In this document: positions 1-51,896 of the stretch, piece by piece
Numbering within the stretch: the first letter of the stretch is position 1
Layout: the number at the start of each line of letters is the position of its first letter
IMG/VR virus record: IMGVR_UViG_3300021364_000032
Coordinates: 1-51,896 of that record
Strand: one strand, 5' to 3'
DNA length: 51,896 nucleotides
Origin: a virus
The notes under the pieces: model-generated
Databases searched by the model: none
What the model was told of the DNA's origin: nothing
What the model saw: only the letters and a program-made list of their open reading frames with translations
Position numbers and translations under genes: made by a program

Positions 1-45
1 TCCGGCCCTCTCCCCCCCACTCCGAAAAAAAACTTCAAACAAAAC

Positions 46-74
46 TTGACAGGTTCCGAAAACCTGTGATAGAG
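46..74 (+). promoter_or_regulatory. Sigma70-type promoter with palindromic spacer
   Basis: TTGACA at 46-51 is followed after 16 nt by GATAGA (68-73) preceded by TG, an extended -10. The spacer holds a perfect inverted repeat, CAGGTT (50-55) and AACCTG (61-66) around CCGAA. It drives the DUF932 gene, which has a strong AAGGAGGT ribosome site. The palindrome may be an operator. Confidence 0.65.
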
Positions 75-117
75 TTACATCAGTAACAACAACAACCGAC
101 CAAGGAGGTCACACACT

Positions 118-1017
118 ATGGGCTACATGCTCTCCACCAACAAGCAGTACGAGAACGGGGTCAGCGCTATGGACGCTGCTCTGGACGCCGACGCACTGTT
201 CACCCCTCAGGTTACCGGCACCATCCTCCCCAACGGGAGCGTGGACGAGAACTCCAACACTGTCTACCGTGAGTACGCTGACGGCACTCAGGCGGTTCTC
301 AAGGCTGGCGCTGGCAACAGTTACTACAGCGGCTCCTACGAGTCCATCCTCAACACCGCCGAGGCTATGTTCCCCGAGTCGGTCACCGGGATGCGCACGT
401 GGCACCACGGCTCCATCCTCGTGTTCACTCAGGACATTGACGAGCCTTACACCTTCGGTGACGGCGACAGCCTGACCCGCTCCATCATGTACACCGCTAG
501 CATGAACAGCGTGTTCAGCACTCGTGCCATCGGATTCACCTTCCGACCCTTCTGCACCAATCAGGAAGGTCTGGGCGAACTTCAGATGAGCCAGAAGCGC
601 TCCAAGAACCACGATGAGATGCTGTTCAGCAAGGCTCAGATCATGGCAGAAGCGGCGAACCGTTTCGATGCCTTCATCACCGACGCCACGATGCTGAAGG
701 GGCTTCAGATGACCAACAGTCTCCGCAACCGGATTCTGGAGCAGGTCGCTCCCCTCATCACCGATCCTGACGCCAACCAGAAGGCTGTGAACTTCGCTGA
801 GAAGCGTCGTGACGGCATCATGTACTTCTACGGCGAGGAAGTGGAGAAGTTCGGTGAGAACGCCTTCAGCCTGTACCAAGCGGTGCAGTCCTACGAGTTC
901 CACACCGGAACCAAGGGCAAGAACAAGGAGATGAAGCAGACCAAGGTTGTCACTGACCCTGAGGATGCTCAGACCCTCACCCTGACGGCACGTGAGATGC
1001 TTCTCGCCGCCGTCTGA
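118..1017 (+). CDS. DUF932-family phage protein
   Basis: This 299-aa soluble protein has the general look of the DUF932 (phage/plasmid-like, TIGR03299) family, which is common in actinophages and plasmids and has no settled function. The FRPFCTNQ segment near residue 140 and the long helical C-terminal half support the call. The start is fixed by AAGGAGGT 7 nt upstream. It is the first of several plus-strand genes that each have a promoter. Such genes are often expressed early near replication functions, but nothing here shows a role directly. The family assignment is from memory of motifs, not a search. Confidence 0.7.
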   Translation: MGYMLSTNKQYENGVSAMDAALDADALFTPQVTGTILPNGSVDENSNTVYREYADGTQAVLKAGAGNSYYSGSYESILNTAEAMFPESVTGMRTWHHGSILVFTQDIDEPYTFGDGDSLTRSIMYTASMNSVFSTRAIGFTFRPFCTNQEGLGELQMSQKRSKNHDEMLFSKAQIMAEAANRFDAFITDATMLKGLQMTNSLRNRILEQVAPLITDPDANQKAVNFAEKRRDGIMYFYGEEVEKFGENAFSLYQAVQSYEFHTGTKGKNKEMKQTKVVTDPEDAQTLTLTAREMLLAAV

Positions 1018-1018
1018 T

Positions 1019-1048
1019 TTGACACCCTCCTGAGCAAGAGGCTAAACT
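1019..1048 (+). promoter_or_regulatory. Sigma70-type promoter
   Basis: TTGACA (1019-1024), an 18-nt spacer and TAAACT (1043-1048) lie just after the DUF932 stop codon and upstream of the 109-aa gene. CCTC and GAGG in the spacer form a short imperfect inverted repeat. Confidence 0.55.
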
Positions 1049-1087
1049 GCTCGCCACCAACCCATCTACAGAAGGAGCAAACTTCAG

Positions 1088-1417
1088 ATGAAAACTTACC
1101 CCGAAGAACAAACCACGTTCATCGTCCACCCCGGCACCGGCACTATCATCAATGCCGCCGAGTGTGTCCTAGTCAACACTGACGACACCGCTGTCTGGCC
1201 CGAGGATGATGAACTGGTCGAAACAGCAGAGGCTAACGGCGACACCCTAGACGGTCTGCACATCGTGATGATGGGCAACGTGTTCGACGGTGTGACTCCT
1301 GTCGGCCCCTTCCTCAACTGGGAGGACGCTCACGAATGGGCCGAGGCCAACAGCGACCAAGAATGGTGGGTTGCTTCACTCAAATCCACCGCATCGTTCG
1401 CTGAGAGCGTGCTCTGA
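1088..1417 (+). CDS. Hypothetical protein
   Basis: I do not recognise this 109-aa acidic protein. It has no visible membrane segment or cysteine cluster. A GAAGGAG ribosome site precedes the ATG, and a promoter lies in the gap upstream. Its TGA overlaps the ATG of the next gene by one base, so the two are probably translated together and may act together. Coding is supported by the start context, the tight coupling and codon use like that of its neighbours. Confidence 0.75.
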   Translation: MKTYPEEQTTFIVHPGTGTIINAAECVLVNTDDTAVWPEDDELVETAEANGDTLDGLHIVMMGNVFDGVTPVGPFLNWEDAHEWAEANSDQEWWVASLKSTASFAESVL

Positions 1418-1719
1418 TGAACCTGCACTCACCTACACTGCAAGTCAACGAGGACCACTACGACCTGTGGCGGGGCAATGTTGACCTAGGCGACGGCGAG
1501 ACACTGAACATCACCATTACCCACGAGGGGATCATCATGGATCACTTCATCGGGGAGACTGGTGAGGTGTCCAGTACTGTCGGCATGACGTTCGATGAGT
1601 GGACCGATTGGATGCGATGGGATGCAGTGAATGCTGAATCGGACGCCATCCGGTCAATCATCAGTGAAAACTTTAAACAAGAGTTAGAAGGTCAGTTGAG
1701 CCTGACCGATGACTTCTAA
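1417..1719 (+). CDS. Hypothetical protein
   Basis: This 100-aa acidic protein is not recognised. It begins within the stop codon of the gene before it (TGATG) and has no separate promoter, so it should depend on upstream translation. The first half looks beta-strand rich and the second helical with several Trp residues. No catalytic motif is visible. Confidence 0.7.
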   Translation: MNLHSPTLQVNEDHYDLWRGNVDLGDGETLNITITHEGIIMDHFIGETGEVSSTVGMTFDEWTDWMRWDAVNAESDAIRSIISENFKQELEGQLSLTDDF

Positions 1720-1726
1720 TAAACCT

Positions 1727-1740
1727 CAATGGTGTCCCTA
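1727..1740 (+). repeat. Dispersed 14-bp motif CAATGGTGTCCCTA, copy 1
   Basis: An exact copy lies 7 nt after the 100-aa gene and 22 nt before the next promoter. It is followed by GGGCACGCAT, resembling the flank of the copy at 5640. Confidence 0.75.
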
Positions 1741-1762
1741 GGGCACGCATCAAAAGAAATAC

Positions 1763-1792
1763 TTGACAGCCTACAGTCACCTGTAGTACAAT
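1763..1792 (+). promoter_or_regulatory. Sigma70-type promoter with palindromic spacer
   Basis: TTGACA (1763-1768), an 18-nt spacer and TACAAT (1787-1792). The spacer contains the perfect inverted repeat CTACAG-TCAC-CTGTAG (1771-1786), directly abutting the -10 box. It drives the 131-aa gene. Confidence 0.7.
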
Positions 1793-1830
1793 CAGAACCA
1801 TAAACCACACAACCACAAGGAGCACCCATC

Positions 1831-2226
1831 ATGGGAGACAGAGCAACCATCCGAATCAAGCAAGAAGGAAGCGACACCGCTATCCACTTCTACACCCACT
1901 GGCGAGGCAGTGAAGTGAACACCGTCGTATCCGATGCCCTACAGCGTGCAGACCGAGAAGGCCGAATCACTGACGACTCGTACTGCGCCCGCATCATCTT
2001 CGACACCCTCACCGAACTAGAAGGCAGTAGCACCGGCTACGGCATCATCATCGGTGACGACTGCCGACCCTTCGACATTGGTCACGACAGCCCTAGCATC
2101 GTCTGGACCGGATGGGGCAAGGAGCCTATCGTCGGCTTCATGGACATCCATGACAACATGACCCATCACATGCCTTGGCGAGATTGGGTCAATCTAAATA
2201 CCGCTTTGAACTTGACAAGCGTCTGA
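1831..2226 (+). CDS. Conserved phage hypothetical protein
   Basis: This 131-aa protein opens with MGDRATIRIK and continues with a YTHWRG motif near residue 22. I associate that arrangement with a small conserved phage family of unknown function. It has its own promoter and an AAGGAG site 8 nt from the ATG. No catalytic residues stand out; a HMPWRDWV segment lies near the C-terminus. The promoter of the AAA+ gene overlaps its 3' end. Confidence 0.75.
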   Translation: MGDRATIRIKQEGSDTAIHFYTHWRGSEVNTVVSDALQRADREGRITDDSYCARIIFDTLTELEGSSTGYGIIIGDDCRPFDIGHDSPSIVWTGWGKEPIVGFMDIHDNMTHHMPWRDWVNLNTALNLTSV

Positions 2227-2240
2227 CCACCTGCTATACT
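2212..2240 (+). promoter_or_regulatory. Sigma70-type promoter
   Basis: TTGACA (2212-2217), a 17-nt spacer and TATACT (2235-2240), close to consensus. It overlaps the stop codon of the 131-aa gene and serves the AAA+ ATPase gene. Confidence 0.75.
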
Positions 2241-2278
2241 TACACCCGTAAGCAACCAACTCCGAAAGGATACCAACC

Positions 2279-3004
2279 ATGAATACCGAAACCACCAACA
2301 ACTGCTGGGACACCTTCAATCAGGTTCTCAGCGCTGGCATCGACCGAATGATCCTGTTCGGTCCCCCCGGAACGGGCAAGACCTTCAGCGCCTTGCATGT
2401 CAAGAAAACACCCGGACAGGAGTCACATCGACTCACCTGCACCGACGACATGACCAACATGGACGTGACGGGCGGCTTCTTGCCTAGCGAGAACGGCTTC
2501 GACTACATCGAAGGTGCGGCCATCAAGGCTCGCCGTAGCGGTGGCCGACTCGTTGTGGACGAGATCGACAAGGCAGGCGGCGACGTGTTCGCTACCCTTC
2601 TCAACATGACCGACTCTGCGGAGTCTGCCGAGTGGGAGCATCCTGTCACCGGGGAAAAGACCTACCCTGCCGCTGGCTACACTGTCATCATGACGACCAA
2701 CGTAGAGAACGTGGAGGAACTTCCCGAGGCTCTGACCGACCGGTTCCCCGTTCGTGTCCGCATCGACCGTCCCCACCCCGATGCTCTGCTCACGCTTCCT
2801 CCCCACTGGAGGAACTACGCAGACCGGATGGCTGACGCCGGTTCGGAACGCATGTCTCTCCGACTGTTTCAGTCGATGGTCAAGTTGACGAGCCAGATGG
2901 GCGAGGAAAAGGCTGCTCAACTTATTCTGGGAGATCGTGCGAACGCCTTCTTGGAGGCCATCCGCATCGACCAGTTCCAGCAGACCCCTGAGGCGAGTCT
3001 GTAA
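2279..3004 (+). CDS. MoxR/CobS-like AAA+ ATPase
   Basis: This 241-aa protein is a single AAA+ module of the MoxR/AAA_5 type. Walker A GPPGTGKT lies at about residues 24-31, Walker B in VVDEIDKA near 85-92, a sensor-1-like TTN near 140, and an arginine-finger-like LTDRF near 155. MoxR and CobS ATPases typically remodel or insert cofactors into partner proteins together with a VWA-domain protein. Exactly such a partner is the next gene (3171-4748). A terminator and a new promoter separate the two, so they are adjacent but can be expressed independently. The substrate is unknown. Confidence 0.9.
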   Translation: MNTETTNNCWDTFNQVLSAGIDRMILFGPPGTGKTFSALHVKKTPGQESHRLTCTDDMTNMDVTGGFLPSENGFDYIEGAAIKARRSGGRLVVDEIDKAGGDVFATLLNMTDSAESAEWEHPVTGEKTYPAAGYTVIMTTNVENVEELPEALTDRFPVRVRIDRPHPDALLTLPPHWRNYADRMADAGSERMSLRLFQSMVKLTSQMGEEKAAQLILGDRANAFLEAIRIDQFQQTPEASL

Positions 3005-3070
3005 CAGATCGTGCCACGTCGATAGGTCGAATGCTGGAGTGGTGCCAGCGATCCCTATCAGGCACATTAA

Positions 3071-3103
3071 GAGGGGAGGGGGATTGGTTGGCCCCCTCCC
3101 CTC
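3071..3103 (+). terminator. Strong GC-rich hairpin terminator
   Basis: A perfect 12-bp stem (3071-3082 with 3092-3103) closes a 9-nt loop after the AAA+ gene. There is only a weak T run after it. It insulates the AAA+ gene from the next promoter. Confidence 0.8.
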
Positions 3104-3112
3104 ACTTTCGAC

Positions 3113-3142
3113 TTGACACCAACAACCAACCTATGATACACT
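3113..3142 (+). promoter_or_regulatory. Sigma70-type promoter
   Basis: TTGACA (3113-3118), an 18-nt spacer and TACACT (3137-3142); GATACA at 3135 with a 16-nt spacer is an alternative -10. It sits between the terminator and the VWA-protein gene. Confidence 0.6.
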
Positions 3143-3170
3143 TAGGTCATCATCTAGAGAGGAGATTGAT

Positions 3171-4748
3171 ATGACCATCATTGAAGAAGTACACAACAAG
3201 AACAGGCCGATGCCTGAAATCTTTACCCGAGAGGACATCCGCAACACTGGCGGCTGGGATGTCGGCAACGTTCGGGCAGTGCGAGGCGAACCCTTCATCA
3301 CTGTCTCAGGACGCATTATGCGGGTCCCCTTGGACGACTCACAACTGGCACGTGCCATCCGAGCGCATGAGCAGATTCACGTAAAAGTTTCACCTCAAGA
3401 TTTGACGCCCTACATCACTGACGTGACCGGCGAGGGCGCTGTCCGTGCGGCAGAAGAAGCCCGAGTGAACATGATTGCCTCCATGCTGGGATTCCCCATG
3501 AAGTCTCTCGTGACCGGCTCAGAGAAGTTTGACGGTGAACTGCTTGCCTCCAACAACTCATGGCCCGAAGCGGTCTATGCCGTGGCGGCGTCTGTACACA
3601 CTGGAAGCCTGAATCCTCTGATCGTCGGCATCCGACGCAGCGCTCCTGTCTGGGCCGACACTCTGCGAGACATCGCTAAAGAGATCGTCGCCTTCCAGAA
3701 GAAGCAGATCAAGAACGTCAAGAAGAGCATGTACGGAGCGAACCTCACGTCTGACTCCGACGCACTGCGGAACTACGGCAGTACTCTGTTTAACCGCAAC
3801 TCCGATACGATCATCGGCATGAACTTCACCATCGAACTTGCGATGCTTCTGGAGTCCATCGCCGCCATGCCCGTTCCCGAGCAGATGGAAGATGAGCCTG
3901 AAGAGGCAACTGCCGACACCGACGCCGAGTCCGCAGAGGACGAGAACGAGGGCGACCTCGCTACGGAAGAAGGTGAGACAAAAGTTTCATCCAAGGAGGG
4001 TGGCCTTAACGACGACGGCAAGGACAAGGAACTCAAGGAGAAGGCCGAGAAGATTGACCGTAAGGACATTCAGAAGCAGGCCAAGAAGATCATGGACAAC
4101 GCCATCGCCCGAAAGGGAGTCGGTGACTGGCTCCCCGTGCGTCTTAAGCACGTTCCTCTGACGATCACTGTACCCGGCTCCATCGGGCGCAAGCGAGTAG
4201 CCTCCAACGTTGGACGCAACCCTCGCCGGATGCACCGGATGCTCACCGATCCTGATCGCCGCATCTTTGACAAGTACGTCAAGGCCAGCGGCGGCGTCGT
4301 CCTAATCGACGTGTCAGGCTCCATGTCGCTCTCCAAGGAAGAGGTACGCAACATGATGGAAGCGGCTCCGGGGTGTACCGTCATCGCCTACTCAACAGGA
4401 TGGGACGGTGACAACACCTACGTCCTCGCAGACAAGGGGAAAATGTGTGACAAACTTCCTCGCTTCCGAGGCGGCAATGGCAACGACCTTCCGGCCATCC
4501 AGTACGCCGTATCCCGACGTACCAGCAAGAAGGCTCCCGTCATCTGGGTCACGGACGGCATGGTCTACCGCCCCGGAGGCGGCGGCACCTACGACGAAAC
4601 CGAGTGCGCCAAATACGCACAGAAGAATCAGGTTCACATGGAGTACTCCCCGAAGGACGCAATCGAATACCTTCAGGGACTCCAGCGTGGGCAGGCGCAC
4701 AAGCCTCAGGTACTGCGCAGGTGGAAGGAGCACGTCAAGCAGTCCTGA
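3171..4748 (+). CDS. VWA-domain (CobT-like) partner of the AAA+ ATPase
   Basis: This 525-aa protein has a C-terminal von Willebrand A domain with a complete-looking MIDAS: DVSGSMS at about residues 380-386 and a later VTDGM near 463. Residues about 240-290 form a strongly acidic linker, followed by a Lys-rich segment. The N-terminal part carries HEQIH at 66-70, matching the HExxH zinc-protease signature; similar HE-x-x-H stretches occur in phage CobT/VWA proteins, and I cannot show protease activity. With the preceding MoxR-like ATPase it forms the classic ATPase/VWA pair. AGAGAGGAG precedes the ATG. Confidence 0.85.
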   Translation: MTIIEEVHNKNRPMPEIFTREDIRNTGGWDVGNVRAVRGEPFITVSGRIMRVPLDDSQLARAIRAHEQIHVKVSPQDLTPYITDVTGEGAVRAAEEARVNMIASMLGFPMKSLVTGSEKFDGELLASNNSWPEAVYAVAASVHTGSLNPLIVGIRRSAPVWADTLRDIAKEIVAFQKKQIKNVKKSMYGANLTSDSDALRNYGSTLFNRNSDTIIGMNFTIELAMLLESIAAMPVPEQMEDEPEEATADTDAESAEDENEGDLATEEGETKVSSKEGGLNDDGKDKELKEKAEKIDRKDIQKQAKKIMDNAIARKGVGDWLPVRLKHVPLTITVPGSIGRKRVASNVGRNPRRMHRMLTDPDRRIFDKYVKASGGVVLIDVSGSMSLSKEEVRNMMEAAPGCTVIAYSTGWDGDNTYVLADKGKMCDKLPRFRGGNGNDLPAIQYAVSRRTSKKAPVIWVTDGMVYRPGGGGTYDETECAKYAQKNQVHMEYSPKDAIEYLQGLQRGQAHKPQVLRRWKEHVKQS

Positions 4749-4767
4749 TCGCCCACACAACGAGAAA

Positions 4768-4795
4768 GGCCGGGGGAATCCTCTCTCCCCCGGCC
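4768..4795 (+). terminator. Rho-independent-like terminator
   Basis: GGCCGGGGGA (4768-4777) pairs perfectly with TCCCCCGGCC (4786-4795) around an 8-nt loop, 20 nt after the VWA gene. A short pyrimidine run follows. Confidence 0.8.
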
Positions 4796-4807
4796 CTTCC
4801 GTCGTTC

Positions 4808-4837
4808 TGAACGGCTAACCCCGACGAAAACCGTTCA
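4808..4837 (+). other. Inverted repeat upstream of the 118-aa gene
   Basis: TGAACGG (4808-4814) and CCGTTCA (4831-4837) form a 7-bp inverted repeat with a 16-nt loop in the AT-rich leader before the next gene. It could be regulatory or a second terminator arm. No convincing -35/-10 pair is seen here. Confidence 0.4.
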
Positions 4838-4880
4838 ATGAATATATTAACTCAACAATACTACTTTGAAAGGAGGAACA

Positions 4881-5237
4881 GTGGAAGAAATGAATTTGTT
4901 TGGTCAAACAGACTTCAATGGTGTCCCTACGGATAGCATACAGACACTGTTCGACTTCTGGAAAGAGACATTCAACAAGCGAACCACAACAGTACTAGAC
5001 GATGCAAGGCGGAAGAAACTCGCCACCGCTATCAAAGCATACGGCGAGGAAACATGCCGTCAAGCAATCATTGGATGTTCACTATCCGATTGGCACACCG
5101 GGCGGAACCCCGGCAACAAGAAATACCACGACCTAACTCTCATCTTTCGCAACGCCGACAAGGTAGAGATGTTCGTGGACATCTACGAGCAAGAGCACCA
5201 AGGACAGAAGGAGATGGACGAATGGCTCAACACATGA
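4881..5237 (+). CDS. Stand-alone phage replication-protein C-terminal-like domain
   Basis: The 118-aa product contains a block around residues 60-95 (IIGCSLSDWH, a GxNPGNKK turn, YHDLTLIFRNADKVE). This block resembles the C-terminal domain of many phage replisome-organiser or helicase-loader proteins, where it follows a DNA-binding winged helix. Here it stands alone, so the DNA-binding part may be supplied elsewhere. I chose the GTG at 4881 because AGGAGG ends 4 nt before it; ATG at 4890 is possible. Copy 2 of the 14-bp dispersed motif lies inside its first codons (4916-4929). Confidence 0.7.
   Translation: MEEMNLFGQTDFNGVPTDSIQTLFDFWKETFNKRTTTVLDDARRKKLATAIKAYGEETCRQAIIGCSLSDWHTGRNPGNKKYHDLTLIFRNADKVEMFVDIYEQEHQGQKEMDEWLNT
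4916..4929 (+). repeat. Dispersed 14-bp motif, copy 2
   Basis: An exact CAATGGTGTCCCTA lies inside the start of the 118-aa gene, encoding NGVPT. Presence of the motif in coding DNA argues that the DNA sequence, not the protein, is conserved. Confidence 0.7.
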
Positions 5238-5455
5238 CATACCACGCACTACTCAACATCTACTACCGCTTTATGGAATGGCTAATGCCGAGCGACTATT
5301 GCCTAGTAGACATGCAAGACAACTTCGTGCTAGCAATGGGCACCTTTCAAGAAGTAGAACTAGCAATGGACCAGTCCTACGGCGGAACGTTCGCCATCTT
5401 CAGGGCACACGAACTCCCTGACGGCTGCGACACTACAGCAGTGGAGCCGTTCTAA
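5234..5455 (+). CDS. Small hypothetical protein
   Basis: This 73-aa protein begins with an ATG that overlaps the TGA of the gene before it (ATGA), which selects this start over in-frame ATGs further upstream. It is not recognised. An aromatic-rich N-terminus (YHALLNIYYRFMEWLM) could be a short amphipathic or membrane-associated helix. Its stop codon overlaps the end of the convergent RHH gene by 4 nt. Confidence 0.65.
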   Translation: MTYHALLNIYYRFMEWLMPSDYCLVDMQDNFVLAMGTFQEVELAMDQSYGGTFAIFRAHELPDGCDTTAVEPF

Positions 5456-5787
5456 TGAACTCTAACGTTACACGCACCACAGAACTCAGCATCCCCGATG
5501 AACTGGCTGCTATCTTCTCTGTACTCGCAGGGCCAAGGCTCACCGCACGGCCCGATCATCTTGCTGCCATCAACGTATGTACGCAACACATCCGAGACAG
5601 TCGGGATCGGAACGACAGCAGGCGGAGGGTTGGGAATGCCAATGGTGTCCCTAGCACGCATAGCAAGCACATGAGCACAGTACTGTGACATCGACATCCC
5701 CTCTTCCTCAGCAGCAGAAGCAACCAACTCTTTCACCCACTGAGGCAAATGAATGTGCAAACCAACCGACTTGTTTGGATCAGTCAT
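5452..5787 (-). CDS. Ribbon-helix-helix regulator with Cys-rich tail
   Basis: The 111-aa protein starts with a ribbon-helix-helix (Arc/MetJ-type) domain: a VGLHIHLP strand followed by helices over WVKELVASAAEEEGMSMSQYC. RHH proteins dimerise and bind short operators. The C-terminal third has cysteines (PCGEPWPCEY, then FCGACN) that could form a small metal site. It overlaps a second RHH gene upstream by 8 nt, and the two are probably co-transcribed. A copy of the 14-bp motif lies within this gene and two partial or full copies lie in the promoter area, so autoregulation is plausible. Confidence 0.75.
   Translation of the reverse strand: MTDPNKSVGLHIHLPQWVKELVASAAEEEGMSMSQYCAHVLAMRARDTIGIPNPPPAVVPIPTVSDVLRTYVDGSKMIGPCGEPWPCEYREDSSQFIGDAEFCGACNVRVH
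5640..5653 (+). repeat. Dispersed 14-bp motif, copy 3
   Basis: An exact copy of CAATGGTGTCCCTA lies inside the first RHH gene (antisense to it). It is followed by GCACGCATAGC, resembling the flank of copy 1. Confidence 0.7.
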
Positions 5788-5995
5788 CTAAATCCTCTAG
5801 GTCTTCCACGCCCGCTTCCTTCATCGCCATCATCAACAACAACTCAGTCATCGAAATACCATACCCGTCAGCAATATCTAACAGCAAGTTCTTCAAACGG
5901 GGATCAACCTTAAACGACATGCCCACCGTCTTTAATTCCAGATCGGCTCGCTTTGCTGGACGACCCGGCCCGCTAATATCAAACATCTCACTCAT
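5780..5995 (-). CDS. Ribbon-helix-helix DNA-binding protein
   Basis: The 71-aa protein fits a compact RHH fold: basic N-terminal GPGRPAKRAD, strand VGMSFKVD, then two helices ending before an acidic LEDLDD tail. It is probably a transcriptional repressor or antitoxin-like protein, but no toxin partner is seen. No SD precedes the ATG. A TATTAT box ends 6 nt before it, matching the leaderless start pattern found elsewhere here. It is the first gene of a two-gene RHH unit. Confidence 0.75.
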   Translation of the reverse strand: MSEMFDISGPGRPAKRADLELKTVGMSFKVDPRLKNLLLDIADGYGISMTELLLMMAMKEAGVEDLEDLDD

Positions 5996-6001
5996 ATTTA
6001 T

Positions 6002-6056
6002 ATAATACCATCTCTTTCATCATAAAACACCCAATGGTGTACCTATGGTGTCCCTA
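6002..6056 (-). promoter_or_regulatory. Leaderless promoter with tandem operator-like repeats
   Basis: On the minus strand TATTAT (6002-6007) ends 6 nt before the RHH gene ATG; the -35 is poor. Just upstream, 6032-6056 holds two head-to-tail copies of the dispersed motif (CAATGGTGTACCTA then ATGGTGTCCCTA) sharing one A, an 13-bp spacing. RHH proteins commonly bind tandem half-sites, so this may be their own operator. Confidence 0.5.
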
Positions 6057-6135
6057 GCGGGAGGGTGCTGCGCTGGTAGCGGCAGACATTCTTATAAAAT
6101 GTTGGACTCGGGTTCAATTCCCGACTCCCGTACCA
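6057..6135 (+). tRNA. tRNA-Ile (anticodon UAU)
   Basis: The cloverleaf has a GCGGGAG/CTCCCGT acceptor, anticodon stem ACATT/AATGT with loop CTTATAA (anticodon TAT), T stem TCGGG/CCCGA with loop TTCAATT, and an encoded CCA. The D region is about 2 nt longer than usual and lacks U8. It reads AUA, rare in high-GC actinobacteria. Its 5' end abuts copy 4 of the dispersed motif. Confidence 0.8.
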
Positions 6136-6166
6136 AATCTTGTGACTGCTTTCACGAACTCTCATC

Positions 6167-6195
6167 TTTACACCCCGAACAAGCCCCGGTATACT
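6167..6195 (+). promoter_or_regulatory. Sigma70-type promoter
   Basis: TTTACA (6167-6172), a 17-nt spacer and TATACT (6190-6195) precede the 51-aa gene, between it and the tRNA. Confidence 0.6.
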
Positions 6196-6235
6196 AGTAG
6201 TTGACCAAGCACCTGAGGAGGTGAACAGAAAACAA

Positions 6236-6391
6236 ATGGCTAAGAAGATTATGTCCCGTATTCGCAAACGGCGAGACAACCGGAAAAACATGATTCAGAT
6301 CAACGGTATCTATGTACCAAGAGACCGCAAAATGTGGACCGACGATCTAGAACGAGAAATGCTCCGAGCACGAAGCGGATTCGGATTCTAA
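6236..6391 (+). CDS. Small basic protein, 51 aa
   Basis: This short gene encodes a Lys/Arg-rich 51-aa protein beginning MAKKIMSRIRKRR. It has its own promoter, a GAGGAGGTGA ribosome site about 11 nt from the ATG, and a clear terminator after the TAA, so it is a complete monocistronic unit. The basic character suggests nucleic acid or ribosome binding; a small host-takeover protein is one possibility, but function is unknown. Confidence 0.7.
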   Translation: MAKKIMSRIRKRRDNRKNMIQINGIYVPRDRKMWTDDLEREMLRARSGFGF

Positions 6392-6414
6392 ACACACCAA
6401 CCAAAACTAACAAG

Positions 6415-6457
6415 AAAGGGGGACCCGGCTAAACTGCTGAGGTCCCCCTTTTCTTTT
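6415..6457 (+). terminator. Rho-independent terminator
   Basis: AAAGGGGGACC (6415-6425) pairs with GGTCCCCCTTT (6441-6451), followed by a T-rich tract. It ends the 51-aa gene transcript. Confidence 0.88.
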
Positions 6458-6487
6458 GCTCTAACCATGAGGGTCAACCAGCCCCGC

Positions 6488-6546
6488 CCCGTCAGCCCAC
6501 ACCGCTAAACTGACGGGACTCTCCAACCCCGGTCTACCGAACCGGG
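6488..6546. other. Two hairpins in the convergent gap
   Basis: CCCGTCAG/CTGACGGG (6488-6495, 6510-6517) and CCCGGT/ACCGGG (6528-6533, 6541-6546) lie between the plus-strand terminator and the end of the minus-strand operon. They could terminate the incoming minus-strand transcript. No gene is seen in 6392-6579. Confidence 0.5.
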
Positions 6547-6568
6547 ACTAGCCCACCCAAAAAACCCT

Positions 6569-6582
6569 CAATGGTGTCCCTA
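6569..6582 (+). repeat. Dispersed 14-bp motif, copy 5
   Basis: An exact CAATGGTGTCCCTA whose last three bases form the stop codon of the minus-strand 109-aa gene. Confidence 0.7.
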
Positions 6583-6909
6583 CCGCAGCCTCGTACCGCA
6601 CTCCAAACAAATCTCAGCCCAAGGATACGACTGACGCTTCTCCAACGGATGAGTACAGGTGAAAATCTCACGCCACCGTGCATCCGCCATCTGCCGCAGC
6701 CACTCCGACACAGACAGGCCATCAGCCTCAGCCGCCTCCTGCCACTGCCCCCGCTGAATCTCCCCAACACGAATCAGCACCTGACGATCACGCACCTCCT
6801 CGGGCGGGACCTCCTCAGGATCAGCCAACGCCGCCTCAACAGCATCAGCCACCTTAGCCCTCTTCACCTCATCAGCCAAAAAAGTTTGTTTCAAATAATC
6901 ACTAGACAT
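6580..6909 (-). CDS. Hypothetical protein with C-terminal zinc-knuckle-like motif
   Basis: The 109-aa protein has a helical, acidic N-terminal two thirds. Near the middle, GLSVSEWLRQMADARW is RHH- or helix-like. The C-terminus has FTCTH and then ICLECGTR, a probable zinc-binding pair. The ATG at 6909 was chosen because it overlaps the stop of the upstream gene by 8 nt and has GTGAGG 7-8 nt before it. It is cotranscribed with the putative small terminase; a packaging role is conceivable but unproven. Confidence 0.7.
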   Translation of the reverse strand: MSSDYLKQTFLADEVKRAKVADAVEAALADPEEVPPEEVRDRQVLIRVGEIQRGQWQEAAEADGLSVSEWLRQMADARWREIFTCTHPLEKRQSYPWAEICLECGTRLR

Positions 6910-7522
6910 CGCTGTCCTCACTTTCATCAACAACCTCAGCCTCCACGACCTCGGAAGAACTCACATTATCCAAAATATTATTAACCACAGAAGAATCCAA
7001 AACACCAGACGAAGACATCAACTCCAACAACGCCAAAGCCTCACCCTTAGCATCACCCTTATCAACCTCCGCCACAGGACCACCAACCAACGAAGACGTA
7101 ACATCCACCACCTCAGACCGCTCCAAACCAGAAATAGCAACCTCAGTACGCTCAACATTCATCCCCAACAACTTCGCCCTACGATCCATAATACCCAACA
7201 CAGTACGAACAGCATTCTGATCAGGCTCCAACATCACCTCAGAACCATCATCCAACACCTCACGCCTAAACTGAGTCAAAGGCCACACAGACTTCTGCAT
7301 CTCATCCAAACGCTCCAACTCCAACCTCAACACCTCAGGATACGACAACCAAGCCTCAGAATTCAACCGACCCAACTGACGCCGAGTAGCAGCAGCCACA
7401 GCAGCAGCCGTCATATTAAACCGCTTAGCAATATCAGCATTCGACACACCCGACTTCTTCAAACCAAAAATCCGGGCATCCCGCTCAGCCAAAAACTCCT
7501 TAGAAAGTTTATTAGAATCCAT
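6902..7522 (-). CDS. Putative terminase small subunit
   Basis: The 206-aa protein begins with a helix-turn-helix (residues about 15-50: IFGLKKSGVSNADIAKRF and TAAAVAAATRRQ). A helical segment follows, in which LELERLDEMQKSVWPL and a later VRTVLGIMDRRAKLLGM resemble phage small terminases and related HTH proteins. The last 70 residues are acidic and low complexity. Small terminases recognise the packaging site and regulate the large subunit; no large subunit is in the window. GGTGGAGG precedes the ATG. An alternative is another HTH regulator. Confidence 0.65.
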   Translation of the reverse strand: MDSNKLSKEFLAERDARIFGLKKSGVSNADIAKRFNMTAAAVAAATRRQLGRLNSEAWLSYPEVLRLELERLDEMQKSVWPLTQFRREVLDDGSEVMLEPDQNAVRTVLGIMDRRAKLLGMNVERTEVAISGLERSEVVDVTSSLVGGPVAEVDKGDAKGEALALLELMSSSGVLDSSVVNNILDNVSSSEVVEAEVVDESEDSDV

Positions 7523-7567
7523 ACCACGCCTCCACCACTATGATAGCACAACGCTATACACCCAGAA

Positions 7568-7969
7568 TCAACTCCGATTCAAATGCGACCACACCTGAGC
7601 CAACGTAAACCGCTCCACACGAACACCCCTACGCTTAGCCTCAGCATCCAACTGACGAGGAGTCAACCCAGCCCACACACCATGCTGATCCGAAGCCGGA
7701 AACGACAACGCATACTCCAAACACTCCTTACGCACAGGACACTGCCTACACATCCTCCGAGCCTCCGAAATATACGACAAATCCTTATGCTCCCGAGGGA
7801 ACATCTTATCAGTCTTGTCCTTACACAACGCATCCTGAGACCAGTGGTATTTGGTGGGTTCTGGTGGGGTGTTTTGGGGTGAAATGGGGGGTTTTGGTGC
7901 TTTGTTTGGTTGTATAGGTGTTCGGATGTTTTTGGTTATGCGGTTGAGTGGGTTTGTTTCTTTTTCCAT
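7568..7969 (-). CDS. whiB: WhiB-family transcriptional regulator
   Basis: The 133-aa protein has the four Fe-S ligand cysteines of WhiB proteins (C49, then C74-x2-C77-x5-C83) and the GVWAG turn at 97-101 followed by a basic C-terminal region. WhiB proteins bind a [4Fe-4S] cluster and act with the principal sigma factor; phage homologues can repress host whiB genes. The N-terminal 40 residues are an unusual Pro/Thr/Asn-rich extension. The DNA strand composition flips sharply within this extension, near 7850. AGAAGGA precedes the ATG. The family strongly implies an actinobacterial host. Confidence 0.93.
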   Translation of the reverse strand: MEKETNPLNRITKNIRTPIQPNKAPKPPISPQNTPPEPTKYHWSQDALCKDKTDKMFPREHKDLSYISEARRMCRQCPVRKECLEYALSFPASDQHGVWAGLTPRQLDAEAKRRGVRVERFTLAQVWSHLNRS

Positions 7970-8036
7970 TGGGAGGGTCCTTCTAGTGTTGTTGTTGTGT
8001 TTTGTTAGTTACTAGTAGGCCCCTTTAGGGGTTATG

Positions 8037-8195
8037 TTACTGTTTGTTTACGGTTTTGTCAAGGGGTGTGCGTGCCTGTTTGGATGCTTTTTTGGTTCGT
8101 TTGCGTGCTTGGTGTTGTTGTTCTGTCCGGTCCCAATACATGCAGAGGAGGGTGAGTCCTGTGCCGAACAAGAGGGGTACGATGAAGTCTAACAT
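8037..8195 (-). CDS. Small membrane protein, 52 aa
   Basis: The 52-aa product has one N-terminal hydrophobic helix (about residues 4-20, including VPLLFGTGLTLLCMYW), then a basic tail ending at a TAA. It belongs to a run of four tiny membrane-protein genes (8037-8638). A small CCCC/GGGG hairpin lies just after its stop. No function can be assigned. Confidence 0.55.
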   Translation of the reverse strand: MLDFIVPLLFGTGLTLLCMYWDRTEQQHQARKRTKKASKQARTPLDKTVNKQ

Positions 8196-8201
8196 AATGT
8201 T

Positions 8202-8288
8202 TTATCTATCTCGTAGGAAAAGGTCTATGAGTATCATGAGGAGGATGACACCTAGTATTAGACCGTATGAGAGTACTACTGTATCCAT
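8202..8288 (-). CDS. Tiny membrane peptide, 28 aa
   Basis: A possible 28-aa peptide, almost entirely one hydrophobic helix (VLSYGLILGVILLMILIDLF), lies between two other small membrane genes. No clear ribosome site is seen, so coding is uncertain. The 81 bases between it and the next gene hold nothing recognisable. Confidence 0.35.
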   Translation of the reverse strand: MDTVVLSYGLILGVILLMILIDLFLRDR

Positions 8289-8369
8289 ATAGGGTGTTTC
8301 CGTATAGTGTTATGTGTGTACTATGAGGTTTAGATTACTTTTGGTAACGTGGCAGGTTTAGCGGGCGTT

Positions 8370-8504
8370 TTATTTGGGGTGTGTGCCTGCTTCTGCGTTT
8401 TGGAACATTTGGGTGATTTTGATGACTGTGATGTATGTTGCGGCTGTGAGGATGCCGGTTGCGATGATGGGTGCGTACAGTATCCAGTAAACTTTTTTGG
8501 TCAT
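8370..8504 (-). CDS. Small membrane protein, 44 aa
   Basis: The 44-aa product has a basic start (MTKK), one hydrophobic helix over about residues 6-30 and a short polar tail. Its ATG overlaps the TGA of the gene before it (ATGA), which supports coding. It could be a holin- or antiholin-like peptide or act in superinfection exclusion; nothing distinguishes these. Confidence 0.6.
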   Translation of the reverse strand: MTKKVYWILYAPIIATGILTAATYITVIKITQMFQNAEAGTHPK

Positions 8505-8638
8505 TTGGTGGTAGCCTTTCGGTATGTTTTGACGACTTTTTTGCCTATGATGGTTACTATTTTATAGGCGACGTAACATGCTGTAAACGCCCCTACGCCC
8601 ATCAATAATACTATGGATGCGAGTAATGCTTCGTCCAT
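8501..8638 (-). CDS. Small membrane protein, 45 aa
   Basis: The 45-aa product starts MDEALLASIV, has one hydrophobic segment to about residue 31 and a basic C-terminus (KKVVKTYRKATTK), suggesting an N-out, C-in topology. It begins inside the stop codon of the 94-aa gene (TGATG), after an AGAAGG ribosome site. Translational coupling on both sides supports coding. Confidence 0.62.
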   Translation of the reverse strand: MDEALLASIVLLMGVGAFTACYVAYKIVTIIGKKVVKTYRKATTK

Positions 8639-8922
8639 CAGAACCTTCTTGTAGCGTCCTTCACTTCGTTGGGGGTGAGGCTATCTCCGTAGTTGTCGTG
8701 AATACTGTGTATGTTGGACGGTATCCAGCCACCTACCCACTTCCCTTTTTCTTTCCCTCTGGGCGGTAAATACCATCCGATTTGGGTGTGTTCCGAACAG
8801 TACGGATATGGGCGTGATACGTATGTTTCTTGCTTATCGGTGAATTGAACGTGGTATTGTGCTGAGTTGCCGCATCTGCTTACGGTGCAGTACTTGAGGC
8901 TGAGGTTTCCTGATTCAGTCAT
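8638..8922 (-). CDS. Hypothetical protein with possible metal-binding Cys
   Basis: The 94-aa protein has CTVSRCGN near the N-terminus and YCSEH near residue 43, a C-x4-C...C-x2-H arrangement that could hold zinc. The rest is Trp/Gly-rich. It is coupled by one base to the 45-aa membrane gene. I do not recognise the family. Confidence 0.65.
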   Translation of the reverse strand: MTESGNLSLKYCTVSRCGNSAQYHVQFTDKQETYVSRPYPYCSEHTQIGWYLPPRGKEKGKWVGGWIPSNIHSIHDNYGDSLTPNEVKDATRRF

Positions 8923-8933
8923 AGTCTTTCACT

Positions 8934-9092
8934 TTAGTTAATGTTTTCGGCGTCGTCTAGTCGTGCGGTAGGGGGAACGATCCGTGTTTGTTCTTCGCCG
9001 GGGTCTGAACACAGCCAGCATTGGCTGTCTTTCGATTCCCAGTATACGTCACATCGTTCACAGTACATTGGGGGTATCCAGAGGGGTTCCAT
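8934..9092 (-). CDS. Zinc-ribbon-like protein, 52 aa
   Basis: The 52-aa product has CERC and CWLC spaced 15 residues apart, a minimal zinc ribbon of a kind frequent in actinophages. The start MEPLWIPP at 9092 was chosen because its ATG overlaps the stop of the 52-aa gene upstream (TGATG); a longer in-frame start would run through that gene. Confidence 0.65.
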   Translation of the reverse strand: MEPLWIPPMYCERCDVYWESKDSQCWLCSDPGEEQTRIVPPTARLDDAENIN

Positions 9093-9250
9093 CAGTCGCT
9101 GTTGTGTGTGTCGGCTCGGCATCCGTCTAGGGGGCAGATGCAGAGGTATGTGGTGGTTACTGGCCCTGATAGGCTTGACCATCTTTGTTCTTGCTTTTCA
9201 CGGCGCTTTTTGTCTCGTTTGACTCTTGCCGGGGTCTTTTTGGATATCAT
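9092..9250 (-). CDS. Small basic protein with Cys triplet, 52 aa
   Basis: The 52-aa product has a Lys/Arg-rich N-terminal half (KRDKKRREKQEQR) and a CICPLDGC cluster near the C-terminus. Its ATG overlaps the preceding TGA (ATGA) and its TGA overlaps the next ATG, so it fits exactly between two genes. Nucleic acid binding is plausible from charge; no family recognised. Confidence 0.6.
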   Translation of the reverse strand: MISKKTPARVKRDKKRREKQEQRWSSLSGPVTTTYLCICPLDGCRADTHNSD

Positions 9251-9510
9251 TTAGGAGTATCCTCCATCCAAATAATCCGGTTATTGCCGTCGTCTAGGAA
9301 ATAATGATCGGACTTAATCCGGGGAGAAACGCCAATCATAGCGTAGGTGCTCTCGTAAGCAGCGATCCGTCGCTCTTCTAACTGGCCCAGCAAACCTAGA
9401 TTGAAGGACTCTTTCGTCACCGTGTCGGTGATTTTATCCACAATCTTCACATGCTTATTGTCGGTATTAACATACCAATGCTCTGTTCCCGCTGTAAATT
9501 CACAAATCAT
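9247..9510 (-). CDS. Hypothetical protein, 87 aa
   Basis: The start is taken as the ATG at 9510, which overlaps the TAA of the upstream membrane gene (TAATG); a TTG two codons earlier is less likely. The product is mixed-charge and soluble (MICEFTAGTEHWYVNTDN...). No motif is recognised. Confidence 0.7.
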   Translation of the reverse strand: MICEFTAGTEHWYVNTDNKHVKIVDKITDTVTKESFNLGLLGQLEERRIAAYESTYAMIGVSPRIKSDHYFLDDGNNRIIWMEDTPK

Positions 9511-9761
9511 TACCAAAACCTAATCTTATTTTTCAGAGAGGTTAGCATCCTGTACGGGATAACTTCCTGACTGGACGACCTATTAGCCGGATGAGTCTTA
9601 TGCTTAAATATCCTTTTGTCTACGTGGTAGAAGATTGCGGCCCCTACGGCGTTGGCTATAACTGTCTGCAACAGCGCCCCAGCGGGGATGAACACAATAC
9701 ACAACGCTAGCACAGGAGTGGATAATTGCCAGCGAAAGGCATACTTTAAGAATCGTTTCAT
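9510..9761 (-). CDS. Small membrane protein, 83 aa
   Basis: The 83-aa product has a basic start (MKRFLKYAFRW) and two hydrophobic stretches (about residues 14-32 and 34-45) with a likely turn between them, then a polar tail. It resembles small phage proteins with two adjacent transmembrane helices found in many environmental phages. Function unknown. Confidence 0.7.
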   Translation of the reverse strand: MKRFLKYAFRWQLSTPVLALCIVFIPAGALLQTVIANAVGAAIFYHVDKRIFKHKTHPANRSSSQEVIPYRMLTSLKNKIRFW

Positions 9762-9764
9762 AGG

Positions 9765-9932
9765 TCACTGATCTTGCCCTTCTAGCGCATTAGCCATATT
9801 CAACAGGTCTAGCAGCCCATCTTGGACTTGAGCAGCCTCCACAATATTCCTGTGAGAAACTTCAGATAGCATCGACTCAATCTGTTGAATCATAGCCTCT
9901 ACTTGGGATTTAGTAATATCGGTTTCGGTCAT
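9765..9932 (-). CDS. Small helical protein, 55 aa
   Basis: The 55-aa product (MTETDITKSQVEAM...) is acidic and predicted helical throughout, probably coiled-coil. It ends 3 nt before the next ATG and sits in frame-packed order with its neighbours. The ribosome site is weak. Confidence 0.55.
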   Translation of the reverse strand: MTETDITKSQVEAMIQQIESMLSEVSHRNIVEAAQVQDGLLDLLNMANALEGQDQ

Positions 9933-9958
9933 AAGGTAGTTCTCGCTTTCGGTTGTCT

Positions 9959-10198
9959 TTAGTAACCGTTGGCCTTGCGGTCAATCTTCCCGGTCACTTT
10001 TCGGTTGATCTTACGTGAACGCCAGCGACTGCGATCACCAATAACTCCGGGGGAATTAAGCACTGTCACAGACTCAAAGTCTTCCTCTGTGATTGGCTCA
10101 AACTCATCCACATCAAATGTATATCCCTCAAAGGGAGGACTACCATGCCTAATCCAATGACGCAACTCACGGAACTTCTTCATGTATATCACTTTCAT
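9959..10198 (-). CDS. Hypothetical protein, about 79 aa
   Basis: The start at 10198 (MKVIYMKKF) was chosen because GGAG AGAGG lies 5 nt before it. It overlaps the upstream gene by 32 nt. An in-frame GTG at 10297 would add a hydrophobic helix but would overlap by 131 nt. The C-terminal part is basic (SRWRSRKINRKVTGKIDRK), the middle acidic. Not recognised. Confidence 0.55.
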   Translation of the reverse strand: MKVIYMKKFRELRHWIRHGSPPFEGYTFDVDEFEPITEEDFESVTVLNSPGVIGDRSRWRSRKINRKVTGKIDRKANGY

Positions 10199-10562
10199 CC
10201 TCTCTCCAAAAATCACCATGATAAAAATAATGATTAGGACCACTAGGGTTTTCTGGCTTCTTATAAACCCACGGAGACTTCTCCACAAAGTCTTCACTTA
10301 CCGCCTCCTCAAACTGGTCAGATGTAAGGCCACGATTCCTGTAATAAACGTATCTATCTACAGCGGCCTGAATCATAAGGTCTTCACTCCAACGGGCAGC
10401 GTTAGCCATAGCATCCCCTTTATCCATCAGCGACACGATAGTTTCATGTGCCGCCGCCATAATATTAGCATCAAAAGTATGATTTTGCTCACGCAAAACT
10501 TCCTCAGCCAACGCTAAATTACGAAGAACGCCCTGCGGCGTATACGGGTTTGACGTACTCAT
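10167..10562 (-). CDS. Hypothetical protein, 131 aa
   Basis: The 131-aa soluble protein is mainly helical in its first 90 residues, with an aromatic, His-rich tail (NHYFYHGDFW). It has no SD. TAGAAT ends 6 nt before the ATG under a well-spaced promoter, so the transcript should be leaderless and start at this ATG. It heads the minus-strand operon that continues down towards whiB. Not recognised. Confidence 0.72.
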   Translation of the reverse strand: MSTSNPYTPQGVLRNLALAEEVLREQNHTFDANIMAAAHETIVSLMDKGDAMANAARWSEDLMIQAAVDRYVYYRNRGLTSDQFEEAVSEDFVEKSPWVYKKPENPSGPNHYFYHGDFWREDESDIHEEVP

Positions 10563-10568
10563 ATTGTT

Positions 10569-10597
10569 ATTCTACCACACTTGAGACTAGCGGTCAA
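10569..10597 (-). promoter_or_regulatory. Leaderless promoter
   Basis: TTGACC (10592-10597), a 17-nt spacer and TAGAAT (10569-10574) on the minus strand, with 6 nt to the ATG at 10562. It lies between the tRNA cluster and the 131-aa gene. Confidence 0.75.
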
Positions 10598-10600
10598 TAC

Positions 10601-10675
10601 TGGAGCCGGAGGTGAGGATCGAACTCACAATCTACGCTTTACAAGAGCGTTGCATTACCATTATGCTACTCCGGC
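10601..10675 (-). tRNA. tRNA-Thr (anticodon UGU)
   Basis: Acceptor GCCGGAG/CTCCGGC, anticodon stem ACGCT/AGCGT with loop CTTGTAA (TGT), and an encoded CCA at the 3' end. It reads ACA. It is the last gene of the four-tRNA cluster. Confidence 0.93.
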
Positions 10676-10679
10676 GTAG

Positions 10680-10752
10680 CGCCCCCGGCAGGAATCGAAC
10701 CTGCAATCTACAGATTAGAAGTCTGCCGCCTTATCCGTTAGGCCACGAGGGC
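10680..10752 (-). tRNA. tRNA-Arg (anticodon UCU)
   Basis: Acceptor GCCCTCG/CGGGGGC (one G-U pair), anticodon stem GCAGA/TCTGT with loop CTTCTAA (TCT), and a normal T loop. CCA is not encoded. It reads AGA. Confidence 0.92.
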
Positions 10753-10762
10753 TAAATAAAAC

Positions 10763-10836
10763 TGGCAGGGGTAGTAGGAATCGAACCCACGCCAACGGGT
10801 TTGGAAGCCGTTGTTCTACCACTAAACTATACCCCA
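10763..10836 (-). tRNA. tRNA-Trp (CCA), imperfect; Gly (UCC) alternative
   Basis: Canonical numbering from the T arm and D arm gives loop TTCCAAA and anticodon CCA, with discriminator G and an encoded CCA end, as in Trp tRNAs. Two flaws are a T-T pair at 1:72 and C-C at 31:39. If the loop is shifted by one base the anticodon is TCC (Gly). Identity is therefore uncertain. Confidence 0.75.
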
Positions 10837-10837
10837 C

Positions 10838-10927
10838 TGGCGGAGCGGGTGGGATTTGAACCCACGGAGGCTGTGAAACCTCAACGGTTTTCAAGACCGA
10901 CCCATTCGTCCGCTCTGGCACCGCTCC
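10838..10927 (-). tRNA. tRNA-Ser (anticodon UGA)
   Basis: A class II tRNA with a long variable arm. Acceptor GGAGCGG/CCGCTCC, anticodon loop CTTGAAA (TGA), and encoded CCA. It reads UCA. It is the first tRNA after the cluster promoter. Confidence 0.93.
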
Positions 10928-10934
10928 ACGTGTC

Positions 10935-10964
10935 ATACTAACACACATGCCTGTGTTCAGTCAA
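10935..10964 (-). promoter_or_regulatory. tRNA-cluster promoter with palindromic spacer
   Basis: TTGACT (10959-10964), an 18-nt spacer and TAGTAT (10935-10940) on the minus strand. The predicted start is at the tRNA-Ser 5' end. The spacer carries ACACA-GGCA-TGTGT, another spacer palindrome. Confidence 0.68.
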
Positions 10965-10965
10965 G

Positions 10966-11733
10966 TCATAGACTCCTGTACAAGCAACTGTAGTTACCGC
11001 CTGTCGCCCACGGCCCATTACCGCAAACTTTACGCAAAGTAATCGCTGCATTAGCCCACTCAGAATTTAGTGTGTCCTGTCGGGTGCGAAGCCCGTGGAG
11101 AGCCATCAACCAGCCACCATCCCCGAAGGAACGTCCACCGAAGTAACCTGCTCGGTTATGTACTGGGTTAAGTTGCACAACGCCTGTGTCGCCTGTGGAC
11201 TCATTTAAGGTGTCTAAACCGCACCCAGATTCACGTTTAGCAATTCCGCCGTCTACAAAGAAAGCAGCAGAGTTACCGCTAGGGTCGAAGTAGTTGAACA
11301 CTCGCCTTACTGACTCACAGTCGCCCGGAATGATCGCAGGAGGCCCAGAGGGCGGCTCTGGAGGCTCTGGAGCCTCGGTGGTAGGGGGACTGACTCTAAC
11401 CGCCACAGAGGACACTGTGGCCGGTCCTGAGATGTCCTGAACCGTAGGTAAAGTCTCTACCGCCGCTTGTGGGGCACTATCAACTGTGGATAAAGCCAGA
11501 GTGGTCGTCGTAGTGCTGGGCGTACTCGTAGTGGTCGAAATAGCCATTGTCGTCTGTACCAAAACGGTAGTACTTGTACTCGTTGTAGGTAACGCTGTTG
11601 TGCTAGTCGTGGTCGAAGAGATGCTAGTCGGTGGTGTGGTCGGTTCAGGAATACTTAAGATTGCTACACTGTCATCTGGAACACCGCATCCCAGTAGCAG
11701 TAGCGGAAGTAGATATAATGTTTTCTTCAGCAT
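10966..11733 (-). CDS. Secreted lipoprotein with lysozyme-like transglycosylase domain
   Basis: The 255-aa product has a lipoprotein signal (basic MLKK, hydrophobic stretch, lipobox LLLGC with Cys16). A long Thr/Ser/Pro-rich linker follows (about residues 30-130), typical of surface-exposed stalks. The C-terminal domain has AKRESGC, where the Glu fits a catalytic acid, and NESTGDTGVVQLNP, typical of resuscitation-factor or SLT-type lysozyme folds. It probably cleaves peptidoglycan outside the membrane while lipid-anchored, which is unusual for a phage lysin. GGAGG precedes the ATG. Confidence 0.8.
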   Translation of the reverse strand: MLKKTLYLLPLLLLGCGVPDDSVAILSIPEPTTPPTSISSTTTSTTALPTTSTSTTVLVQTTMAISTTTSTPSTTTTTLALSTVDSAPQAAVETLPTVQDISGPATVSSVAVRVSPPTTEAPEPPEPPSGPPAIIPGDCESVRRVFNYFDPSGNSAAFFVDGGIAKRESGCGLDTLNESTGDTGVVQLNPVHNRAGYFGGRSFGDGGWLMALHGLRTRQDTLNSEWANAAITLRKVCGNGPWATGGNYSCLYRSL

Positions 11734-11747
11734 ATTAGTCCTCCAGT

Positions 11748-11798
11748 AGAAAAAAAAAGAAGGCTACCCGCTGAATCTTCCCAATCCAACGGGTAGCC
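11748..11798 (-). terminator. Rho-independent terminator
   Basis: GGCTACCCG (11762-11770) pairs with CGGGTAGCC (11790-11798). On the minus strand the stem is followed by a run of about nine T (11748-11760). It ends the transcript of the 95-aa gene. Confidence 0.88.
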
Positions 11799-11849
11799 CC
11801 CACCTTTTTGTATGTGTTATGTATTTATACTACCATACATAACTTAGGG

Positions 11850-12137
11850 TCATCGGGTAGTTGAAACTACCTCGCCCCAAGCCATGCCCTTGTTGGCACG
11901 GCTGTTAGCCTCCCGAACCCAAGCGGTAGCCGCAGGGTTAAGGAAACGGTCGTACTTCCGGTTGCCCTGAAGTGAACGAATCTCACGAGGCGACAGACCA
12001 GCGGTGTGCAAAGCATTGCCGATCAGGCCACGAGGATGACGGTACGTCACCATCTTCGATGAACGGTTACGGGCAGACGGAGCACGCTCTGCAACCTCGG
12101 TAGCCGCCTGAATAATTGCCTTCTTCGTAATCAACAT
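11850..12137 (-). CDS. Hypothetical basic protein, 95 aa
   Basis: This basic, helical 95-aa protein is not recognised. It has a segment AGLSPREIRSLQGNRKYDRF that could be a helix-turn-helix-like element. It is a monocistronic unit: near-consensus promoter, AAAGGAG ribosome site and a strong terminator. That arrangement implies high expression, fitting a small nucleic-acid-binding or structural protein. Confidence 0.72.
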   Translation of the reverse strand: MLITKKAIIQAATEVAERAPSARNRSSKMVTYRHPRGLIGNALHTAGLSPREIRSLQGNRKYDRFLNPAATAWVREANSRANKGMAWGEVVSTTR

Positions 12138-12167
12138 AATCTCCTTTGTTTGTCGTTGACTGTGGGT

Positions 12168-12196
12168 ATTATACTAGCCTCGGCGCAGTGTGTCAA
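12168..12196 (-). promoter_or_regulatory. Consensus sigma70 promoter
   Basis: TTGACA (12191-12196), a 17-nt spacer and TATAAT (12168-12173): both hexamers match consensus exactly. It overlaps the stop of the deaminase gene and drives the 95-aa gene. Confidence 0.9.
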
Positions 12197-12567
12197 GGCC
12201 AGACTCTAAAGAAAGTCCACTCACCATTCTCGTCAGTGTAGTAGACCCTCTTGATTCCATGCTCCCTAATCGCTTCCATGCAACGAGAACAAGGCTTAGC
12301 AAGCGCTAGATTGCCGCCCCGTGTAACACGAGCAACAAACAACCTAGCGCCCTGAGTATCGCCAGCATTCCGCAAAGCATCCGCTTCAGCATGAATCGAA
12401 CAGTGGAAATGCTTATTGTCCTCCACAACGGAGGGATCGTTCTTTACACGATTAAATCCCGTGGAAAGGACAGAGCCACCCCGCCACACAACAGAGCCTA
12501 GACGCCACTTGTCGTGATCTGACTTTTCGGCAGTGTTAACAGCCAAAGCCATAGCAGTGGATGTCAT
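12193..12567 (-). CDS. Cytidine/deoxycytidylate deaminase-like zinc enzyme
   Basis: The 124-aa protein has both zinc motifs of the superfamily: HAE at 59-61 and PCSRC at 92-96. In phages such enzymes usually deaminate dCMP to dUMP for thymidylate supply. At 124 aa it is shorter than most dCMP deaminases, so cytidine, tRNA or other substrates remain possible. It overlaps the upstream gene by 4 nt (ATGA). Confidence 0.85.
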   Translation of the reverse strand: MTSTAMALAVNTAEKSDHDKWRLGSVVWRGGSVLSTGFNRVKNDPSVVEDNKHFHCSIHAEADALRNAGDTQGARLFVARVTRGGNLALAKPCSRCMEAIREHGIKRVYYTDENGEWTFFRVWP

Positions 12568-13097
12568 CCGATGCTCCTATTATCTGTATAGTTTTCTGGA
12601 AAAGGGTGAAGATCGCTCAGCAGTACGGCACGTGTTCGCTTTCCGGGCGCTTCCTCATGCTTAATATAGTTAGGCGTAGTTCCCAACTCCCATGCGTCGT
12701 CATACTTCATATGGCCAATAATCTCAACTTGGGTTAGTTCTGCATCAGTCGTGCGGGCCGCAAACAAGTGCAACCCCTGCCCGACCTGCCACTCCCTAAC
12801 AGCGACATCATCTCTAGACCTGACGCACCGAACTTCAAAATTGGTTCCAACATCAGCATGAGAGTTCTTATACTTGCTATGCTTACTTTTAGCCCACACA
12901 CTACCCGACCAGTATCTATTCGTGGCTTTAGCGACGGCTAGTTCGCAAACACACGCTCTAGCCTGTGCGGTTCTGTCATCTTCCATACGCTTACGGTCGT
13001 AATGCGCACGGTCAGATGAATCCCAATTCGCTTCTTGACGGCGAGCGGCCACATTCAAAGCGTGGACCCACTCCCAAGGCTCTAAGGAAACTATCAT
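12564..13097 (-). CDS. Hypothetical protein, possible PD-(D/E)xK-like nuclease
   Basis: The 177-aa protein has an early Glu in CELAVAKATNRYW (near residue 53) and HADVGTNFEVRCVRS near 86-100, an arrangement like the acidic active site of PD-(D/E)xK nuclease folds. This is a weak motif match; the family is not certain. It lies between a 30-aa membrane gene and the deaminase with ATGA overlaps on both sides. Confidence 0.55.
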   Translation of the reverse strand: MIVSLEPWEWVHALNVAARRQEANWDSSDRAHYDRKRMEDDRTAQARACVCELAVAKATNRYWSGSVWAKSKHSKYKNSHADVGTNFEVRCVRSRDDVAVREWQVGQGLHLFAARTTDAELTQVEIIGHMKYDDAWELGTTPNYIKHEEAPGKRTRAVLLSDLHPFPENYTDNRSIG

Positions 13098-13186
13098 TCC
13101 CAGTCCCCATCAGTGTTGAGCAGCCACGTCATCAGAATAATGATTCCAATAGCGCAACCAATTCCAAAAGCGTGCCAGTGATTCAT
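13094..13186 (-). CDS. Tiny membrane protein, 30 aa
   Basis: The 30-aa product (MNHWHAFGIG, then IGIIILMTWLL and an acidic end) is a single membrane helix. A full -35/-10 promoter ends 6 nt before its ATG and its TGA overlaps the next ATG, so it is very likely translated from a leaderless start. Confidence 0.6.
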   Translation of the reverse strand: MNHWHAFGIGCAIGIIILMTWLLNTDGDWE

Positions 13187-13192
13187 GCCACC

Positions 13193-13221
13193 ATTCTAAC
13201 ACACGCACATAGGCACGTCAA
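13193..13221 (-). promoter_or_regulatory. Leaderless promoter
   Basis: TTGACG (13216-13221), a 17-nt spacer and TAGAAT (13193-13198), with 6 nt to the ATG at 13186 on the minus strand. Confidence 0.73.
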
Positions 13222-13223
13222 GT

Positions 13224-13382
13224 CTAGTGCTCGTTCAACACCTCGTTAGCGTACTCAGCAAACTCTGAGGCATCGTTCTTAAACCAGAAAGGGAACACGG
13301 CGTGGATTAATAGCATTAAGCCAGTCACAAAAAACTCTACCGCAAGAACTGAGGCGAACAACAAATGGTCGCCATACGACAT
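13224..13382 (-). CDS. Small membrane protein, DUF6356-like
   Basis: The 52-aa product MSYGDHLLFASVLAVEF... with LIHAVFPFWF recalls the DUF6356 family: an early SYxxH, one membrane helix and an IHAxxP motif. Function is unknown. The ATG at 13382 is 1 nt beyond the stop of the 55-aa gene; a longer in-frame start would overlap that gene by 50 nt. Confidence 0.6.
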   Translation of the reverse strand: MSYGDHLLFASVLAVEFFVTGLMLLIHAVFPFWFKNDASEFAEYANEVLNEH

Positions 13383-13383
13383 G

Positions 13384-13551
13384 TTATTTGACTTCGGGTG
13401 ATCCGAAAACTTGTTGCAAATTTTCTTCCACATTCTTGCCCCGCTCTTTCTTTAGGACCTCAGCCGGAGTGACTACTTGCTTAGACAGATGCTCTACCGG
13501 GGGACGATCACCAAGCATTTCAGTCGGCAGATCATCCCACAGGTCAGGCAT
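13384..13551 (-). CDS. Small acidic protein, 55 aa
   Basis: The 55-aa product (MPDLWDDLPTEMLG...) has a Pro-rich first half and a charged helical second half. Its ATG overlaps the stop of the thioredoxin gene (TGATG). It is not recognised. Confidence 0.6.
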   Translation of the reverse strand: MPDLWDDLPTEMLGDRPPVEHLSKQVVTPAEVLKKERGKNVEENLQQVFGSPEVK

Positions 13552-13937
13552 CAGGCTTCCTTAGTCATCACGTCGATGTATCCACCGAGTTCCTTTTCCA
13601 GCATGTCAAGTGGCCGTGCCCCCACCATACCGTACTCTGCCTTACCGTCAATAAACACCATCAACGTCGGGATGCTAGAAATATCAAAACGCTCCATAAG
13701 CAGAGGAGCCTTATCTGCCTCAACCTTAATCACCTGAATATCGTCTGCATACTTGGCAGCAAAGTCGTCCAGAACTGGAGCCATCGCCTTACACGGGCCG
13801 CACCAGTCGGCCCAAAAGTCCACCAACACAGGCTTAGCAGAAGTTGAGATCATATGCTCAAACTGCTTTTCGTCAACAGGGATTGCGTAACCCTCAGCCA
13901 TAACAACTCTCTTTACTGACTCATCGTTTCGTTTCAT
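13551..13937 (-). CDS. trx: Thioredoxin
   Basis: The 128-aa protein carries the classic WCGPCK active site (Cys46 and Cys49) and the SIPTL cis-proline loop, with the length of one thioredoxin domain plus a short N-terminal extension. It is a cytoplasmic disulphide reductase, and in phages may support ribonucleotide reductase or polymerase. The ATG at 13937 lies 6 nt after a TAGTAT box, fitting a leaderless start; an internal ATG at 13901 with a weak AAGAGAG site would remove the extension. It is divergent from the first oxygenase gene. Confidence 0.92.
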   Translation of the reverse strand: MKRNDESVKRVVMAEGYAIPVDEKQFEHMISTSAKPVLVDFWADWCGPCKAMAPVLDDFAAKYADDIQVIKVEADKAPLLMERFDISSIPTLMVFIDGKAEYGMVGARPLDMLEKELGGYIDVMTKEA

Positions 13938-13943
13938 GACTAT

Positions 13944-13949
13944 ATACTA
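13944..13949 (-). promoter_or_regulatory. -10 box of the thioredoxin promoter
   Basis: TAGTAT on the minus strand lies 6 nt from the thioredoxin ATG. No good -35 is seen at 16-18 nt, so this is weaker than the other leaderless promoters. Confidence 0.4.
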
Positions 13950-13972
13950 GCACAAATCGCAAGAGCAAGCCA

Positions 13973-14001
13973 TTGCACCGGCAAGGTTATTTCAGTAAAC
14001 T
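13973..14001 (+). promoter_or_regulatory. Leaderless promoter of the first oxygenase gene
   Basis: TTGCAC (13973-13978), a 17-nt spacer and TAAACT (13996-14001), then 6 nt to the ATG at 14008. The string TTTCAGTAAACTA is shared with the promoter at 17740-17768. Confidence 0.7.
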
Positions 14002-14007
14002 AGAGAC

Positions 14008-14706
14008 ATGCACGTACAGGATAACTTCATCACAGACCCAGACTTGATAGAGGCAATCAAGCAGGACGAGACATTCTTCCCGCCTGTCATGGACACCTTT
14101 GAAGACCGTGGAAGTCTTGGCGACTATCACGGACAGCAGTACCACAGCGAAGAGGCATCCTGCTTTGCCCCTTACATGTTCTGGGATGGCTGGTGGAACT
14201 CCCCTGCCGACACGCTCAAGAAGCAAGTCATTCAGGCCATCTGGCAACACCCCGAAACACGAGACTTTAATCTAGAAGATGTAATTGGGTTTGAGTACTG
14301 GACACGAACTTTCGTCCCACCTCAGTACCTGCCGCACCACGTAGATGAAGACACATTCCAATATGCTCACGATAAAACATTCAACGCCCCCATCAGCGGA
14401 TGCATATGGTACGGCTTTACCGAAGCAGACGAAGGAGGAATGCTAGAAATACATCGTCCTCGTATTGAAGGCTCCCCTTCAGAAGTCTTAGAAGCAGATC
14501 AGGCTATCACATATCTCAGTCCCCCTGACGAGAGAGAACGGATTGCATACAAGCCCAATAGGTTAGTTGTTTTCGACGCTGGCCGAAGATTCCATGAAAC
14601 CACTGTAGTGAAATCGGGGACACGGCAAGTCATGGTAGTCAATGTATGGCATAAGGATAGCCCGCCGAGGGCACTGAGCACAGGAGAGTTCTTCTATGAA
14701 TCTTGA
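14008..14706 (+). CDS. 2OG-Fe(II) oxygenase 1
   Basis: The 232-aa protein is a jelly-roll 2-oxoglutarate/Fe(II) oxygenase. The iron triad reads H111-V-D113 and H196, with R206 ten residues later for the 2OG carboxylate; an EGGML motif lies at 142-146. It is the most divergent of the P4H-like proteins here, with no YxGGE-type strand. It starts a three-gene plus-strand group (14008-16106) of oxygenases with overlapping ends. The substrate is unknown. Confidence 0.85.
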   Translation: MHVQDNFITDPDLIEAIKQDETFFPPVMDTFEDRGSLGDYHGQQYHSEEASCFAPYMFWDGWWNSPADTLKKQVIQAIWQHPETRDFNLEDVIGFEYWTRTFVPPQYLPHHVDEDTFQYAHDKTFNAPISGCIWYGFTEADEGGMLEIHRPRIEGSPSEVLEADQAITYLSPPDERERIAYKPNRLVVFDAGRRFHETTVVKSGTRQVMVVNVWHKDSPPRALSTGEFFYES

Positions 14707-15541
14707 ACATTTGGGAACAGGGATTGTCAAAATCTCTAATGCCGTATCCGTAAACACCGATATTTTCCCTGCAATCGAATCTCTACGACAAGACGCTCTA
14801 GACAACCACTACACCTACGTGTGTGACGACGACGGTAACATGCTACATGCCACTAACTTAAGTGGTCATCGCTTCACACCAGAAGAACTAGACGCAAACT
14901 GCGTAAGAATAAACAACTTTCACGAACTTGAAGAGGAATGGCAAGCGGCTTACTTCAAAACATTGGAGACTGAAATCTACGACGCCCTGCTCAAATATGC
15001 AACTCAGTTCCCCATGATTATCCCGTGCTTGTGGTGGAAAACAAAAGGACACGTGCTGTCATACAAGCCCGGATCAGCATTGGGCCTTCATGCTGACAAC
15101 GACATCAACTATCAGCCGCATCACGAGCCTGATTATCAACTCGGCATCAAGCATGTCCTAGCAGCAATCGCCTACCTCAACGACGACTATGAGGGCGGCG
15201 AAATTGTTTTCCCATACGCAGATGTCACGTATTCACCTAAAGCCGGAGACGTTCTACTGTTTCCGGCAAACTTTATTTGTGCCCACGAAGTCAAACCAAT
15301 CACCGCAGGTAACAGATACGCCTACCTATCATACTTTGGACAAGGTTCTTCTGCACCAGACTACGGTGTGACAATCATCGAAGATGACCACAACATCAAC
15401 AGTGGACAAGTATGGATGCACAACCTATTCAAAGACTACGCCAACTACGTTAAATACAACGAACTTAGCGAAGACTTACTACTCCCAATTCACAGAGCAT
15501 TTAACTCCACAGGAACCCGAGAAGAAATCAACAATGCATAA
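14696..15541 (+). CDS. 2OG-Fe(II) oxygenase 2, prolyl-4-hydroxylase type
   Basis: The 281-aa protein has a full P4H core: H132-A-D134, YLNDDYEGGE (160-169), LFPAN, H197 and R207. The WWKTKGHVLSY block before the HxD is shared with oxygenases 4, 5 and 7, so these are paralogues. Prolyl-4-hydroxylases oxidise peptidyl proline using O2 and 2-oxoglutarate; phage homologues could act on protein or small molecules. It overlaps the previous gene by 11 nt and the next by 8 nt. Confidence 0.93.
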   Translation: MNLEHLGTGIVKISNAVSVNTDIFPAIESLRQDALDNHYTYVCDDDGNMLHATNLSGHRFTPEELDANCVRINNFHELEEEWQAAYFKTLETEIYDALLKYATQFPMIIPCLWWKTKGHVLSYKPGSALGLHADNDINYQPHHEPDYQLGIKHVLAAIAYLNDDYEGGEIVFPYADVTYSPKAGDVLLFPANFICAHEVKPITAGNRYAYLSYFGQGSSAPDYGVTIIEDDHNINSGQVWMHNLFKDYANYVKYNELSEDLLLPIHRAFNSTGTREEINNA

Positions 15542-16106
15542 AGTATCGTTAGTAAACATACCGTATTTTTTTGGCCTCATTGAAGACGTAGACAATCAAC
15601 TCATAAGCCAACAAATTATTGACTACGGCGAACCTCACGGCCAAGACATACTGCTGCCCGATTCCTCCGAGATTAACGAACTACTGACCCGCCTAACACG
15701 CCTAGTCCAATACGGTGCAGAAAACGCCGAGTTAATACTCAAGTCCCAGTGGGCGCTAAACTTAAAACAAGGCGAAAGTGTAGAGCCACACTCGCATCAC
15801 GCAAACTTCCACATATACCCTGAAGATTACTGGTCCGTAGTGTACTATCCTGTTGCAGACGAAAACTCTGCCAAACTTATACTGTCAGCCACGTGGTGCA
15901 ACACCGTAAACAAAAACACCCACGTGCAGCCCCAGACAGGTATGTACGTTGTCTTTCCCTCATACATATTACATTGGACAGAGCGACAGCAGTCCGCCGA
16001 GAACAGGCTTTCAATTAACGCAACCTTTGCACCAGAAGAACCAAACATGGCCCCCAATGTAGACTTCTCAATCTATGACCGGCGTCCACCCATCGGACCC
16101 GCCTGA
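15534..16106 (+). CDS. 2OG-Fe(II) oxygenase 3, TIGR02466-like
   Basis: The 190-aa protein resembles the putative 2OG-Fe(II) oxygenase family TIGR02466 found in many marine phages. It has PHSHHANF (His86, 88, 89) as proximal ligands, a VVFPSYILHW strand with distal His147, and R158. No clear HxD is present, so the acidic ligand is uncertain. The ATG at 15534 overlaps the previous stop by 8 nt. Its 3' end overlaps the convergent oxygenase 4 by 34 nt. Confidence 0.75.
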   Translation: MHKVSLVNIPYFFGLIEDVDNQLISQQIIDYGEPHGQDILLPDSSEINELLTRLTRLVQYGAENAELILKSQWALNLKQGESVEPHSHHANFHIYPEDYWSVVYYPVADENSAKLILSATWCNTVNKNTHVQPQTGMYVVFPSYILHWTERQQSAENRLSINATFAPEEPNMAPNVDFSIYDRRPPIGPA

Positions 16107-16843
16107 CTATCGGAAATCAGATCGGGCATCCAGATTCTAGGGCCAGCCTGCCCAACAACTTCATTGTTGACAGTATCAACACCGTAGCAGGCCATACTCA
16201 AAAATGCGACTCGCCTTCCTGACTCCACAGGATAGACTTCGTGACGGCCAACATAACTGGATGGGTAGATGGCAACTGAACCGGCTTCAGGGGCAAATGC
16301 GTGCTCGGCATGAGGAAAGTTAATCTCTCCACCAGTGTAGTCGGTCCCACAGTTGTTTAGATAAAGATTGATGCTTGTGCTGTTGTGCATCGACACTTGG
16401 TTGGGCGGGGACTCGCCCCACTCAAACGGCACCTGATCATCGCAATGCGGACCTATGTTCTGACCCGCATCGTAGACAGCAACATGGCCCTGTGGCCTCC
16501 ACCAAGCAGTCGTGGCCGCATCGGGGAAAATCTTGCAGTACTCAACCAGCGCACGGTACAGGGCGTCCTCACAGGCGTCCACAAAGTCTAGGTACTCCTG
16601 CGGCGCTTCTTCACCACGGTTGCGTCCACGAGTGTCTAGGAACCGCTGAGGAGCCATACCGATGTCCTCAAGACTGAACTTGAATCCTGTCTGATTAACA
16701 GCGTGATCCTTTTCAAACTTGAAAGTTTCCTCAGACTGGCCGGTCAGCCACCCGCAATATTCTGCAAAAAAGTCCGGGTCAATGTCCAAAACATTACGAC
16801 AAATAACCACACCCATACCGACGTGCTCTGATGTAATCATCAT
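16073..16843 (-). CDS. 2OG-Fe(II) oxygenase 4, prolyl-4-hydroxylase type
   Basis: The 256-aa protein has H133-C-D135, YTGGE (169-173), YPSSYVGRHEV with H201, and R210/R211. The AWWRPQGHVAVYD block before the HxD matches the paralogues. It is the last gene of the minus-strand oxygenase operon. Its ATG overlaps the preceding stop by 4 nt (ATGA). Confidence 0.92.
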   Translation of the reverse strand: MMITSEHVGMGVVICRNVLDIDPDFFAEYCGWLTGQSEETFKFEKDHAVNQTGFKFSLEDIGMAPQRFLDTRGRNRGEEAPQEYLDFVDACEDALYRALVEYCKIFPDAATTAWWRPQGHVAVYDAGQNIGPHCDDQVPFEWGESPPNQVSMHNSTSINLYLNNCGTDYTGGEINFPHAEHAFAPEAGSVAIYPSSYVGRHEVYPVESGRRVAFLSMACYGVDTVNNEVVGQAGPRIWMPDLISDSQAGPMGGRRS

Positions 16844-17733
16844 CCCTCCGAATTAAGTAAAGTAGTTCGATACTGCTCTGAGTTGTGATCGTAACCACGC
16901 TCATCTAGAAATGCCCGATAGTCTTCCCGTAGCGTCGGCATCCACACGTTCGTGCTTACCTCTGCGCCTTCTGGGTTCTGCAACGGATCAACAACATCCT
17001 CCCGCACGGCAGGATTCGGAGTACCCTGAGAATACCATCCCAAGTACGACATTCTCCTACCCTTACCTACCGGACGAACTTCGTGGGCAGCAACGTAATT
17101 GGATGGGAAGAATATGATAGTTCCAGCCTCAGGAACAATAGGATCAATGTTTAAGTAGTTGAAGTTATGGGTACCCTCAGTAAAGTTTCTGCCGTCCAAC
17201 TCAGACTCAGGTACCGATGAGTTTAGGTACGTCACATTAGACACGACATTGCGTAGGGCTAACTCTTGCGAAGTGCGATGAACTCCGTAGATATACTCAG
17301 CGCTAATGTCTGAATGCGATCCGAGGTACACCCCATCTCCGTAAGACACTACGTGCCCTTTCACCTTCCACCACACACAGTTGTACGCCAAAGGATAACA
17401 CGTGAAATACTTTAACAAACACGCATCTTTAGCCGCCTCTAATTCGGCCAGTAACTCACGAACGTCTTCCCGAGGGTTTAAGTGCAGCGATGACCCACGG
17501 CGAGGCATTGACTCATAAGTATCCAGCCCAAACAAATATCCGCTTCTGTTCTCATAAGCAACCTCACCGGTTTCAGGGTCAGTCACTTCAGTGTACATGC
17601 CCGCATACTCTTCGTCCACTAAAGTAGAAATTTCGTCATACACTTTGTCCCAGTCGCAGGAGACAGCATTGCGAAAAATAACTACACCGCCGCCTAAGTC
17701 TTCCGGCTCTGGATCATTGTACTTGATGAACAT
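16840..17733 (-). CDS. 2OG-Fe(II) oxygenase 5, prolyl-4-hydroxylase type
   Basis: The 297-aa protein has the GGGVVIFRNAV start shared with oxygenase 7, then WWKVKGHVVSYG, H140-S-D142, FFPSNYVAAHEV with H217, and R227. The usual YxGGE strand is replaced by a longer NFTEGTHNF loop (184-191). TTGACA/TAAACT stands 6 nt before its ATG, so its mRNA should be leaderless. Confidence 0.9.
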   Translation of the reverse strand: MFIKYNDPEPEDLGGGVVIFRNAVSCDWDKVYDEISTLVDEEYAGMYTEVTDPETGEVAYENRSGYLFGLDTYESMPRRGSSLHLNPREDVRELLAELEAAKDACLLKYFTCYPLAYNCVWWKVKGHVVSYGDGVYLGSHSDISAEYIYGVHRTSQELALRNVVSNVTYLNSSVPESELDGRNFTEGTHNFNYLNIDPIVPEAGTIIFFPSNYVAAHEVRPVGKGRRMSYLGWYSQGTPNPAVREDVVDPLQNPEGAEVSTNVWMPTLREDYRAFLDERGYDHNSEQYRTTLLNSEG

Positions 17734-17739
17734 ACAGAT

Positions 17740-17768
17740 AGTTTACTGAAACAGATAATCGTTGTCAA
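17740..17768 (-). promoter_or_regulatory. Leaderless promoter
   Basis: TTGACA (17763-17768), a 17-nt spacer and TAAACT (17740-17745), then ATCTGT and the ATG at 17733. It lies over the 3' end of the upstream oxygenase 6 gene, allowing separate expression of oxygenases 5 and 4. ATCTGT also follows the -10 of the 50311 promoter. Confidence 0.78.
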
Positions 17769-18564
17769 TGGAGTGATGACTACAGAAATATCCTAGAAAC
17801 TTTCGTTCTCCCGGCTTGAACCCGCCTGCAACAGCGTGAGACATGAGAAACAAATCACTAATCAGCATGTCACCAACTTCCCAGTTCCACGTCAAAAGAC
17901 TAGATAAGTTGTAAACAATATCAGTTTCGATTATGTCTACATGTGCCTCAAATTGAGATTTTTCGTTTTCAGTAGGCTCACGCCCATCAAAAGAAAACAA
18001 ACTTACATCCCCTTGGCAGATTCTCAAAACCTCAGCCTCTTTAAACGGGTGCTTCTCCACAGCATTACGTGGATTGGAATGAGTCAGGTTACCTTTCCTG
18101 TCACTAATAACTGAACTTGTAACGACCGCTTTTCGCATGAAGTCCACCGTGTCAGATGGTAGTGCTTCAAGCAACTTAGAGTTGTTTTTAAAGTAAGTCA
18201 TGCCCACCGAAGGAGAACAATCAAACTTAAGCATATTCCAAAAACCGGCAACTGTAGAATTCTCAACAGATGAAAAAACATGCTCCAAATGCCAGTTTAC
18301 AGAAAGATCAAGTTCTGTGTGATATCCATGTGCGAACGTATGCTCGTGGTCTTCTTCGTAACGTCGAAGCACAGTACGATCAAAATCGTCGTTTCTTGGA
18401 ACCCATCCGACATAATCACCCATAGCAAGGATGATATCTAACTGCTGTTCTTCAGTAGCGTTCAACCCACGAATACCAAAAACGCCGTCGTGCAGAAACT
18501 TCCATGCAAAGTATTCTGGGTCGCTCATTACATCACGGTAAGAGCAACGGATTACCTCAATCAT
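17743..18564 (-). CDS. TauD/gamma-butyrobetaine-type dioxygenase-like protein
   Basis: The 273-aa protein has the layout of TauD/TfdA dioxygenases: NWHLEHVFS (H92-L-E94), a TYFKNNS strand near 123-129, and distal MSHAVAGGFKPGERKFLGYF with H243 and R254. The acidic ligand is Glu rather than the common Asp. TauD-type enzymes act on free small molecules, unlike the peptidyl-P4H-like neighbours, so a metabolite or residue-linked group may be involved. It overlaps oxygenase 7 by 4 nt (ATGA). Confidence 0.75.
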   Translation of the reverse strand: MIEVIRCSYRDVMSDPEYFAWKFLHDGVFGIRGLNATEEQQLDIILAMGDYVGWVPRNDDFDRTVLRRYEEDHEHTFAHGYHTELDLSVNWHLEHVFSSVENSTVAGFWNMLKFDCSPSVGMTYFKNNSKLLEALPSDTVDFMRKAVVTSSVISDRKGNLTHSNPRNAVEKHPFKEAEVLRICQGDVSLFSFDGREPTENEKSQFEAHVDIIETDIVYNLSSLLTWNWEVGDMLISDLFLMSHAVAGGFKPGERKFLGYFCSHHSIDNDYLFQ

Positions 18565-19628
18565 GATTCGATTGGCACACCGTCAGTTCCGCAATTGGCC
18601 GCATCGTCTACGGTCTCAGCGTCGTGAGTGGTACCGTACTGTGCTACACATCGGCCCTGATAGACAGGATTGATACCAATGTTCTGCTCTTCGCCCGTGG
18701 AAAATCGTGAATACTCTGACTTGCAGTACTTCTCGTAATCGTCGTAAATGTTGTTCATCCACATAGCGGGGCACCACTGAAAACTATCGGCAGGCTCAAC
18801 AATGTTAATGTTTGCCTCTTGATGTGGTGAACCCTGACCAAAGAACGACAGGTAACTGTATCGTACCCCGGCATCCATTCGGCTAACCTGATGTGAGGCC
18901 ATGTAGTTCGTGGGGAAGAACACAATGTCGCCCTTCTTGGGCTTGTACTCAATGCCGAGGTGGAAGAACTCTAGAACGCCCCCAGTGAAGTTGGTGCCGT
19001 CTAACTCGTCTTCGCTATCCACCGAATCGTTTAGGTACACGAGGCATCCGCAGGTCTGCCGTGCGGCCATCTGCCCACGAGGCATGTATCTGACTCCTTC
19101 AGTGACCTTGTAGTTTGTATCATTGTCACAGTGAGCGCCGAGGATGCCCTCGTCGGCGTAGCGAAGAATGTGTCCACGGTTCTTCCACCATACGCACCCA
19201 ACAATGAGGGGGAAGTAGTCAATGTAACGAATTAGCGCTTTGTAAATAGTGTCTTCCATGTTGTGAAAGAACGCACGGGGGACATCAGGCGTTTCTTCAG
19301 TGACAGGGTGAAGCAAGCGAACCGGTGTTGCGGGAATATCTTCAGGCCGGTAACGGAATCCGTCTTCATTGATTCCGTACTTTTCACCATCCTCGCCAAC
19401 GATGTATTCCCATCTGTTTTGATGAGAAACTTCAGACTGTGCGTCAATGTACTTGAAAACTTCCTCAGTGTCCCCCTGTACAGCGTTACGGAAAACTAAT
19501 ACACCGCCACCCAAGTCTTCTACTTCAAACTCACCAATTTCCTTGATGGCATCGTCGTCAATTGTAGGTGTGTCTGGATGCGGTTCACCGCTTCGCCAGT
19601 CTTCAGGCTGGATATTGTCATCTGTCAT
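18561..19628 (-). CDS. 2OG-Fe(II) oxygenase 7, prolyl-4-hydroxylase type
   Basis: The 355-aa protein is the longest of the set: an acidic N-terminal 35 residues, then EDLGGGVLVFRNAV, WWKNRGHILRY, H166-C-D168, FTGGVLEF (214-221), FFPTNYMASHQV with H246, and R256. It continues past the core with a C-terminal extension of about 85 residues with Cys and Trp. Paralogous to oxygenases 2, 4 and 5. The gene begins one nt before the end of the methyltransferase-like gene. Confidence 0.92.
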   Translation of the reverse strand: MTDDNIQPEDWRSGEPHPDTPTIDDDAIKEIGEFEVEDLGGGVLVFRNAVQGDTEEVFKYIDAQSEVSHQNRWEYIVGEDGEKYGINEDGFRYRPEDIPATPVRLLHPVTEETPDVPRAFFHNMEDTIYKALIRYIDYFPLIVGCVWWKNRGHILRYADEGILGAHCDNDTNYKVTEGVRYMPRGQMAARQTCGCLVYLNDSVDSEDELDGTNFTGGVLEFFHLGIEYKPKKGDIVFFPTNYMASHQVSRMDAGVRYSYLSFFGQGSPHQEANINIVEPADSFQWCPAMWMNNIYDDYEKYCKSEYSRFSTGEEQNIGINPVYQGRCVAQYGTTHDAETVDDAANCGTDGVPIES

Positions 19629-19629
19629 G

Positions 19630-20373
19630 TTACTGCTTTACTAAAATATGGAACCCGATAGCGTGGGGGATATGGTAACTTGTAATGTCTGTACGGTCGT
19701 CTAATACTTCGTACATATCGTACAACGGCTCAATGTAATAGTCCGATGAGTAGAGGCGCATCATTTCGTTAACGCCCGAAAGATAAATAGCGCCCCCAGA
19801 ATTTGTAACGTCTACCACTTTATCAATCAAAGCCGGGTTGATGGTCAAATCAACAGAGTGCATGTGAACAAAATCAAACTGTGGCTCCGTCATTGCTTCT
19901 AACTCTTCAACTTCCATGACTGTGTAATCTCCAGTGAAGTTGCAATCTGGGTGTGTTAAAACGTGTGCCTCAAATGCTTGCAAACAGTCGTTGTTTAAGA
20001 AGGTTAGAGCGCACCCTTTTCTGTTCAAGTCTAAAACAAAATCAAAGTTTCTATCAGGTGACGCAACTAGAGCAGTTGTGGGCTGAATAAGATCAGCAAC
20101 CATCTGCGAGTAAATCCCTGTAGAGATATAAACCATCTCTTTCCATCCCGCAACTTTGCCGGAAAGCAAGTCCCACACATGCATGTAGAAATCTGCTCCG
20201 ACAGCGATGGAGCGCCGGTCCAAATTCTTGGAAGTCCAATCAGCATTTACGGCCCTAACGATATCGTCGTGAACCTGAAAGAAATCGTAATCCAGTGCTT
20301 GTGAAGAGTTCTTAGAAAACTCGTAAGTCAAAGCATTCGCAATTAAGAACTTATTACCTAAAATCTTATCCAT
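19630..20373 (-). CDS. Methyltransferase-like protein
   Basis: The 247-aa protein has the late Rossmann pattern of class I methyltransferases: FDFVHMHSVDL at about 176-186 (motif IV position) and GGAIYLSGVNEM near 206-217. A clear glycine-rich SAM loop is not visible; residues 75-115 (KEMVYISTGIYSQ... and LVASPDRNF) may supply it. It is placed inside the oxygenase operon, overlapping a 99-aa gene by 8 nt. A SAM-dependent transfer is the best guess; it could also be a degenerate homologue. Confidence 0.55.
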   Translation of the reverse strand: MDKILGNKFLIANALTYEFSKNSSQALDYDFFQVHDDIVRAVNADWTSKNLDRRSIAVGADFYMHVWDLLSGKVAGWKEMVYISTGIYSQMVADLIQPTTALVASPDRNFDFVLDLNRKGCALTFLNNDCLQAFEAHVLTHPDCNFTGDYTVMEVEELEAMTEPQFDFVHMHSVDLTINPALIDKVVDVTNSGGAIYLSGVNEMMRLYSSDYYIEPLYDMYEVLDDRTDITSYHIPHAIGFHILVKQ

Positions 20374-20665
20374 TTACGATACTCCTTGCTAACTGCCAAC
20401 GATGCCACAAGCGGCGAGCATTTACCATCAGCAACACATTGATTTCTTTTAACGCATCATTCGATGCCAAACTATGCCCTTCCTGCAACCGCAAGAACGG
20501 GAAAGTTGCTTTAATCTGAGCAACAATATCGTCAAAAGAAGATGATGAAATGTTGCCTGTCTCCATACCCAGCACATACATGATGCTGATTAAATCTCGC
20601 TCTACATGGGCAAGATCAGCCACAGCGTCATAGGCGGGTGTGCTAGCGTTTCCAATTCTACTCAT
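20366..20665 (-). CDS. Hypothetical protein, 99 aa
   Basis: The helical 99-aa protein is not recognised. Start ATG 20665 was chosen because it overlaps the stop of the next gene upstream by 8 nt. The C-terminal half (ALKEINVLLMVNARRLWHRWQLARS) could be amphipathic. It sits in the unknown block between methyltransferase-like and peroxidase-like genes. Confidence 0.68.
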   Translation of the reverse strand: MSRIGNASTPAYDAVADLAHVERDLISIMYVLGMETGNISSSSFDDIVAQIKATFPFLRLQEGHSLASNDALKEINVLLMVNARRLWHRWQLARSIVNG

Positions 20666-20933
20666 CAGCAAACTCGTCTAAACTCTCGGCGGACATAGGA
20701 AGTGAAGTGCGTAGCGGATCAATTTCGCCTGAGTAAAAGTGGCACATAAACCCCTCTCCTGACGGAACATTCCATGCCGTTGTTGAGGTGTCGAACTTGA
20801 CAGGCTCCTCAGCAATCTGGGAACTTTCTGTAGGATCAAACCCCTCGTCAGGCTCACCAAAAGCATAGATGTCCACGCCAGAGGCTTGTGCCTCAGTTTC
20901 CACGGCACCATCAGTTACGGTATACTTCTTCAT
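20658..20933 (-). CDS. Hypothetical acidic protein, 91 aa
   Basis: The acidic 91-aa protein is not recognised. It lacks basic patches, with a possible beta segment TTAWNVPSGEGFMCHFY at 51-67. ATGA overlap with the 72-aa gene supports coding. It may be a small substrate or scaffold protein, since neighbours are modification enzymes; no direct sign is seen. Confidence 0.68.
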   Translation of the reverse strand: MKKYTVTDGAVETEAQASGVDIYAFGEPDEGFDPTESSQIAEEPVKFDTSTTAWNVPSGEGFMCHFYSGEIDPLRTSLPMSAESLDEFADE

Positions 20934-21148
20934 GACTCTAGTGCTTCTAGGTTCTCCACCATAGTTAGCAAAGACTGGTACGCAGGGTAATCAGCGTCAG
21001 CCTCAGCAACCGGGATAACAAAACTTGAATCAAGGGTTGAAGTGTCTACATTCAACATCATCGCCATAGAGACAATGTTCTGATTCAGAAAATCAATTGC
21101 CTTCTCTTTAGCCTTTTGGCGTTGTGCTTCTGAAACGGTTACAGCCAT
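20930..21148 (-). CDS. Hypothetical protein, 72 aa
   Basis: The 72-aa helical protein (MAVTVSEAQRQKAKEKAIDFL...) is not recognised. GTGAGGA lies 5 nt before the ATG. It begins a run of three small genes with the same orientation, coupled by 4-8 nt overlaps. Confidence 0.68.
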   Translation of the reverse strand: MAVTVSEAQRQKAKEKAIDFLNQNIVSMAMMLNVDTSTLDSSFVIPVAEADADYPAYQSLLTMVENLEALES

Positions 21149-21155
21149 TAGTTCC

Positions 21156-22019
21156 TCACAATCGTGCTAAATCGTTCTCTGTGTTTTTATATGATACACA
21201 ATCTTTGTATAGTTGCGCAAGTATAGGGCGAGGCTCTTCCATCAAGTTGTTCTCTGCCGCCCACAGTCTAAATGACAACGGCATTTCAGGGTCGTCCAAA
21301 TTGGTTGAGCATGTGCCGGTCTTAAAATATTGTGCAACCTGCTGATCCGGTAAAGCCATAAGGTCACGCACAACTTCGTTAGAATCTTCATCATCAACAT
21401 TTAGACCTAAGTGGGTCAAAACCTCATTAGACTTTAACGCCGCAGGCTCAGTACTATCCGCATGAATATAAGCCCACTGCCACTCAAGCATAAGTTTAAA
21501 CAACTCGTGTAGCGTTGACGAACCTGCATACGGGTGAATTGTGCTTGTCTGGGCGATTAGTCCCCCGTCTTCGCAATCTACCACACTGTTGTCTAGTTGG
21601 ATATAAAGAATGTACGCCATCCCCGGCTCGTGGAATACGGGAATGTACTTCTGGATCATGGATAAGTAGTCTTCAATGTTATCTAGAACTACTGTCTTGT
21701 AATCTTCCCGCCCGTACAACTCGTCTAAAGTCATGTTAAGGTGAGTTTCCGTAGCCGAGCACATTGGATACATCCAGTGGTCGGTGTGCTCCTCTTTAGG
21801 AACTGAAGCCTGCAATCGAAAGAACCTACGCAAGCGAGGCATATCATCTACGTCATTAATGATGGGCATCATGCCGGGAAGAATATCAATCAACCCTTGA
21901 ACATCAGCATAGTCGGCAGGGTCAAACCCCGCATCACGAATAGACACATCCAACAAAGGACGCAACTTACTCAATTTATCTTCAAGAGCGATCTTCTGTA
22001 CACTGTTAGTTAAACGCAT
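21156..22019 (-). CDS. Hypothetical protein, 287 aa
   Basis: The 287-aa soluble protein is not recognised. It contains EEHTDHW near residue 77-83 and FHEPGMAYILYIQLDNS near 133-149, which recall cupin or oxygenase strands, but no distal His/Arg pair follows, so I do not call it an oxygenase. TATAAT and AGAGGAAGGTG precede the ATG, giving it a promoter-like and SD-led start. It lies in the middle of the oxygenase cluster. Confidence 0.72.
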   Translation of the reverse strand: MRLTNSVQKIALEDKLSKLRPLLDVSIRDAGFDPADYADVQGLIDILPGMMPIINDVDDMPRLRRFFRLQASVPKEEHTDHWMYPMCSATETHLNMTLDELYGREDYKTVVLDNIEDYLSMIQKYIPVFHEPGMAYILYIQLDNSVVDCEDGGLIAQTSTIHPYAGSSTLHELFKLMLEWQWAYIHADSTEPAALKSNEVLTHLGLNVDDEDSNEVVRDLMALPDQQVAQYFKTGTCSTNLDDPEMPLSFRLWAAENNLMEEPRPILAQLYKDCVSYKNTENDLARL

Positions 22020-22051
22020 GACAACACCTTCCTCTGCTAATATTATACCGC

Positions 22052-22669
22052 TTAGTAGTCCAGTACTTCGTCAATGCACTCTCGGATTGTCCAACTCTCG
22101 CCAGTAGTCAAAGGAACATCATCCAAAGGATCGCTCTGCCAATTGAAGCGGGTAATCATCTGACCGTTACGACCCACAATAAACTTCTCCCAACTATGGG
22201 GAATACGTGCAACAGCGCCGCCAGCCTTGTTCCAGCCCTCCTGCGCCGCCTCAGACGTATCAGCAGGAGAAGCATCCTTCACCCTAACCACGTTACCCAA
22301 CAAAGCCGAGTAAACTAAACTGCCATTCTTGCCGTTAACGTCGATCTTTTCCGACAAGGGGAAATCAACAAACGGGTAAGCCTGCTCCATCCAAGCCGAA
22401 ATCTCATCATTCTCGCAAGGCTCCATCTGCCCAAACTGATTGCACGGAAAACCAACCACACTAAAGCCACGATCCTTGAACTCATCATGGACTTGCTGTA
22501 ACTGCCAGAACTGGCGGGTAGTCCGTGCAAACGACCAAAACGTACTACACTGCGGAGTGTAGCCTAACTTTGATACAGTGTTCACGACAAGAGTTACCTT
22601 GCCGTCAAACTGATGCATAAAGTCAGGTTCACCATCAATTGAATTCATCTGAATATCGTAAATGCTCAT
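22052..22669 (-). CDS. Glutathione-peroxidase-like protein lacking the usual catalytic Cys
   Basis: The 205-aa protein follows the GPx/BtuE pattern: VVNTVSKLGYTPQC (28-41), GFPCNQFGQMEPCENDEI near 83-100, and SWEKFIVGRNG near 158-168. The peroxidatic Cys/Sec of the SKCG motif is Leu35 (codon TTA, so not a Sec codon), whereas Cys41 and two Cys of the GFPCNQF/EPC segments remain. An insertion (FWSFARTTRQFWQLQQV) lengthens the first helix. It may be inactive, use another Cys, or bind peptide. It overlaps the neighbour by 4 nt (ATGA). Confidence 0.8.
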   Translation of the reverse strand: MSIYDIQMNSIDGEPDFMHQFDGKVTLVVNTVSKLGYTPQCSTFWSFARTTRQFWQLQQVHDEFKDRGFSVVGFPCNQFGQMEPCENDEISAWMEQAYPFVDFPLSEKIDVNGKNGSLVYSALLGNVVRVKDASPADTSEAAQEGWNKAGGAVARIPHSWEKFIVGRNGQMITRFNWQSDPLDDVPLTTGESWTIRECIDEVLDY

Positions 22670-22977
22670 TGCTCACTCCAAGGGTGCGGATTGCTAGAAA
22701 CGTGGCCGTCGATAGGGCACTCTAACATGGAGTGTCCTGTGTGTGGATCAAGAATCTGAACAACGCCCGTCAACATATCTTCAACAGGAGTACACTGGAC
22801 ACGTATCCCACAGTCGAAAGGCACAAGTGAATTACCGGAAAGAAAGTACGTTTCGTTTACTTTCCTGAACTCGGTAAAATCAAAACTACCCTTAAACATA
22901 TGAGCACTTCCGCAGTCATCACCCACAGGAAGATTCAGTACAAACTTTTCATCACCCAGTGGGGTGTGTGCGGTCAT
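22666..22977 (-). CDS. Hypothetical protein, 103 aa
   Basis: The 103-aa beta-rich protein (MTAHTPLGDEKFV...) is not recognised. It has several Cys (DDCGS, FDCGIRVQC, LECP) and His residues that could bind metal. ATG 22977 overlaps the TGA of the DUF6065-like gene, so this start is preferred over an upstream TTG. Confidence 0.68.
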   Translation of the reverse strand: MTAHTPLGDEKFVLNLPVGDDCGSAHMFKGSFDFTEFRKVNETYFLSGNSLVPFDCGIRVQCTPVEDMLTGVVQILDPHTGHSMLECPIDGHVSSNPHPWSEQ

Positions 22978-23705
22978 TGAGTAAGCCAATTTGGAACCTC
23001 CGGTATTTCAGGATCGTGTAAGTCTACTAAACCATCATGGCGAGGACCTATCCTATTACCGTCAGCGTCCAATCCGGTACGGATTCCGTTCATCCAAGTC
23101 CACGGCTCATCTTGCATTTTTTGCATTTTTGCCTTGTTGTACTTCATCCGGTCTTCCATTAATTGAGGCTTGTCCCACAAGTTCTCAACCGTACACTCTA
23201 TGTTAGGCATTAAGTTAGTGTCGAAAACAAAGAAGAATGCGAAAGGAGTTCCCTTCGGGAATACGACTTCTTTACCAACTTCTGTAATTTTCCAAGCCAT
23301 CTGAACTTCGTCGGGCCACCAGTCACTAGGAATAATTGCAGACAGTGGGGTAGCCCCCTCCACGAAGTAGTTAGGAGAGCCAGTAAGCCATGTGTGATAG
23401 CCTTCTTCGGTGTTGAACGCCCAGCCTAACTGAAAGTCAACCATGCCTATCTTATTGCAGTTAGCAACCATGCGATGATCGTGCTCGCCCCCTTCAATTA
23501 GTGTGGGCACCGTTTGACCACCATCCCATTTAACAACAACATCGCAAGGCAATAAAACTTCCCAACCATTAACATTAGCCATTGTAATTGGCAAACACCG
23601 GTAAGCATGTTTATTGTAGGTATCGTCCATCCAGCCACGCCGTAGATCAGACTGTTGAACGTGTGGGGAGGCTTGGTGCGTTCTAACTAAAGTAAGTTTA
23701 CTCAT
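22974..23705 (-). CDS. DUF6065-like protein
   Basis: The 243-aa protein matches my memory of the DUF6065 family: AYRCLPITMANVNGWEV near 34-50, VVVKWDGG, SGSPN-type turn at LTGSPNYF, IIPSDWWPDEVQMAWKIT near 124-141, and GTPFAFFF. DUF6065 genes often neighbour oxygenases or secondary-metabolism genes; function is unknown. It overlaps oxygenase 8 by 4 nt and the next gene by 4 nt, so it belongs to the same operon. The call is by motif only. Confidence 0.75.
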   Translation of the reverse strand: MSKLTLVRTHQASPHVQQSDLRRGWMDDTYNKHAYRCLPITMANVNGWEVLLPCDVVVKWDGGQTVPTLIEGGEHDHRMVANCNKIGMVDFQLGWAFNTEEGYHTWLTGSPNYFVEGATPLSAIIPSDWWPDEVQMAWKITEVGKEVVFPKGTPFAFFFVFDTNLMPNIECTVENLWDKPQLMEDRMKYNKAKMQKMQDEPWTWMNGIRTGLDADGNRIGPRHDGLVDLHDPEIPEVPNWLTQ

Positions 23706-24565
23706 GACTGTGTGCCGTATTGGTAGGTATAATTTGTGTTACCTGCTTGCTGTTGGGCTTCCCAACTCGCTACAGCGTACTTATGAATCTCTTCATGAAT
23801 AATCTTACGCAACTGCTCTTCATCAAACCCTGCCACTGCGACTGGGCTTTCATCAGGGAAAGAAGGCTTCTCAGGCTGTTCGTTTGTTTGACCAAAGTCT
23901 CTGGAAAACCCACCGTGCTTGTGTGCATCGTCATTGTAATCAAACATTGTGACTGCTGAATACTTCACGCCCTCTGTCACCGGAAGGGACGCATGAGCGT
24001 AAATGTATGTTGACGGGAAGAAGATAGAGTCACCAGCCTCCGGCTTGTAAGTGATATCCAGCAACGGGAAGTGCAACTCGCCGCCCTCATAATCATCGTT
24101 GAGATACACAATGTTAGACACCGTACAAATGTACGAAAAGCCGTGGTCAGTATGAACGGCGAAGTGCTCGCCCGGACCATACTTCACAAAGTTGATGGCT
24201 TCCATGTACCGCATAGTGATGTTGTACATGCTCTGATAATGCTGAAGGCCGTCGTTAATCCTAGAGGACACATCGGTGTAAACCCCGACAATCTCTGAAA
24301 ACTCTGAAGGAGTGTTAGGGATGTACTCTTCAGCCATCTTAAAATCTACACAGTCTCGGTACTCGGGCATCTTAACGCCCTCACCAACGAGTGAGTCATG
24401 CCACTTGAAGTATTCGTGTTGACTGTCATCCAAAGCCTGATGTAGACGGGCAGGAACATAATCTACCCCATCTAAACAATTCTTATAGACCACGATGCCT
24501 AAATGCGGGTCGCCAATATACTCGTAGTCAAACTTTGAAGTAGTGCTGTGATTACCGTAACTCAT
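23702..24565 (-). CDS. 2OG-Fe(II) oxygenase 8, prolyl-4-hydroxylase type
   Basis: The 287-aa protein has H138-T-D140, YLNDDYEGGEL (154-164), FFPSTYIYAHA with H191, and Lys201 in the position usually held by Arg, as in animal prolyl-4-hydroxylases, where Lys binds the 2OG carboxylate. The C-terminal 70 residues are polar and Gln/Tyr-rich. A leaderless promoter stands 6 nt before the ATG. It is the first gene of the sub-operon with DUF6065 and GPx-like genes. Confidence 0.93.
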   Translation of the reverse strand: MSYGNHSTTSKFDYEYIGDPHLGIVVYKNCLDGVDYVPARLHQALDDSQHEYFKWHDSLVGEGVKMPEYRDCVDFKMAEEYIPNTPSEFSEIVGVYTDVSSRINDGLQHYQSMYNITMRYMEAINFVKYGPGEHFAVHTDHGFSYICTVSNIVYLNDDYEGGELHFPLLDITYKPEAGDSIFFPSTYIYAHASLPVTEGVKYSAVTMFDYNDDAHKHGGFSRDFGQTNEQPEKPSFPDESPVAVAGFDEEQLRKIIHEEIHKYAVASWEAQQQAGNTNYTYQYGTQS

Positions 24566-24571
24566 GGTGTT

Positions 24572-24600
24572 ATCGTATCAAACGTACCGAGTGGAGTCAA
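24572..24600 (-). promoter_or_regulatory. Leaderless promoter
   Basis: TTGACT (24595-24600), a 17-nt spacer and TACGAT (24572-24577), then 6 nt to the ATG at 24565 on the minus strand. Confidence 0.72.
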
Positions 24601-25150
24601 ATCTTTCCAACACATGCCAGAAAGTAGTGATGTTTAGTCGCTCCCCAGATTCTACTTTAGCGACTTGGTGTAAATATTTTTCGCTTGTCGGAAATGCGAC
24701 CAGCATACCAGCCTTAGGAAAAATGAACAAGTCTTGATTGGGCATAAACAGATCGCCCCCGGTAAAGTCACTTCCGTGATTGTTAAAATAAAGAAGCGTG
24801 GAGATGTCACGGGAAGGGTAGCCTGCGTAGGTGTCTAAGTTTAGTGACGTGTCCTCAAATGTATCGGCGTGTAACTGTAACTCCCAGCCGGGAAGCGCAC
24901 TAACTAGCGATGCTAACTCTTCTTGCCCCACGCCACACGAATAGTAGTTCTCAATAAACTCTCTAACTTTTAGGTTTAATCCGTCCATCAGTGGACGCAG
25001 GACAGCGCTCTCACCCAACTGAATAAACTTGTCGTACAAATGATCTTGAATGTCATGCCGAGGTAACTTGCTTATCTCCTCCGTGTACAGTTCCACAGTC
25101 TCTGGAGATAAAAAATCAGGCACAATGACTACGCCATCTCGTTCTTTCAC
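24578..25150 (-). CDS. 2OG-Fe(II) oxygenase 9, prolyl-4-hydroxylase type
   Basis: The compact 190-aa protein has H94-A-D96, FTGGDL (129-134), FPKAGMLVAFPT, H161 and R171, essentially the bare P4H core. It starts at a GTG overlapping the stop of oxygenase 10 (GTGA). It resembles oxygenase 10 in order and spacing of motifs, so the two are probably a duplicated pair. Confidence 0.92.
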   Translation of the reverse strand: MKERDGVVIVPDFLSPETVELYTEEISKLPRHDIQDHLYDKFIQLGESAVLRPLMDGLNLKVREFIENYYSCGVGQEELASLVSALPGWELQLHADTFEDTSLNLDTYAGYPSRDISTLLYFNNHGSDFTGGDLFMPNQDLFIFPKAGMLVAFPTSEKYLHQVAKVESGERLNITTFWHVLERFDSTRYV

Positions 25151-25785
25151 AAGTATTCCTCGTTCAAGTTTTCAACCACGGTATAAAACGAAGGAGTTGT
25201 CCACCGCTCACCGCTAGTAACTGTACGGACACCATGCAGATAATTTCGGTCACCCACAAACATGACTGCCAACCCCGGTTTGGGTGTAATCTCAATGTCG
25301 TGCTGAGGAAAGTATAGTTCACCACCAGTAAAGTCATCGTTATAGTAAAACAGTGAGTTTAAGTCATAGGTTGGAAATGGATTCGGGCTACCATCGTTTA
25401 ATTCTTTATCTGCGTGCGGCTGTTGCTCTATGCCTTCAAACCAACGCATTAAAACAGGGGCACGCCCATAAACTTTAACATTGAAAAACTTTTCGACTTC
25501 GTTCGCCATTTTATCAATGTATTTCTCAATGATCTTGTAAACTTCTGGATTTTTACGGTCAATAATAGGACCACTACACATACGGTCGTTCCAGTAGGTA
25601 GCGTCATAAATACAAACACCATTCTCGTCGTATTCAGTCTCTTTTCCGTTCTCCCATTCGTCAATCGTGGGTAGGAATGCCTGAACTACCGCTAAATCTT
25701 CCGGGTCGATAAAGTTCTCAAAGACAACGATGTTGTCGGAACTGTCCCCGTAGTAGCCCGAAGGTATAATCGAAACTTCTTCCAT
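25147..25785 (-). CDS. 2OG-Fe(II) oxygenase 10, prolyl-4-hydroxylase type
   Basis: The 212-aa protein has H124-A-D126, FTGGEL (152-157), LYFPQ, H184 and R194. A leaderless promoter (TTGACG/TAGAAT) ends 6 nt before its ATG. The promoter region is only 38 nt from the stop codon of the Pro-Pro-(F/Y)-F repeat tail protein, making this the oxygenase closest to its candidate substrate gene. Confidence 0.93.
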   Translation of the reverse strand: MEEVSIIPSGYYGDSSDNIVVFENFIDPEDLAVVQAFLPTIDEWENGKETEYDENGVCIYDATYWNDRMCSGPIIDRKNPEVYKIIEKYIDKMANEVEKFFNVKVYGRAPVLMRWFEGIEQQPHADKELNDGSPNPFPTYDLNSLFYYNDDFTGGELYFPQHDIEITPKPGLAVMFVGDRNYLHGVRTVTSGERWTTPSFYTVVENLNEEYL

Positions 25786-25791
25786 ACCGAT

Positions 25792-25820
25792 ATTCTACAG
25801 CACACTTCCCGTACCGTCAA
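25792..25820 (-). promoter_or_regulatory. Leaderless promoter
   Basis: TTGACG (25815-25820), a 17-nt spacer and TAGAAT (25792-25797), with 6 nt to the ATG at 25785. It starts the minus-strand oxygenase group, right after the tail protein gene. Confidence 0.75.
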
Positions 25821-25823
25821 CGC

Positions 25824-26843
25824 TTACTTGAACGCTGGAGGGAAGTAAGGCGGGAAGAATGGGGGGAAGAATGGAGGGAAAAATGGCGGGAAGAAAGGCG
25901 GGAAGAACGGCGGGAAATAGGGAGGAAAGAAGGGCGGGAAGAACGGAGGGAAGTAAGGAGGGAAGAACGGCGGAAAGAACGGAGGGAAGTAAGGTGGAAA
26001 GAACGGAGGGAAGAACGGCGGGAAGTAAGGAGGGAAGAACGGAGGGAAGAAAGGCGGGAAGAACGGAGGGAAGAACGGGGGGAAATATGGGGGAGCAACA
26101 GGCGTAATAATGACACTATTTGACCAGTCCCCGATAAGATGAGTGTTGCTCAGTCTCGCCCGGATACTATACTCAGTGCCGTTAGTCAAGCCTGTAAGAA
26201 CCTTAGACGAAGACGTAGGCTGATTCGTTACGATTGCTTGCTGCGTAGACCCCCCACCCGTAGGGGTGGCTTGAAACGTGATGTATCTAGCGTAGCCTTC
26301 ATCGGAATAATCAGAAGAACTGCCACCCGCCCCAAAGTCCCCAATAGCGTGAGCCGTCCACGTAACAGTAGTTGAAGCATCATCACCATCAGTAGCGCTA
26401 ATAGTGTTCATCGTGCTAGGCTTACGGACTGTTAAGTAATCGCCAATTTCTTCAGTCTCCACAGTTCCATCTGCGGCTGTGGTAGAACGCATAAACTTGT
26501 ACGCAAAACCTGCACGAACCTCATCTTCGGGGGACGTATCGCTCGTAACAATATCAAACGTACAAGTTTGTTCTGATCCTTGTGAGACATTTGCCCCACC
26601 CGGAGAATTAGTAGACGGGCCACCCTTACCTGCCTTGTCGGCGTTAGCAGGACCATTAGGATTCGTCCACGCCCGAACGTCTGCCGTGTTTTCTTTACCA
26701 GTGTACGACGGGGTAACGCCAAACGCTACCGTATTGGAAGACGTACCAATTAGGGGAGTACCACCGCCAGACGTGGACGGCGTTGTAGTTACAGAACTTT
26801 CAGGTAACTTGCCACCTTGTCCTACATCTTTATTTATAGCCAT
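25824..26843 (-). CDS. Tail protein with fibronectin-III domain and Pro-Pro-(Phe/Tyr)-Phe repeats
   Basis: The 339-aa protein has a Gly/Ser/Thr-rich N-terminal half, a fibronectin-III-like domain near residues 150-245 (ending YSIRARLSNTHLIGDWSNSVIITP), and then about 21 tandem four-residue units PPFF/PPYF up to the PPAFK end. The Tyr units are spaced regularly (units 1, 6, 9, 12, 15 and 21). Such a stretch is expected to be extended, like polyproline II, and very hydrophobic. The gene starts the last tail operon member before the oxygenases. Prolines are the likely target of the adjacent P4H-type enzymes, by inference. Confidence 0.85.
   Translation of the reverse strand: MAINKDVGQGGKLPESSVTTTPSTSGGGTPLIGTSSNTVAFGVTPSYTGKENTADVRAWTNPNGPANADKAGKGGPSTNSPGGANVSQGSEQTCTFDIVTSDTSPEDEVRAGFAYKFMRSTTAADGTVETEEIGDYLTVRKPSTMNTISATDGDDASTTVTWTAHAIGDFGAGGSSSDYSDEGYARYITFQATPTGGGSTQQAIVTNQPTSSSKVLTGLTNGTEYSIRARLSNTHLIGDWSNSVIITPVAPPYFPPFFPPFFPPFFPPFFPPYFPPFFPPFFPPYFPPFFPPFFPPYFPPFFPPFFPPYFPPFFPPFFPPFFPPFFPPFFPPYFPPAFK
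25836..26096 (-). repeat. 12-bp tandem repeat encoding PP(F/Y)F
   Basis: About 21 imperfect 12-bp units make the plus strand almost pure purine (GGGAAGAA-type) for 260 bp. Such a homopurine tract can form triplex DNA and slip during replication, changing repeat number. Synonymous differences between units show it is not newly expanded. Confidence 0.88.
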
Positions 26844-26854
26844 GCCTACACACC

Positions 26855-29644
26855 TCAGTCGGAAAGGTCACCCACAGCAACCCAAGTATCTGTGCCCCTC
26901 TTGATTAGTGTAGCAGAAGACCACTGGTCCCGCAACTTAAGGCCCGGAGTACCGTTAACAGTAACACCCGAACCCGGAGTAAGAGTCGTCTGACCAGCAC
27001 CAGTCTGTAAAACAGTAATCTGAGTACCGACAGGATAAGCAACAGAAGAGTTAGGAGGAACAGTCAACGTATTAGCCGAACCGACACCCATCTCAACCAA
27101 CTTATCTTTATCAGCCAAAACAAGCGTATAACTCGCAGTCCGTGCATTCGTCTTCAAAGTAGACGAAGCAAACTCACGTTGAGTAGAACCATCACCAACA
27201 ATAATCTTATCATTCGTGGAATCCCAAGCAATGCGACCTTCTGAAGAAGAGGCAGTAGTTGACAGCAGCGAAACTGCAACAGCCGTACCAAGTGCCGAAG
27301 CCGACAGTACAGAAGTATTGTTAATGTAGAATGCTTTACCTGAAGCAAGGTCAATGTGTTCTGATGAGGTCCACGAATCCGTAGCATCCACCCAGTTGAA
27401 GGTTTTATCTGTTGCGCCCTTAAGTGTGATACCGCCACCATCAGCAGTTGTGTCATCGGGGCTAGCAACAGAACCTAACTCAATGTTTTTATCATCCACG
27501 GTAATCGTTGTGGAGTTTACCGTAGTCGTGGTGCCATCAACAGTTAGGTTTCCTGAGATAGTCACGTCACCGGCCACAGACAAGCCAACACCATTTATGA
27601 GTTGAAGTTCGTCGTGCCTTTGTCGGCTAACAATAGTGAACGACCCTGCACCCTTGATGGCTGTCTCAATCAACCCATCTTCAGAAGTGTGTGTCGGGTC
27701 TGTAATTTTACCAGTTACCTTAGCGTAAATTTCTGTTCCGCCGTTTGAGTTCTCACCTGAATACTGAATCTGTCCAAGATAGTCGGCGGCAGCAGGAGAA
27801 GCAGAGTTGCGGTAAAGGTCAATAATAGGGGCGGCTGACGAACCTGCGTCCGTAGAAGTTAATGTCAAATCGCCAGCAATCGTAGCATTATCATCAATCG
27901 CTACTGTGCCGCCAGCAGAATCAAGCGTAAGGTTACCCGACGAAGTGTCAATCTCGTTATCGCCTGTTACACCAACTTGAATGTTCCCTGAAGTAACATC
28001 CCCAGTCAAGTTGCCTGTAACAGAAGTAGTCGTTAACACGCCCGTGCTAGGATTGTACGATAGACCCGTGTCCGTCTCAATACCTTGAGAACCTGTAGCA
28101 CCATCCACAAAGGTGAGATAGACTGTCTCGTCTGTAGAGTTGTTGGCCGTAGCCGTAACATTCGTGGCAACCGTTGCAGTGTCAGCCGTGCCTGTCAAAT
28201 CACCAGTCAAGTTGAACGCCGCATTTGACACAGTGGCACCGTTAAGGTTTACGGTACCTGAGAAAGTAGATGTCCCAGAAGATGTGACGTTGCCGGTCAC
28301 GTCGCCCGTAACGTTACCGACAACACTGCCCGTAAGTTGAGCGTCTGTGCCGTCAGAGCCGTTATCTAAAATTTTACTCGTCCCGTTGGACGCATAAACA
28401 TCGCCGGTTAGGTCGCCAGCGACATTGCCTGTGACGTTGCCTGTGACGTTGCCTGTGACATTGCCGGTTACATCACCGGTTAGGTCGCCGGTAACATTGC
28501 CAGTTACTGCGCCGGTCACGTCACCAGTCAAATCGCCGGTAACGTTGCCTGTAAGGTTGCCGGTTGCGTTGCCGGTCAAGTTGCCTGTAACGTCACCCGT
28601 TACATTGCCCGTTACATTGCCCGTTAGGTTGCCCGTCACAGAAGTAGTACCAATCACCCCAGTACTAGGATTGTACGTCAACCCTGTGTCAGTTTCAACA
28701 CCCTGAGTGCCTGTATCTCCATCAACAAAAGCAAGATAAACTGTTTCATTCGTTGTGTTGTTTGCAGTAACCGTAACGCTCGTCGCAACGTCTGCTGTAC
28801 CGGTCACATCACCAGTTACATTGCCTGTGACATTGCCCGTGACATTACCAGTCAGGTCACCAGTGACATCGCCTGTCACATTACCTGTGAGGTTACCGGT
28901 CACATTACCAGTTACATCGCCGGTCACATTACCAGTTAAATTACCGGTCACATCGCCAGTCAAATCACCAGTAAACGCCGTAGACGTAACCGCCGACAAA
29001 CCAGTCAAAGAAGTATCAAGATTAATCGTATTACCAGTCTTCGACAAATTAGTGCCAGCAGTAACAGAACTCACACCAGAAAACTGAGTGTAAGTTAAAG
29101 AATCCGAACCAAGCGTATGAACCTCACCAGTACCAGTACCCTCAGACGTGAGAATAAAACCTTGATTAGCATTATCAGAACCGCCCAAAACCCACGTAGC
29201 ATCGCCAGCATACAGACTAGTATCATTATCGGTCGCACGAGTCAACACATACGCAGTCGAACCATCACCCTGAGTGGTAACAGTGTAAATACCGTTCTGA
29301 GCAGCAGCCGCCTGATTCTTGACAAGCACCCTATCACCAGCCGTACCATTCACACCATCAACAACAACACGGGCATTAGAGCCAGCCGTCAGAGTAGCGC
29401 CAACACCAGAAGAACCATTGTCATACGTGGGCGAATTAGGAAGCACAGCCGCAGTCGCTAAGTCCACAGCCTCGTTCCAACGCACACCAGTTTCAACAGT
29501 TGAGTCCACGTACTCTGTTGTCGCAACACGGTCAGAAGCGTTACTGACCACGATAGACCAGTATGTTCCGTTCCATTGCCATGTACGGTTGCCGACAGTG
29601 TGAGTATCGTTCACTGAAGGGGAATCAGGAAAGTTAATAGCCAT
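26855..29644 (-). CDS. Large tail-fibre protein with GNVTGDVTG repeats
   Basis: The 929-aa protein starts MAINFPDSPSVNDTH and NGTYWSIV, a typical phage fibre N-terminus, followed by long runs of (G-N/D-V/L-T) five-residue repeats near residues 205-330 and 345-415. It contains duplicated blocks: TANNxTxETVYLxFVDG and its following ETDTGLxYNPSTGV occur twice. Such repeats fold into trimeric beta-helical shafts. The C-terminal part holds a TTTTVNSTT turn and a KTNARTASYTLVLADKDKLVEM end domain. It overlaps the preceding gene (TGATG). Confidence 0.85.
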   Translation of the reverse strand: MAINFPDSPSVNDTHTVGNRTWQWNGTYWSIVVSNASDRVATTEYVDSTVETGVRWNEAVDLATAAVLPNSPTYDNGSSGVGATLTAGSNARVVVDGVNGTAGDRVLVKNQAAAAQNGIYTVTTQGDGSTAYVLTRATDNDTSLYAGDATWVLGGSDNANQGFILTSEGTGTGEVHTLGSDSLTYTQFSGVSSVTAGTNLSKTGNTINLDTSLTGLSAVTSTAFTGDLTGDVTGNLTGNVTGDVTGNVTGNLTGNVTGDVTGDLTGNVTGNVTGNVTGDVTGTADVATSVTVTANNTTNETVYLAFVDGDTGTQGVETDTGLTYNPSTGVIGTTSVTGNLTGNVTGNVTGDVTGNLTGNATGNLTGNVTGDLTGDVTGAVTGNVTGDLTGDVTGNVTGNVTGNVTGNVAGDLTGDVYASNGTSKILDNGSDGTDAQLTGSVVGNVTGDVTGNVTSSGTSTFSGTVNLNGATVSNAAFNLTGDLTGTADTATVATNVTATANNSTDETVYLTFVDGATGSQGIETDTGLSYNPSTGVLTTTSVTGNLTGDVTSGNIQVGVTGDNEIDTSSGNLTLDSAGGTVAIDDNATIAGDLTLTSTDAGSSAAPIIDLYRNSASPAAADYLGQIQYSGENSNGGTEIYAKVTGKITDPTHTSEDGLIETAIKGAGSFTIVSRQRHDELQLINGVGLSVAGDVTISGNLTVDGTTTTVNSTTITVDDKNIELGSVASPDDTTADGGGITLKGATDKTFNWVDATDSWTSSEHIDLASGKAFYINNTSVLSASALGTAVAVSLLSTTASSSEGRIAWDSTNDKIIVGDGSTQREFASSTLKTNARTASYTLVLADKDKLVEMGVGSANTLTVPPNSSVAYPVGTQITVLQTGAGQTTLTPGSGVTVNGTPGLKLRDQWSSATLIKRGTDTWVAVGDLSD

Positions 29645-31920
29645 CAGTTAGCCTCCAGCGCTTCAATACGGGCAATCAAATCTGAATTAGTTGTCTCTAG
29701 TGCCTCTATGCGATTCTGTGCTTCTTGCAACGCTCCAACTGCTTTCATGTACAGAACTGAAGACTTAACCGATTTTAGATCATTTTGCCTTGTTGTAACA
29801 AGACCGCTCATCCCTGCCGCTTCAAGTTCTTGAGCAACCACACCTAAGTACACACGAGCGTTGTCACCATCGTTCTCCACATCTTGTATCAGTCTGTAAT
29901 TTCGTAACTGAACTGCTTTGATATCATCCCATTGCGATGAGGCATCAACAATGTCTTGCTTTATTGAGGCATCTGAGATTTGACCGTAGGAGTTATTGGT
30001 GTTCACCACGTCGCCATCGCCGTAAACATTAAAAGTTATCGTAGAATTGCTGTTCGCTACGACAAACGGCAAGTCTCCATTACCGCCGTCACCGTCAATC
30101 CACATACCCAGTCGTGCAGTACCGTTACCTGTTTTAGCGTACAGGAACAAACCATCCTCATCACCAGCATTGTTCACAGCCGAAGGGATGCTTGTCGTAG
30201 ATGAACCGCCACTTAAAAGGAGTTTGCCGTTCTCGTCAATACGCATACGCTCTGACAAAGAACCGCCATTAGATGTTTTAAATACAAGCGCACCGTTGCC
30301 AGACCCATGTGCGCCAGACGGATCAACGGCAGAAATACGAGCCGCCTCGTAATCCCCCGATGTGCTTTGGTTGGAGTAGTTATGAAAGCGCAATTGAGAC
30401 AAATTGTCCAACGAAGACGATGTGCGTGCGCCACCAATAGTTACAGCCGCCGTATAACTTGAATCCTCAGTCGTTTTTACAAACAGATCGGTGTCATCCC
30501 CAGAAGCAACCTGAGCACTACCCTTAACGTCCAACTTGTACGACGGCGTGGTGTCGTTGATACCCACATTGCCCGACGAATCAATGAACATCGCAGTGTT
30601 CGTGATGCCGGTGGAGTAATTGTTTGACGTGCCAAAAGCCAAATTAGAACCGCCGCCGTCATACATAGCGCCTATGCGAACATGCGGCGCAGTCTGGCCA
30701 TCGTCGTAACTAGCCTCTACAAGACTGACGTAGTTGCCTGCGGTGTAGTCCGACTGATCGACCCGTAGCCCTTCGCCATCGGTCGTACCTGTAAACGTCG
30801 ATCCGAGTTTGTTGGTCGTAACAATGTTGAGCGGTGTCTCAGGCGACGTGGTGCCGATACCGACATTGCCGCCATCAACCGCCAACGTGGCAGACCCGCC
30901 CGAATAAATAAACGCCTTACCAGCGTGAGAAGCATCTGCGTCACCATACAAGTTGATACCAGCGCCATCGCCCGTGCCAGTACGAGCACGCATCTGCAAA
31001 ACCTCACGGCCAGAACTGCTGTTGTTAGAAATTAGTGACGTTGACTCATTGGTGATAGCCAGCGTGCCGTCAACTTCCAATTTGTAGCCAGGAGTCGTGG
31101 TGCCGATACCGACCTTGCCGTCAGACTTAACAGTTACACGACTATTAGCGTTCGTTCGTATCTGAAAGTCATCACCGCTAGAACGCAACACCACATTACT
31201 TGTCGTCCCAGCATCCGAAAGAATAATGCCAGACGTTGACTGATCTGACTGCACCGACAACGGGAAAGCATTACCTGTATGATTCGCAACGATGCGCCCC
31301 TCTACCGCTAGCGCCTGACCGGGCGTCGTGGTGCCTATACCGACATTGCCTGTATTATCAATAATCATCCGCTCCGAACCAGCAGTATCAAAACGAATCT
31401 TATCCTCATCCGAAGACTCTTCAACCTGAATCTTCGTATCCTCATCCAAATCCGTAATAAAAGGAGACGCAGGCGGCGAAGCACCAACCTCAATCCAAAA
31501 CGAATCATAATACACAAACGTCTTACCAGTATCAGACTCATACCAAATCTGACCAGTAGCAGGAGAAGACGGAGCCGTATCAGACACCGTAGCATTCGCA
31601 GAAACATCAGACCAAGTTAACGTACCAGAACCATTAGTCGTAATAACCTGATCCGCAGAACCATCCGACGTAGGAAAAGTAAACTGACCTGTAACAGCCA
31701 AAGACGTGGCAGTAAAAGCATCGTCCGTCTTCAGCGTATCAGCAGCAGACCTGTAAAGTGTCGTGTCACCAGTGGCAGAACCAGAACCCCAAGTAATCTT
31801 ACCGCCCGCATCAATATTGATACGATTCTGTGAATCACCATCCACATTAGCGGCGAGAGCCTGCGAAGAAGCAGACCCTAACTCATCAATAGTTATAGGA
31901 GTTTTGAATTTTCTTGCCAC
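29644..31920 (-). CDS. Tail spike/fibre with S74 self-cleaving chaperone domain
   Basis: The 758-aa protein has repeated VGIGTTTPG shaft motifs and ends in an intramolecular chaperone of peptidase S74 type: SDASIK around S649 and K654 fits the Ser-Lys dyad (spacing 5 as in endosialidase), followed by the YLGVVAQELEA core and a coiled-coil tail. S74 domains help trimerise the fibre and then cleave themselves off. It starts at GTG after TTGAGGCC. Host-range determinant by family. Confidence 0.88.
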   Translation of the reverse strand: MARKFKTPITIDELGSASSQALAANVDGDSQNRINIDAGGKITWGSGSATGDTTLYRSAADTLKTDDAFTATSLAVTGQFTFPTSDGSADQVITTNGSGTLTWSDVSANATVSDTAPSSPATGQIWYESDTGKTFVYYDSFWIEVGASPPASPFITDLDEDTKIQVEESSDEDKIRFDTAGSERMIIDNTGNVGIGTTTPGQALAVEGRIVANHTGNAFPLSVQSDQSTSGIILSDAGTTSNVVLRSSGDDFQIRTNANSRVTVKSDGKVGIGTTTPGYKLEVDGTLAITNESTSLISNNSSSGREVLQMRARTGTGDGAGINLYGDADASHAGKAFIYSGGSATLAVDGGNVGIGTTSPETPLNIVTTNKLGSTFTGTTDGEGLRVDQSDYTAGNYVSLVEASYDDGQTAPHVRIGAMYDGGGSNLAFGTSNNYSTGITNTAMFIDSSGNVGINDTTPSYKLDVKGSAQVASGDDTDLFVKTTEDSSYTAAVTIGGARTSSSLDNLSQLRFHNYSNQSTSGDYEAARISAVDPSGAHGSGNGALVFKTSNGGSLSERMRIDENGKLLLSGGSSTTSIPSAVNNAGDEDGLFLYAKTGNGTARLGMWIDGDGGNGDLPFVVANSNSTITFNVYGDGDVVNTNNSYGQISDASIKQDIVDASSQWDDIKAVQLRNYRLIQDVENDGDNARVYLGVVAQELEAAGMSGLVTTRQNDLKSVKSSVLYMKAVGALQEAQNRIEALETTNSDLIARIEALEAN

Positions 31921-31991
31921 GGCCTCAACCGATCCTTAAGACAGTGTGCCCTCAAGCACAACAGTAGTACTACCCTTATTCTAGCATAAGA

Positions 31992-32021
31992 GGTGGGGCC
32001 GGAACTACACCCAGCCCCACC
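31992..32021. other. Hairpin in tail-gene gap
   Basis: GGTGGGGC (31992-31999) and GCCCCACC (32014-32021) form an 8-bp stem. No T run follows on either strand. The 31921-32115 gap otherwise holds only a possible 18-aa gene (32055-32111). Confidence 0.45.
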
Positions 32022-32054
32022 CCCTGTCGGGTAATCGCCTGCACGGCGGAGTAA

Positions 32055-32111
32055 CTACTGATCCCAACTGTCGTCTGGACCCGTAGCGCCACGAGTTGTT
32101 TCTCGTGACAT
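32055..32111 (-). CDS. Possible micro-protein, 18 aa
   Basis: An ATG at 32111, 5 nt after the preceding gene's stop, opens an 18-aa reading frame (MSRETTRGATGPDDSWDQ) with plausible codons. It has no SD and is too short to be sure of. Confidence 0.25.
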   Translation of the reverse strand: MSRETTRGATGPDDSWDQ

Positions 32112-32115
32112 CTTA

Positions 32116-33582
32116 TCAGCCAATAATAACGACCCGAAGAGCGTTAGTGTCTGGGGCTGAGGAGAACGTCAATGTGACCGCATTCGTACTGGTTCGATCA
32201 ACGTCACAAATAACAGTTTCTTTAGTGGAGGCGTCGTATACTTCGACAACAACATCTTCAGTGCCGAGGCTGTGCGTAACAGCAATAGATGTGTCTGAGT
32301 TATTTCCAATCGTCGCCGCATAGCGAGTCATGAAGCCAAGGTTTGTCTTAGCACCGGCAGCAGTAGAGGCACCCGTACCGCCGTGGGCAACAGCAATATC
32401 GGTTGCCTGCCATTCGCCGGTAGTGATCGTGCCAATGCCTGTAATGTTAGTCTGAGAAGCGGTAAGAACCGTACCGGTCAAGTCGCCGGTTACGTCACCC
32501 GTTACGTCACCTGTAACATTACCCGTTAAGGCACCAATGAACGTGCCAGCGACTAAGGTCTCGGAGCCAATTGTCCATCGGTTGTTTGACTCATCCCAGA
32601 GAAGCGTAACGTTAGTGTCATCTCCTCGCTCAATCTCAATACCGCCGTCTTCTGTTGCAGAACCCGTAGCGTTAGAGTTGATAACAATGACGTTATCTGC
32701 GAGATTAATAGTCTCGGTGTTAACTGTAGTCGTGGTACCGCTGACAGTTAGGTCTCCTGAAATAACAAGGTTGTCGTCAACAGTAACCGTGCCACCAGCA
32801 GAGTCGATAGTTAGGTTGCCGCTGGAGGTATCAATTTCGTTATTGGCTGTAACTCCAACCCTGATCAGACCAGCAGTTACGTTACCGGTCACATCACCGG
32901 TCACATCACCAGTGACATCACCCGTTACGTTACCAGTCAAGTTTCCGGTCACGTTGCCTGTGACATCGCCCGTCAAGTCGCCCGTTACGTTACCAGTTAC
33001 GTTACCTGTGACGTTACCAGTTACGTTGCCCGTCAAAGCGGCTGTTACCGAATTGAACGTCACGTCGGCTGTGGTTCCAACATCCTGACCAATCGCCACC
33101 GTAAGCGAATCAGAGGAGTCGTTAGCGGTCGTGGCAACACCGGTTCCACCAAGAATGCTGAGCGTGCCACCATTCAGGGCCACGCTAGCAGAAGTGGTGT
33201 TGTCGTCAGTGAAAGAAAGGTTGGTAGAAATCGAAGCAGTGCTGACAGCAGTCAAGCGGCCCTGAGCGTCAACAGTGAACGTAGGGATAGCGGTTGCAGA
33301 ACCATACGAGCCTGCCGAAACAGCAGTATCTGCTAGGTTGATCGTGACAGCACCGCTAGTGCCGCCACCGGAAAGGCCGGTCCCAGCCGTGACGCCAGAA
33401 ATGTCACCTTCCTGAAGGTTGATCCATGACGTGCCGTCGTAAACCTTTAGGGCGTTATCACCCGTATCAAAGTAAACTTGACCGTCTTCAGGAGACGACG
33501 GAGCCGTGCCAAGATTCTGAATCTTCGCATTCTGCAACTCATTCTTATTTAGATCAAGATTAGTTAAGAATTTCTGAGCCAT
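32116..33582 (-). CDS. Tail-fibre protein
   Basis: The 488-aa protein starts MAQKFLTNLDLNKNELQNA and PSSPEDGQVYFDTGDNALKVYDGTSW, a widespread phage tail N-terminus. It has GNVTGNVTGDLTG repeats near 180-245, then an EIDTSSGNLTIDSAGGTVTVDD block shared with the 929-aa fibre, and a C-terminal beta domain (HGGTGASTAAGAKTNLGF and VTHSLGTEDVVVEVYDA). Shared blocks make recombination between the two fibre genes likely. GGAGAGGT precedes the ATG. Confidence 0.85.
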   Translation of the reverse strand: MAQKFLTNLDLNKNELQNAKIQNLGTAPSSPEDGQVYFDTGDNALKVYDGTSWINLQEGDISGVTAGTGLSGGGTSGAVTINLADTAVSAGSYGSATAIPTFTVDAQGRLTAVSTASISTNLSFTDDNTTSASVALNGGTLSILGGTGVATTANDSSDSLTVAIGQDVGTTADVTFNSVTAALTGNVTGNVTGNVTGNVTGDLTGDVTGNVTGNLTGNVTGDVTGDVTGDVTGNVTAGLIRVGVTANNEIDTSSGNLTIDSAGGTVTVDDNLVISGDLTVSGTTTTVNTETINLADNVIVINSNATGSATEDGGIEIERGDDTNVTLLWDESNNRWTIGSETLVAGTFIGALTGNVTGDVTGDVTGDLTGTVLTASQTNITGIGTITTGEWQATDIAVAHGGTGASTAAGAKTNLGFMTRYAATIGNNSDTSIAVTHSLGTEDVVVEVYDASTKETVICDVDRTSTNAVTLTFSSAPDTNALRVVIIG

Positions 33583-33595
33583 TACCTCTCCGAAC

Positions 33596-34075
33596 TCATG
33601 TTAGGTACGCTTTACCCGCAAATGCTGATTCAAACGAAACAGTCACACTGCTTGTACTATTATATGATACCGTACCGACGACCACTGTCCCCGCAGAATC
33701 TACAACAGTTACAGACGGAAAACCGTCTAAAGTGTGGGGAATATCCCAAGAACTAGAAGCAGCAGCCTGAGTAAAAATGAACCGTTTCGGAATCAAAGGC
33801 AGGGGATCGCTGCCCCACGAAGACTCTCCTTTTGGACCCCAAAGATTGCCGGAAGAAGTATCAATATAAAAGTCACCCTCCGAACCTAAAGCGTTAGACG
33901 GAGTACTTGCTGCATAAAAAAGGTTAGACGATGCTCCGGCATCGTTGACAAACGTGGACGCAACAACCGTCACAGAGTTAGCGTCCGTCTCAGAAATGGT
34001 AATTGAATTTACAATGTCTTGAGCGGTAACCGTGTTACCAACGGTCTCCTCAACAGTTACAGTATAGTCTGGCAT
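33596..34075 (-). CDS. Tail/fibre-associated protein
   Basis: The 159-aa beta-rich protein has STPSNALGSEGDFYIDTSSGNLWGPK and a C-terminal WDIPHTLDGFPSVTVVDSAGTVV...SFAGKAYLT-like block. That block matches a small domain found at the ends of many phage tail proteins. It probably forms part of the distal tail or fibre attachment. GTGGAG precedes the ATG. Confidence 0.75.
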   Translation of the reverse strand: MPDYTVTVEETVGNTVTAQDIVNSITISETDANSVTVVASTFVNDAGASSNLFYAASTPSNALGSEGDFYIDTSSGNLWGPKGESSWGSDPLPLIPKRFIFTQAAASSSWDIPHTLDGFPSVTVVDSAGTVVVGTVSYNSTSSVTVSFESAFAGKAYLT

Positions 34076-34078
34076 GTC

Positions 34079-34420
34079 TTACTCCACAGAAAAAGTCCCC
34101 TTTATCAACCTCAAAACAGCGGGCCGAGAACCGGTAGAAAACACCTCTAAATCGTAGACGTGTTCACCAATCTCTAACCCACTGGTTTCTTCAGCAGATA
34201 AACTTAATGTTATTTTAGCAGTTTCTGTGTCTTGTGTAATCCTACCATTCGCTGAAGTAAACTCAACCAACGAAGACGAATCTGCATACGTCCTACGCAC
34301 CTGCATCCGAGAATCCCAATACTCCAACGACGCTAGATTCAAGTCAGGATTCTTAACTATAACAGACGCTGTAAACGCACTACCTTTCGTGCAAGACAAA
34401 TCTACACGCCCCACCGTCAT
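34079..34420 (-). CDS. Beta-sandwich structural protein, paralogue of 43199-43543
   Basis: The 113-aa protein shares layout with the 114-aa protein at 43199: an early CTKGSAFTASVIVKNPDLN, MQVRRTYADSSSLVEFTS, ITLSLSAEETSGL and a terminal KGTFSVE. Such proteins are frequent in phage tail modules and annotated as hypothetical or Ig-like. Its ATG overlaps the neighbour's TGA (ATGA), after GGAGGTA. Confidence 0.72.
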   Translation of the reverse strand: MTVGRVDLSCTKGSAFTASVIVKNPDLNLASLEYWDSRMQVRRTYADSSSLVEFTSANGRITQDTETAKITLSLSAEETSGLEIGEHVYDLEVFSTGSRPAVLRLIKGTFSVE

Positions 34421-34755
34421 TCTATAATACCTCCAGCGATATAATCATCCGCCGCCATAATCATACCACGAGCAACCCAATCAGGAAGATTATCAGAAGT
34501 TACAACCATCAAATGAGGATCGCCATTCTCGCCAATAATCTCACCAGCAAAAATAAAATGACCCAGAACGCCAGTCTCACCACGAGCAGCAAAAACATTA
34601 GACACCAACTCGTTAACCATGTCATCCGGCTGAGTATGCAAAACCGTGGCATCAGAAGACTGGCTGTCCTCCAGAGCATCCGCTAACAACCCTAACAAGT
34701 CGTCAACGTTGTCGTCGTCATCACGTTCACTCCAAGGCACAAAATCTTCTGACAT
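34417..34755 (-). CDS. Hypothetical acidic protein, 112 aa
   Basis: The 112-aa protein has an acidic first third (ERDDDDNVDDLLGLL) and a mixed second part (FIFAGEIIGENGDPHLMVVTSDN). It is not recognised. It is coupled to the 113-aa beta protein by a 4-nt overlap. A small tail assembly factor is possible. Confidence 0.68.
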   Translation of the reverse strand: MSEDFVPWSERDDDDNVDDLLGLLADALEDSQSSDATVLHTQPDDMVNELVSNVFAARGETGVLGHFIFAGEIIGENGDPHLMVVTSDNLPDWVARGMIMAADDYIAGGIIE

Positions 34756-34764
34756 TTAAATCTC

Positions 34765-35067
34765 CTACTCTTCTAGAGCACGTAGCCTCAACAGTTCTTC
34801 CTGCAATTCAGAGTTTTTCTGCTCTAAAACAGATAGTTCTTCCTGCAAATGATGAGTTATGTATCTCAGTCTGTTATTTTCTTTTCGCTGTAACGCATAT
34901 TCTATACGACTTTGCTTAACTAAATCCAGCCACACAAAATCTTGAGCAGCATCAACTTCCATGTTCAACTTTTTGGTTTTCCGCTGATTCGTTAAAAGAA
35001 TCGCTGTTAACGTCACCGCTGAACCCACTAGAGCAGGTACAGTCATGTTTAAGAATTCTATCCACAT
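34765..35067 (-). CDS. Membrane-anchored coiled-coil protein
   Basis: The 100-aa protein has one N-terminal membrane helix (about residues 8-26) and then a Lys-rich stretch and a long Glu/Leu-rich coiled coil to the end. The layout resembles a spanin- or holin-like membrane protein, though it lacks a lipobox and lies within the tail genes. GAGGGG precedes the ATG. Confidence 0.68.
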   Translation of the reverse strand: MWIEFLNMTVPALVGSAVTLTAILLTNQRKTKKLNMEVDAAQDFVWLDLVKQSRIEYALQRKENNRLRYITHHLQEELSVLEQKNSELQEELLRLRALEE

Positions 35068-35102
35068 TCTGTTCCCCTCTCATAGTGGCTCCTTTCGGAG
35101 TA

Positions 35103-35954
35103 TTAAATGAAATCTAACGTAACAACAAGCGTGGGGCCGATTTGGACACCAAACACAGTCGCTCCAGCATTGTAAAAATTCCAGTAGTTAGCCTGTTGAG
35201 AATAGGTCACATTACCTGTGTGTCCTAGTCCTGATGAAGACGTGCCAGTATTATTCGTATGCGTCATACACATAGGGCCTGTTTTCAAATGATCTACAAG
35301 TTGTTGACGGTGGCTACCAAGTTCAATACCGCCATCTGCAATACCAATACCGTTCCGATAGCCTCCGGGGTCACCGCCCACAAACTCGCCACGATACAAA
35401 TAGTTGTCCGAGTAGTCTACAGTCCCTGCCGAAGAGCCAGACCCTGACCAGTTCTTGCTAGCAGAATACGTAAAGTTACAATTCGTGTAGTTAGGGTTCA
35501 AGGCCGAAAACGAAGCCGTGTATCGGCCAAGGTAAAGATTACCGTAGCCGCTACCGAACCCGCCATCATTCCAGCGCAGGACATTAAAGTAAGCAGACTT
35601 GACTACAGGACGAGTTGCGAGCCTAGACGTTAACGATACGCCCGATGTGTCATTTGTAAAATTAACAAGACCAAACCAAGGGTGTACACCGTTAATGTAT
35701 TTGCTGATCTGTGGAAAGTCAGCGCCGCCTTGACCGCTGCTCGGTTTCCAAGACGTGCCACGAGCGCCTTTTGTGCCGCTAGAAACAAAGTAGTATGTTA
35801 CAGGATCAGACCCTTGATGAAACTGGCGGTAACCCCCACCAATTTTAACGTAGCCTCCAGTAACAGGGCTGCTATAATTGCTGCTTTGTTTCAGAAACAG
35901 GTCAGCATCAGGAACGGTTCGGTAAGTACCGCTAATCTTAACTTTTGCAGGCAT
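35103..35954 (-). CDS. Tail-associated beta-rich protein
   Basis: The 283-aa protein starts MPAKVKISGTYRTVPDA, with GGYVKIGGGYRQFHQG, similar to a short N-terminal anchoring repeat. The rest is Gly/Ser/Tyr/Asn-rich beta protein (NWSGSGSSAG, YRGEFVGGDPGGY). It may be a receptor-binding or adhesin-like tip protein. No catalytic motif is seen. GGGAGGT precedes the ATG. Confidence 0.65.
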   Translation of the reverse strand: MPAKVKISGTYRTVPDADLFLKQSSNYSSPVTGGYVKIGGGYRQFHQGSDPVTYYFVSSGTKGARGTSWKPSSGQGGADFPQISKYINGVHPWFGLVNFTNDTSGVSLTSRLATRPVVKSAYFNVLRWNDGGFGSGYGNLYLGRYTASFSALNPNYTNCNFTYSASKNWSGSGSSAGTVDYSDNYLYRGEFVGGDPGGYRNGIGIADGGIELGSHRQQLVDHLKTGPMCMTHTNNTGTSSSGLGHTGNVTYSQQANYWNFYNAGATVFGVQIGPTLVVTLDFI

Positions 35955-35965
35955 CGTTACCTCCC

Positions 35966-37399
35966 TTACGTGTACTGAAGGTAGATAGACCCGTTAGGGG
36001 CACCGTCACCGTTAATGGGGTTGCCTGTACCGTAAGTAATCCAGTAGCCGCCGCCACCTGTACTGTCTGTATAAGTATCGCCCTTAGGAGGGAAGCGTCC
36101 ATCAAGGTCACGGGTACCTATAGCAGTGACATGGCCACGTGCATCAACAGTAATATCTTCAATAACAATACCGTTATTGTTGCCGCCGTAGGCTCCGTTT
36201 AACGAAGAGGTATCTGAGTGATTGATAGTAACACCTGCACCTTCTGAGCCGGACCCGGAAACTGAAATACTTGTACCGCCAGATATTGTAGCAACGTAGT
36301 TACCAGTGGTTTTCGTCCCTAACGCAATAGTATTGTTAAGAATTTTTGCACCCGTAACAGCGTTGTTTTGAATAGCAGCAGTATCAACAGCATTGTCAGC
36401 CAACTCAGACGAACCAACAGCATTCGCATTAATCTGAGTCGCAGTAATAGAGTTATTAGTAATATGATTACCGTCAATCTTGCCAAACCCCAAGTTGCCA
36501 TTACCATCACGACGTAGAACCGAATCTGTCCCTGCTGTAATTTCAGCAACATTACCAGACCCTGTACCAGCCTTACCTAAAATACTGAAACCGCTAGAAA
36601 TGTTTTGCATCTTAGCATACGTTACTTGGTCGTTTGCGATCATACCTGTCTCAACCTGAGTACTCTGCAAGGCACCAGAGCCAGACCGTCCAAGAACAGC
36701 ATTAGTGCCGATTTCAACATTTTGAGGAACACCAGTAGACGACTGACGAATCTTCACCGTGTTAGCACCCATGTTGGCCAACTTAGCGTTCGTAACAGCA
36801 CCATCAGTAATACGAGCCACATCAAGCGTACCAGCCGTCAACTTCGATGCGTCTAAATCTGAACCAAGTTTAACGTTCGTAATAGCACCAGAAGCAATCC
36901 TAGCAACATCAAGCGTACCAGCCGTCAACTTAGAAGCATTCAAGTCGCTACCAAGTTTAGCGTTAGTGACCGCAGCAGCACCAATCTTACCTTCAGTAAC
37001 CGCACCAGTAGCAATCTTGCCTTCAGTAACAGCAAGATTATTAATCTTCGCTGTCGTAACAATGCTGTCGTCCAAAGCGTGCTTGTGGTTAGCAAGAGCA
37101 AACGTGGTGCCAGTACCATCAGACGTAGTACCGTCAAGCGAAACTACCGTGCCAGACTCGTTGATGTTGAACCAGTCAATACCATTAGAGTACTTAAGAA
37201 TACCGGCGCTGCTGTCAGTGCTGGTGTAATAAAAGTACCCGTTTAAGTCGCTGTCTGGCTGTGACTCTTCGGTCGTAACAAAGCCAGCCGCACGGGCTTT
37301 CAAAACCTGATGCGATTCTGTCATCTGGTCACGAGTAAACGGGTCTGCCGAAGACCCCCATTCATAAATTGCAAAGCGTCCAGTATTTGTAACGGCCAT
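35966..37399 (-). CDS. Tail-fibre protein with AKLGSDLxASKLTAGT repeats
   Basis: The 477-aa protein has several copies of a roughly 20-residue repeat (VTNAKLGSDLNASKLTAGTL, DVARIASGAITN) in its middle, as in many beta-solenoid fibres. A C-terminal GGYWITYGTGNPINGDGAPNG tail follows. AGGAGGTG precedes the ATG. It probably forms a fibre or neck segment. Confidence 0.82.
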   Translation of the reverse strand: MAVTNTGRFAIYEWGSSADPFTRDQMTESHQVLKARAAGFVTTEESQPDSDLNGYFYYTSTDSSAGILKYSNGIDWFNINESGTVVSLDGTTSDGTGTTFALANHKHALDDSIVTTAKINNLAVTEGKIATGAVTEGKIGAAAVTNAKLGSDLNASKLTAGTLDVARIASGAITNVKLGSDLDASKLTAGTLDVARITDGAVTNAKLANMGANTVKIRQSSTGVPQNVEIGTNAVLGRSGSGALQSTQVETGMIANDQVTYAKMQNISSGFSILGKAGTGSGNVAEITAGTDSVLRRDGNGNLGFGKIDGNHITNNSITATQINANAVGSSELADNAVDTAAIQNNAVTGAKILNNTIALGTKTTGNYVATISGGTSISVSGSGSEGAGVTINHSDTSSLNGAYGGNNNGIVIEDITVDARGHVTAIGTRDLDGRFPPKGDTYTDSTGGGGYWITYGTGNPINGDGAPNGSIYLQYT

Positions 37400-37426
37400 T
37401 TAGACACACCTCCTATGTATAGTGTA

Positions 37427-40400
37427 CTATGAAATCTGGCTAGCCAGTAGTGTAATTTCAGCGTCTGAGAGGTATCGGTCAAAGAAAGCAAACTCGGCCA
37501 AACCAAATCTAGCGTTCCATTCTCCGCCAGCGCCTTCGCTAAGGACGGCTGAACTAATTTCATTTGCGAAAGTACTGATTAATGGAGAAACCACAGAGGT
37601 ATCTACTTCTGTGCCGTCAACTACTAAACTAAAGTTTCCTTCCGCATCACGCCGCACGACAACTAGATGCCAACTACCATAACTAGTTTCTTGCCATTCG
37701 ACACGCTCAACATTGGTATCTTGCGTGAAACTTGCTTTTAAGTAATCGTCTTCAAAGTAAACCGTGAGTCCGTCACTATCCGCAGTGTGCAATTTAAATA
37801 CGTCATAAGTGCCAGAATCCCAGAAGCGTCTAATCTCCATGACCACAGAAAAGTCCATATAAGTTTCAAACTTGATTGGCTTACGGATCAGCGGAGACCC
37901 CTCAAAGATATGAATCGAATCTTTATTCACCAATTGGCTAGGAGCGTAAGCAACAGACGAAGCAGGGAACGTCCGAGTCAGAGTCCATGTCTGTCCTGCA
38001 TCAACCGAGTCAGCACCAGTCGTAGCACCCAGAGCAATCGTGGTCGGCAAGAATTTAGCAACCTCCGAACCGGAATGCTCAACACTAATCTGCTTAATCG
38101 AAGACCCAGCGTATGTAGTAGCCCCAGTGTACGTATCTTGAGCGTCAATCGTTATAACGCCGCCAGACGCAGTGACCGCATTACTGTACTCAGTTTCGCT
38201 ACCATCCGTCACATCGTACACGGTGACTTTGACATCGTGACTAGCAGCAGCATTCGCCAGCCCACTAATAGCCAAAGTATCGCCGCCACTAGCAGCATGA
38301 CCATAGTACCAGAAGTTCGTTGTTCCACCGATTCTGCGCATCGCCAAAATGTCCAAGTCATTTGAACTCGCTTCATTGACAGTAGTCGTAAGGTTCGTGA
38401 TGCCGTCAATCACAGCGTTAAATGAAGTGCTGTAGGCACTAACACCGTTCAAGTCAATATCAACTGTTGGGGAATACGTGTAATACCCAAACGTGGTAGT
38501 TGATCCGCCGTCGATGTAGGCGTGCGCAGAAGACGAAGTATCTGATTCGCCGCCGAATGAAATGGGGGAGGAGAAAACCATCAACCGGCTGACAGCGCAA
38601 GAGACAGGGCCAGCATCGGCCCAATCACCGCCACCCGAACCAGTGATTTCACCGAGAACCTGAATTTGTGCGTCGGCTCCAGCAGCCTCTGTATTAGGAG
38701 TGATCGTACTAGACCCCAAAGTGTTAGTCTCCCAATCGTCATAAAGGCTTCTCTGAGCAAAGAACGAAACAGTTGCGTCACCGCTCTCTAAAGCAGAGCG
38801 GGAAACTCTAAGCACAAATTCACCACCGTGATTCAGTTCAGCAAAATTAACAGGATTAGAGTAAGCATAATTGGTTGCGTTCTGAACGTTGTAACCCTCT
38901 ACAAACAGTAACCGTGCGTCACTGTCTGCACCAGAACTCAGACCTGAAACAATGTAAACTGCCCAGTCGTTATCTGAACCGCCAGAGTCTTGACCAGACA
39001 CAAGTAGGCGCTTCTCACGGAAAAACCAGTCTGCTGGAGTAGCGCTACCATCACCAGCAGTATCCACCGTAGCCAAGGGTGGAGTCAGGTCGGACACTAC
39101 AGCAATGATGTCAAACCCTGTAAGAGACCCACCCAAATCGCAAGAACTAGAAGATGCAGTTAAAATACTTCCATAGGTGGTCGAACTAAGATCGCCGTAA
39201 AAGTACTGAGAGCCAGTCTTGAAGTGAGCCGCCCCAACCCCACCACCCAACTCTGGAACACTTGCCGATGCAGAGTTTTCATTTAACAAAATATTTCTTG
39301 CGTATCCCTCAACATCTGACAGAAAACTTTTACCATAATACACAACCCCACCTGATCCCGTATCAGATTCAGTGGCGGGGTGCAAGGCTGTCGAAAAATC
39401 GTAAGCCCCTTGCGCAGATTCGATTACTTGGCTTACTTTGGTCGCTACGCCGCCAACAACCATGCTGTTGTTCACAGCGTCCGCTAATTGTGTTCCTGTA
39501 GCGTCAGGGTCAGCGGATGGATCAACAAGTATTTCAACTTTGTAAGGACTGTCTTTATCACCAGTCGAAATAATCACCAAGTCGGTTGCCGCAGAACCTG
39601 ATTGAAGTTGTGTTCGCAGAAACTCTATAATCGTGTCTCGTCGCCCAGCATTCAGTCCTGCGAACCCTGTTCGGATTTGATCTCTGTATCCTTGAATTGA
39701 ATCAAAGAAGTCTGCGTCGTAGTCTTGCAGCAAATTCCACTCAACAGAGTCCTCGGCAGTGTCTATACCGTCAATTAGGTCAAAGTCATCCCAATCAAAT
39801 CCGTCAAATGCCGCCCAAGGAGTGAACCCTGATCCCTGTGTTAATAGATTAGTTCCTGTAACCGTAGCCAACCATAACAAATATTTAGATTTTGCTGTGT
39901 CGGGATCAGTTAAGATAGACTTACTTTCCGCACCTTCTGTGGAGCGAGTGTAATCAAAATCTATGGTAAGATCAGCAATTTCACCTGCCGGAGCAGTAAG
40001 TGACTCTACTAGCCGCATCAAGGGGTTTGTGAACAAAGACGGGTTATCAGAAATATCGTTAATATTATCGTCATCTAAACGCATGAACGCAGGTAAAAGA
40101 TTGTAAAAGATATTTGCAAATGTTCCTGAATCAGTGCCCATGTCTTCACACACAACAGGATCATATAAGAACAACGCTGACCCAGCAGTAAGTGAGCCTG
40201 CGCCTTGACCTGACCACGTTACAACTAGACGAACAAAAGCAGTAGACCCTAAGGTGGCAAATCTCTGAAAGAGCATAGCGGAATCACCCTCATCGAAATC
40301 TACGCTGGCAGGCTCCGCTAACGATGAGTCGCTAGAATAGGTGCTGCCTGTTCCTGACGAGGTGGCACTAACTTCTAAATCTAAAGTAATATTTGAGTTA

Positions 40401-40690
40401 GTTCCTTCGACAGCAAAAAACATGCTGACCAAATAATTGTAGGCAGACTTGGCAGGAATCCACGGAGATTTAATAACTACATCATCTGTGGACGTGGTGA
40501 AGAACATTAACGTGTTTTTCGTGAACGTATACCCCGCTCTGTCACCGGGAACATACGTTGGATAGGCCCCAAAGTCATTAATTCTGACAAACCCGCCTGA
40601 ACCAGAAGTAAACTCCCACCCACCAAAAGTGGCGTCGGAGCCAAACAATGCCTCGGTTGTTGGAATAATATTAAAGTTTTTATGTGACAT
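37427..40690 (-). CDS. Large tail protein with gpI-like and LamG domains
   Basis: The 1087-aa protein has a region near residues 205-400 resembling phage tail protein I (LLPAFMRLDDDN, KYLLWLATVTGTNL, IQGYRDQIRTGFAGLNAGRRDTIIEFL). Its last 170 residues form a LamG/concanavalin-like carbohydrate-binding domain (FETYMDFSVVMEIRRFWDSG to FGLAEFAFFDRYLSDAEI). This would connect baseplate to a receptor-binding end. Start ATG 40690 follows an AGGTTGAGTG site. Confidence 0.82.
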   Translation of the reverse strand: MSHKNFNIIPTTEALFGSDATFGGWEFTSGSGGFVRINDFGAYPTYVPGDRAGYTFTKNTLMFFTTSTDDVVIKSPWIPAKSAYNYLVSMFFAVEGTNSNITLDLEVSATSSGTGSTYSSDSSLAEPASVDFDEGDSAMLFQRFATLGSTAFVRLVVTWSGQGAGSLTAGSALFLYDPVVCEDMGTDSGTFANIFYNLLPAFMRLDDDNINDISDNPSLFTNPLMRLVESLTAPAGEIADLTIDFDYTRSTEGAESKSILTDPDTAKSKYLLWLATVTGTNLLTQGSGFTPWAAFDGFDWDDFDLIDGIDTAEDSVEWNLLQDYDADFFDSIQGYRDQIRTGFAGLNAGRRDTIIEFLRTQLQSGSAATDLVIISTGDKDSPYKVEILVDPSADPDATGTQLADAVNNSMVVGGVATKVSQVIESAQGAYDFSTALHPATESDTGSGGVVYYGKSFLSDVEGYARNILLNENSASASVPELGGGVGAAHFKTGSQYFYGDLSSTTYGSILTASSSSCDLGGSLTGFDIIAVVSDLTPPLATVDTAGDGSATPADWFFREKRLLVSGQDSGGSDNDWAVYIVSGLSSGADSDARLLFVEGYNVQNATNYAYSNPVNFAELNHGGEFVLRVSRSALESGDATVSFFAQRSLYDDWETNTLGSSTITPNTEAAGADAQIQVLGEITGSGGGDWADAGPVSCAVSRLMVFSSPISFGGESDTSSSAHAYIDGGSTTTFGYYTYSPTVDIDLNGVSAYSTSFNAVIDGITNLTTTVNEASSNDLDILAMRRIGGTTNFWYYGHAASGGDTLAISGLANAAASHDVKVTVYDVTDGSETEYSNAVTASGGVITIDAQDTYTGATTYAGSSIKQISVEHSGSEVAKFLPTTIALGATTGADSVDAGQTWTLTRTFPASSVAYAPSQLVNKDSIHIFEGSPLIRKPIKFETYMDFSVVMEIRRFWDSGTYDVFKLHTADSDGLTVYFEDDYLKASFTQDTNVERVEWQETSYGSWHLVVVRRDAEGNFSLVVDGTEVDTSVVSPLISTFANEISSAVLSEGAGGEWNARFGLAEFAFFDRYLSDAEITLLASQIS

Positions 40691-40705
40691 CACTCAACCT
40701 AAGCC

Positions 40706-42307
40706 TTAAGCCACTGTAATATTCAACGTACCGTAAGTCACCAAAGTACCGAGATTCCGCAACACAACATCGTTGGATACGGCACCTGTTCCGTTAAGGA
40801 CAGTAAAGGTGTTGGAGTCGTTGCTTCCTCCCGTAAACGCACTGCTTGAATTTTTCACAGCAGTTCCCAGAGATGTTGAAACATTACCGGTTCCGGGGTA
40901 AGTGGCCGTTGGATCAACGTTACCGCTGTTGCTTGTGTCGTTGAAGCCCTCTCCATTAGCAATAGCCTCAAAGGGTTGATTTGAAGCATCACCGTTACTG
41001 TCCGTAGTGAACGTACCCGTATTTACAAACTCATACAAAACGGGAGGGTTCTCGTTAGCGTCCACGTAATAGAAACCGATTTCCCCCGGAGTAAACTCGG
41101 TGCTAGCGTCTAAATCCTCAATATCCAAATTCACAGTAGTCTTAGAACCGCCCGAAGACGTATAATGCCCCACATTGTTACTACCCACAAGAGTTGATCC
41201 ATCCATAGTCAAAGACTCAACATAATCAACGCCGTCCACACTGTCAATCAAAGCAATAACCTCATTGCGCCGAACAGTGGTAGTAGACCAATTCCACGTG
41301 TTAGCGTCGAAATATGACTTCAGCGCAGTGTTAACTGCTGCAAGAACCTCTGCCCCAGTAAAACCGTCTTTCTTAACCACCGAAGCAGTCACGTCAATCT
41401 CCGCCAATTCCGCAGACATAACATCAACAATCAAACCAGACGGTGCCCTATCTTGCACAGACGTGTGCAAATCAGATAAACTACTCGCCGGAACCACTAC
41501 TTCAGCAGCCGCTGAAGCAGGGTTACTAACCGTGGAAGCAACAGCAACTAAAACAGCCCCATCATGGGTACCGTAATCACTTGCCGTGGTATCACGGTCC
41601 CTATAACGACGACGGTTAAATACTTCCACACGATTAGCATACGTCTTACTGCCCCCAACATAATACTTGATTTGAGACGGCGTAGTGGCCGCAGAAGTAT
41701 AACTGGCAAGAAGATTTACTCCACGATCAAAGTACTCAGTATCTGTCTCTGCATCCGTACCATTTATTGCTGTCGTAGTGAACACAGCGGATTCAAAGAA
41801 GATGGCGCTGGAAAGCAAAGTTAAATTACTACCAACTGCTGAAATGTTGTTAGCAGAGCCGACAGAAACCGAAGAAACTGTAGCGGTCCCAGTCAAAGTA
41901 CCGCTCAAAGTAAACGTATTATCAAGCGCAAATGTGTAAGACACACCAGTCACAGAGTCAACATACAAAAACTCAGTACCTGCGGGCAACGAGCGTTCAA
42001 GCGTATCAGAATCGGTAAATGTAATAGAAAGAGTGGCCGTGGACTTGGTGCCGTCCCCACGAGTTAAGCCGAACAACTGCAACAAAACTTCAGTCGTGGC
42101 AGCAGGAACCCGGTTGATAGAGTTGGCAAGACTGGCCGACCGAATAGCAAACGCCTCCGACAGCACTGTTTCGATTTGCCCTGCCTCGGGTCGCCATGTA
42201 GGAATAAGGCCACGAGCAGCCGCCAAAATTTCGTCAAGTAATTCTACAGGGTCTTCATCGTAGATTGTTAAGTCTACATATTTTTTCACATCAGGAGAGT
42301 TAGCCAT
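40706..42307 (-). CDS. Baseplate J-like protein
   Basis: The 533-aa protein has the P2 gpJ/T4 gp6 layout: VDLTIYDEDPVELLDEILAAARGLIPTW near the start, LPAGTEFLYVDSVTGVSYTF near 110-130, and TDTEYFDRGVNLLASYTSAATTPSQIKYYV with a NRVEVFNRRRYRD end near 200-245. It forms the baseplate wedge. ATG 42307 was chosen because GTGAGGTT precedes it and it lies 8 nt after the previous stop. Confidence 0.88.
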   Translation of the reverse strand: MANSPDVKKYVDLTIYDEDPVELLDEILAAARGLIPTWRPEAGQIETVLSEAFAIRSASLANSINRVPAATTEVLLQLFGLTRGDGTKSTATLSITFTDSDTLERSLPAGTEFLYVDSVTGVSYTFALDNTFTLSGTLTGTATVSSVSVGSANNISAVGSNLTLLSSAIFFESAVFTTTAINGTDAETDTEYFDRGVNLLASYTSAATTPSQIKYYVGGSKTYANRVEVFNRRRYRDRDTTASDYGTHDGAVLVAVASTVSNPASAAAEVVVPASSLSDLHTSVQDRAPSGLIVDVMSAELAEIDVTASVVKKDGFTGAEVLAAVNTALKSYFDANTWNWSTTTVRRNEVIALIDSVDGVDYVESLTMDGSTLVGSNNVGHYTSSGGSKTTVNLDIEDLDASTEFTPGEIGFYYVDANENPPVLYEFVNTGTFTTDSNGDASNQPFEAIANGEGFNDTSNSGNVDPTATYPGTGNVSTSLGTAVKNSSSAFTGGSNDSNTFTVLNGTGAVSNDVVLRNLGTLVTYGTLNITVA

Positions 42308-42314
42308 ATCAACC

Positions 42315-42614
42315 TCACTTAAAACCAATCTGTATGTCGGAGACGACTCCAGCAGCCTCCAACAACTTAACCTCTGTTATCTCTAGAGTCTGCCCTGAGT
42401 AAAAATTCAAAAATGCGTCAAAAAACTGACCACTATCGAACTCATGGAACGTAGGTTCATTCATACCAAAATCAGGTAGCAATGGACGTTCATTTTTCTC
42501 TGTACGCAAAAAGCCCTTAATCTGCTGAGCCTTGTACGTGTCTGAATCCTGAAGAACTGTATTGAATCTATCAGTACTCACACTGAGTGGGTACGCTAAT
42601 ACATAGTCTGCCAC
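42315..42614 (-). CDS. Baseplate gp25/GPW-like protein
   Basis: The 99-aa protein has IKGFLRTEKNERPLLPDFG, the conserved loop of T4 gp25/P2 gpW-type lysozyme-like baseplate proteins. GTG at 42614 was chosen because TTGGAGGC precedes it; a TTG four codons earlier would also be in frame. It sits beside baseplate J as usual in contractile-tailed phages. Confidence 0.8.
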   Translation of the reverse strand: MADYVLAYPLSVSTDRFNTVLQDSDTYKAQQIKGFLRTEKNERPLLPDFGMNEPTFHEFDSGQFFDAFLNFYSGQTLEITEVKLLEAAGVVSDIQIGFK

Positions 42615-42673
42615 AACTGCCTCCAAAAAAAGTCTTCATATACATTCTACCGAAAATATAGGTGTCTTTTCTA

Positions 42674-43003
42674 CTACTCGGAGACAGAAGCCAACCAATC
42701 CGAAAAACGTGCATCTTCCACTGGTATCATATGGAACTCAACTAAATCAATGTCCCAAGGGCTACCTGACATCGCCCACGCTATCTCAATATTTTCATCA
42801 GCCCGCACTGTGCCATGATTTGTCTCTAGTCCATAATTATGGACAAAATAGTTAACCAAACATGACTCAATCCCTGCATGGTAGCAAGGAGAGTCAGGGG
42901 CATTCCCGTGGGGGCAGATATTTGGGATGACAGTGACTTCGCTCTTATTAACGGTTAAGATTAGGCGATGACCATCAACATTCCACTGTAACTCTTTAAT
43001 CAT
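42674..43003 (-). CDS. Hypothetical protein, 109 aa
   Basis: The 109-aa protein has ICPHGNAPDSPCYHAGIESC, with Cys and His that could bind metal, and a WAMSGSPWDIDLVEFHM end. It is not recognised. It overlaps the coiled-coil gene by 8 nt. Confidence 0.68.
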   Translation of the reverse strand: MIKELQWNVDGHRLILTVNKSEVTVIPNICPHGNAPDSPCYHAGIESCLVNYFVHNYGLETNHGTVRADENIEIAWAMSGSPWDIDLVEFHMIPVEDARFSDWLASVSE

Positions 43004-43199
43004 CAGAATCTAGGTCGGCGTCCAAAAGATAGTTATTATCTTCGTTGGCACCCTCTTTCAAGTTTAAAACTTCTTGAAGGCGGGACACCGTAACTTGGGC
43101 TACGGCTAACTGTGCCTCTAGTCGCACATTCTTTTCAAGGGCTTCAACGTATTTACGCCAAACCACATCAGCCAGTAAACCATCGTCGTAATCAAACAT
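42996..43199 (-). CDS. Coiled-coil protein, 67 aa
   Basis: The 67-aa protein is a single coiled coil (KYVEALEKNVRLEAQLAVAQ and following) with an acidic tail. It overlaps the next gene's stop by 1 nt. Possibly a small tail assembly chaperone; not recognised. Confidence 0.68.
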   Translation of the reverse strand: MFDYDDGLLADVVWRKYVEALEKNVRLEAQLAVAQVTVSRLQEVLNLKEGANEDNNYLLDADLDSDD

Positions 43200-43543
43200 T
43201 ATCTAGTCACCTCAAGGTCTAAAATAAAAGCACCCTCAACAACTCGCTCTACATTAGACGAAGCGTCCACTAACTCTAAGTCGTACACGCCGCCTTCTGC
43301 CAAAGCAGCCGTCTCGTTTGCGCTCAACGACAGGGTAATTTGCCCAGACGAGTTTAAAGAAATCCGGTTATTCTCGGTCGTAAGTTCGATAAGGGTAGAC
43401 GCAGAAGCAGTGGTTCTGCGCACGTGCATCCTCGCCGTATACGTACTCAAATCTCGGGCATCACCGTTACTGTCTTTAACGGTAAGGGTACGGTTAAACG
43501 TCGTACCTTGTTCACAAGTAATATCGTATGCGCCAGCACTCAT
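43199..43543 (-). CDS. Beta-sandwich structural protein, paralogue of 34079-34420
   Basis: The 114-aa protein begins MSAGAYDITCEQGTTFNRTLTVKD and has MHVRRTTASASTLIELT and ISLNSSGQITLSLSANET. It is like the 113-aa protein at 34079 in order and wording. It is a common phage virion-module protein of unknown role. AGGAGGTC precedes the ATG. Confidence 0.75.
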   Translation of the reverse strand: MSAGAYDITCEQGTTFNRTLTVKDSNGDARDLSTYTARMHVRRTTASASTLIELTTENNRISLNSSGQITLSLSANETAALAEGGVYDLELVDASSNVERVVEGAFILDLEVTR

Positions 43544-43574
43544 AAGATGACCTCCTGTACGATATTATACCGTA

Positions 43575-43721
43575 TTACTCGCTCTCAACAGGCGTAGGAA
43601 CGTCTTCTGCCTGTGCCGCATTAAGGGCAGCACGAAGAACAGCGTTCTGTGCGGTCAAGTCAGTAATCTGGCGAAGCAGATCGTTAATAACGTCCTGTGG
43701 ATTTACATTAATTTCACTCAT
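43575..43721 (-). CDS. Small coiled-coil protein, 48 aa
   Basis: The 48-aa product (MSEINVNPQDVINDLLRQITDL...) is a heptad-repeat helix with a short Pro-rich acidic tail, resembling small tail-associated coiled-coil proteins of phages. It fills the gap between the beta protein and the 179-aa gene. Confidence 0.65.
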   Translation of the reverse strand: MSEINVNPQDVINDLLRQITDLTAQNAVLRAALNAAQAEDVPTPVESE

Positions 43722-43739
43722 AACGGTATAGTACCTTTC

Positions 43740-44279
43740 TTATACGCTGATGTCAACTGCTGTCCACCACGCAGGTTCGGATCGCCCTTTGTCCCACTTA
43801 GCAAACGCAGACTTGTCTATTCTATAGAATTCTCGGTAGATGTCAACTGCCTCTTCAAGAGAAGAATGCTTGTACCCCAGCCGTTCGTGGAAATCTTCAC
43901 CCACGCACAAAGCGATATCAGTCAATTCGCCCGGAGGAACAAAATCCGCAGAATCCATAATTTTATCTAACTGTTTGAAACAAGCATGTTCTTTGTTAAA
44001 TCGAAACGTGTACTCCTCGCACAGTCCAACAGCATGGTCGAATAACCACTCAAAGTTAGCAGACGATTCTCCTGCCCACTGAGTGCTTGGGTGATTAGAA
44101 TAACCACCTTTATGCGGTAGACCTTTTGCAGTTAAAGGTACATCATCATCTGACGCCCCATGCCGCCTTAATGCAGACACCAGCATCTGAACAGACTCTA
44201 CAGTCATCTTTGGTACGTGTTTGTCACACAAAGACTGAGCAGCCTCAATAGGGTCAGTCTCAACAACAAAAATATTCAT
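43740..44279 (-). CDS. Conserved phage protein of unknown function
   Basis: The 179-aa protein starts MNIFVVETDPIEAAQSLCDKHVPKM and has NHPSTQWAGESSANFEWL near 75-92 and FAKWDKGRSEPAWW at the end. I recognise this layout as a widespread phage family of unknown function. AAAGGAGCAAG precedes the ATG at 44279; an extension to 44321 would run into the tRNA-Leu gene. Confidence 0.75.
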   Translation of the reverse strand: MNIFVVETDPIEAAQSLCDKHVPKMTVESVQMLVSALRRHGASDDDVPLTAKGLPHKGGYSNHPSTQWAGESSANFEWLFDHAVGLCEEYTFRFNKEHACFKQLDKIMDSADFVPPGELTDIALCVGEDFHERLGYKHSSLEEAVDIYREFYRIDKSAFAKWDKGRSEPAWWTAVDISV

Positions 44280-44294
44280 CTTGCTCCTTTCTAG

Positions 44295-44378
44295 TACCCC
44301 CGGTGGGACTTGAACCCACAAGCCCTAACGGGCCAGAGATTTTAAGTCTCCTGCGTATGCCTATTCCGCCACGGGGGC
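44295..44378 (-). tRNA. tRNA-Leu (anticodon UAA)
   Basis: A class II tRNA with a long variable arm: acceptor GCCCCCG/CGGGGGT, anticodon stem GGAGA/TCTCT with loop CTTAAAA (TAA). CCA is not encoded. It reads UUA, a codon rare in high-GC actinobacteria. Confidence 0.92.
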
Positions 44379-44389
44379 TTGAAACCGTA

Positions 44390-44418
44390 AGTATAACACA
44401 CTACCTACGGAGTCGCAA
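44390..44418 (-). promoter_or_regulatory. tRNA-Leu promoter
   Basis: TTGCGA (44413-44418), a 17-nt spacer and TATACT (44390-44395) on the minus strand, 11 nt before the tRNA-Leu 5' end. Confidence 0.68.
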
Positions 44419-44419
44419 G

Positions 44420-45346
44420 TCACACTTCTTCAGAAGCCTCTGTAAACGCCCACGCAACGCCAGACGACGGATGCCGAAGCCTAGCGATAGCCTTCGCCTC
44501 CAACTGCCGAACCCGCTCTCTGGTAAGACCCATTGTCTCACCAATTTCTTGTAGTGTCATAGCAGATTTCTGTTCACCTAACCCGTGATGCATCAAAAGA
44601 ACGTTATACTCACGCTCAGGTAAAACAGACAGTGCCTTTAAGATATCGGAAGCAAAACTATTTTCAATCCCCACATCCTCAACCAACGTCTGATTCGGAT
44701 CAACAAGCATGTCTGCGTGAGAAACTGAGCCTTCTTCACCTAATGGGGTGTCTAAAGAATCTAGGCGAGTGTTCTCCATATAAGACCAAATTTCATCTAG
44801 TTTGTCTAAATCCCAGTCTAGATAGTCTGCAAGGAACTCCCGAGAAAACTCTTCAGCAACTAGTTCAAACTCTTCAACGACCGCAGCCAATTTGCGTACA
44901 TCTGCTTCCACATGCATAGGGAGCCTAATAGCCCTTCCGTAGTTGGCGATAGCCCGCTGACATGCCTGACGGCACCACCAAGTTGCATACGTGGAGAACT
45001 TGAACCCACGCTCGGGGTCAAACTTATCAACCGCCCGCATCAGGCCGATTGTCGCCTCCTGAATCAAATCCTCGTATTCCATGCGAGACTGAGAACGGGC
45101 ATATCTTGCAGCAGTGTCCATCGCAAGGCGTAGATTGTGCTCTACAAATGTATCTTTTGCTCGCTTACCTTCTCGTACCGCAACGTTCAACTTTCTACGC
45201 TCAGCGAAATCTAAAGTAATCCCTTCTAAGTGCGCATTATTTAAGTCTTTTGCGGCTTGAATCCCCGCAGAAACTGCACGACCAAGAACTACTTCTTCTT
45301 CTCGTGTCAAAATCTTATGCTTTGAACTTCTTGCGTATCCTGCCAT
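44420..45346 (-). CDS. Sigma70-family RNA polymerase sigma factor
   Basis: The 308-aa protein has region 1.2/2 (FVEHNLRLAMDTAARY, YEDLIQEATIGLMRAVDKFD, FSTYATWWCRQACQRAI) and region 4 (TLQEIGETMGLTRERVRQLEAKAIARL). Regions 3 and linker lie between. It is a primary-sigma-like factor without region 1.1, in the range of group 2 sigma factors. It may drive late phage genes; I cannot assign which promoters. AAAAGGAG precedes the ATG, which overlaps the previous gene's TAA. Confidence 0.93.
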   Translation of the reverse strand: MAGYARSSKHKILTREEEVVLGRAVSAGIQAAKDLNNAHLEGITLDFAERRKLNVAVREGKRAKDTFVEHNLRLAMDTAARYARSQSRMEYEDLIQEATIGLMRAVDKFDPERGFKFSTYATWWCRQACQRAIANYGRAIRLPMHVEADVRKLAAVVEEFELVAEEFSREFLADYLDWDLDKLDEIWSYMENTRLDSLDTPLGEEGSVSHADMLVDPNQTLVEDVGIENSFASDILKALSVLPEREYNVLLMHHGLGEQKSAMTLQEIGETMGLTRERVRQLEAKAIARLRHPSSGVAWAFTEASEEV

Positions 45347-45561
45347 TACTTGCTTCTCCTTTTGTAGTTAGAAGGGTGACGTAACATCGCCTCTTCTCGT
45401 TCCCAGTCATACAGCCCTGTTTTATCGGTATATACCTGAATGTGGCGCTTTGGTGCTCGGTTGATAGCCATAACCTCCTCATCAAAAGTCTCACCACGGT
45501 TTTTACCGGTGTAAACAGACAAGTCTTGCACGTAATTCCAAACTTTTGTAAATAATTTCAT
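45346..45561 (-). CDS. Hypothetical protein, 71 aa
   Basis: The basic 71-aa protein (MKLFTKVWNYVQDLSVYTGK...) is not recognised. Its TAA overlaps the sigma-factor ATG (TAATG), so the two are translationally coupled. TTAGGAGC precedes its ATG. It may modulate the sigma factor, by position only. Confidence 0.68.
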   Translation of the reverse strand: MKLFTKVWNYVQDLSVYTGKNRGETFDEEVMAINRAPKRHIQVYTDKTGLYDWEREEAMLRHPSNYKRRSK

Positions 45562-45582
45562 AGTTTTGCTCCTAACTAATAC

Positions 45583-47520
45583 TCAAAAACGGAAGTTCTG
45601 CTCATCGAAAAGCAGCCGTTTTAGTTTATCATCCCCGTACTTGCGGCGATCATCGTCAGTTAACTCAATAACTTCATGTTCACCTTCTGTATATAGTGTG
45701 CCCCATGAGGCACCCCCCAAGTCCGGTTCAGTCGAAATATGTACTTCTTTCAACACAGTCTCCATAGCCACCCCAGCATGTCGGCATAACTCAACGGCCT
45801 GATCCTCAGGGAAACTAAATAGGATTTCGTCATGAATCGGTAACACAGCGTAGTCCCACAGACCCTGATCTGCTACATCAATCATTGCTTTACCGAGTAT
45901 ATCACGAGCCGTGGACTGAATGCAGTAGTTAAGGGCAGCGTAAGGCCGCTCAGCGTCCACAGGCAGTTTGCGTCCAGTATGGGTAATCACGTAGTTTCTA
46001 TGTCCCTTCTTGACCGGATATGCTAGTTTGTGAGAGAACTCTGTAACGCCCTTGTATGTGGCATCAAAGAGATCGCACACACTCTGTGCCTCATCTACAG
46101 AAAGCCCTGACTGTCTCGCCAGCGTCTTGGGGCCAGCCCCGTATACCTTGCCGAAGTTAACTGTCTTGGCTACTTTGCGAGTCACACCCGTGTTATCTGC
46201 GGTAGTTTGGTGCAGGTCTGCACCTTCACGGAAAACTTTAAGCATAACAGGGTCTTGGGATAAAGCAGCCAATACCCTAAGTTCAACACCCGAAAAGTCG
46301 ATAGACGACATTCGGCACCCCTCCTCTGCCAAGAACATTCGACGTATAGCATCACCGCCAGAGGGTAACTGCTGAAGCGGAGGGTTGTTTACCGACATAC
46401 GGCCAGTTCGGGCCTGAAGGCTGTTGATCTTCGGATGCACTCTACCGTTAGAGTCCATAGATTCCAGTGAGGCAATAACATAACTGTCACGCCACTTAGC
46501 ATTGTTCTTAGCAGCCATAACTGCTTTTGCAAGCATTCCAGCGTTCCCAGAGTTCTCGTCGTCAGCAATTGCGTTCAGAATTGTTTTGTCTACTTTCAGA
46601 GCGCCTGAGGCTGTTGTCTCAATCAAAGTGATCCCAAGTTTCTGTAGCCCCTCTGCAACGTCTTTTGTGGCGTTATGGTTCTCAACACCAAACGACTGAA
46701 CAATACCAATATTGCGCTTCTCTTCAGTCGTCATGCTCTCAACCAACTGCTCAGCGTAGTCAACATCAATACGCATACCTCGCCGTTCCATAGCCACAAC
46801 CAGTTTCAAGATTGTGTGCTCGTACTTAACAAGATGATCCATAGTTTGACGTTTGATCTCATCCCGAAGTTTAGGGAACAGCCTAGCAGTCAGAATAACG
46901 TCTGTGCCAGCGTAGTGTACCAACGTCGGGTGAGCAGCAGGAATGTTCTTCCAACCCTGCTTGACTGACCACTTATTTGCTTTGAACAAATCCTTCAAAG
47001 CACTGTCCGAATCAGGCGCAGACTTATCTACGTGGTGAAACGACAAGTTCTTAAGACCATGACCCACACCACCCTCAGCACGACTCCGTGGGTCGGCAAG
47101 GTGCGCAAGAATCTTTGTATCAAACGTTCGGTCTAGAATCTTGATAGCATCAACATGTCCGTGACGATCAAGACCAATAGCGTCGTAAGCAGCGTTGTGC
47201 GCTAGCAGGCGATGCTTAGTCTCATTCATGACTAAATCAATCGACTTTTGAAACCACGGCTCCTTCCAAATGAAAACAAACGCTTCGCTAATATCTCCCC
47301 ACTGGATACTTTTGATCTCCCATTCAGGGGAGTAGGTGTCTAGGCCGGTAGCCTCAATGTCATACGCAATGGGTCGGCTTTTACCAAGTAGCCAGTCACG
47401 AAAGTCAGCAAACTGCTCATCTGAACGTACAAGCGTAACCTTGCCTAAAGTTCCCTCGGCTTGCGTGCTTTGAGAATGCAACCAATCATCAAACAGTGTA
47501 ATAGAATCTTCGTTTACCAT
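45583..47520 (-). CDS. polA: Family A DNA polymerase with 3'-5' exonuclease
   Basis: The 645-aa protein has a DEDD exonuclease domain (YDIEATGLD near 54) and a full polymerase core: motif A SIDFSGVELRVLA, motif B RKVAKTVNFGKVYG, motif C PIHDEILF. There is no 5'-3' exonuclease domain, as in many phage Pol A. The residue equivalent to E. coli Phe762 is Phe, often found in virulent phages. It overlaps the IMPDH-like gene by 7 nt. It is the replicative polymerase. Confidence 0.95.
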   Translation of the reverse strand: MVNEDSITLFDDWLHSQSTQAEGTLGKVTLVRSDEQFADFRDWLLGKSRPIAYDIEATGLDTYSPEWEIKSIQWGDISEAFVFIWKEPWFQKSIDLVMNETKHRLLAHNAAYDAIGLDRHGHVDAIKILDRTFDTKILAHLADPRSRAEGGVGHGLKNLSFHHVDKSAPDSDSALKDLFKANKWSVKQGWKNIPAAHPTLVHYAGTDVILTARLFPKLRDEIKRQTMDHLVKYEHTILKLVVAMERRGMRIDVDYAEQLVESMTTEEKRNIGIVQSFGVENHNATKDVAEGLQKLGITLIETTASGALKVDKTILNAIADDENSGNAGMLAKAVMAAKNNAKWRDSYVIASLESMDSNGRVHPKINSLQARTGRMSVNNPPLQQLPSGGDAIRRMFLAEEGCRMSSIDFSGVELRVLAALSQDPVMLKVFREGADLHQTTADNTGVTRKVAKTVNFGKVYGAGPKTLARQSGLSVDEAQSVCDLFDATYKGVTEFSHKLAYPVKKGHRNYVITHTGRKLPVDAERPYAALNYCIQSTARDILGKAMIDVADQGLWDYAVLPIHDEILFSFPEDQAVELCRHAGVAMETVLKEVHISTEPDLGGASWGTLYTEGEHEVIELTDDDRRKYGDDKLKRLLFDEQNFRF

Positions 47521-48548
47521 AAGTTAGCGTTAAGTATATCATGCGGAGCGGATTCACGCAACCCCGCAGGAGATATTTCTACGAATTCTGCTCTTGAGTA
47601 CAATTCTGCCAACGAACCCGCCCCAACATAACTACATGCAGACCGAATGCCTCGGTTAATGGAGTCAACTACGTCTGCAACCGGACCTTTGTAAGCCACG
47701 ATACCGGAAACGCCTTCAGGGAACGATGAGCCTGCTTCGGTAGAAGCCATCCCACGATGCTCCTTCATAACGCTACCGTCTTCTAGAGTAATCTTCTTTC
47801 CGGGGGCCTCATCGGTTCCAGCAAACATCCCGCCAATCATTACGGCATCAGCACCTGCCGCAAGAGCCTTAGCGGCGTCTCCCGGCGTCTTAATTCCTCC
47901 ATCAGCAATAGTATGAATTCCTAGCGCATCCGCTACTGAAGAGCATTCTGCAATAGCGGTCAATTGAGGAACGCCAACCCCTGCAACGACTCGTGTCGAA
48001 CACACGCTACCCGGACCAATTCCAATTTTTACTACATCTGCCCCAATCTTGGCAAAATCTTCAACAGCAGAAGGGGTAGCAACATTCCCACCAATAAACG
48101 TAGCCTCATGGTCAATCTCCGACATGACATATTTCAACGCTTTCAGTGCGTGCTTACTATGGCCGTGGGCAATGTCTAACACTAGAATCTGGGTTCGCCA
48201 ACTATTAGCCTGCTGAACAACAACATCTAGATTGTCGTTAACTCCAAACGCTACTGCCGAACGGATTGTTCGGCCAGCAACAGAACCAAACCGTGTAGCA
48301 ACAAGAGGATCACCGCTAGCAACTAAAGGCATGTTTCTGTGCATTACGCCGAAACTACCTAAGCGGTCCATCTCGCTCGCCATACGTGGCCCACAAACAG
48401 TGTCCATATTCGCAGCAATCAAAGGCATCCTCAAATGATGCTTACCTAGTTGTACCGACAAATCAACATCGGTACGGCTACGCACTTCCGAATACTTCGG
48501 AACGATCAACACGTCATCGAAAGTATAAGCCTTACTTCTAATCTTCAT
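47514..48548 (-). CDS. IMP dehydrogenase/GMP reductase-family enzyme, CBS-less
   Basis: The 344-aa TIM barrel starts [16 protein letters not shown], with the [11 protein letters not shown] catalytic loop (nucleophile Cys) and [11 protein letters not shown], which is closer to IMP dehydrogenase than to GMP reductase. The CBS (Bateman) regulatory insert is missing, as in GMP reductases and some phage enzymes. It may raise GTP supply for replication. ATG 48548 overlaps the previous gene by 11 nt; an in-frame TTG four codons before is less likely. Confidence 0.82.
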
Positions 48549-48771
48549 CGTAGATGTCAACCTTCGTATCTGTCAAATTGTATTCTTCAACAATGTACCT
48601 ACGAACGTCACGATACTCGGACTTGGTATCATACGAAAACGAGCGAAGGCTTCCGTCAGCATTAGTCAAAATAGACAACGCCGTGTCGTAAAACGCATAC
48701 CACGTTTCAGAGGCATGATGAACCATCAACCTATCAGGGGTCTGGTCATAGAGATATTCTGATGTAAGCAT
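48538..48771 (-). CDS. Hypothetical protein, 77 aa
   Basis: The 77-aa protein (MLTSEYLYDQTPDRLMVHHAS...) is not recognised. It overlaps the IMPDH-like gene by 11 nt and lies between it and the exonuclease. Confidence 0.65.
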   Translation of the reverse strand: MLTSEYLYDQTPDRLMVHHASETWYAFYDTALSILTNADGSLRSFSYDTKSEYRDVRRYIVEEYNLTDTKVDIYDED

Positions 48772-48783
48772 AGTAGAACTAAA

Positions 48784-49545
48784 TCAGGGAACAATCTCAG
48801 GCTTGATATGGTCAGCGTTCGCTAGCCGCTGTCTAGAGTACGCCCCACAGTCGTTGCACTGGTACTGCTGGTACACAGCGACTTGTGTCCGTCTGGTGCC
48901 ACGCTTGTGGAGTTGATGCGATCCGCAAGTCGGGCAACCATCGGTACCGTCAAAGACGTTAAGATTGGGGTGATTGGTCATCCACGGGCGCAACTTCATA
49001 TACACTTTTCGCAGAAGGTCAACGTCCTGCTTGGCATACTTAGTCATGCGTTTCCACAACTTCATGTCACCACGCATACAGCCCGCCCACGTTTCAAATC
49101 CGCCAGTATCGACCTTGCGGCCAAGACCTAGGTGTGCTCCCAAATGGTCCAACTTATTGCTGTTGAACATGAAGTACCTGCGGGCGACCTTAAGAGTATC
49201 AACCTGCTTCACAGGAGAAGCCGGTCCTAAACCGTGGGCCACGAAACGTGCATTTGCCTTTCGCATATCAAACCTGTCGCCATTGTGGGCGATGACTACA
49301 TCTGCCTCATCAATCAAGTCCCACAGCGCCTTGACTACATGGTAGTCATTTTCTGGGTCCTTCTTGTATGCGGAAGGAAAATCAACAAGCGAAGTCACAT
49401 GTGTCTTGTTCTCGTGTTCCCATCTGTAGGAAACACAAAGCATGTACCACTCTCGCTCGTGCTCAATTACATTCTGCTCAAATTGTCCCCAAACGAAACT
49501 AAGGTTCGGTGCGGTCTCTATGTCGTAGTACAGTATTTTAGCCAT
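48784..49545 (-). CDS. DEDD-family 3'-5' exonuclease with C-terminal zinc ribbon
   Basis: The 253-aa protein has a DnaQ/RNase H-like core: YYDIET (D8, E10), AHNGDRFD near 98, and YAKQDVDLL near 173. A zinc ribbon (CPTCGSHQLHKRG ... CNDCGA) is fused at the C-terminus, probably for DNA binding. It may proofread or process ends for the family A polymerase. ATG 49545 is fixed by a leaderless promoter. Confidence 0.85.
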   Translation of the reverse strand: MAKILYYDIETAPNLSFVWGQFEQNVIEHEREWYMLCVSYRWEHENKTHVTSLVDFPSAYKKDPENDYHVVKALWDLIDEADVVIAHNGDRFDMRKANARFVAHGLGPASPVKQVDTLKVARRYFMFNSNKLDHLGAHLGLGRKVDTGGFETWAGCMRGDMKLWKRMTKYAKQDVDLLRKVYMKLRPWMTNHPNLNVFDGTDGCPTCGSHQLHKRGTRRTQVAVYQQYQCNDCGAYSRQRLANADHIKPEIVP

Positions 49546-49552
49546 TTGTGTA

Positions 49553-49581
49553 AGTGTAACACATTTCGTCAGATGACGCAA
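49553..49581 (-). promoter_or_regulatory. Leaderless promoter
   Basis: TTGCGT (49576-49581), a 17-nt spacer and TACACT (49553-49558), with 7 nt to the ATG at 49545. Confidence 0.68.
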
Positions 49582-49811
49582 GCCTTTAGGCGCTTGATAT
49601 CTTCAATCTCCCAAAAGCCTTTACCAGCAACGAAATATGTTCTCCTATTCTGTCGTGTTTTTTGTAATATTTCTTCTTTTACCAGCCGGTCCAAAGCCCG
49701 CCACACATGCTGGTATCTCATGTTTAACATATCTGCTATTTCACGCTGAGTTTTATCTGGGTGCTCTAAAACAGCCAGCAACACTCGTGCATTAGCCGTG
49801 AGTATTCTCAT
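49569..49811 (-). CDS. Winged helix-turn-helix protein
   Basis: The 80-aa protein is a MarR-like winged HTH: ARVLLAVLEHPDKTQREIADML, then RYQHVWRALDRLVKEEILQK and a beta wing (RRTYFVAGKGF). It is a likely small transcriptional regulator or replication-initiator helper. It overlaps the 170-aa gene by 20 nt. Confidence 0.8.
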   Translation of the reverse strand: MRILTANARVLLAVLEHPDKTQREIADMLNMRYQHVWRALDRLVKEEILQKTRQNRRTYFVAGKGFWEIEDIKRLKACVI

Positions 49812-50304
49812 CTAGGACACTTTCCACCACGGACAACGCTGAGTCTACCTCAGCGAGCATTGCTTCAACCATCGTGTTACGCTCAATAATGTGCTGTAAC
49901 TTAGCAGAGGTCGAAGAAACCATAGAAGTCAAATACATAATTTTGTCATCTACAGACCCCAACGAATTAAGGTGTTCAGAGATTGCATCATCGCAAAGAT
50001 CATACTCTTTTATTTTTTGATGAATCAGTTCCCTGTAATGAAAAAGAGTCTCGGTGAAAGCAGAGTCGATATTTGCCGCAGAAAGCAAATATGGCTCAAA
50101 GTTTGAGCCAACGGAAATCATATCACCACTCACACGAACTACGTTCTGGTCCGTCAAAGATCGGGCGACTTCGTGCGCCCACTTTTCATCGGTACGGAAA
50201 GTACCATCTTTAGCGACAACCAAAGTCAGCAAACGCTTTACGGCGTCAAACTGATCCCGAGCGGGCATGGTCGTTGCAGCGAACTTTACTTCTTTTCGAT
50301 CCAT
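49792..50304 (-). CDS. Hypothetical protein, 170 aa
   Basis: The 170-aa mostly helical protein is not recognised; the second half could be coiled-coil (SALSVVESVLDE and preceding). It has a leaderless promoter 6 nt before the ATG and heads a small group with the winged-helix gene. Confidence 0.75.
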   Translation of the reverse strand: MDRKEVKFAATTMPARDQFDAVKRLLTLVVAKDGTFRTDEKWAHEVARSLTDQNVVRVSGDMISVGSNFEPYLLSAANIDSAFTETLFHYRELIHQKIKEYDLCDDAISEHLNSLGSVDDKIMYLTSMVSSTSAKLQHIIERNTMVEAMLAEVDSALSVVESVLDENTHG

Positions 50305-50310
50305 ACAGAT

Positions 50311-50340
50311 AGTCTACTACACTAAAGCGCTAAAGGTCAA
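50311..50340 (-). promoter_or_regulatory. Leaderless promoter
   Basis: TTGACC (50335-50340), an 18-nt spacer and TAGACT (50311-50316), then ATCTGT and the ATG at 50304. The 6-nt ATCTGT is identical to that of the 17740 promoter. Confidence 0.7.
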
Positions 50341-50702
50341 GTCGAACGCTTGCCCCCGTAATAAGGTTCACCATGCCCCGAATCAATAATATCATCGTTG
50401 AGGCACTTCGTCATATGCTCATCAGCATAAATATAACCCAGAATACGCCCGTACTTACCGCTTCCATCTTTTAGCGTCTTAACATACACCGTATCATGTG
50501 CAGTGAGCCAGTCGTATACATAGTTTTTAGCAGCAATGCCTAATTCTTTTTCTTCAAGGTCTCTAGTGCGAGTCTCAGGAGTGTTGACACCGTGAAGACG
50601 CACACGGGCTTTGTACGAGACATCAAAACCTAAATCAATGTTAAGGTCTACAGTATCGCCATCAACGATGCGGTCAATTGTCGCTTCGTAGAAAAACCGC
50701 AT
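50337..50702 (-). CDS. Staphylococcal-nuclease-like (thermonuclease) protein
   Basis: The 121-aa protein is an SNase domain: VDGDTVDL at 13-20, RVRLHGVNTPE with R35 and E43, and GKYGRILG with R86. The Asp40 equivalent is Asn, common in phage homologues. It is a probable Ca-dependent DNA/RNA endonuclease. It is cotranscribed with the endolysin, whose TAA is separated from its ATG by only one base (TAAATG). No signal peptide is seen. Confidence 0.87.
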   Translation of the reverse strand: MRFFYEATIDRIVDGDTVDLNIDLGFDVSYKARVRLHGVNTPETRTRDLEEKELGIAAKNYVYDWLTAHDTVYVKTLKDGSGKYGRILGYIYADEHMTKCLNDDIIDSGHGEPYYGGKRST

Positions 50703-51665
50703 TTAGGCGAACATTGCCTTCCAAGTATTAGGTCCGACAAGTCCGTCAGCAGTCAAGCCATTTGCCTTCTGCCATGCCTTAACAGACGCTTCCGTCTTAG
50801 GACCAAAATCGCCGTCAACGTGGGCATCCACGACTGCCTGAACTGCTCTCACATCGTCACCCTCGGAACCTACCTTGAGTGGGCTTCCGGGGTACGCACG
50901 GGCAGTCTTCTTTTCCTCACCAAACATGGCTTTCCAAGTCGCAGGACCGACAATACCGTCTGCGGTCAAACCGTTCGCTGACTGCCATGACTTAACTGCG
51001 GCCTCTGTCTTAGGCCCAAAGTCTCCGTCAACCTTAGCGCCCACTTTAGACTGAACCATCTTTACTTCATCTTTATGGTCATGTCCCTTAGAGATGGGGT
51101 GGCCGGGATAATCGTCGCCAGTGGGATTATCTACGGCAGCAGGAGCCTCTTCCACGGGGGCAGGCTTAGCCGGGGCTTCTGGCTTGATCCCAGCAATCAA
51201 CTCAGCCATCTTTGCATTGTAGAAGTCAGGATCATCAGCGTACTTGTTAGAAATCTCTAAGTGCAGCCAGTCGCCGCCCGGAGCGCCAGAAAACGCTTTC
51301 CGGGTGTACACATTCGTCGCATCCCGGTCACACTTATACCCCCGGCCCCAAGGGCGTGGGTAGTAATCGAATACTGCTTCAATCTCTAGTTCGTCAGCGT
51401 GCTCGCAGAAAAAGTCGTACCAGACTTTTACCTTCTCGTAGTCTCCGTACCCACCGTACTTTCCGCCACGCCAAGAAATGTCAAAAGCACGGCCCGTTCC
51501 GTGAACACTAGGATTACTTTTTCCTCTCATCGGCCTAACCAGCCAAGAGCCATTATGCCACAGGCCCCCACCACTCCAAAACTTAATTTGCTTGATAAAT
51601 GCTTCAGTGCCTGCACGCCTGCCAGAACTGTTCCGGTCCCAGCCGGTATAAGGTCGCTTTGCCAT
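50703..51665 (-). CDS. Endolysin: M15-type peptidase with two peptidoglycan-binding domains
   Basis: The 320-aa protein has an N-terminal peptidase M15/VanY-like domain with SVHGTGRAFDIS (His55, Asp62) and DWLHLEI (His135) as zinc ligands. Two C-terminal PG_binding_1 repeats follow (about 203-250 and 272-320), each with DGDFGPKTE and NGLTADG. It probably cleaves peptide cross-links in the cell wall at lysis. No signal peptide is seen, so a holin is expected; AAAAGGATT precedes the ATG. Confidence 0.92.
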   Translation of the reverse strand: MAKRPYTGWDRNSSGRRAGTEAFIKQIKFWSGGGLWHNGSWLVRPMRGKSNPSVHGTGRAFDISWRGGKYGGYGDYEKVKVWYDFFCEHADELEIEAVFDYYPRPWGRGYKCDRDATNVYTRKAFSGAPGGDWLHLEISNKYADDPDFYNAKMAELIAGIKPEAPAKPAPVEEAPAAVDNPTGDDYPGHPISKGHDHKDEVKMVQSKVGAKVDGDFGPKTEAAVKSWQSANGLTADGIVGPATWKAMFGEEKKTARAYPGSPLKVGSEGDDVRAVQAVVDAHVDGDFGPKTEASVKAWQKANGLTADGLVGPNTWKAMFA

Positions 51666-51722
51666 GTCGGGGAATCCTTTTCAGTAGAAGTTATGTAATC
51701 ACTTATATTCTAGTAGGAATAG

Positions 51723-51748
51723 TTAGCCAAAATAGACAACTTGGCTAA
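51723..51748. promoter_or_regulatory. Inverted repeat before the endolysin
   Basis: TTAGCCAA (51723-51730) and TTGGCTAA (51741-51748) form a perfect 8-bp inverted repeat with a 10-nt loop, between the partial upstream gene and the endolysin. It has no T run. It could be an operator or a terminator of the upstream gene. Confidence 0.5.
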
Positions 51749-51757
51749 ATTAGGTAC

Positions 51758-51896
51758 TTAGCACCAGTCGCCCGACATGTACCACGGCTGACTCCAGCAG
51801 CCATAGTGTTTCTCGGCGTAGTCTGCAATCCACTTTGCCTGCACCAAATTAGTGTAGGCGTCCAACAGCATATCACGAGTGACACCAGAATCTGTA
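51758..51896 (-). CDS. C-terminus of an unidentified protein (partial)
   Basis: The minus strand is open from the window edge to a TAA at 51758-51760, encoding the last 45 residues or so. The end (LVQAKWIADYAEKHYGCWSQPWYMSGDWC) resembles the C-terminus of lysozyme-like transglycosylases, as in the lipoprotein at 10966. It lies directly upstream of the endolysin, so a second wall hydrolase is plausible. The start is outside the window. Confidence 0.5.
   Translation of the reverse strand, partial: TDSGVTRDMLLDAYTNLVQAKWIADYAEKHYGCWSQPWYMSGDWC

Follow-up and report, generated by a model that had tools for sequence, protein, structure and literature searches.

Comparison of related contigs indicates that a 14-bp sequence, CAATGGTGTCCCTA, dispersed around the Rep-like and ribbon-helix-helix (RHH) genes of an actinophage-like contig is a real, conserved and apparently functional site, probably serving as a one-way control signal for the early-gene region. 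Across 11 distinct related contigs, 84 of 84 high-scoring sites share one polarity and none has the opposite one, and, as the original prediction of a link to an RHH gene pair had supposed, the sites track the neighboring genes RHH1 and RHH2. The window is the whole 51,896-bp stretch analyzed, an IMG/VR virus record (IMGVR_UViG_3300021364_000032), and it is counted among the 11 contigs; these form a small set whose members are akin to each other, most are fragments, and the gene calls on the relatives are simple ones of our own.

Copies of the motif in the window

Four perfect copies were refound where they had been reported, at 1727, 4916, 5640 and 6569, all on the + strand. Two further + strand copies, CAATGGTGTACCTA at 6032-6045 and CTATGGTGTCCCTA at 6043-6056, share 3 bp and thereby form a direct repeat with a period of 11. 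This pair had been described as head-to-tail with one base changed in its first copy; the arrangement holds, whereas the change is not confined to the first copy, each having a single mismatch to the 14-mer. The window thus contains six copies at five loci between 1727 and 6582, every one of them +, and the remainder yields just two 3-mismatch matches, a chance level that bears out the reported absence elsewhere. In a scan of the window, the 14-mer was the sole dispersed 12-14-mer with at least four copies outside coding repeats. The motif has the core CWATGGTGTNCCTA and then SG, and a weak TAAAA box, rich in A, precedes the core by about 12 bp. The sites and neighboring genes are as follows:

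1727..1740, +, site 1: exact 14-mer between two + genes
4866..5237, +, small Rep/O-like gene: phrog_16167, E 3e-14; start possibly 4890
4916..4929, +, site 2: exact 14-mer close to the Rep-like gene's 5' end, coding for NGVP
5452..5787, -, RHH1: 111 aa, RHH-like N-terminus, weak Pfam RHH matches
5640..5653, +, site 3: exact 14-mer within RHH1, antisense, at codons for RDTI
5780..5995, -, RHH2: 71-aa ribbon-helix-helix protein, from alignments, an AF2 model, fold matches and co-occurrence
6032..6056, +, sites 4a/4b: two overlapping copies, period 11 bp, in the gap from RHH2 to tRNA-Ile
6057..6135, +, tRNA-Ile: anticodon TAT (ARAGORN), starting directly after site 4b
6569..6582, +, site 5: exact 14-mer at the RHH3 3' end, taking in the RHH3 stop codon
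6580..6909, -, RHH3: RHH protein resembling NikA, with C/H tail; Pfam NikA-like E 1e-4, below gathering
6902..7522, -, HTH206: 206-aa HTH protein; phrog_645, E 2e-14
7568..7969, -, WhiB-like protein: Pfam WhiB, E 1e-15; right border of the site region

Both coding and noncoding DNA is therefore occupied, as first described, with sites in the Rep-like gene and RHH1 and others intergenic. Site 1 lies 23 bp ahead of a TTGACA-18-TACAAT promoter (1763-1792), and its slot is also filled in two relatives (G001 and G003). The tandem pair does sit upstream of the RHH gene pair, about 37 bp from the RHH2 start codon, but its tandem form there is exceptional: the same slot has one copy only in G001, G003 and G005, while the slot of site 5 is tandem in G001, G005, G007 and G010. 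The tandem form is not conserved. Contact with the tRNA-Ile gene, real in the window, was seen beyond it in G001 and G005 only, and a tRNA-Ile link was rejected because this contact is limited to the closest relatives. RHH proteins commonly bind repeated half-sites. As to the expected tandem half-sites, 11-bp tandem copies occur at some slots, but lag analysis of the flanks of single sites gave no 11-bp phased half-sites, nor was there a peak in support of an 11-bp phased triple half-site, which we rejected.

Among the papers listed by a literature search with the exact 14-mer, nothing dealt with phage regulatory sites. Positions 1-25000 of the window had zero nucleotide matches among 50,697 phage records, and the phage database held no relatives of the RHH2, VWA-like, HTH206 or RHH3 proteins. 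The window also encodes WhiB, a sigma factor and a family-A DNA polymerase. By eye, about ten consecutive genes at 14008-25785 resemble 2OG-Fe(II) oxygenases or prolyl hydroxylases, and the end of an ORF at 25824-26843 consists of many short FFPP/YFPP-type repeats, visible as 12-bp DNA repeats.

Polarity and regional restriction

Seventy-five of the 84 sites, from ten records, were scored with a leave-one-genome-out matrix, which gave 75 of the same polarity and 0 opposite, with 1 match in Markov controls; the other nine come from G026 and agree in polarity (9/9). By our gene calls, sites occur next to rightward, leftward and convergent genes, yet all face the leftward, late-gene direction irrespective of local gene direction. 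The DUF932-like gene left of rep illustrates this well, as it is + in the window, G001, G003 and G010 and - in G006, G007 and G009, and site polarity stays constant across the flip.

Far from being spread evenly, the sites are confined to the left of and around the block of Rep-like, RHH1, RHH2, RHH3, HTH206 and WhiB genes. In ten records including the window, zero sites were found rightward of WhiB, a stretch in which leftward genes make up 82-100% of the called coding sequence. Another relative (L168) has one site upstream of its WhiB gene by about 150 bp, plus one isolated match at a distance on that contig. The ends of G010 overlap by 169 bp with two mismatches, so it is probably near complete, and its sites are confined to 50.0-68.2 kb; in the near-complete 128-kb genome, all 12 sites fall inside 18 kb.

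Within this region of mostly small genes, the sites are found at operon borders, in many cases with a terminator hairpin on one side and the next promoter on the other. In contig C128 of G025 (L116, L117), most lie between the end of one leftward gene and the start of the next, mostly just after a GC-rich hairpin in the printed sequence, and 200-300 bp ahead of gene starts, a distance at which simple promoter occlusion is not expected to work. Some sites in the window and G001 come before a rightward promoter or gene, and in G006, G007 and G009 a site overlies the -10 of a TTGAC-N17-TATGGT promoter ahead of rep. C128 additionally carries a palindrome, GTTCCRYANNGYGGAAC, repeated between site and next gene start, with at least 15 matches in this contig and 0 in ten further records that were scanned. 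A different dispersed motif, GGTTG-(about 16-18)-TAACGGATAC, was observed in L147 (also L142, L145 and L146); L147 has 7 copies in one orientation and a single one in the other, and the motif looks like a phage-specific promoter.

Selection on the site DNA

Two sites inside genes are far better conserved at codon level than the remainder of those genes. Among same-residue comparisons, codon identity is 94% for the RHH1 site versus 46% elsewhere in the gene, and 82% for the site in the Rep-like gene versus 48% in its remainder. In G007, the RHH1 site replaces D with N and retains the T variant that dominates in that genome. The variable base in TGT[N]CC is genome-specific (permutation p 3.5e-4), and the core is constant across records of approximately 41% to 67% GC. 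Together, codon constraint, a genome-specific base and a GC-independent core point to a phage-encoded reader that co-evolves with its sites.

Association with RHH1 and RHH2

A search with RHH2 returned nine related contigs, all of which (9/9) have a site. Two finds made independently bear the link out. Among the contigs returned by a scan using the motif alone, in its tandem form, was one of 128 kb that encodes an RHH2 orthologue (E 4e-35) along with 12 sites. Scanning bacterial genomes with RHH2 gave one 20-kb MAG contig, probably of phage origin and misbinned, with 12 sites of a single polarity. The contig CALKUW010000128.1 (L106), in a Flavobacteriales MAG, shares RHH2, DUF932-like, VWA-like and AAA genes with the window and is probably a misbinned phage contig of the window's group.

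A scan with HTH206 yielded 42 further loci, among them L168, with an RHH2 69% identical and seven sites of one polarity. The nine loci with RHH1/RHH2 (149 kb) contained 50 matches, whereas the 31 loci where the pair was not detected (418 kb) contained 5, against about 6 expected by chance, despite encoding HTH206 in all cases and RHH3 and WhiB in most. HTH206, RHH3 and WhiB therefore appear insufficient for sites, as site-less relatives keep them. A diverged RHH1/RHH2 cluster (30-40% identity) has no site array, a search for a diverged motif in the loci with distant RHH2 (L156-L162) gave none that was convincing, and some site-less records have distant RHH2-like matches elsewhere (G027, E 4e-8; G032, E 8e-5).

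RHH2 has an invariant GRPxK (AT-hook-like) arm and an invariant G-SF--D strand region in alignment. Its AF2 model, with a strand at 25-29 and helices at 31-44 and 48-60, follows the RHH plan of a beta strand and two helices, consistent with the fold first proposed for it. Top Foldseek matches in the PDB were Arc, AtaR, TacA and CopG, with MatP weakly among the matches, all with E > 1 and of low significance; against curated RHH families there was no match at the cut-off, RelB falling below it (E 0.01-0.06). RHH1, RHH2, RHH3, HTH206 and WhiB are conserved together across the ten blast-compared records. RHH1 is present in 10/10 of these, with a conserved PCG...PC...C..C tail and a variable strand region, and has a mean identity of 51% versus 65% for RHH2. 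Since RHH1 and RHH2 co-occur without exception, co-occurrence does not separate them. On these comparisons, RHH2, perhaps with its operon partner RHH1, is most likely the reader of the sites, and RHH1 is a second candidate reader or a partner of RHH2.

Candidate mechanisms

We infer both RHH2 binding and a one-way block from sequence comparison. Our leading reading, offered tentatively and a little short of an even chance, is that these are dispersed polar binding sites for phage-encoded RHH2, perhaps with RHH1, acting as one-way, stoperator-like blocks. RHH2, perhaps with RHH1, would occupy the dispersed sites, and the occupied sites would block transcription in the leftward, late direction only, insulating units from each other and from late-operon run-through. 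A one-way block is favored because every site faces leftward whatever the local gene direction, and a leftward block would account for the polarity, the absence of sites from the late region, the operon-border positions and the sites inside RHH1. Self-regulation would also be probable, given that sites lie within RHH1, close to where RHH2 starts and where the RHH3 unit ends.

Strict polarity, however, does not follow readily from RHH binding, because dimers of this fold usually read DNA in a near-symmetric way and no 11-bp phased half-sites flank the single sites. A role in replication or packaging would yield identical polarity. In a broader version, offered with somewhat less conviction than the leading reading, an RHH protein may read a genome-polar array of one-way gates whose polarity is set by the replicon and not by local genes. 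If true, machinery would pass the early region in one direction and be halted in the other. Absolute genome polarity combined with a co-occurring small RHH gene pair offers a compact, testable model of directional control on phage DNA.

The plain regulon that was originally proposed leaves the shared polarity unexplained in the face of changing gene direction. In its general form, in which the sites are ordinary operators through which the RHH1/RHH2 product represses or activates adjoining early promoters, polarity would simply follow from the asymmetry of the site. The mostly intergenic placement near promoters, the -10 overlap in three genomes and the site upstream of RHH2 in several genomes all suit operators, but a fixed genomic orientation is unneeded when the adjoining gene flips, and many sites fall within genes, where two genes converge, or 200-300 bp away from a start; we consider this reading unlikely, if the most serious of the competitors.

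A replicon-level polar element, be it leftward fork steering or stopping, a packaging or injection mark, or a MatP-, ParR- or Ter-like partition or architecture array, appears less likely again. It would fit a polarity that goes with the genome instead of its genes, sites that flank and enter the Rep-like gene, and the appearance of MatP among the fold matches. A fork trap or pac site would nonetheless have no need of numerous copies spread across as much as 20 kb, and the sites track gene and terminator borders; moreover, eight records including the near-complete 128-kb genome had no match to the ParA family (PF13614), and the large-terminase match in G010 lies well away from the block.

It is improbable that HTH206, RHH3 or WhiB reads the sites in place of RHH1/RHH2. 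All three have genes beside the sites and are conserved across the ten records compared by blast, but about 30 relatives with HTH206, mostly with RHH3 and WhiB as well, have chance-level matches only. RHH3 is found in most relatives without sites. HTH206 is also found there at about 50% identity, with RHH3 and WhiB lower, and these less similar homologues may possibly have changed specificity. Very improbable, finally, are recombination boundaries for swapping small early-gene cassettes, for which the promoter-early-stem-loop cassettes of T4 are a model: the order of terminator, site and promoter between small variable genes is as expected, and non-inverting exchange would preserve a common polarity, but codon conservation in Rep and RHH1, genome-wide base covariation and RHH1/RHH2 dependence require a trans-acting reader.

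Promoter and terminase readings were rejected. For a T7-like promoter, no single-subunit RNA polymerase was noticed among the larger translated genes, the start base is inconsistent and sites lie antisense in genes; for a general sigma-70 promoter, a -35 is present at few sites only. A terminase-small-subunit reader was set aside because the match between HTH206 and the pelagiphage TerS profile was insignificant and the large terminase is not adjacent in G010.

Comparison with known systems

A period of 11 bp also occurs in 51 marine viral loci (within L022-L079; for example, L025:8497 and L048:5827), which have two to four tandem 11-bp units, ATGGTGTCCCT, in most cases then an inverted copy. 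The arrays are usually 100-150 bp upstream of a terminase-small-subunit gene resembling that of Pelagibacter phage HTVC023P. They share a word with the window motif, and there was no RHH2 in the records checked. A reader shared with these arrays gained no support, as the small neighboring protein had no Pfam RHH match and hhalign was negative; the resemblance is possibly due to chance.

In its modeled fold, RHH2 is like Arc, TacA and CopG, and weakly MatP; it differs from Arc, CopG, ParR and MatP in having no curated-family match, an AT-hook-like arm and a polar, asymmetric site.

Among actinophages, Cluster O mycobacteriophages such as Corndog have more than 30 dispersed copies of 17-bp repeats, many intergenic and suspected to be regulator sites (PMC4351075). 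These are palindromic, and hence without polarity, whereas the sites described here are asymmetric. The start-associated sequence (SAS) of Cluster K mycobacteriophages is, like ours, asymmetric, a 13-bp sequence with 11-19 copies mostly in one orientation and in the non-structural half only (PMC3203893), but it lies 3-7 bp ahead of start codons, unlike the window-group sites, which are distant from starts and occur within genes and at their ends.

The stoperators and operators of Cluster A mycobacteriophages (L5, Bxb1), bound by a gp71-type repressor, likewise comprise 20-30 dispersed, asymmetric 13-14-bp sites in genome-specific variants, mostly in one orientation, with some in promoters and others intergenic or near the repressor gene (PMC6550527, PMC9283540), and those of L5 are orientation-dependent (PMC9283540). 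The window group resembles them in that a single short, asymmetric site recurs in many dispersed copies. Cluster A orientation, however, follows transcription direction, whereas window-group polarity is constant in + and - gene contexts, and the linked Cluster A protein is a 183-aa HTH repressor, as opposed to a small RHH protein. The Cluster A reader is an immunity repressor of HTH type from temperate phages, while the window-group sites co-occur with RHH1/RHH2 and not with an HTH protein alone. Pfam searches found no tyrosine integrase, serine recombinase or ParA in eight records, mostly fragments, and these thus give no sign of lysogeny. We describe the set as putative regulatory sites dispersed in phage genomes, without claiming that it belongs to the stoperator family. 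Dispersed motifs are already known in actinophages; what distinguishes this set is a polarity that is independent of gene direction, along with its co-occurrence with an RHH pair.

Follow-up and report, generated by a model that had tools for sequence, protein, structure and literature searches.

Introduction

The chlorovirus PBCV-1 encodes a prolyl 4-hydroxylase that was reportedly described by Eriksson et al. in 1999. We know of no multi-oxygenase cassette in PBCV-1, nor of DUF6065, u287 or methyltransferase-like (MTlike) partners or a PP[F/Y]F tail protein of the kind reported here. In passages of published accounts, the PBCV-1 enzyme acts on proline-containing peptides and, according to a review, prolyl-4-hydroxylase is among the proteins of the virus particle (PMC7019647, PMC9301287). 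On the strength of these passages, PBCV-1 resembles the locus analyzed here in that a prolyl 4-hydroxylase is virus-encoded, and differs in that it is an algal virus with one small enzyme.

A second likeness is to the hydroxyproline-rich glycoproteins of plants and algae, of which the Chlamydomonas mastigoneme is an example. As described in parts of the source, such proteins carry long proline-rich repeats that are hydroxylated by P4H and then glycosylated, but they are eukaryotic and extracellular, and their proline-rich regions are serine-enriched and not of the PP[F/Y]F type (PMC11015965). A glycosyltransferase is also present in one of the phage cassettes described below, which is comparable with the glycosylation of these proteins.

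Marine phages often carry 2OG oxygenases, which are mostly explained as metabolic helpers, and we know of no established role for them. Portions of the cyanophage literature describe 2OG-Fe(II) oxygenases in T4-like cyanophages that belong to the same superfamily as those of our locus, share Pfam models with them and sometimes occur in many copies per genome (PMC9602691), and a structural similarity to EGLN3 is described (PMC12774648). The oxygenases studied here have only distant relatives in cultured phages, and the PP[F/Y]F repeat was not found in the six records tested. On hydroxylation of phage tail or virion proteins, we found no paper in the open-licence literature whose title or abstract describes such an association of repeat and cassette.

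Results

An ordered cassette embedded among oxygenases

We analyzed a 51,896-nucleotide stretch of viral DNA, hereafter the window (IMG/VR record IMGVR_UViG_3300021364_000032). The original prediction placed a tightly coupled block of genes between oxygenases 7 and 8, transcribed in the same direction as a gene for a DUF6065 protein. The coordinates confirm this (Table 1), as all eight ORFs from MTlike to DUF6065 (19630-23705) lie on the minus strand between these two oxygenases, with overlaps of 4 to 8 bases or gaps of at most 32 bases. Homologs of the block keep the same order down to approximately 30% identity, and iterated HMMs recover each family of the cassette in 48 to 94 of 95 loci, a set in which the window is counted and several loci share a contig. 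This indicates that the block ORFs are not chance ORFs. The eight ORFs are a real, tightly coupled, ordered cassette that is conserved in uncultured phages.

Table 1. Positions of the oxygenases, the block and the repeat-tailed protein in the window
Feature	Position	Strand	Remarks
ox232, 2OG oxygenase	14008-14706	+	PF13640 below cut-off, E 5.6e-4
ox281, 2OG oxygenase	14696-15541	+	PF13640
ox240, 2OG oxygenase	15384-16106	+	PF13759; without HxD motif
ox256, 2OG oxygenase	16073-16843	-	PF13640
ox297, 2OG oxygenase	16840-17733	-	PF13640
TauD-type 2OG oxygenase, 273 aa	17743-18564	-	PF02668
ox355, 2OG oxygenase (oxygenase 7)	18561-19628	-	PF13640
MTlike, 247 aa	19630-20373	-	Class I methyltransferase fold in the predicted model, closest to COMT/CCoAOMT types; motif-I glycines missing
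u99, small protein	20366-20665	-	99 aa from ATG (101 from first listed start, TTG)
u91, small acidic protein, 91 aa	20658-20933	-	
u72, small protein, 72 aa	20930-21148	-	LGxD motif
u287, 287 aa	21156-22019	-	Confident model; PDB match not credible
GPx-like protein, 205 aa	22052-22669	-	PF00255
u103	22666-22977	-	103 aa from internal Met (107 from first listed start, TTG)
DUF6065 protein	22974-23705	-	PF19541, E 1.4e-44
ox287, 2OG oxygenase (oxygenase 8)	23702-24565	-	Nearest structure prolyl 4-hydroxylase 3itq
ox190, 2OG oxygenase	24578-25150	-	PF13640
ox212, 2OG oxygenase adjoining repeat gene	25147-25785	-	Nearest structures prolyl 3-hydroxylase 1, P4H
Repeat-tailed tail protein, 339 aa, proposed substrate	25824-26843	-	Weakly FN3-like stretch followed by (PP[Y/F]F)n

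Block genes and oxygenases travel together on uncultured-phage contigs, a co-occurrence that the original prediction had proposed to check. Its idea of a dedicated pathway is likewise borne out by the kept gene order and by the close relatives of u287 and MTlike, which were found at 34 and 21 loci, respectively, all on cassette contigs. Homologs occurring alone elsewhere, which had been named as evidence against such a pathway, do exist for the wider u287 family (237-272 bits), members of which adjoin tail genes and have no oxygenases beside them at 3 of the 119 control loci listed (see below), but not for the close homologs.

Ten oxygenase ORFs lie within 14008-25785, nine of them above the cut-off for a 2OG-Fe(II) or TauD Pfam model and ox232 below it. 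Four oxygenase families (alignments A7-A10) show no variation in the Fe ligands (HxD...H) or the distal R/K. Profile searches of the PDB matched ox212 to prolyl 3-hydroxylase 1 (8k0e, E 8.2e-7) and ox287 to a P4H (3itq, E 9.9e-9), while ox355 and ox297 matched no solved structure at E 0.01. By sequence profile, ox212 and ox287 resemble prolyl 3- and 4-hydroxylases. The 13-base motif TTTCAGTAAACTA, which precedes two of the oxygenase genes, occurs in none of the 470 loci.

MTlike and the GPx-like protein

The methyltransferase-like gene had been called degenerate. The predicted MTlike model (pLDDT 75.7) has 3tfw as its best Foldseek match (6.7e-9) and aligns with 3c3y in VIA-align (Z 14.2, 171 aligned, rmsd 3.7), indicating that, as modeled, it has a class I SAM-dependent methyltransferase fold. 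A hallmark of these enzymes is the glycine-rich SAM motif I. That motif is absent from MTlike, for which the consensus over 14 sequences has KP..ALI..PD..F at the matching place and the only invariant glycines in the alignment are G59, G194 and G240. Searches of cultured phages with MTlike gave no match at E 0.1.

The GPx-like protein matches PF00255 with 93.2 bits (9e-27; cut-off 27 bits). Glutathione peroxidases are characterized by a peroxidatic Cys or Sec and a catalytic tetrad Trp. In the window protein these are replaced by Leu and His, respectively, and among the 42 distinct sequences of its subfamily the Cys is missing in 38 and the Trp in all 42; another GPx subfamily keeps Cys and Asn in 30/30 sequences and has Gly in place of Trp. 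We rejected an active GPx peroxidase for the window gene because the peroxidatic Cys is lost.

u287, DUF6065 and the small proteins

Pfam and PHROG searches gave nothing meaningful for MTlike or for the five unknowns (u99, u91, u72, u287 and u103), and PDB sequence searches with alignments A1-A4 gave nothing credible. The predicted u287 model (pLDDT 86.6) found no PDB row at 0.001 in Foldseek (best E 0.094), and its best VIA-align match had Z 7.1 over 76 aligned; such weak or absent matches do not demonstrate a new fold. No match to u287 was obtained among cultured phages at E 0.1. The DUF6065 protein scores 152.8 bits against PF19541 (cut-off 26.6), with a mean column identity of 72% in 17 sequences. 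In cultured phages this family was found only in Halorubrum virus HRTV-11, at 24% identity and with no oxygenase annotated nearby. No confirmed relative of DUF6065 (A3) or u287 (A2) was found in a genome collection of 84,980 species; the peptide patterns used are phage-specific, so distant bacterial relatives may still exist, and PF19541 matches were present in one of 14 control genomes, that of Caulobacter vibrioides. We found no paper on DUF6065 in the open-licence literature.

Among the small proteins, u103 has the pattern TPLGxE...KGS, and in two loci (L091 and L093) an ox232-type oxygenase carries a u103 homolog fused at its C-terminal end. u99 is weakly related to u72 (hhalign 68%), and other cassettes carry several u72-related copies. 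The weak Pfam matches of the 18 u103 members fell in five families, each from a single member, and 22 small proteins gave two matches, each again from a single member. A defense island was rejected, since none of nine proteins matched a PADLOC model (0 families).

Small conserved proteins adjoining tailoring-type enzymes could also mean that the block makes a diffusible product, for example a ribosomal peptide whose precursor is u91 or u72 and which the oxygenases and MTlike tailor. In keeping with this, u91 retains a Trp toward its C-terminus, accompanied there in most sequences by a Cys, and locus L094 carries a P450 and a WS/DGAT-type acyltransferase. None of the block proteins matches a RiPP-class Pfam family, however, and neither a transporter nor a protease family is among the block's Pfam matches; moreover, in L091 and L093 u91 and u99 form a single fused protein, which would be odd for a cleaved precursor, and the physical tie of the cassette is to a tail protein. 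We consider such a diffusible product quite unlikely.

A repeat-tailed tail protein is linked to the cassette

The most informative neighbor of the block, the ORF at 25824-26843, was absent from the original prediction. Its product ends in PPYFPPAFK, and its fn3 match (E 0.0021) is under the cut-off. In 2680 of the 2686 repeat units, the second aromatic residue is Phe. A relative of the protein (L145) had no match among cultured phages.

An IMG/VR scan seeded by the PP[F/Y]F repeat alone yielded at least 119 new loci, as did a control scan with a collagen-like (GPT)4 repeat; one contig (L110) that matched both was counted in the repeat set only. Among the matches listed, a 2OG gene lay within 6 kb in 85/119 repeat-seeded loci and DUF6065 in 53/119, compared with 14/119 and 1/119 control loci. 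With loci of at least 5 kb flank grouped by DNA similarity and 2OG matches counted from 40 bits, a 2OG oxygenase lay within 6 kb in 48/63 repeat clusters versus 2/82 control clusters (Fisher 1.6e-22) and DUF6065 in 34/63 versus 0/82 (Fisher 4.9e-16), again among the matches listed. A wider DUF6065 profile raised the control count from 1 to 4/119, with 62/119 in the repeat set (among the matches listed).

The reverse test gave the same association. Among 43 ox212-seeded loci with at least 2.5 kb on each side, a repeat frame was present in 41 and DUF6065 in all 43, and of the 43 loci seeded by DUF6065 that extend at least 6 kb upstream, 41 had the repeat upstream, within 6 kb in 35 cases. In 79/81 loci either ox287 or ox212 is the oxygenase closest to the repeat ORF, with a median gap of 463 bases. 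A C-terminal ..FK of the repeat occurs in 13/18 clusters with a window-type cassette and in 0/21 with a divergent one. Shared descent of a tail module could account for the linkage, as the clusters reflect DNA similarity rather than phage phylogeny, and the same confounder applies to the way in which ..FK varies with cassette type. The repeat can exist without oxygenases, since 15/63 repeat clusters have no 2OG match of at least 40 bits inside 6 kb, and the block unknowns, present at a strict threshold in just 15/119 repeat-seeded loci, are not needed in every version (both among the matches listed).

These comparisons bear on two other explanations. The oxygenases could be auxiliary metabolic genes altering host metabolism or the level of 2-oxoglutarate, with a coincidental tail neighbor, which is how parts of the literature usually read cyanophage 2OG oxygenases, such as the 24 genes of S-SCSM1 (PMC9602691). 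This is unlikely, given that the association is specific to PP[F/Y]F and not to a collagen-like repeat and that adjacency is subfamily-specific, with ox287 or ox212 nearest the repeat. Alternatively, the cassette could modify another virion protein, such as a neighboring tail fiber or collagen-like GPT fibers, with the PP[F/Y]F protein as a structural neighbor: two loci (L048 and L029) have GPT-rich fiber sequence near the cassette, and the wider u287 family adjoins Gly-rich tail proteins. Collagen-like loci are generally without oxygenases and DUF6065 among the matches listed, and we consider a different virion substrate quite unlikely.

Probable +1 frameshifting

Fifteen repeat frames in the ox212-seeded loci were missed by start-codon ORF calling and found by stop-to-stop reading. 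This rereading led to the observation that, in relatives, CGG followed by A stands at the frame junction in 51/51 out-of-frame repeat genes. CGG is a near-absent codon in these relatives. The junction pattern suggests that CGG_A is probably a site of programmed +1 frameshifting in repeat genes. A known case of CGG_A frameshifting, as given in part of a review, is that of glass-sponge mitochondria; for phages, the open-licence literature on CGG frameshifting gave no title or abstract describing such an association.

Discussion

The block appears, on balance, to be the center of a modular cassette with which phages modify a virion protein post-translationally, the likely substrate being the neighboring C-terminal (PP[F/Y]F)n tail. 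Of the two outcomes originally envisaged, we favor virion modification over a small-molecule product, given that a repeat-tailed tail protein accompanies the cassette and that the oxygenases adjoining the repeat have prolyl hydroxylases as their nearest solved structures; the chemistry, as judged from sequence, is probably oxidation of the repeat. The joint occurrence of cassette and tail protein points to a chemical modification that these viruses make to a portion of their own tail.

In such a pathway, ox212 and ox287 would hydroxylate the repeat prolines, and the remaining oxygenases might add oxidations at proline or aromatic side chains. u287 could serve as a partner or chaperone of the tail protein, and u103, u72, u91 and u99 as docking or carrier subunits. 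MTlike may be a divergent O-methyltransferase of the hydroxylated products or a dead-enzyme scaffold, and the GPx-like protein may likewise be a scaffold and not a peroxidase. Some cassettes carry extra genes for a P450, a GT61 glycosyltransferase, or a nucleotidyltransferase fused to a GPx domain. Such a pathway would give the tail a stiff, hydroxylated filament, which could be compared with the hydroxyproline-rich wall proteins of plants and algae. More tentatively, it is possible that tailed phages build a hydroxylated proline-aromatic tail filament through a dedicated multi-oxygenase line with non-enzymatic subunits from new families, gated in a large subgroup by programmed +1 frameshifting at the almost unused CGG_A.

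A repeat recognizable by eye, which lies beside the enzymes and co-varies with them, provides a concrete candidate substrate for phage 2OG oxygenases. If the proposal is correct, phages would use hydroxyproline-type chemistry for tail structure, and the orphan families DUF6065, u287, u72, u91, u99 and u103 would gain a context. CGG_A frameshifting in a bacterial virus would then join the glass-sponge mitochondrial case as that part of the review presents it.

Conservation of the unknown genes

The original prediction had described a block of uncharacterised genes embedded among the oxygenase genes, and the coordinates given there for the eight ORFs, DUF6065 included, match our ORF calls. None of the unknowns of the block has a meaningful match in Pfam, PHROG or PADLOC. 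IMG/VR scans returned 5 loci for u287 (u denotes an uncharacterised protein, ox a 2OG-Fe(II) oxygenase, each with its length in residues), 11 for the methyltransferase-like ORF (MTlike), and 80 of 186 relatives for DUF6065. Using iterated HMM searches of 95 loci and the window, with same-contig duplicates counted, we observed 52 loci with MTlike, 53 with u99, 49 with u91, 52 with u72, 48 with u287, 79 with u103, 92 with the GPx-like protein and 94 with DUF6065. The order DUF6065-u103-GPx-u287-u72-u91-u99-MTlike-oxygenase is retained with the unknowns at 30-40% identity, for example in L029, L036 and L048, confirming that the block is real and conserved.

Modules are rearranged in other loci. 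L091 and L093 carry a u91-u99 fusion and u103 joined to an ox232-type oxygenase, and L046 has MTlike-u99-u72 on the opposite strand. A large group, from L054 onward, combines DUF6065 with a 389-aa ORF and a pair of u72-like ORFs; hhalign ties the pair to u72 (97%) and the 389-aa ORF to u287 (100%, 4e-43). DUF6065-type ORFs occur in tandem in L117, and there are two in several repeat-seeded loci.

A u287 profile found 34 loci in IMG/VR, 33 of which (8 + 25) also contain DUF6065; in the remaining one, L346, the contig end falls inside the cassette. Likewise, all 21 loci found with the MTlike profile lie on contigs already mapped as cassettes, as assigned by contig name. The suggestion that these genes are dedicated to one pathway is thus supported, the wider u287 family apart. 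This wider family (237-272 bits) is present in 3/119 collagen-like control loci among the matches listed, and no DUF6065, ox212 or ox287 hits were found in these three. Given that its members adjoin glycine-rich tail ORFs without oxygenases, the preferred view of u287 is that of a tail-associated protein recruited into the cassette; judging by the neighbours of its family, it may act as a chaperone or partner of tail proteins. The glycine-rich ORF looks like a gp38-type adhesin.

Features of the window and related loci
Feature	Location	Remark
Oxygenase ORFs	window 14008-25785	ten
Repeat-tailed ORF	window 25824-26843	in frame
TTTCAGTAAACTA, exact 13-base repeat	window 13990-14002 (+), 17739-17751 (-)	directly before two oxygenase genes, opposite strands
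TTTCAGTAAACTA, weaker form	window 19634-19646	before ox355
Short repeat around CAATGGTGTCCCTA	window 1715-6592	left end; about six copies
Out-of-frame repeat genes	L399:8100-8432 (-), L052, L069, 48 other distinct genes	related loci
Repeat-tailed ORF running on into further sequence	L101:3762-5012	
DUF6065-type ORFs	L117:5860-8004	three in tandem
u287-family proteins	L296:4217-5299, L307:7691-8803, L330:1-897	control loci; adjoin glycine-rich tail ORFs

The window also encodes tail fibres, a baseplate wedge protein, a sigma factor and an endolysin, with DNA polymerase and exonuclease as separate ORFs; the nearest relatives of the polymerase are in phages of actinobacteria (best 42%). The window is perhaps a fragment, because the IMG/VR record reports no end repeats for its 51,896 bases. 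The 13-base repeat is absent from all 470 fetched loci.

A repeat-tailed tail protein

The repeat-tailed ORF of the window, a neighbour that the original prediction passed over, ends in (PP[Y/F]F)n followed by K, and such ORFs, counted with start codons, occur in 58/95 loci besides the window. The unit is strict: across 2686 units in 186 ORFs, Phe fills the second aromatic position 2680 times, and the first position holds Phe in 1704, Tyr in 765, His in 71 and another residue in the rest. Two DNA patterns were run against IMG/VR, one made up of three repeats only and the other a collagen-like control (at least 120 stretches each); among the matches listed, 2OG oxygenase and DUF6065 genes are far commoner in the repeat set of loci than in the control set. 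In the reverse test, seeded by ox212, 41/43 loci contained the repeat. The continuation of the L101 ORF is reminiscent of an intein/Hint start.

In 51 distinct genes, which 4-mer similarity sorts into 28 groups, the frame of the repeat is +1 relative to an overlapping short ORF downstream of the tail-fibre gene, and several of these frames lack ATG, GTG and TTG altogether. All 51 overlaps contain CGG then A within the short ORF, which ends 1 to about 30 codons later, mostly within 10; CGG accounts for 1/24,938 codons in the ox212 and ox287 genes of the same loci. In-frame orthologues (L145, L108, L128, L417, L422) lack exactly the extra C, having GGA, GGC or GGT instead. These sequence patterns suggest that a programmed +1 ribosomal frameshift probably gives access to the PP[F/Y]F frame in the relatives. 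A review describes how ribosomes in the mitochondria of glass sponges shift by +1 where a rare codon, UGG_A or CGG_A, occurs and the additional base lies immediately 5' of GGA (PMC5009743).

Enzymes and overall reading

HxD...H and a distal Arg or Lys are kept in all four aligned oxygenase families. Profile searches of the PDB retrieved prolyl 3-hydroxylase 1 and prolyl 4-hydroxylases for ox212 and ox287, and nothing at E 0.01 for ox355 and ox297. MTlike has a class I methyltransferase fold, nearest to catechol and caffeoyl-CoA O-methyltransferases, and its motif-I glycines are missing. A hydroxylated tyrosine would be a fitting target for O-methylation of the catechol type, but MTlike could just as well be a dead enzyme that serves as a scaffold. 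The GPx-like protein is degenerate. L094 additionally carries a P450 and an acyltransferase, and L062 a GT61 enzyme along with a nucleotidyltransferase joined to the second GPx type.

The best reading, which we consider somewhat favoured, is a prolyl-hydroxylase-type cassette that modifies the tail protein with the help of accessory subunits. Among the titles and abstracts listed from the open-licence literature on phage tail or virion protein hydroxylation, we found no multi-gene, substrate-linked form. Viral prolyl hydroxylation as such has a precedent in PBCV-1 (PMC7019647, PMC9301287).
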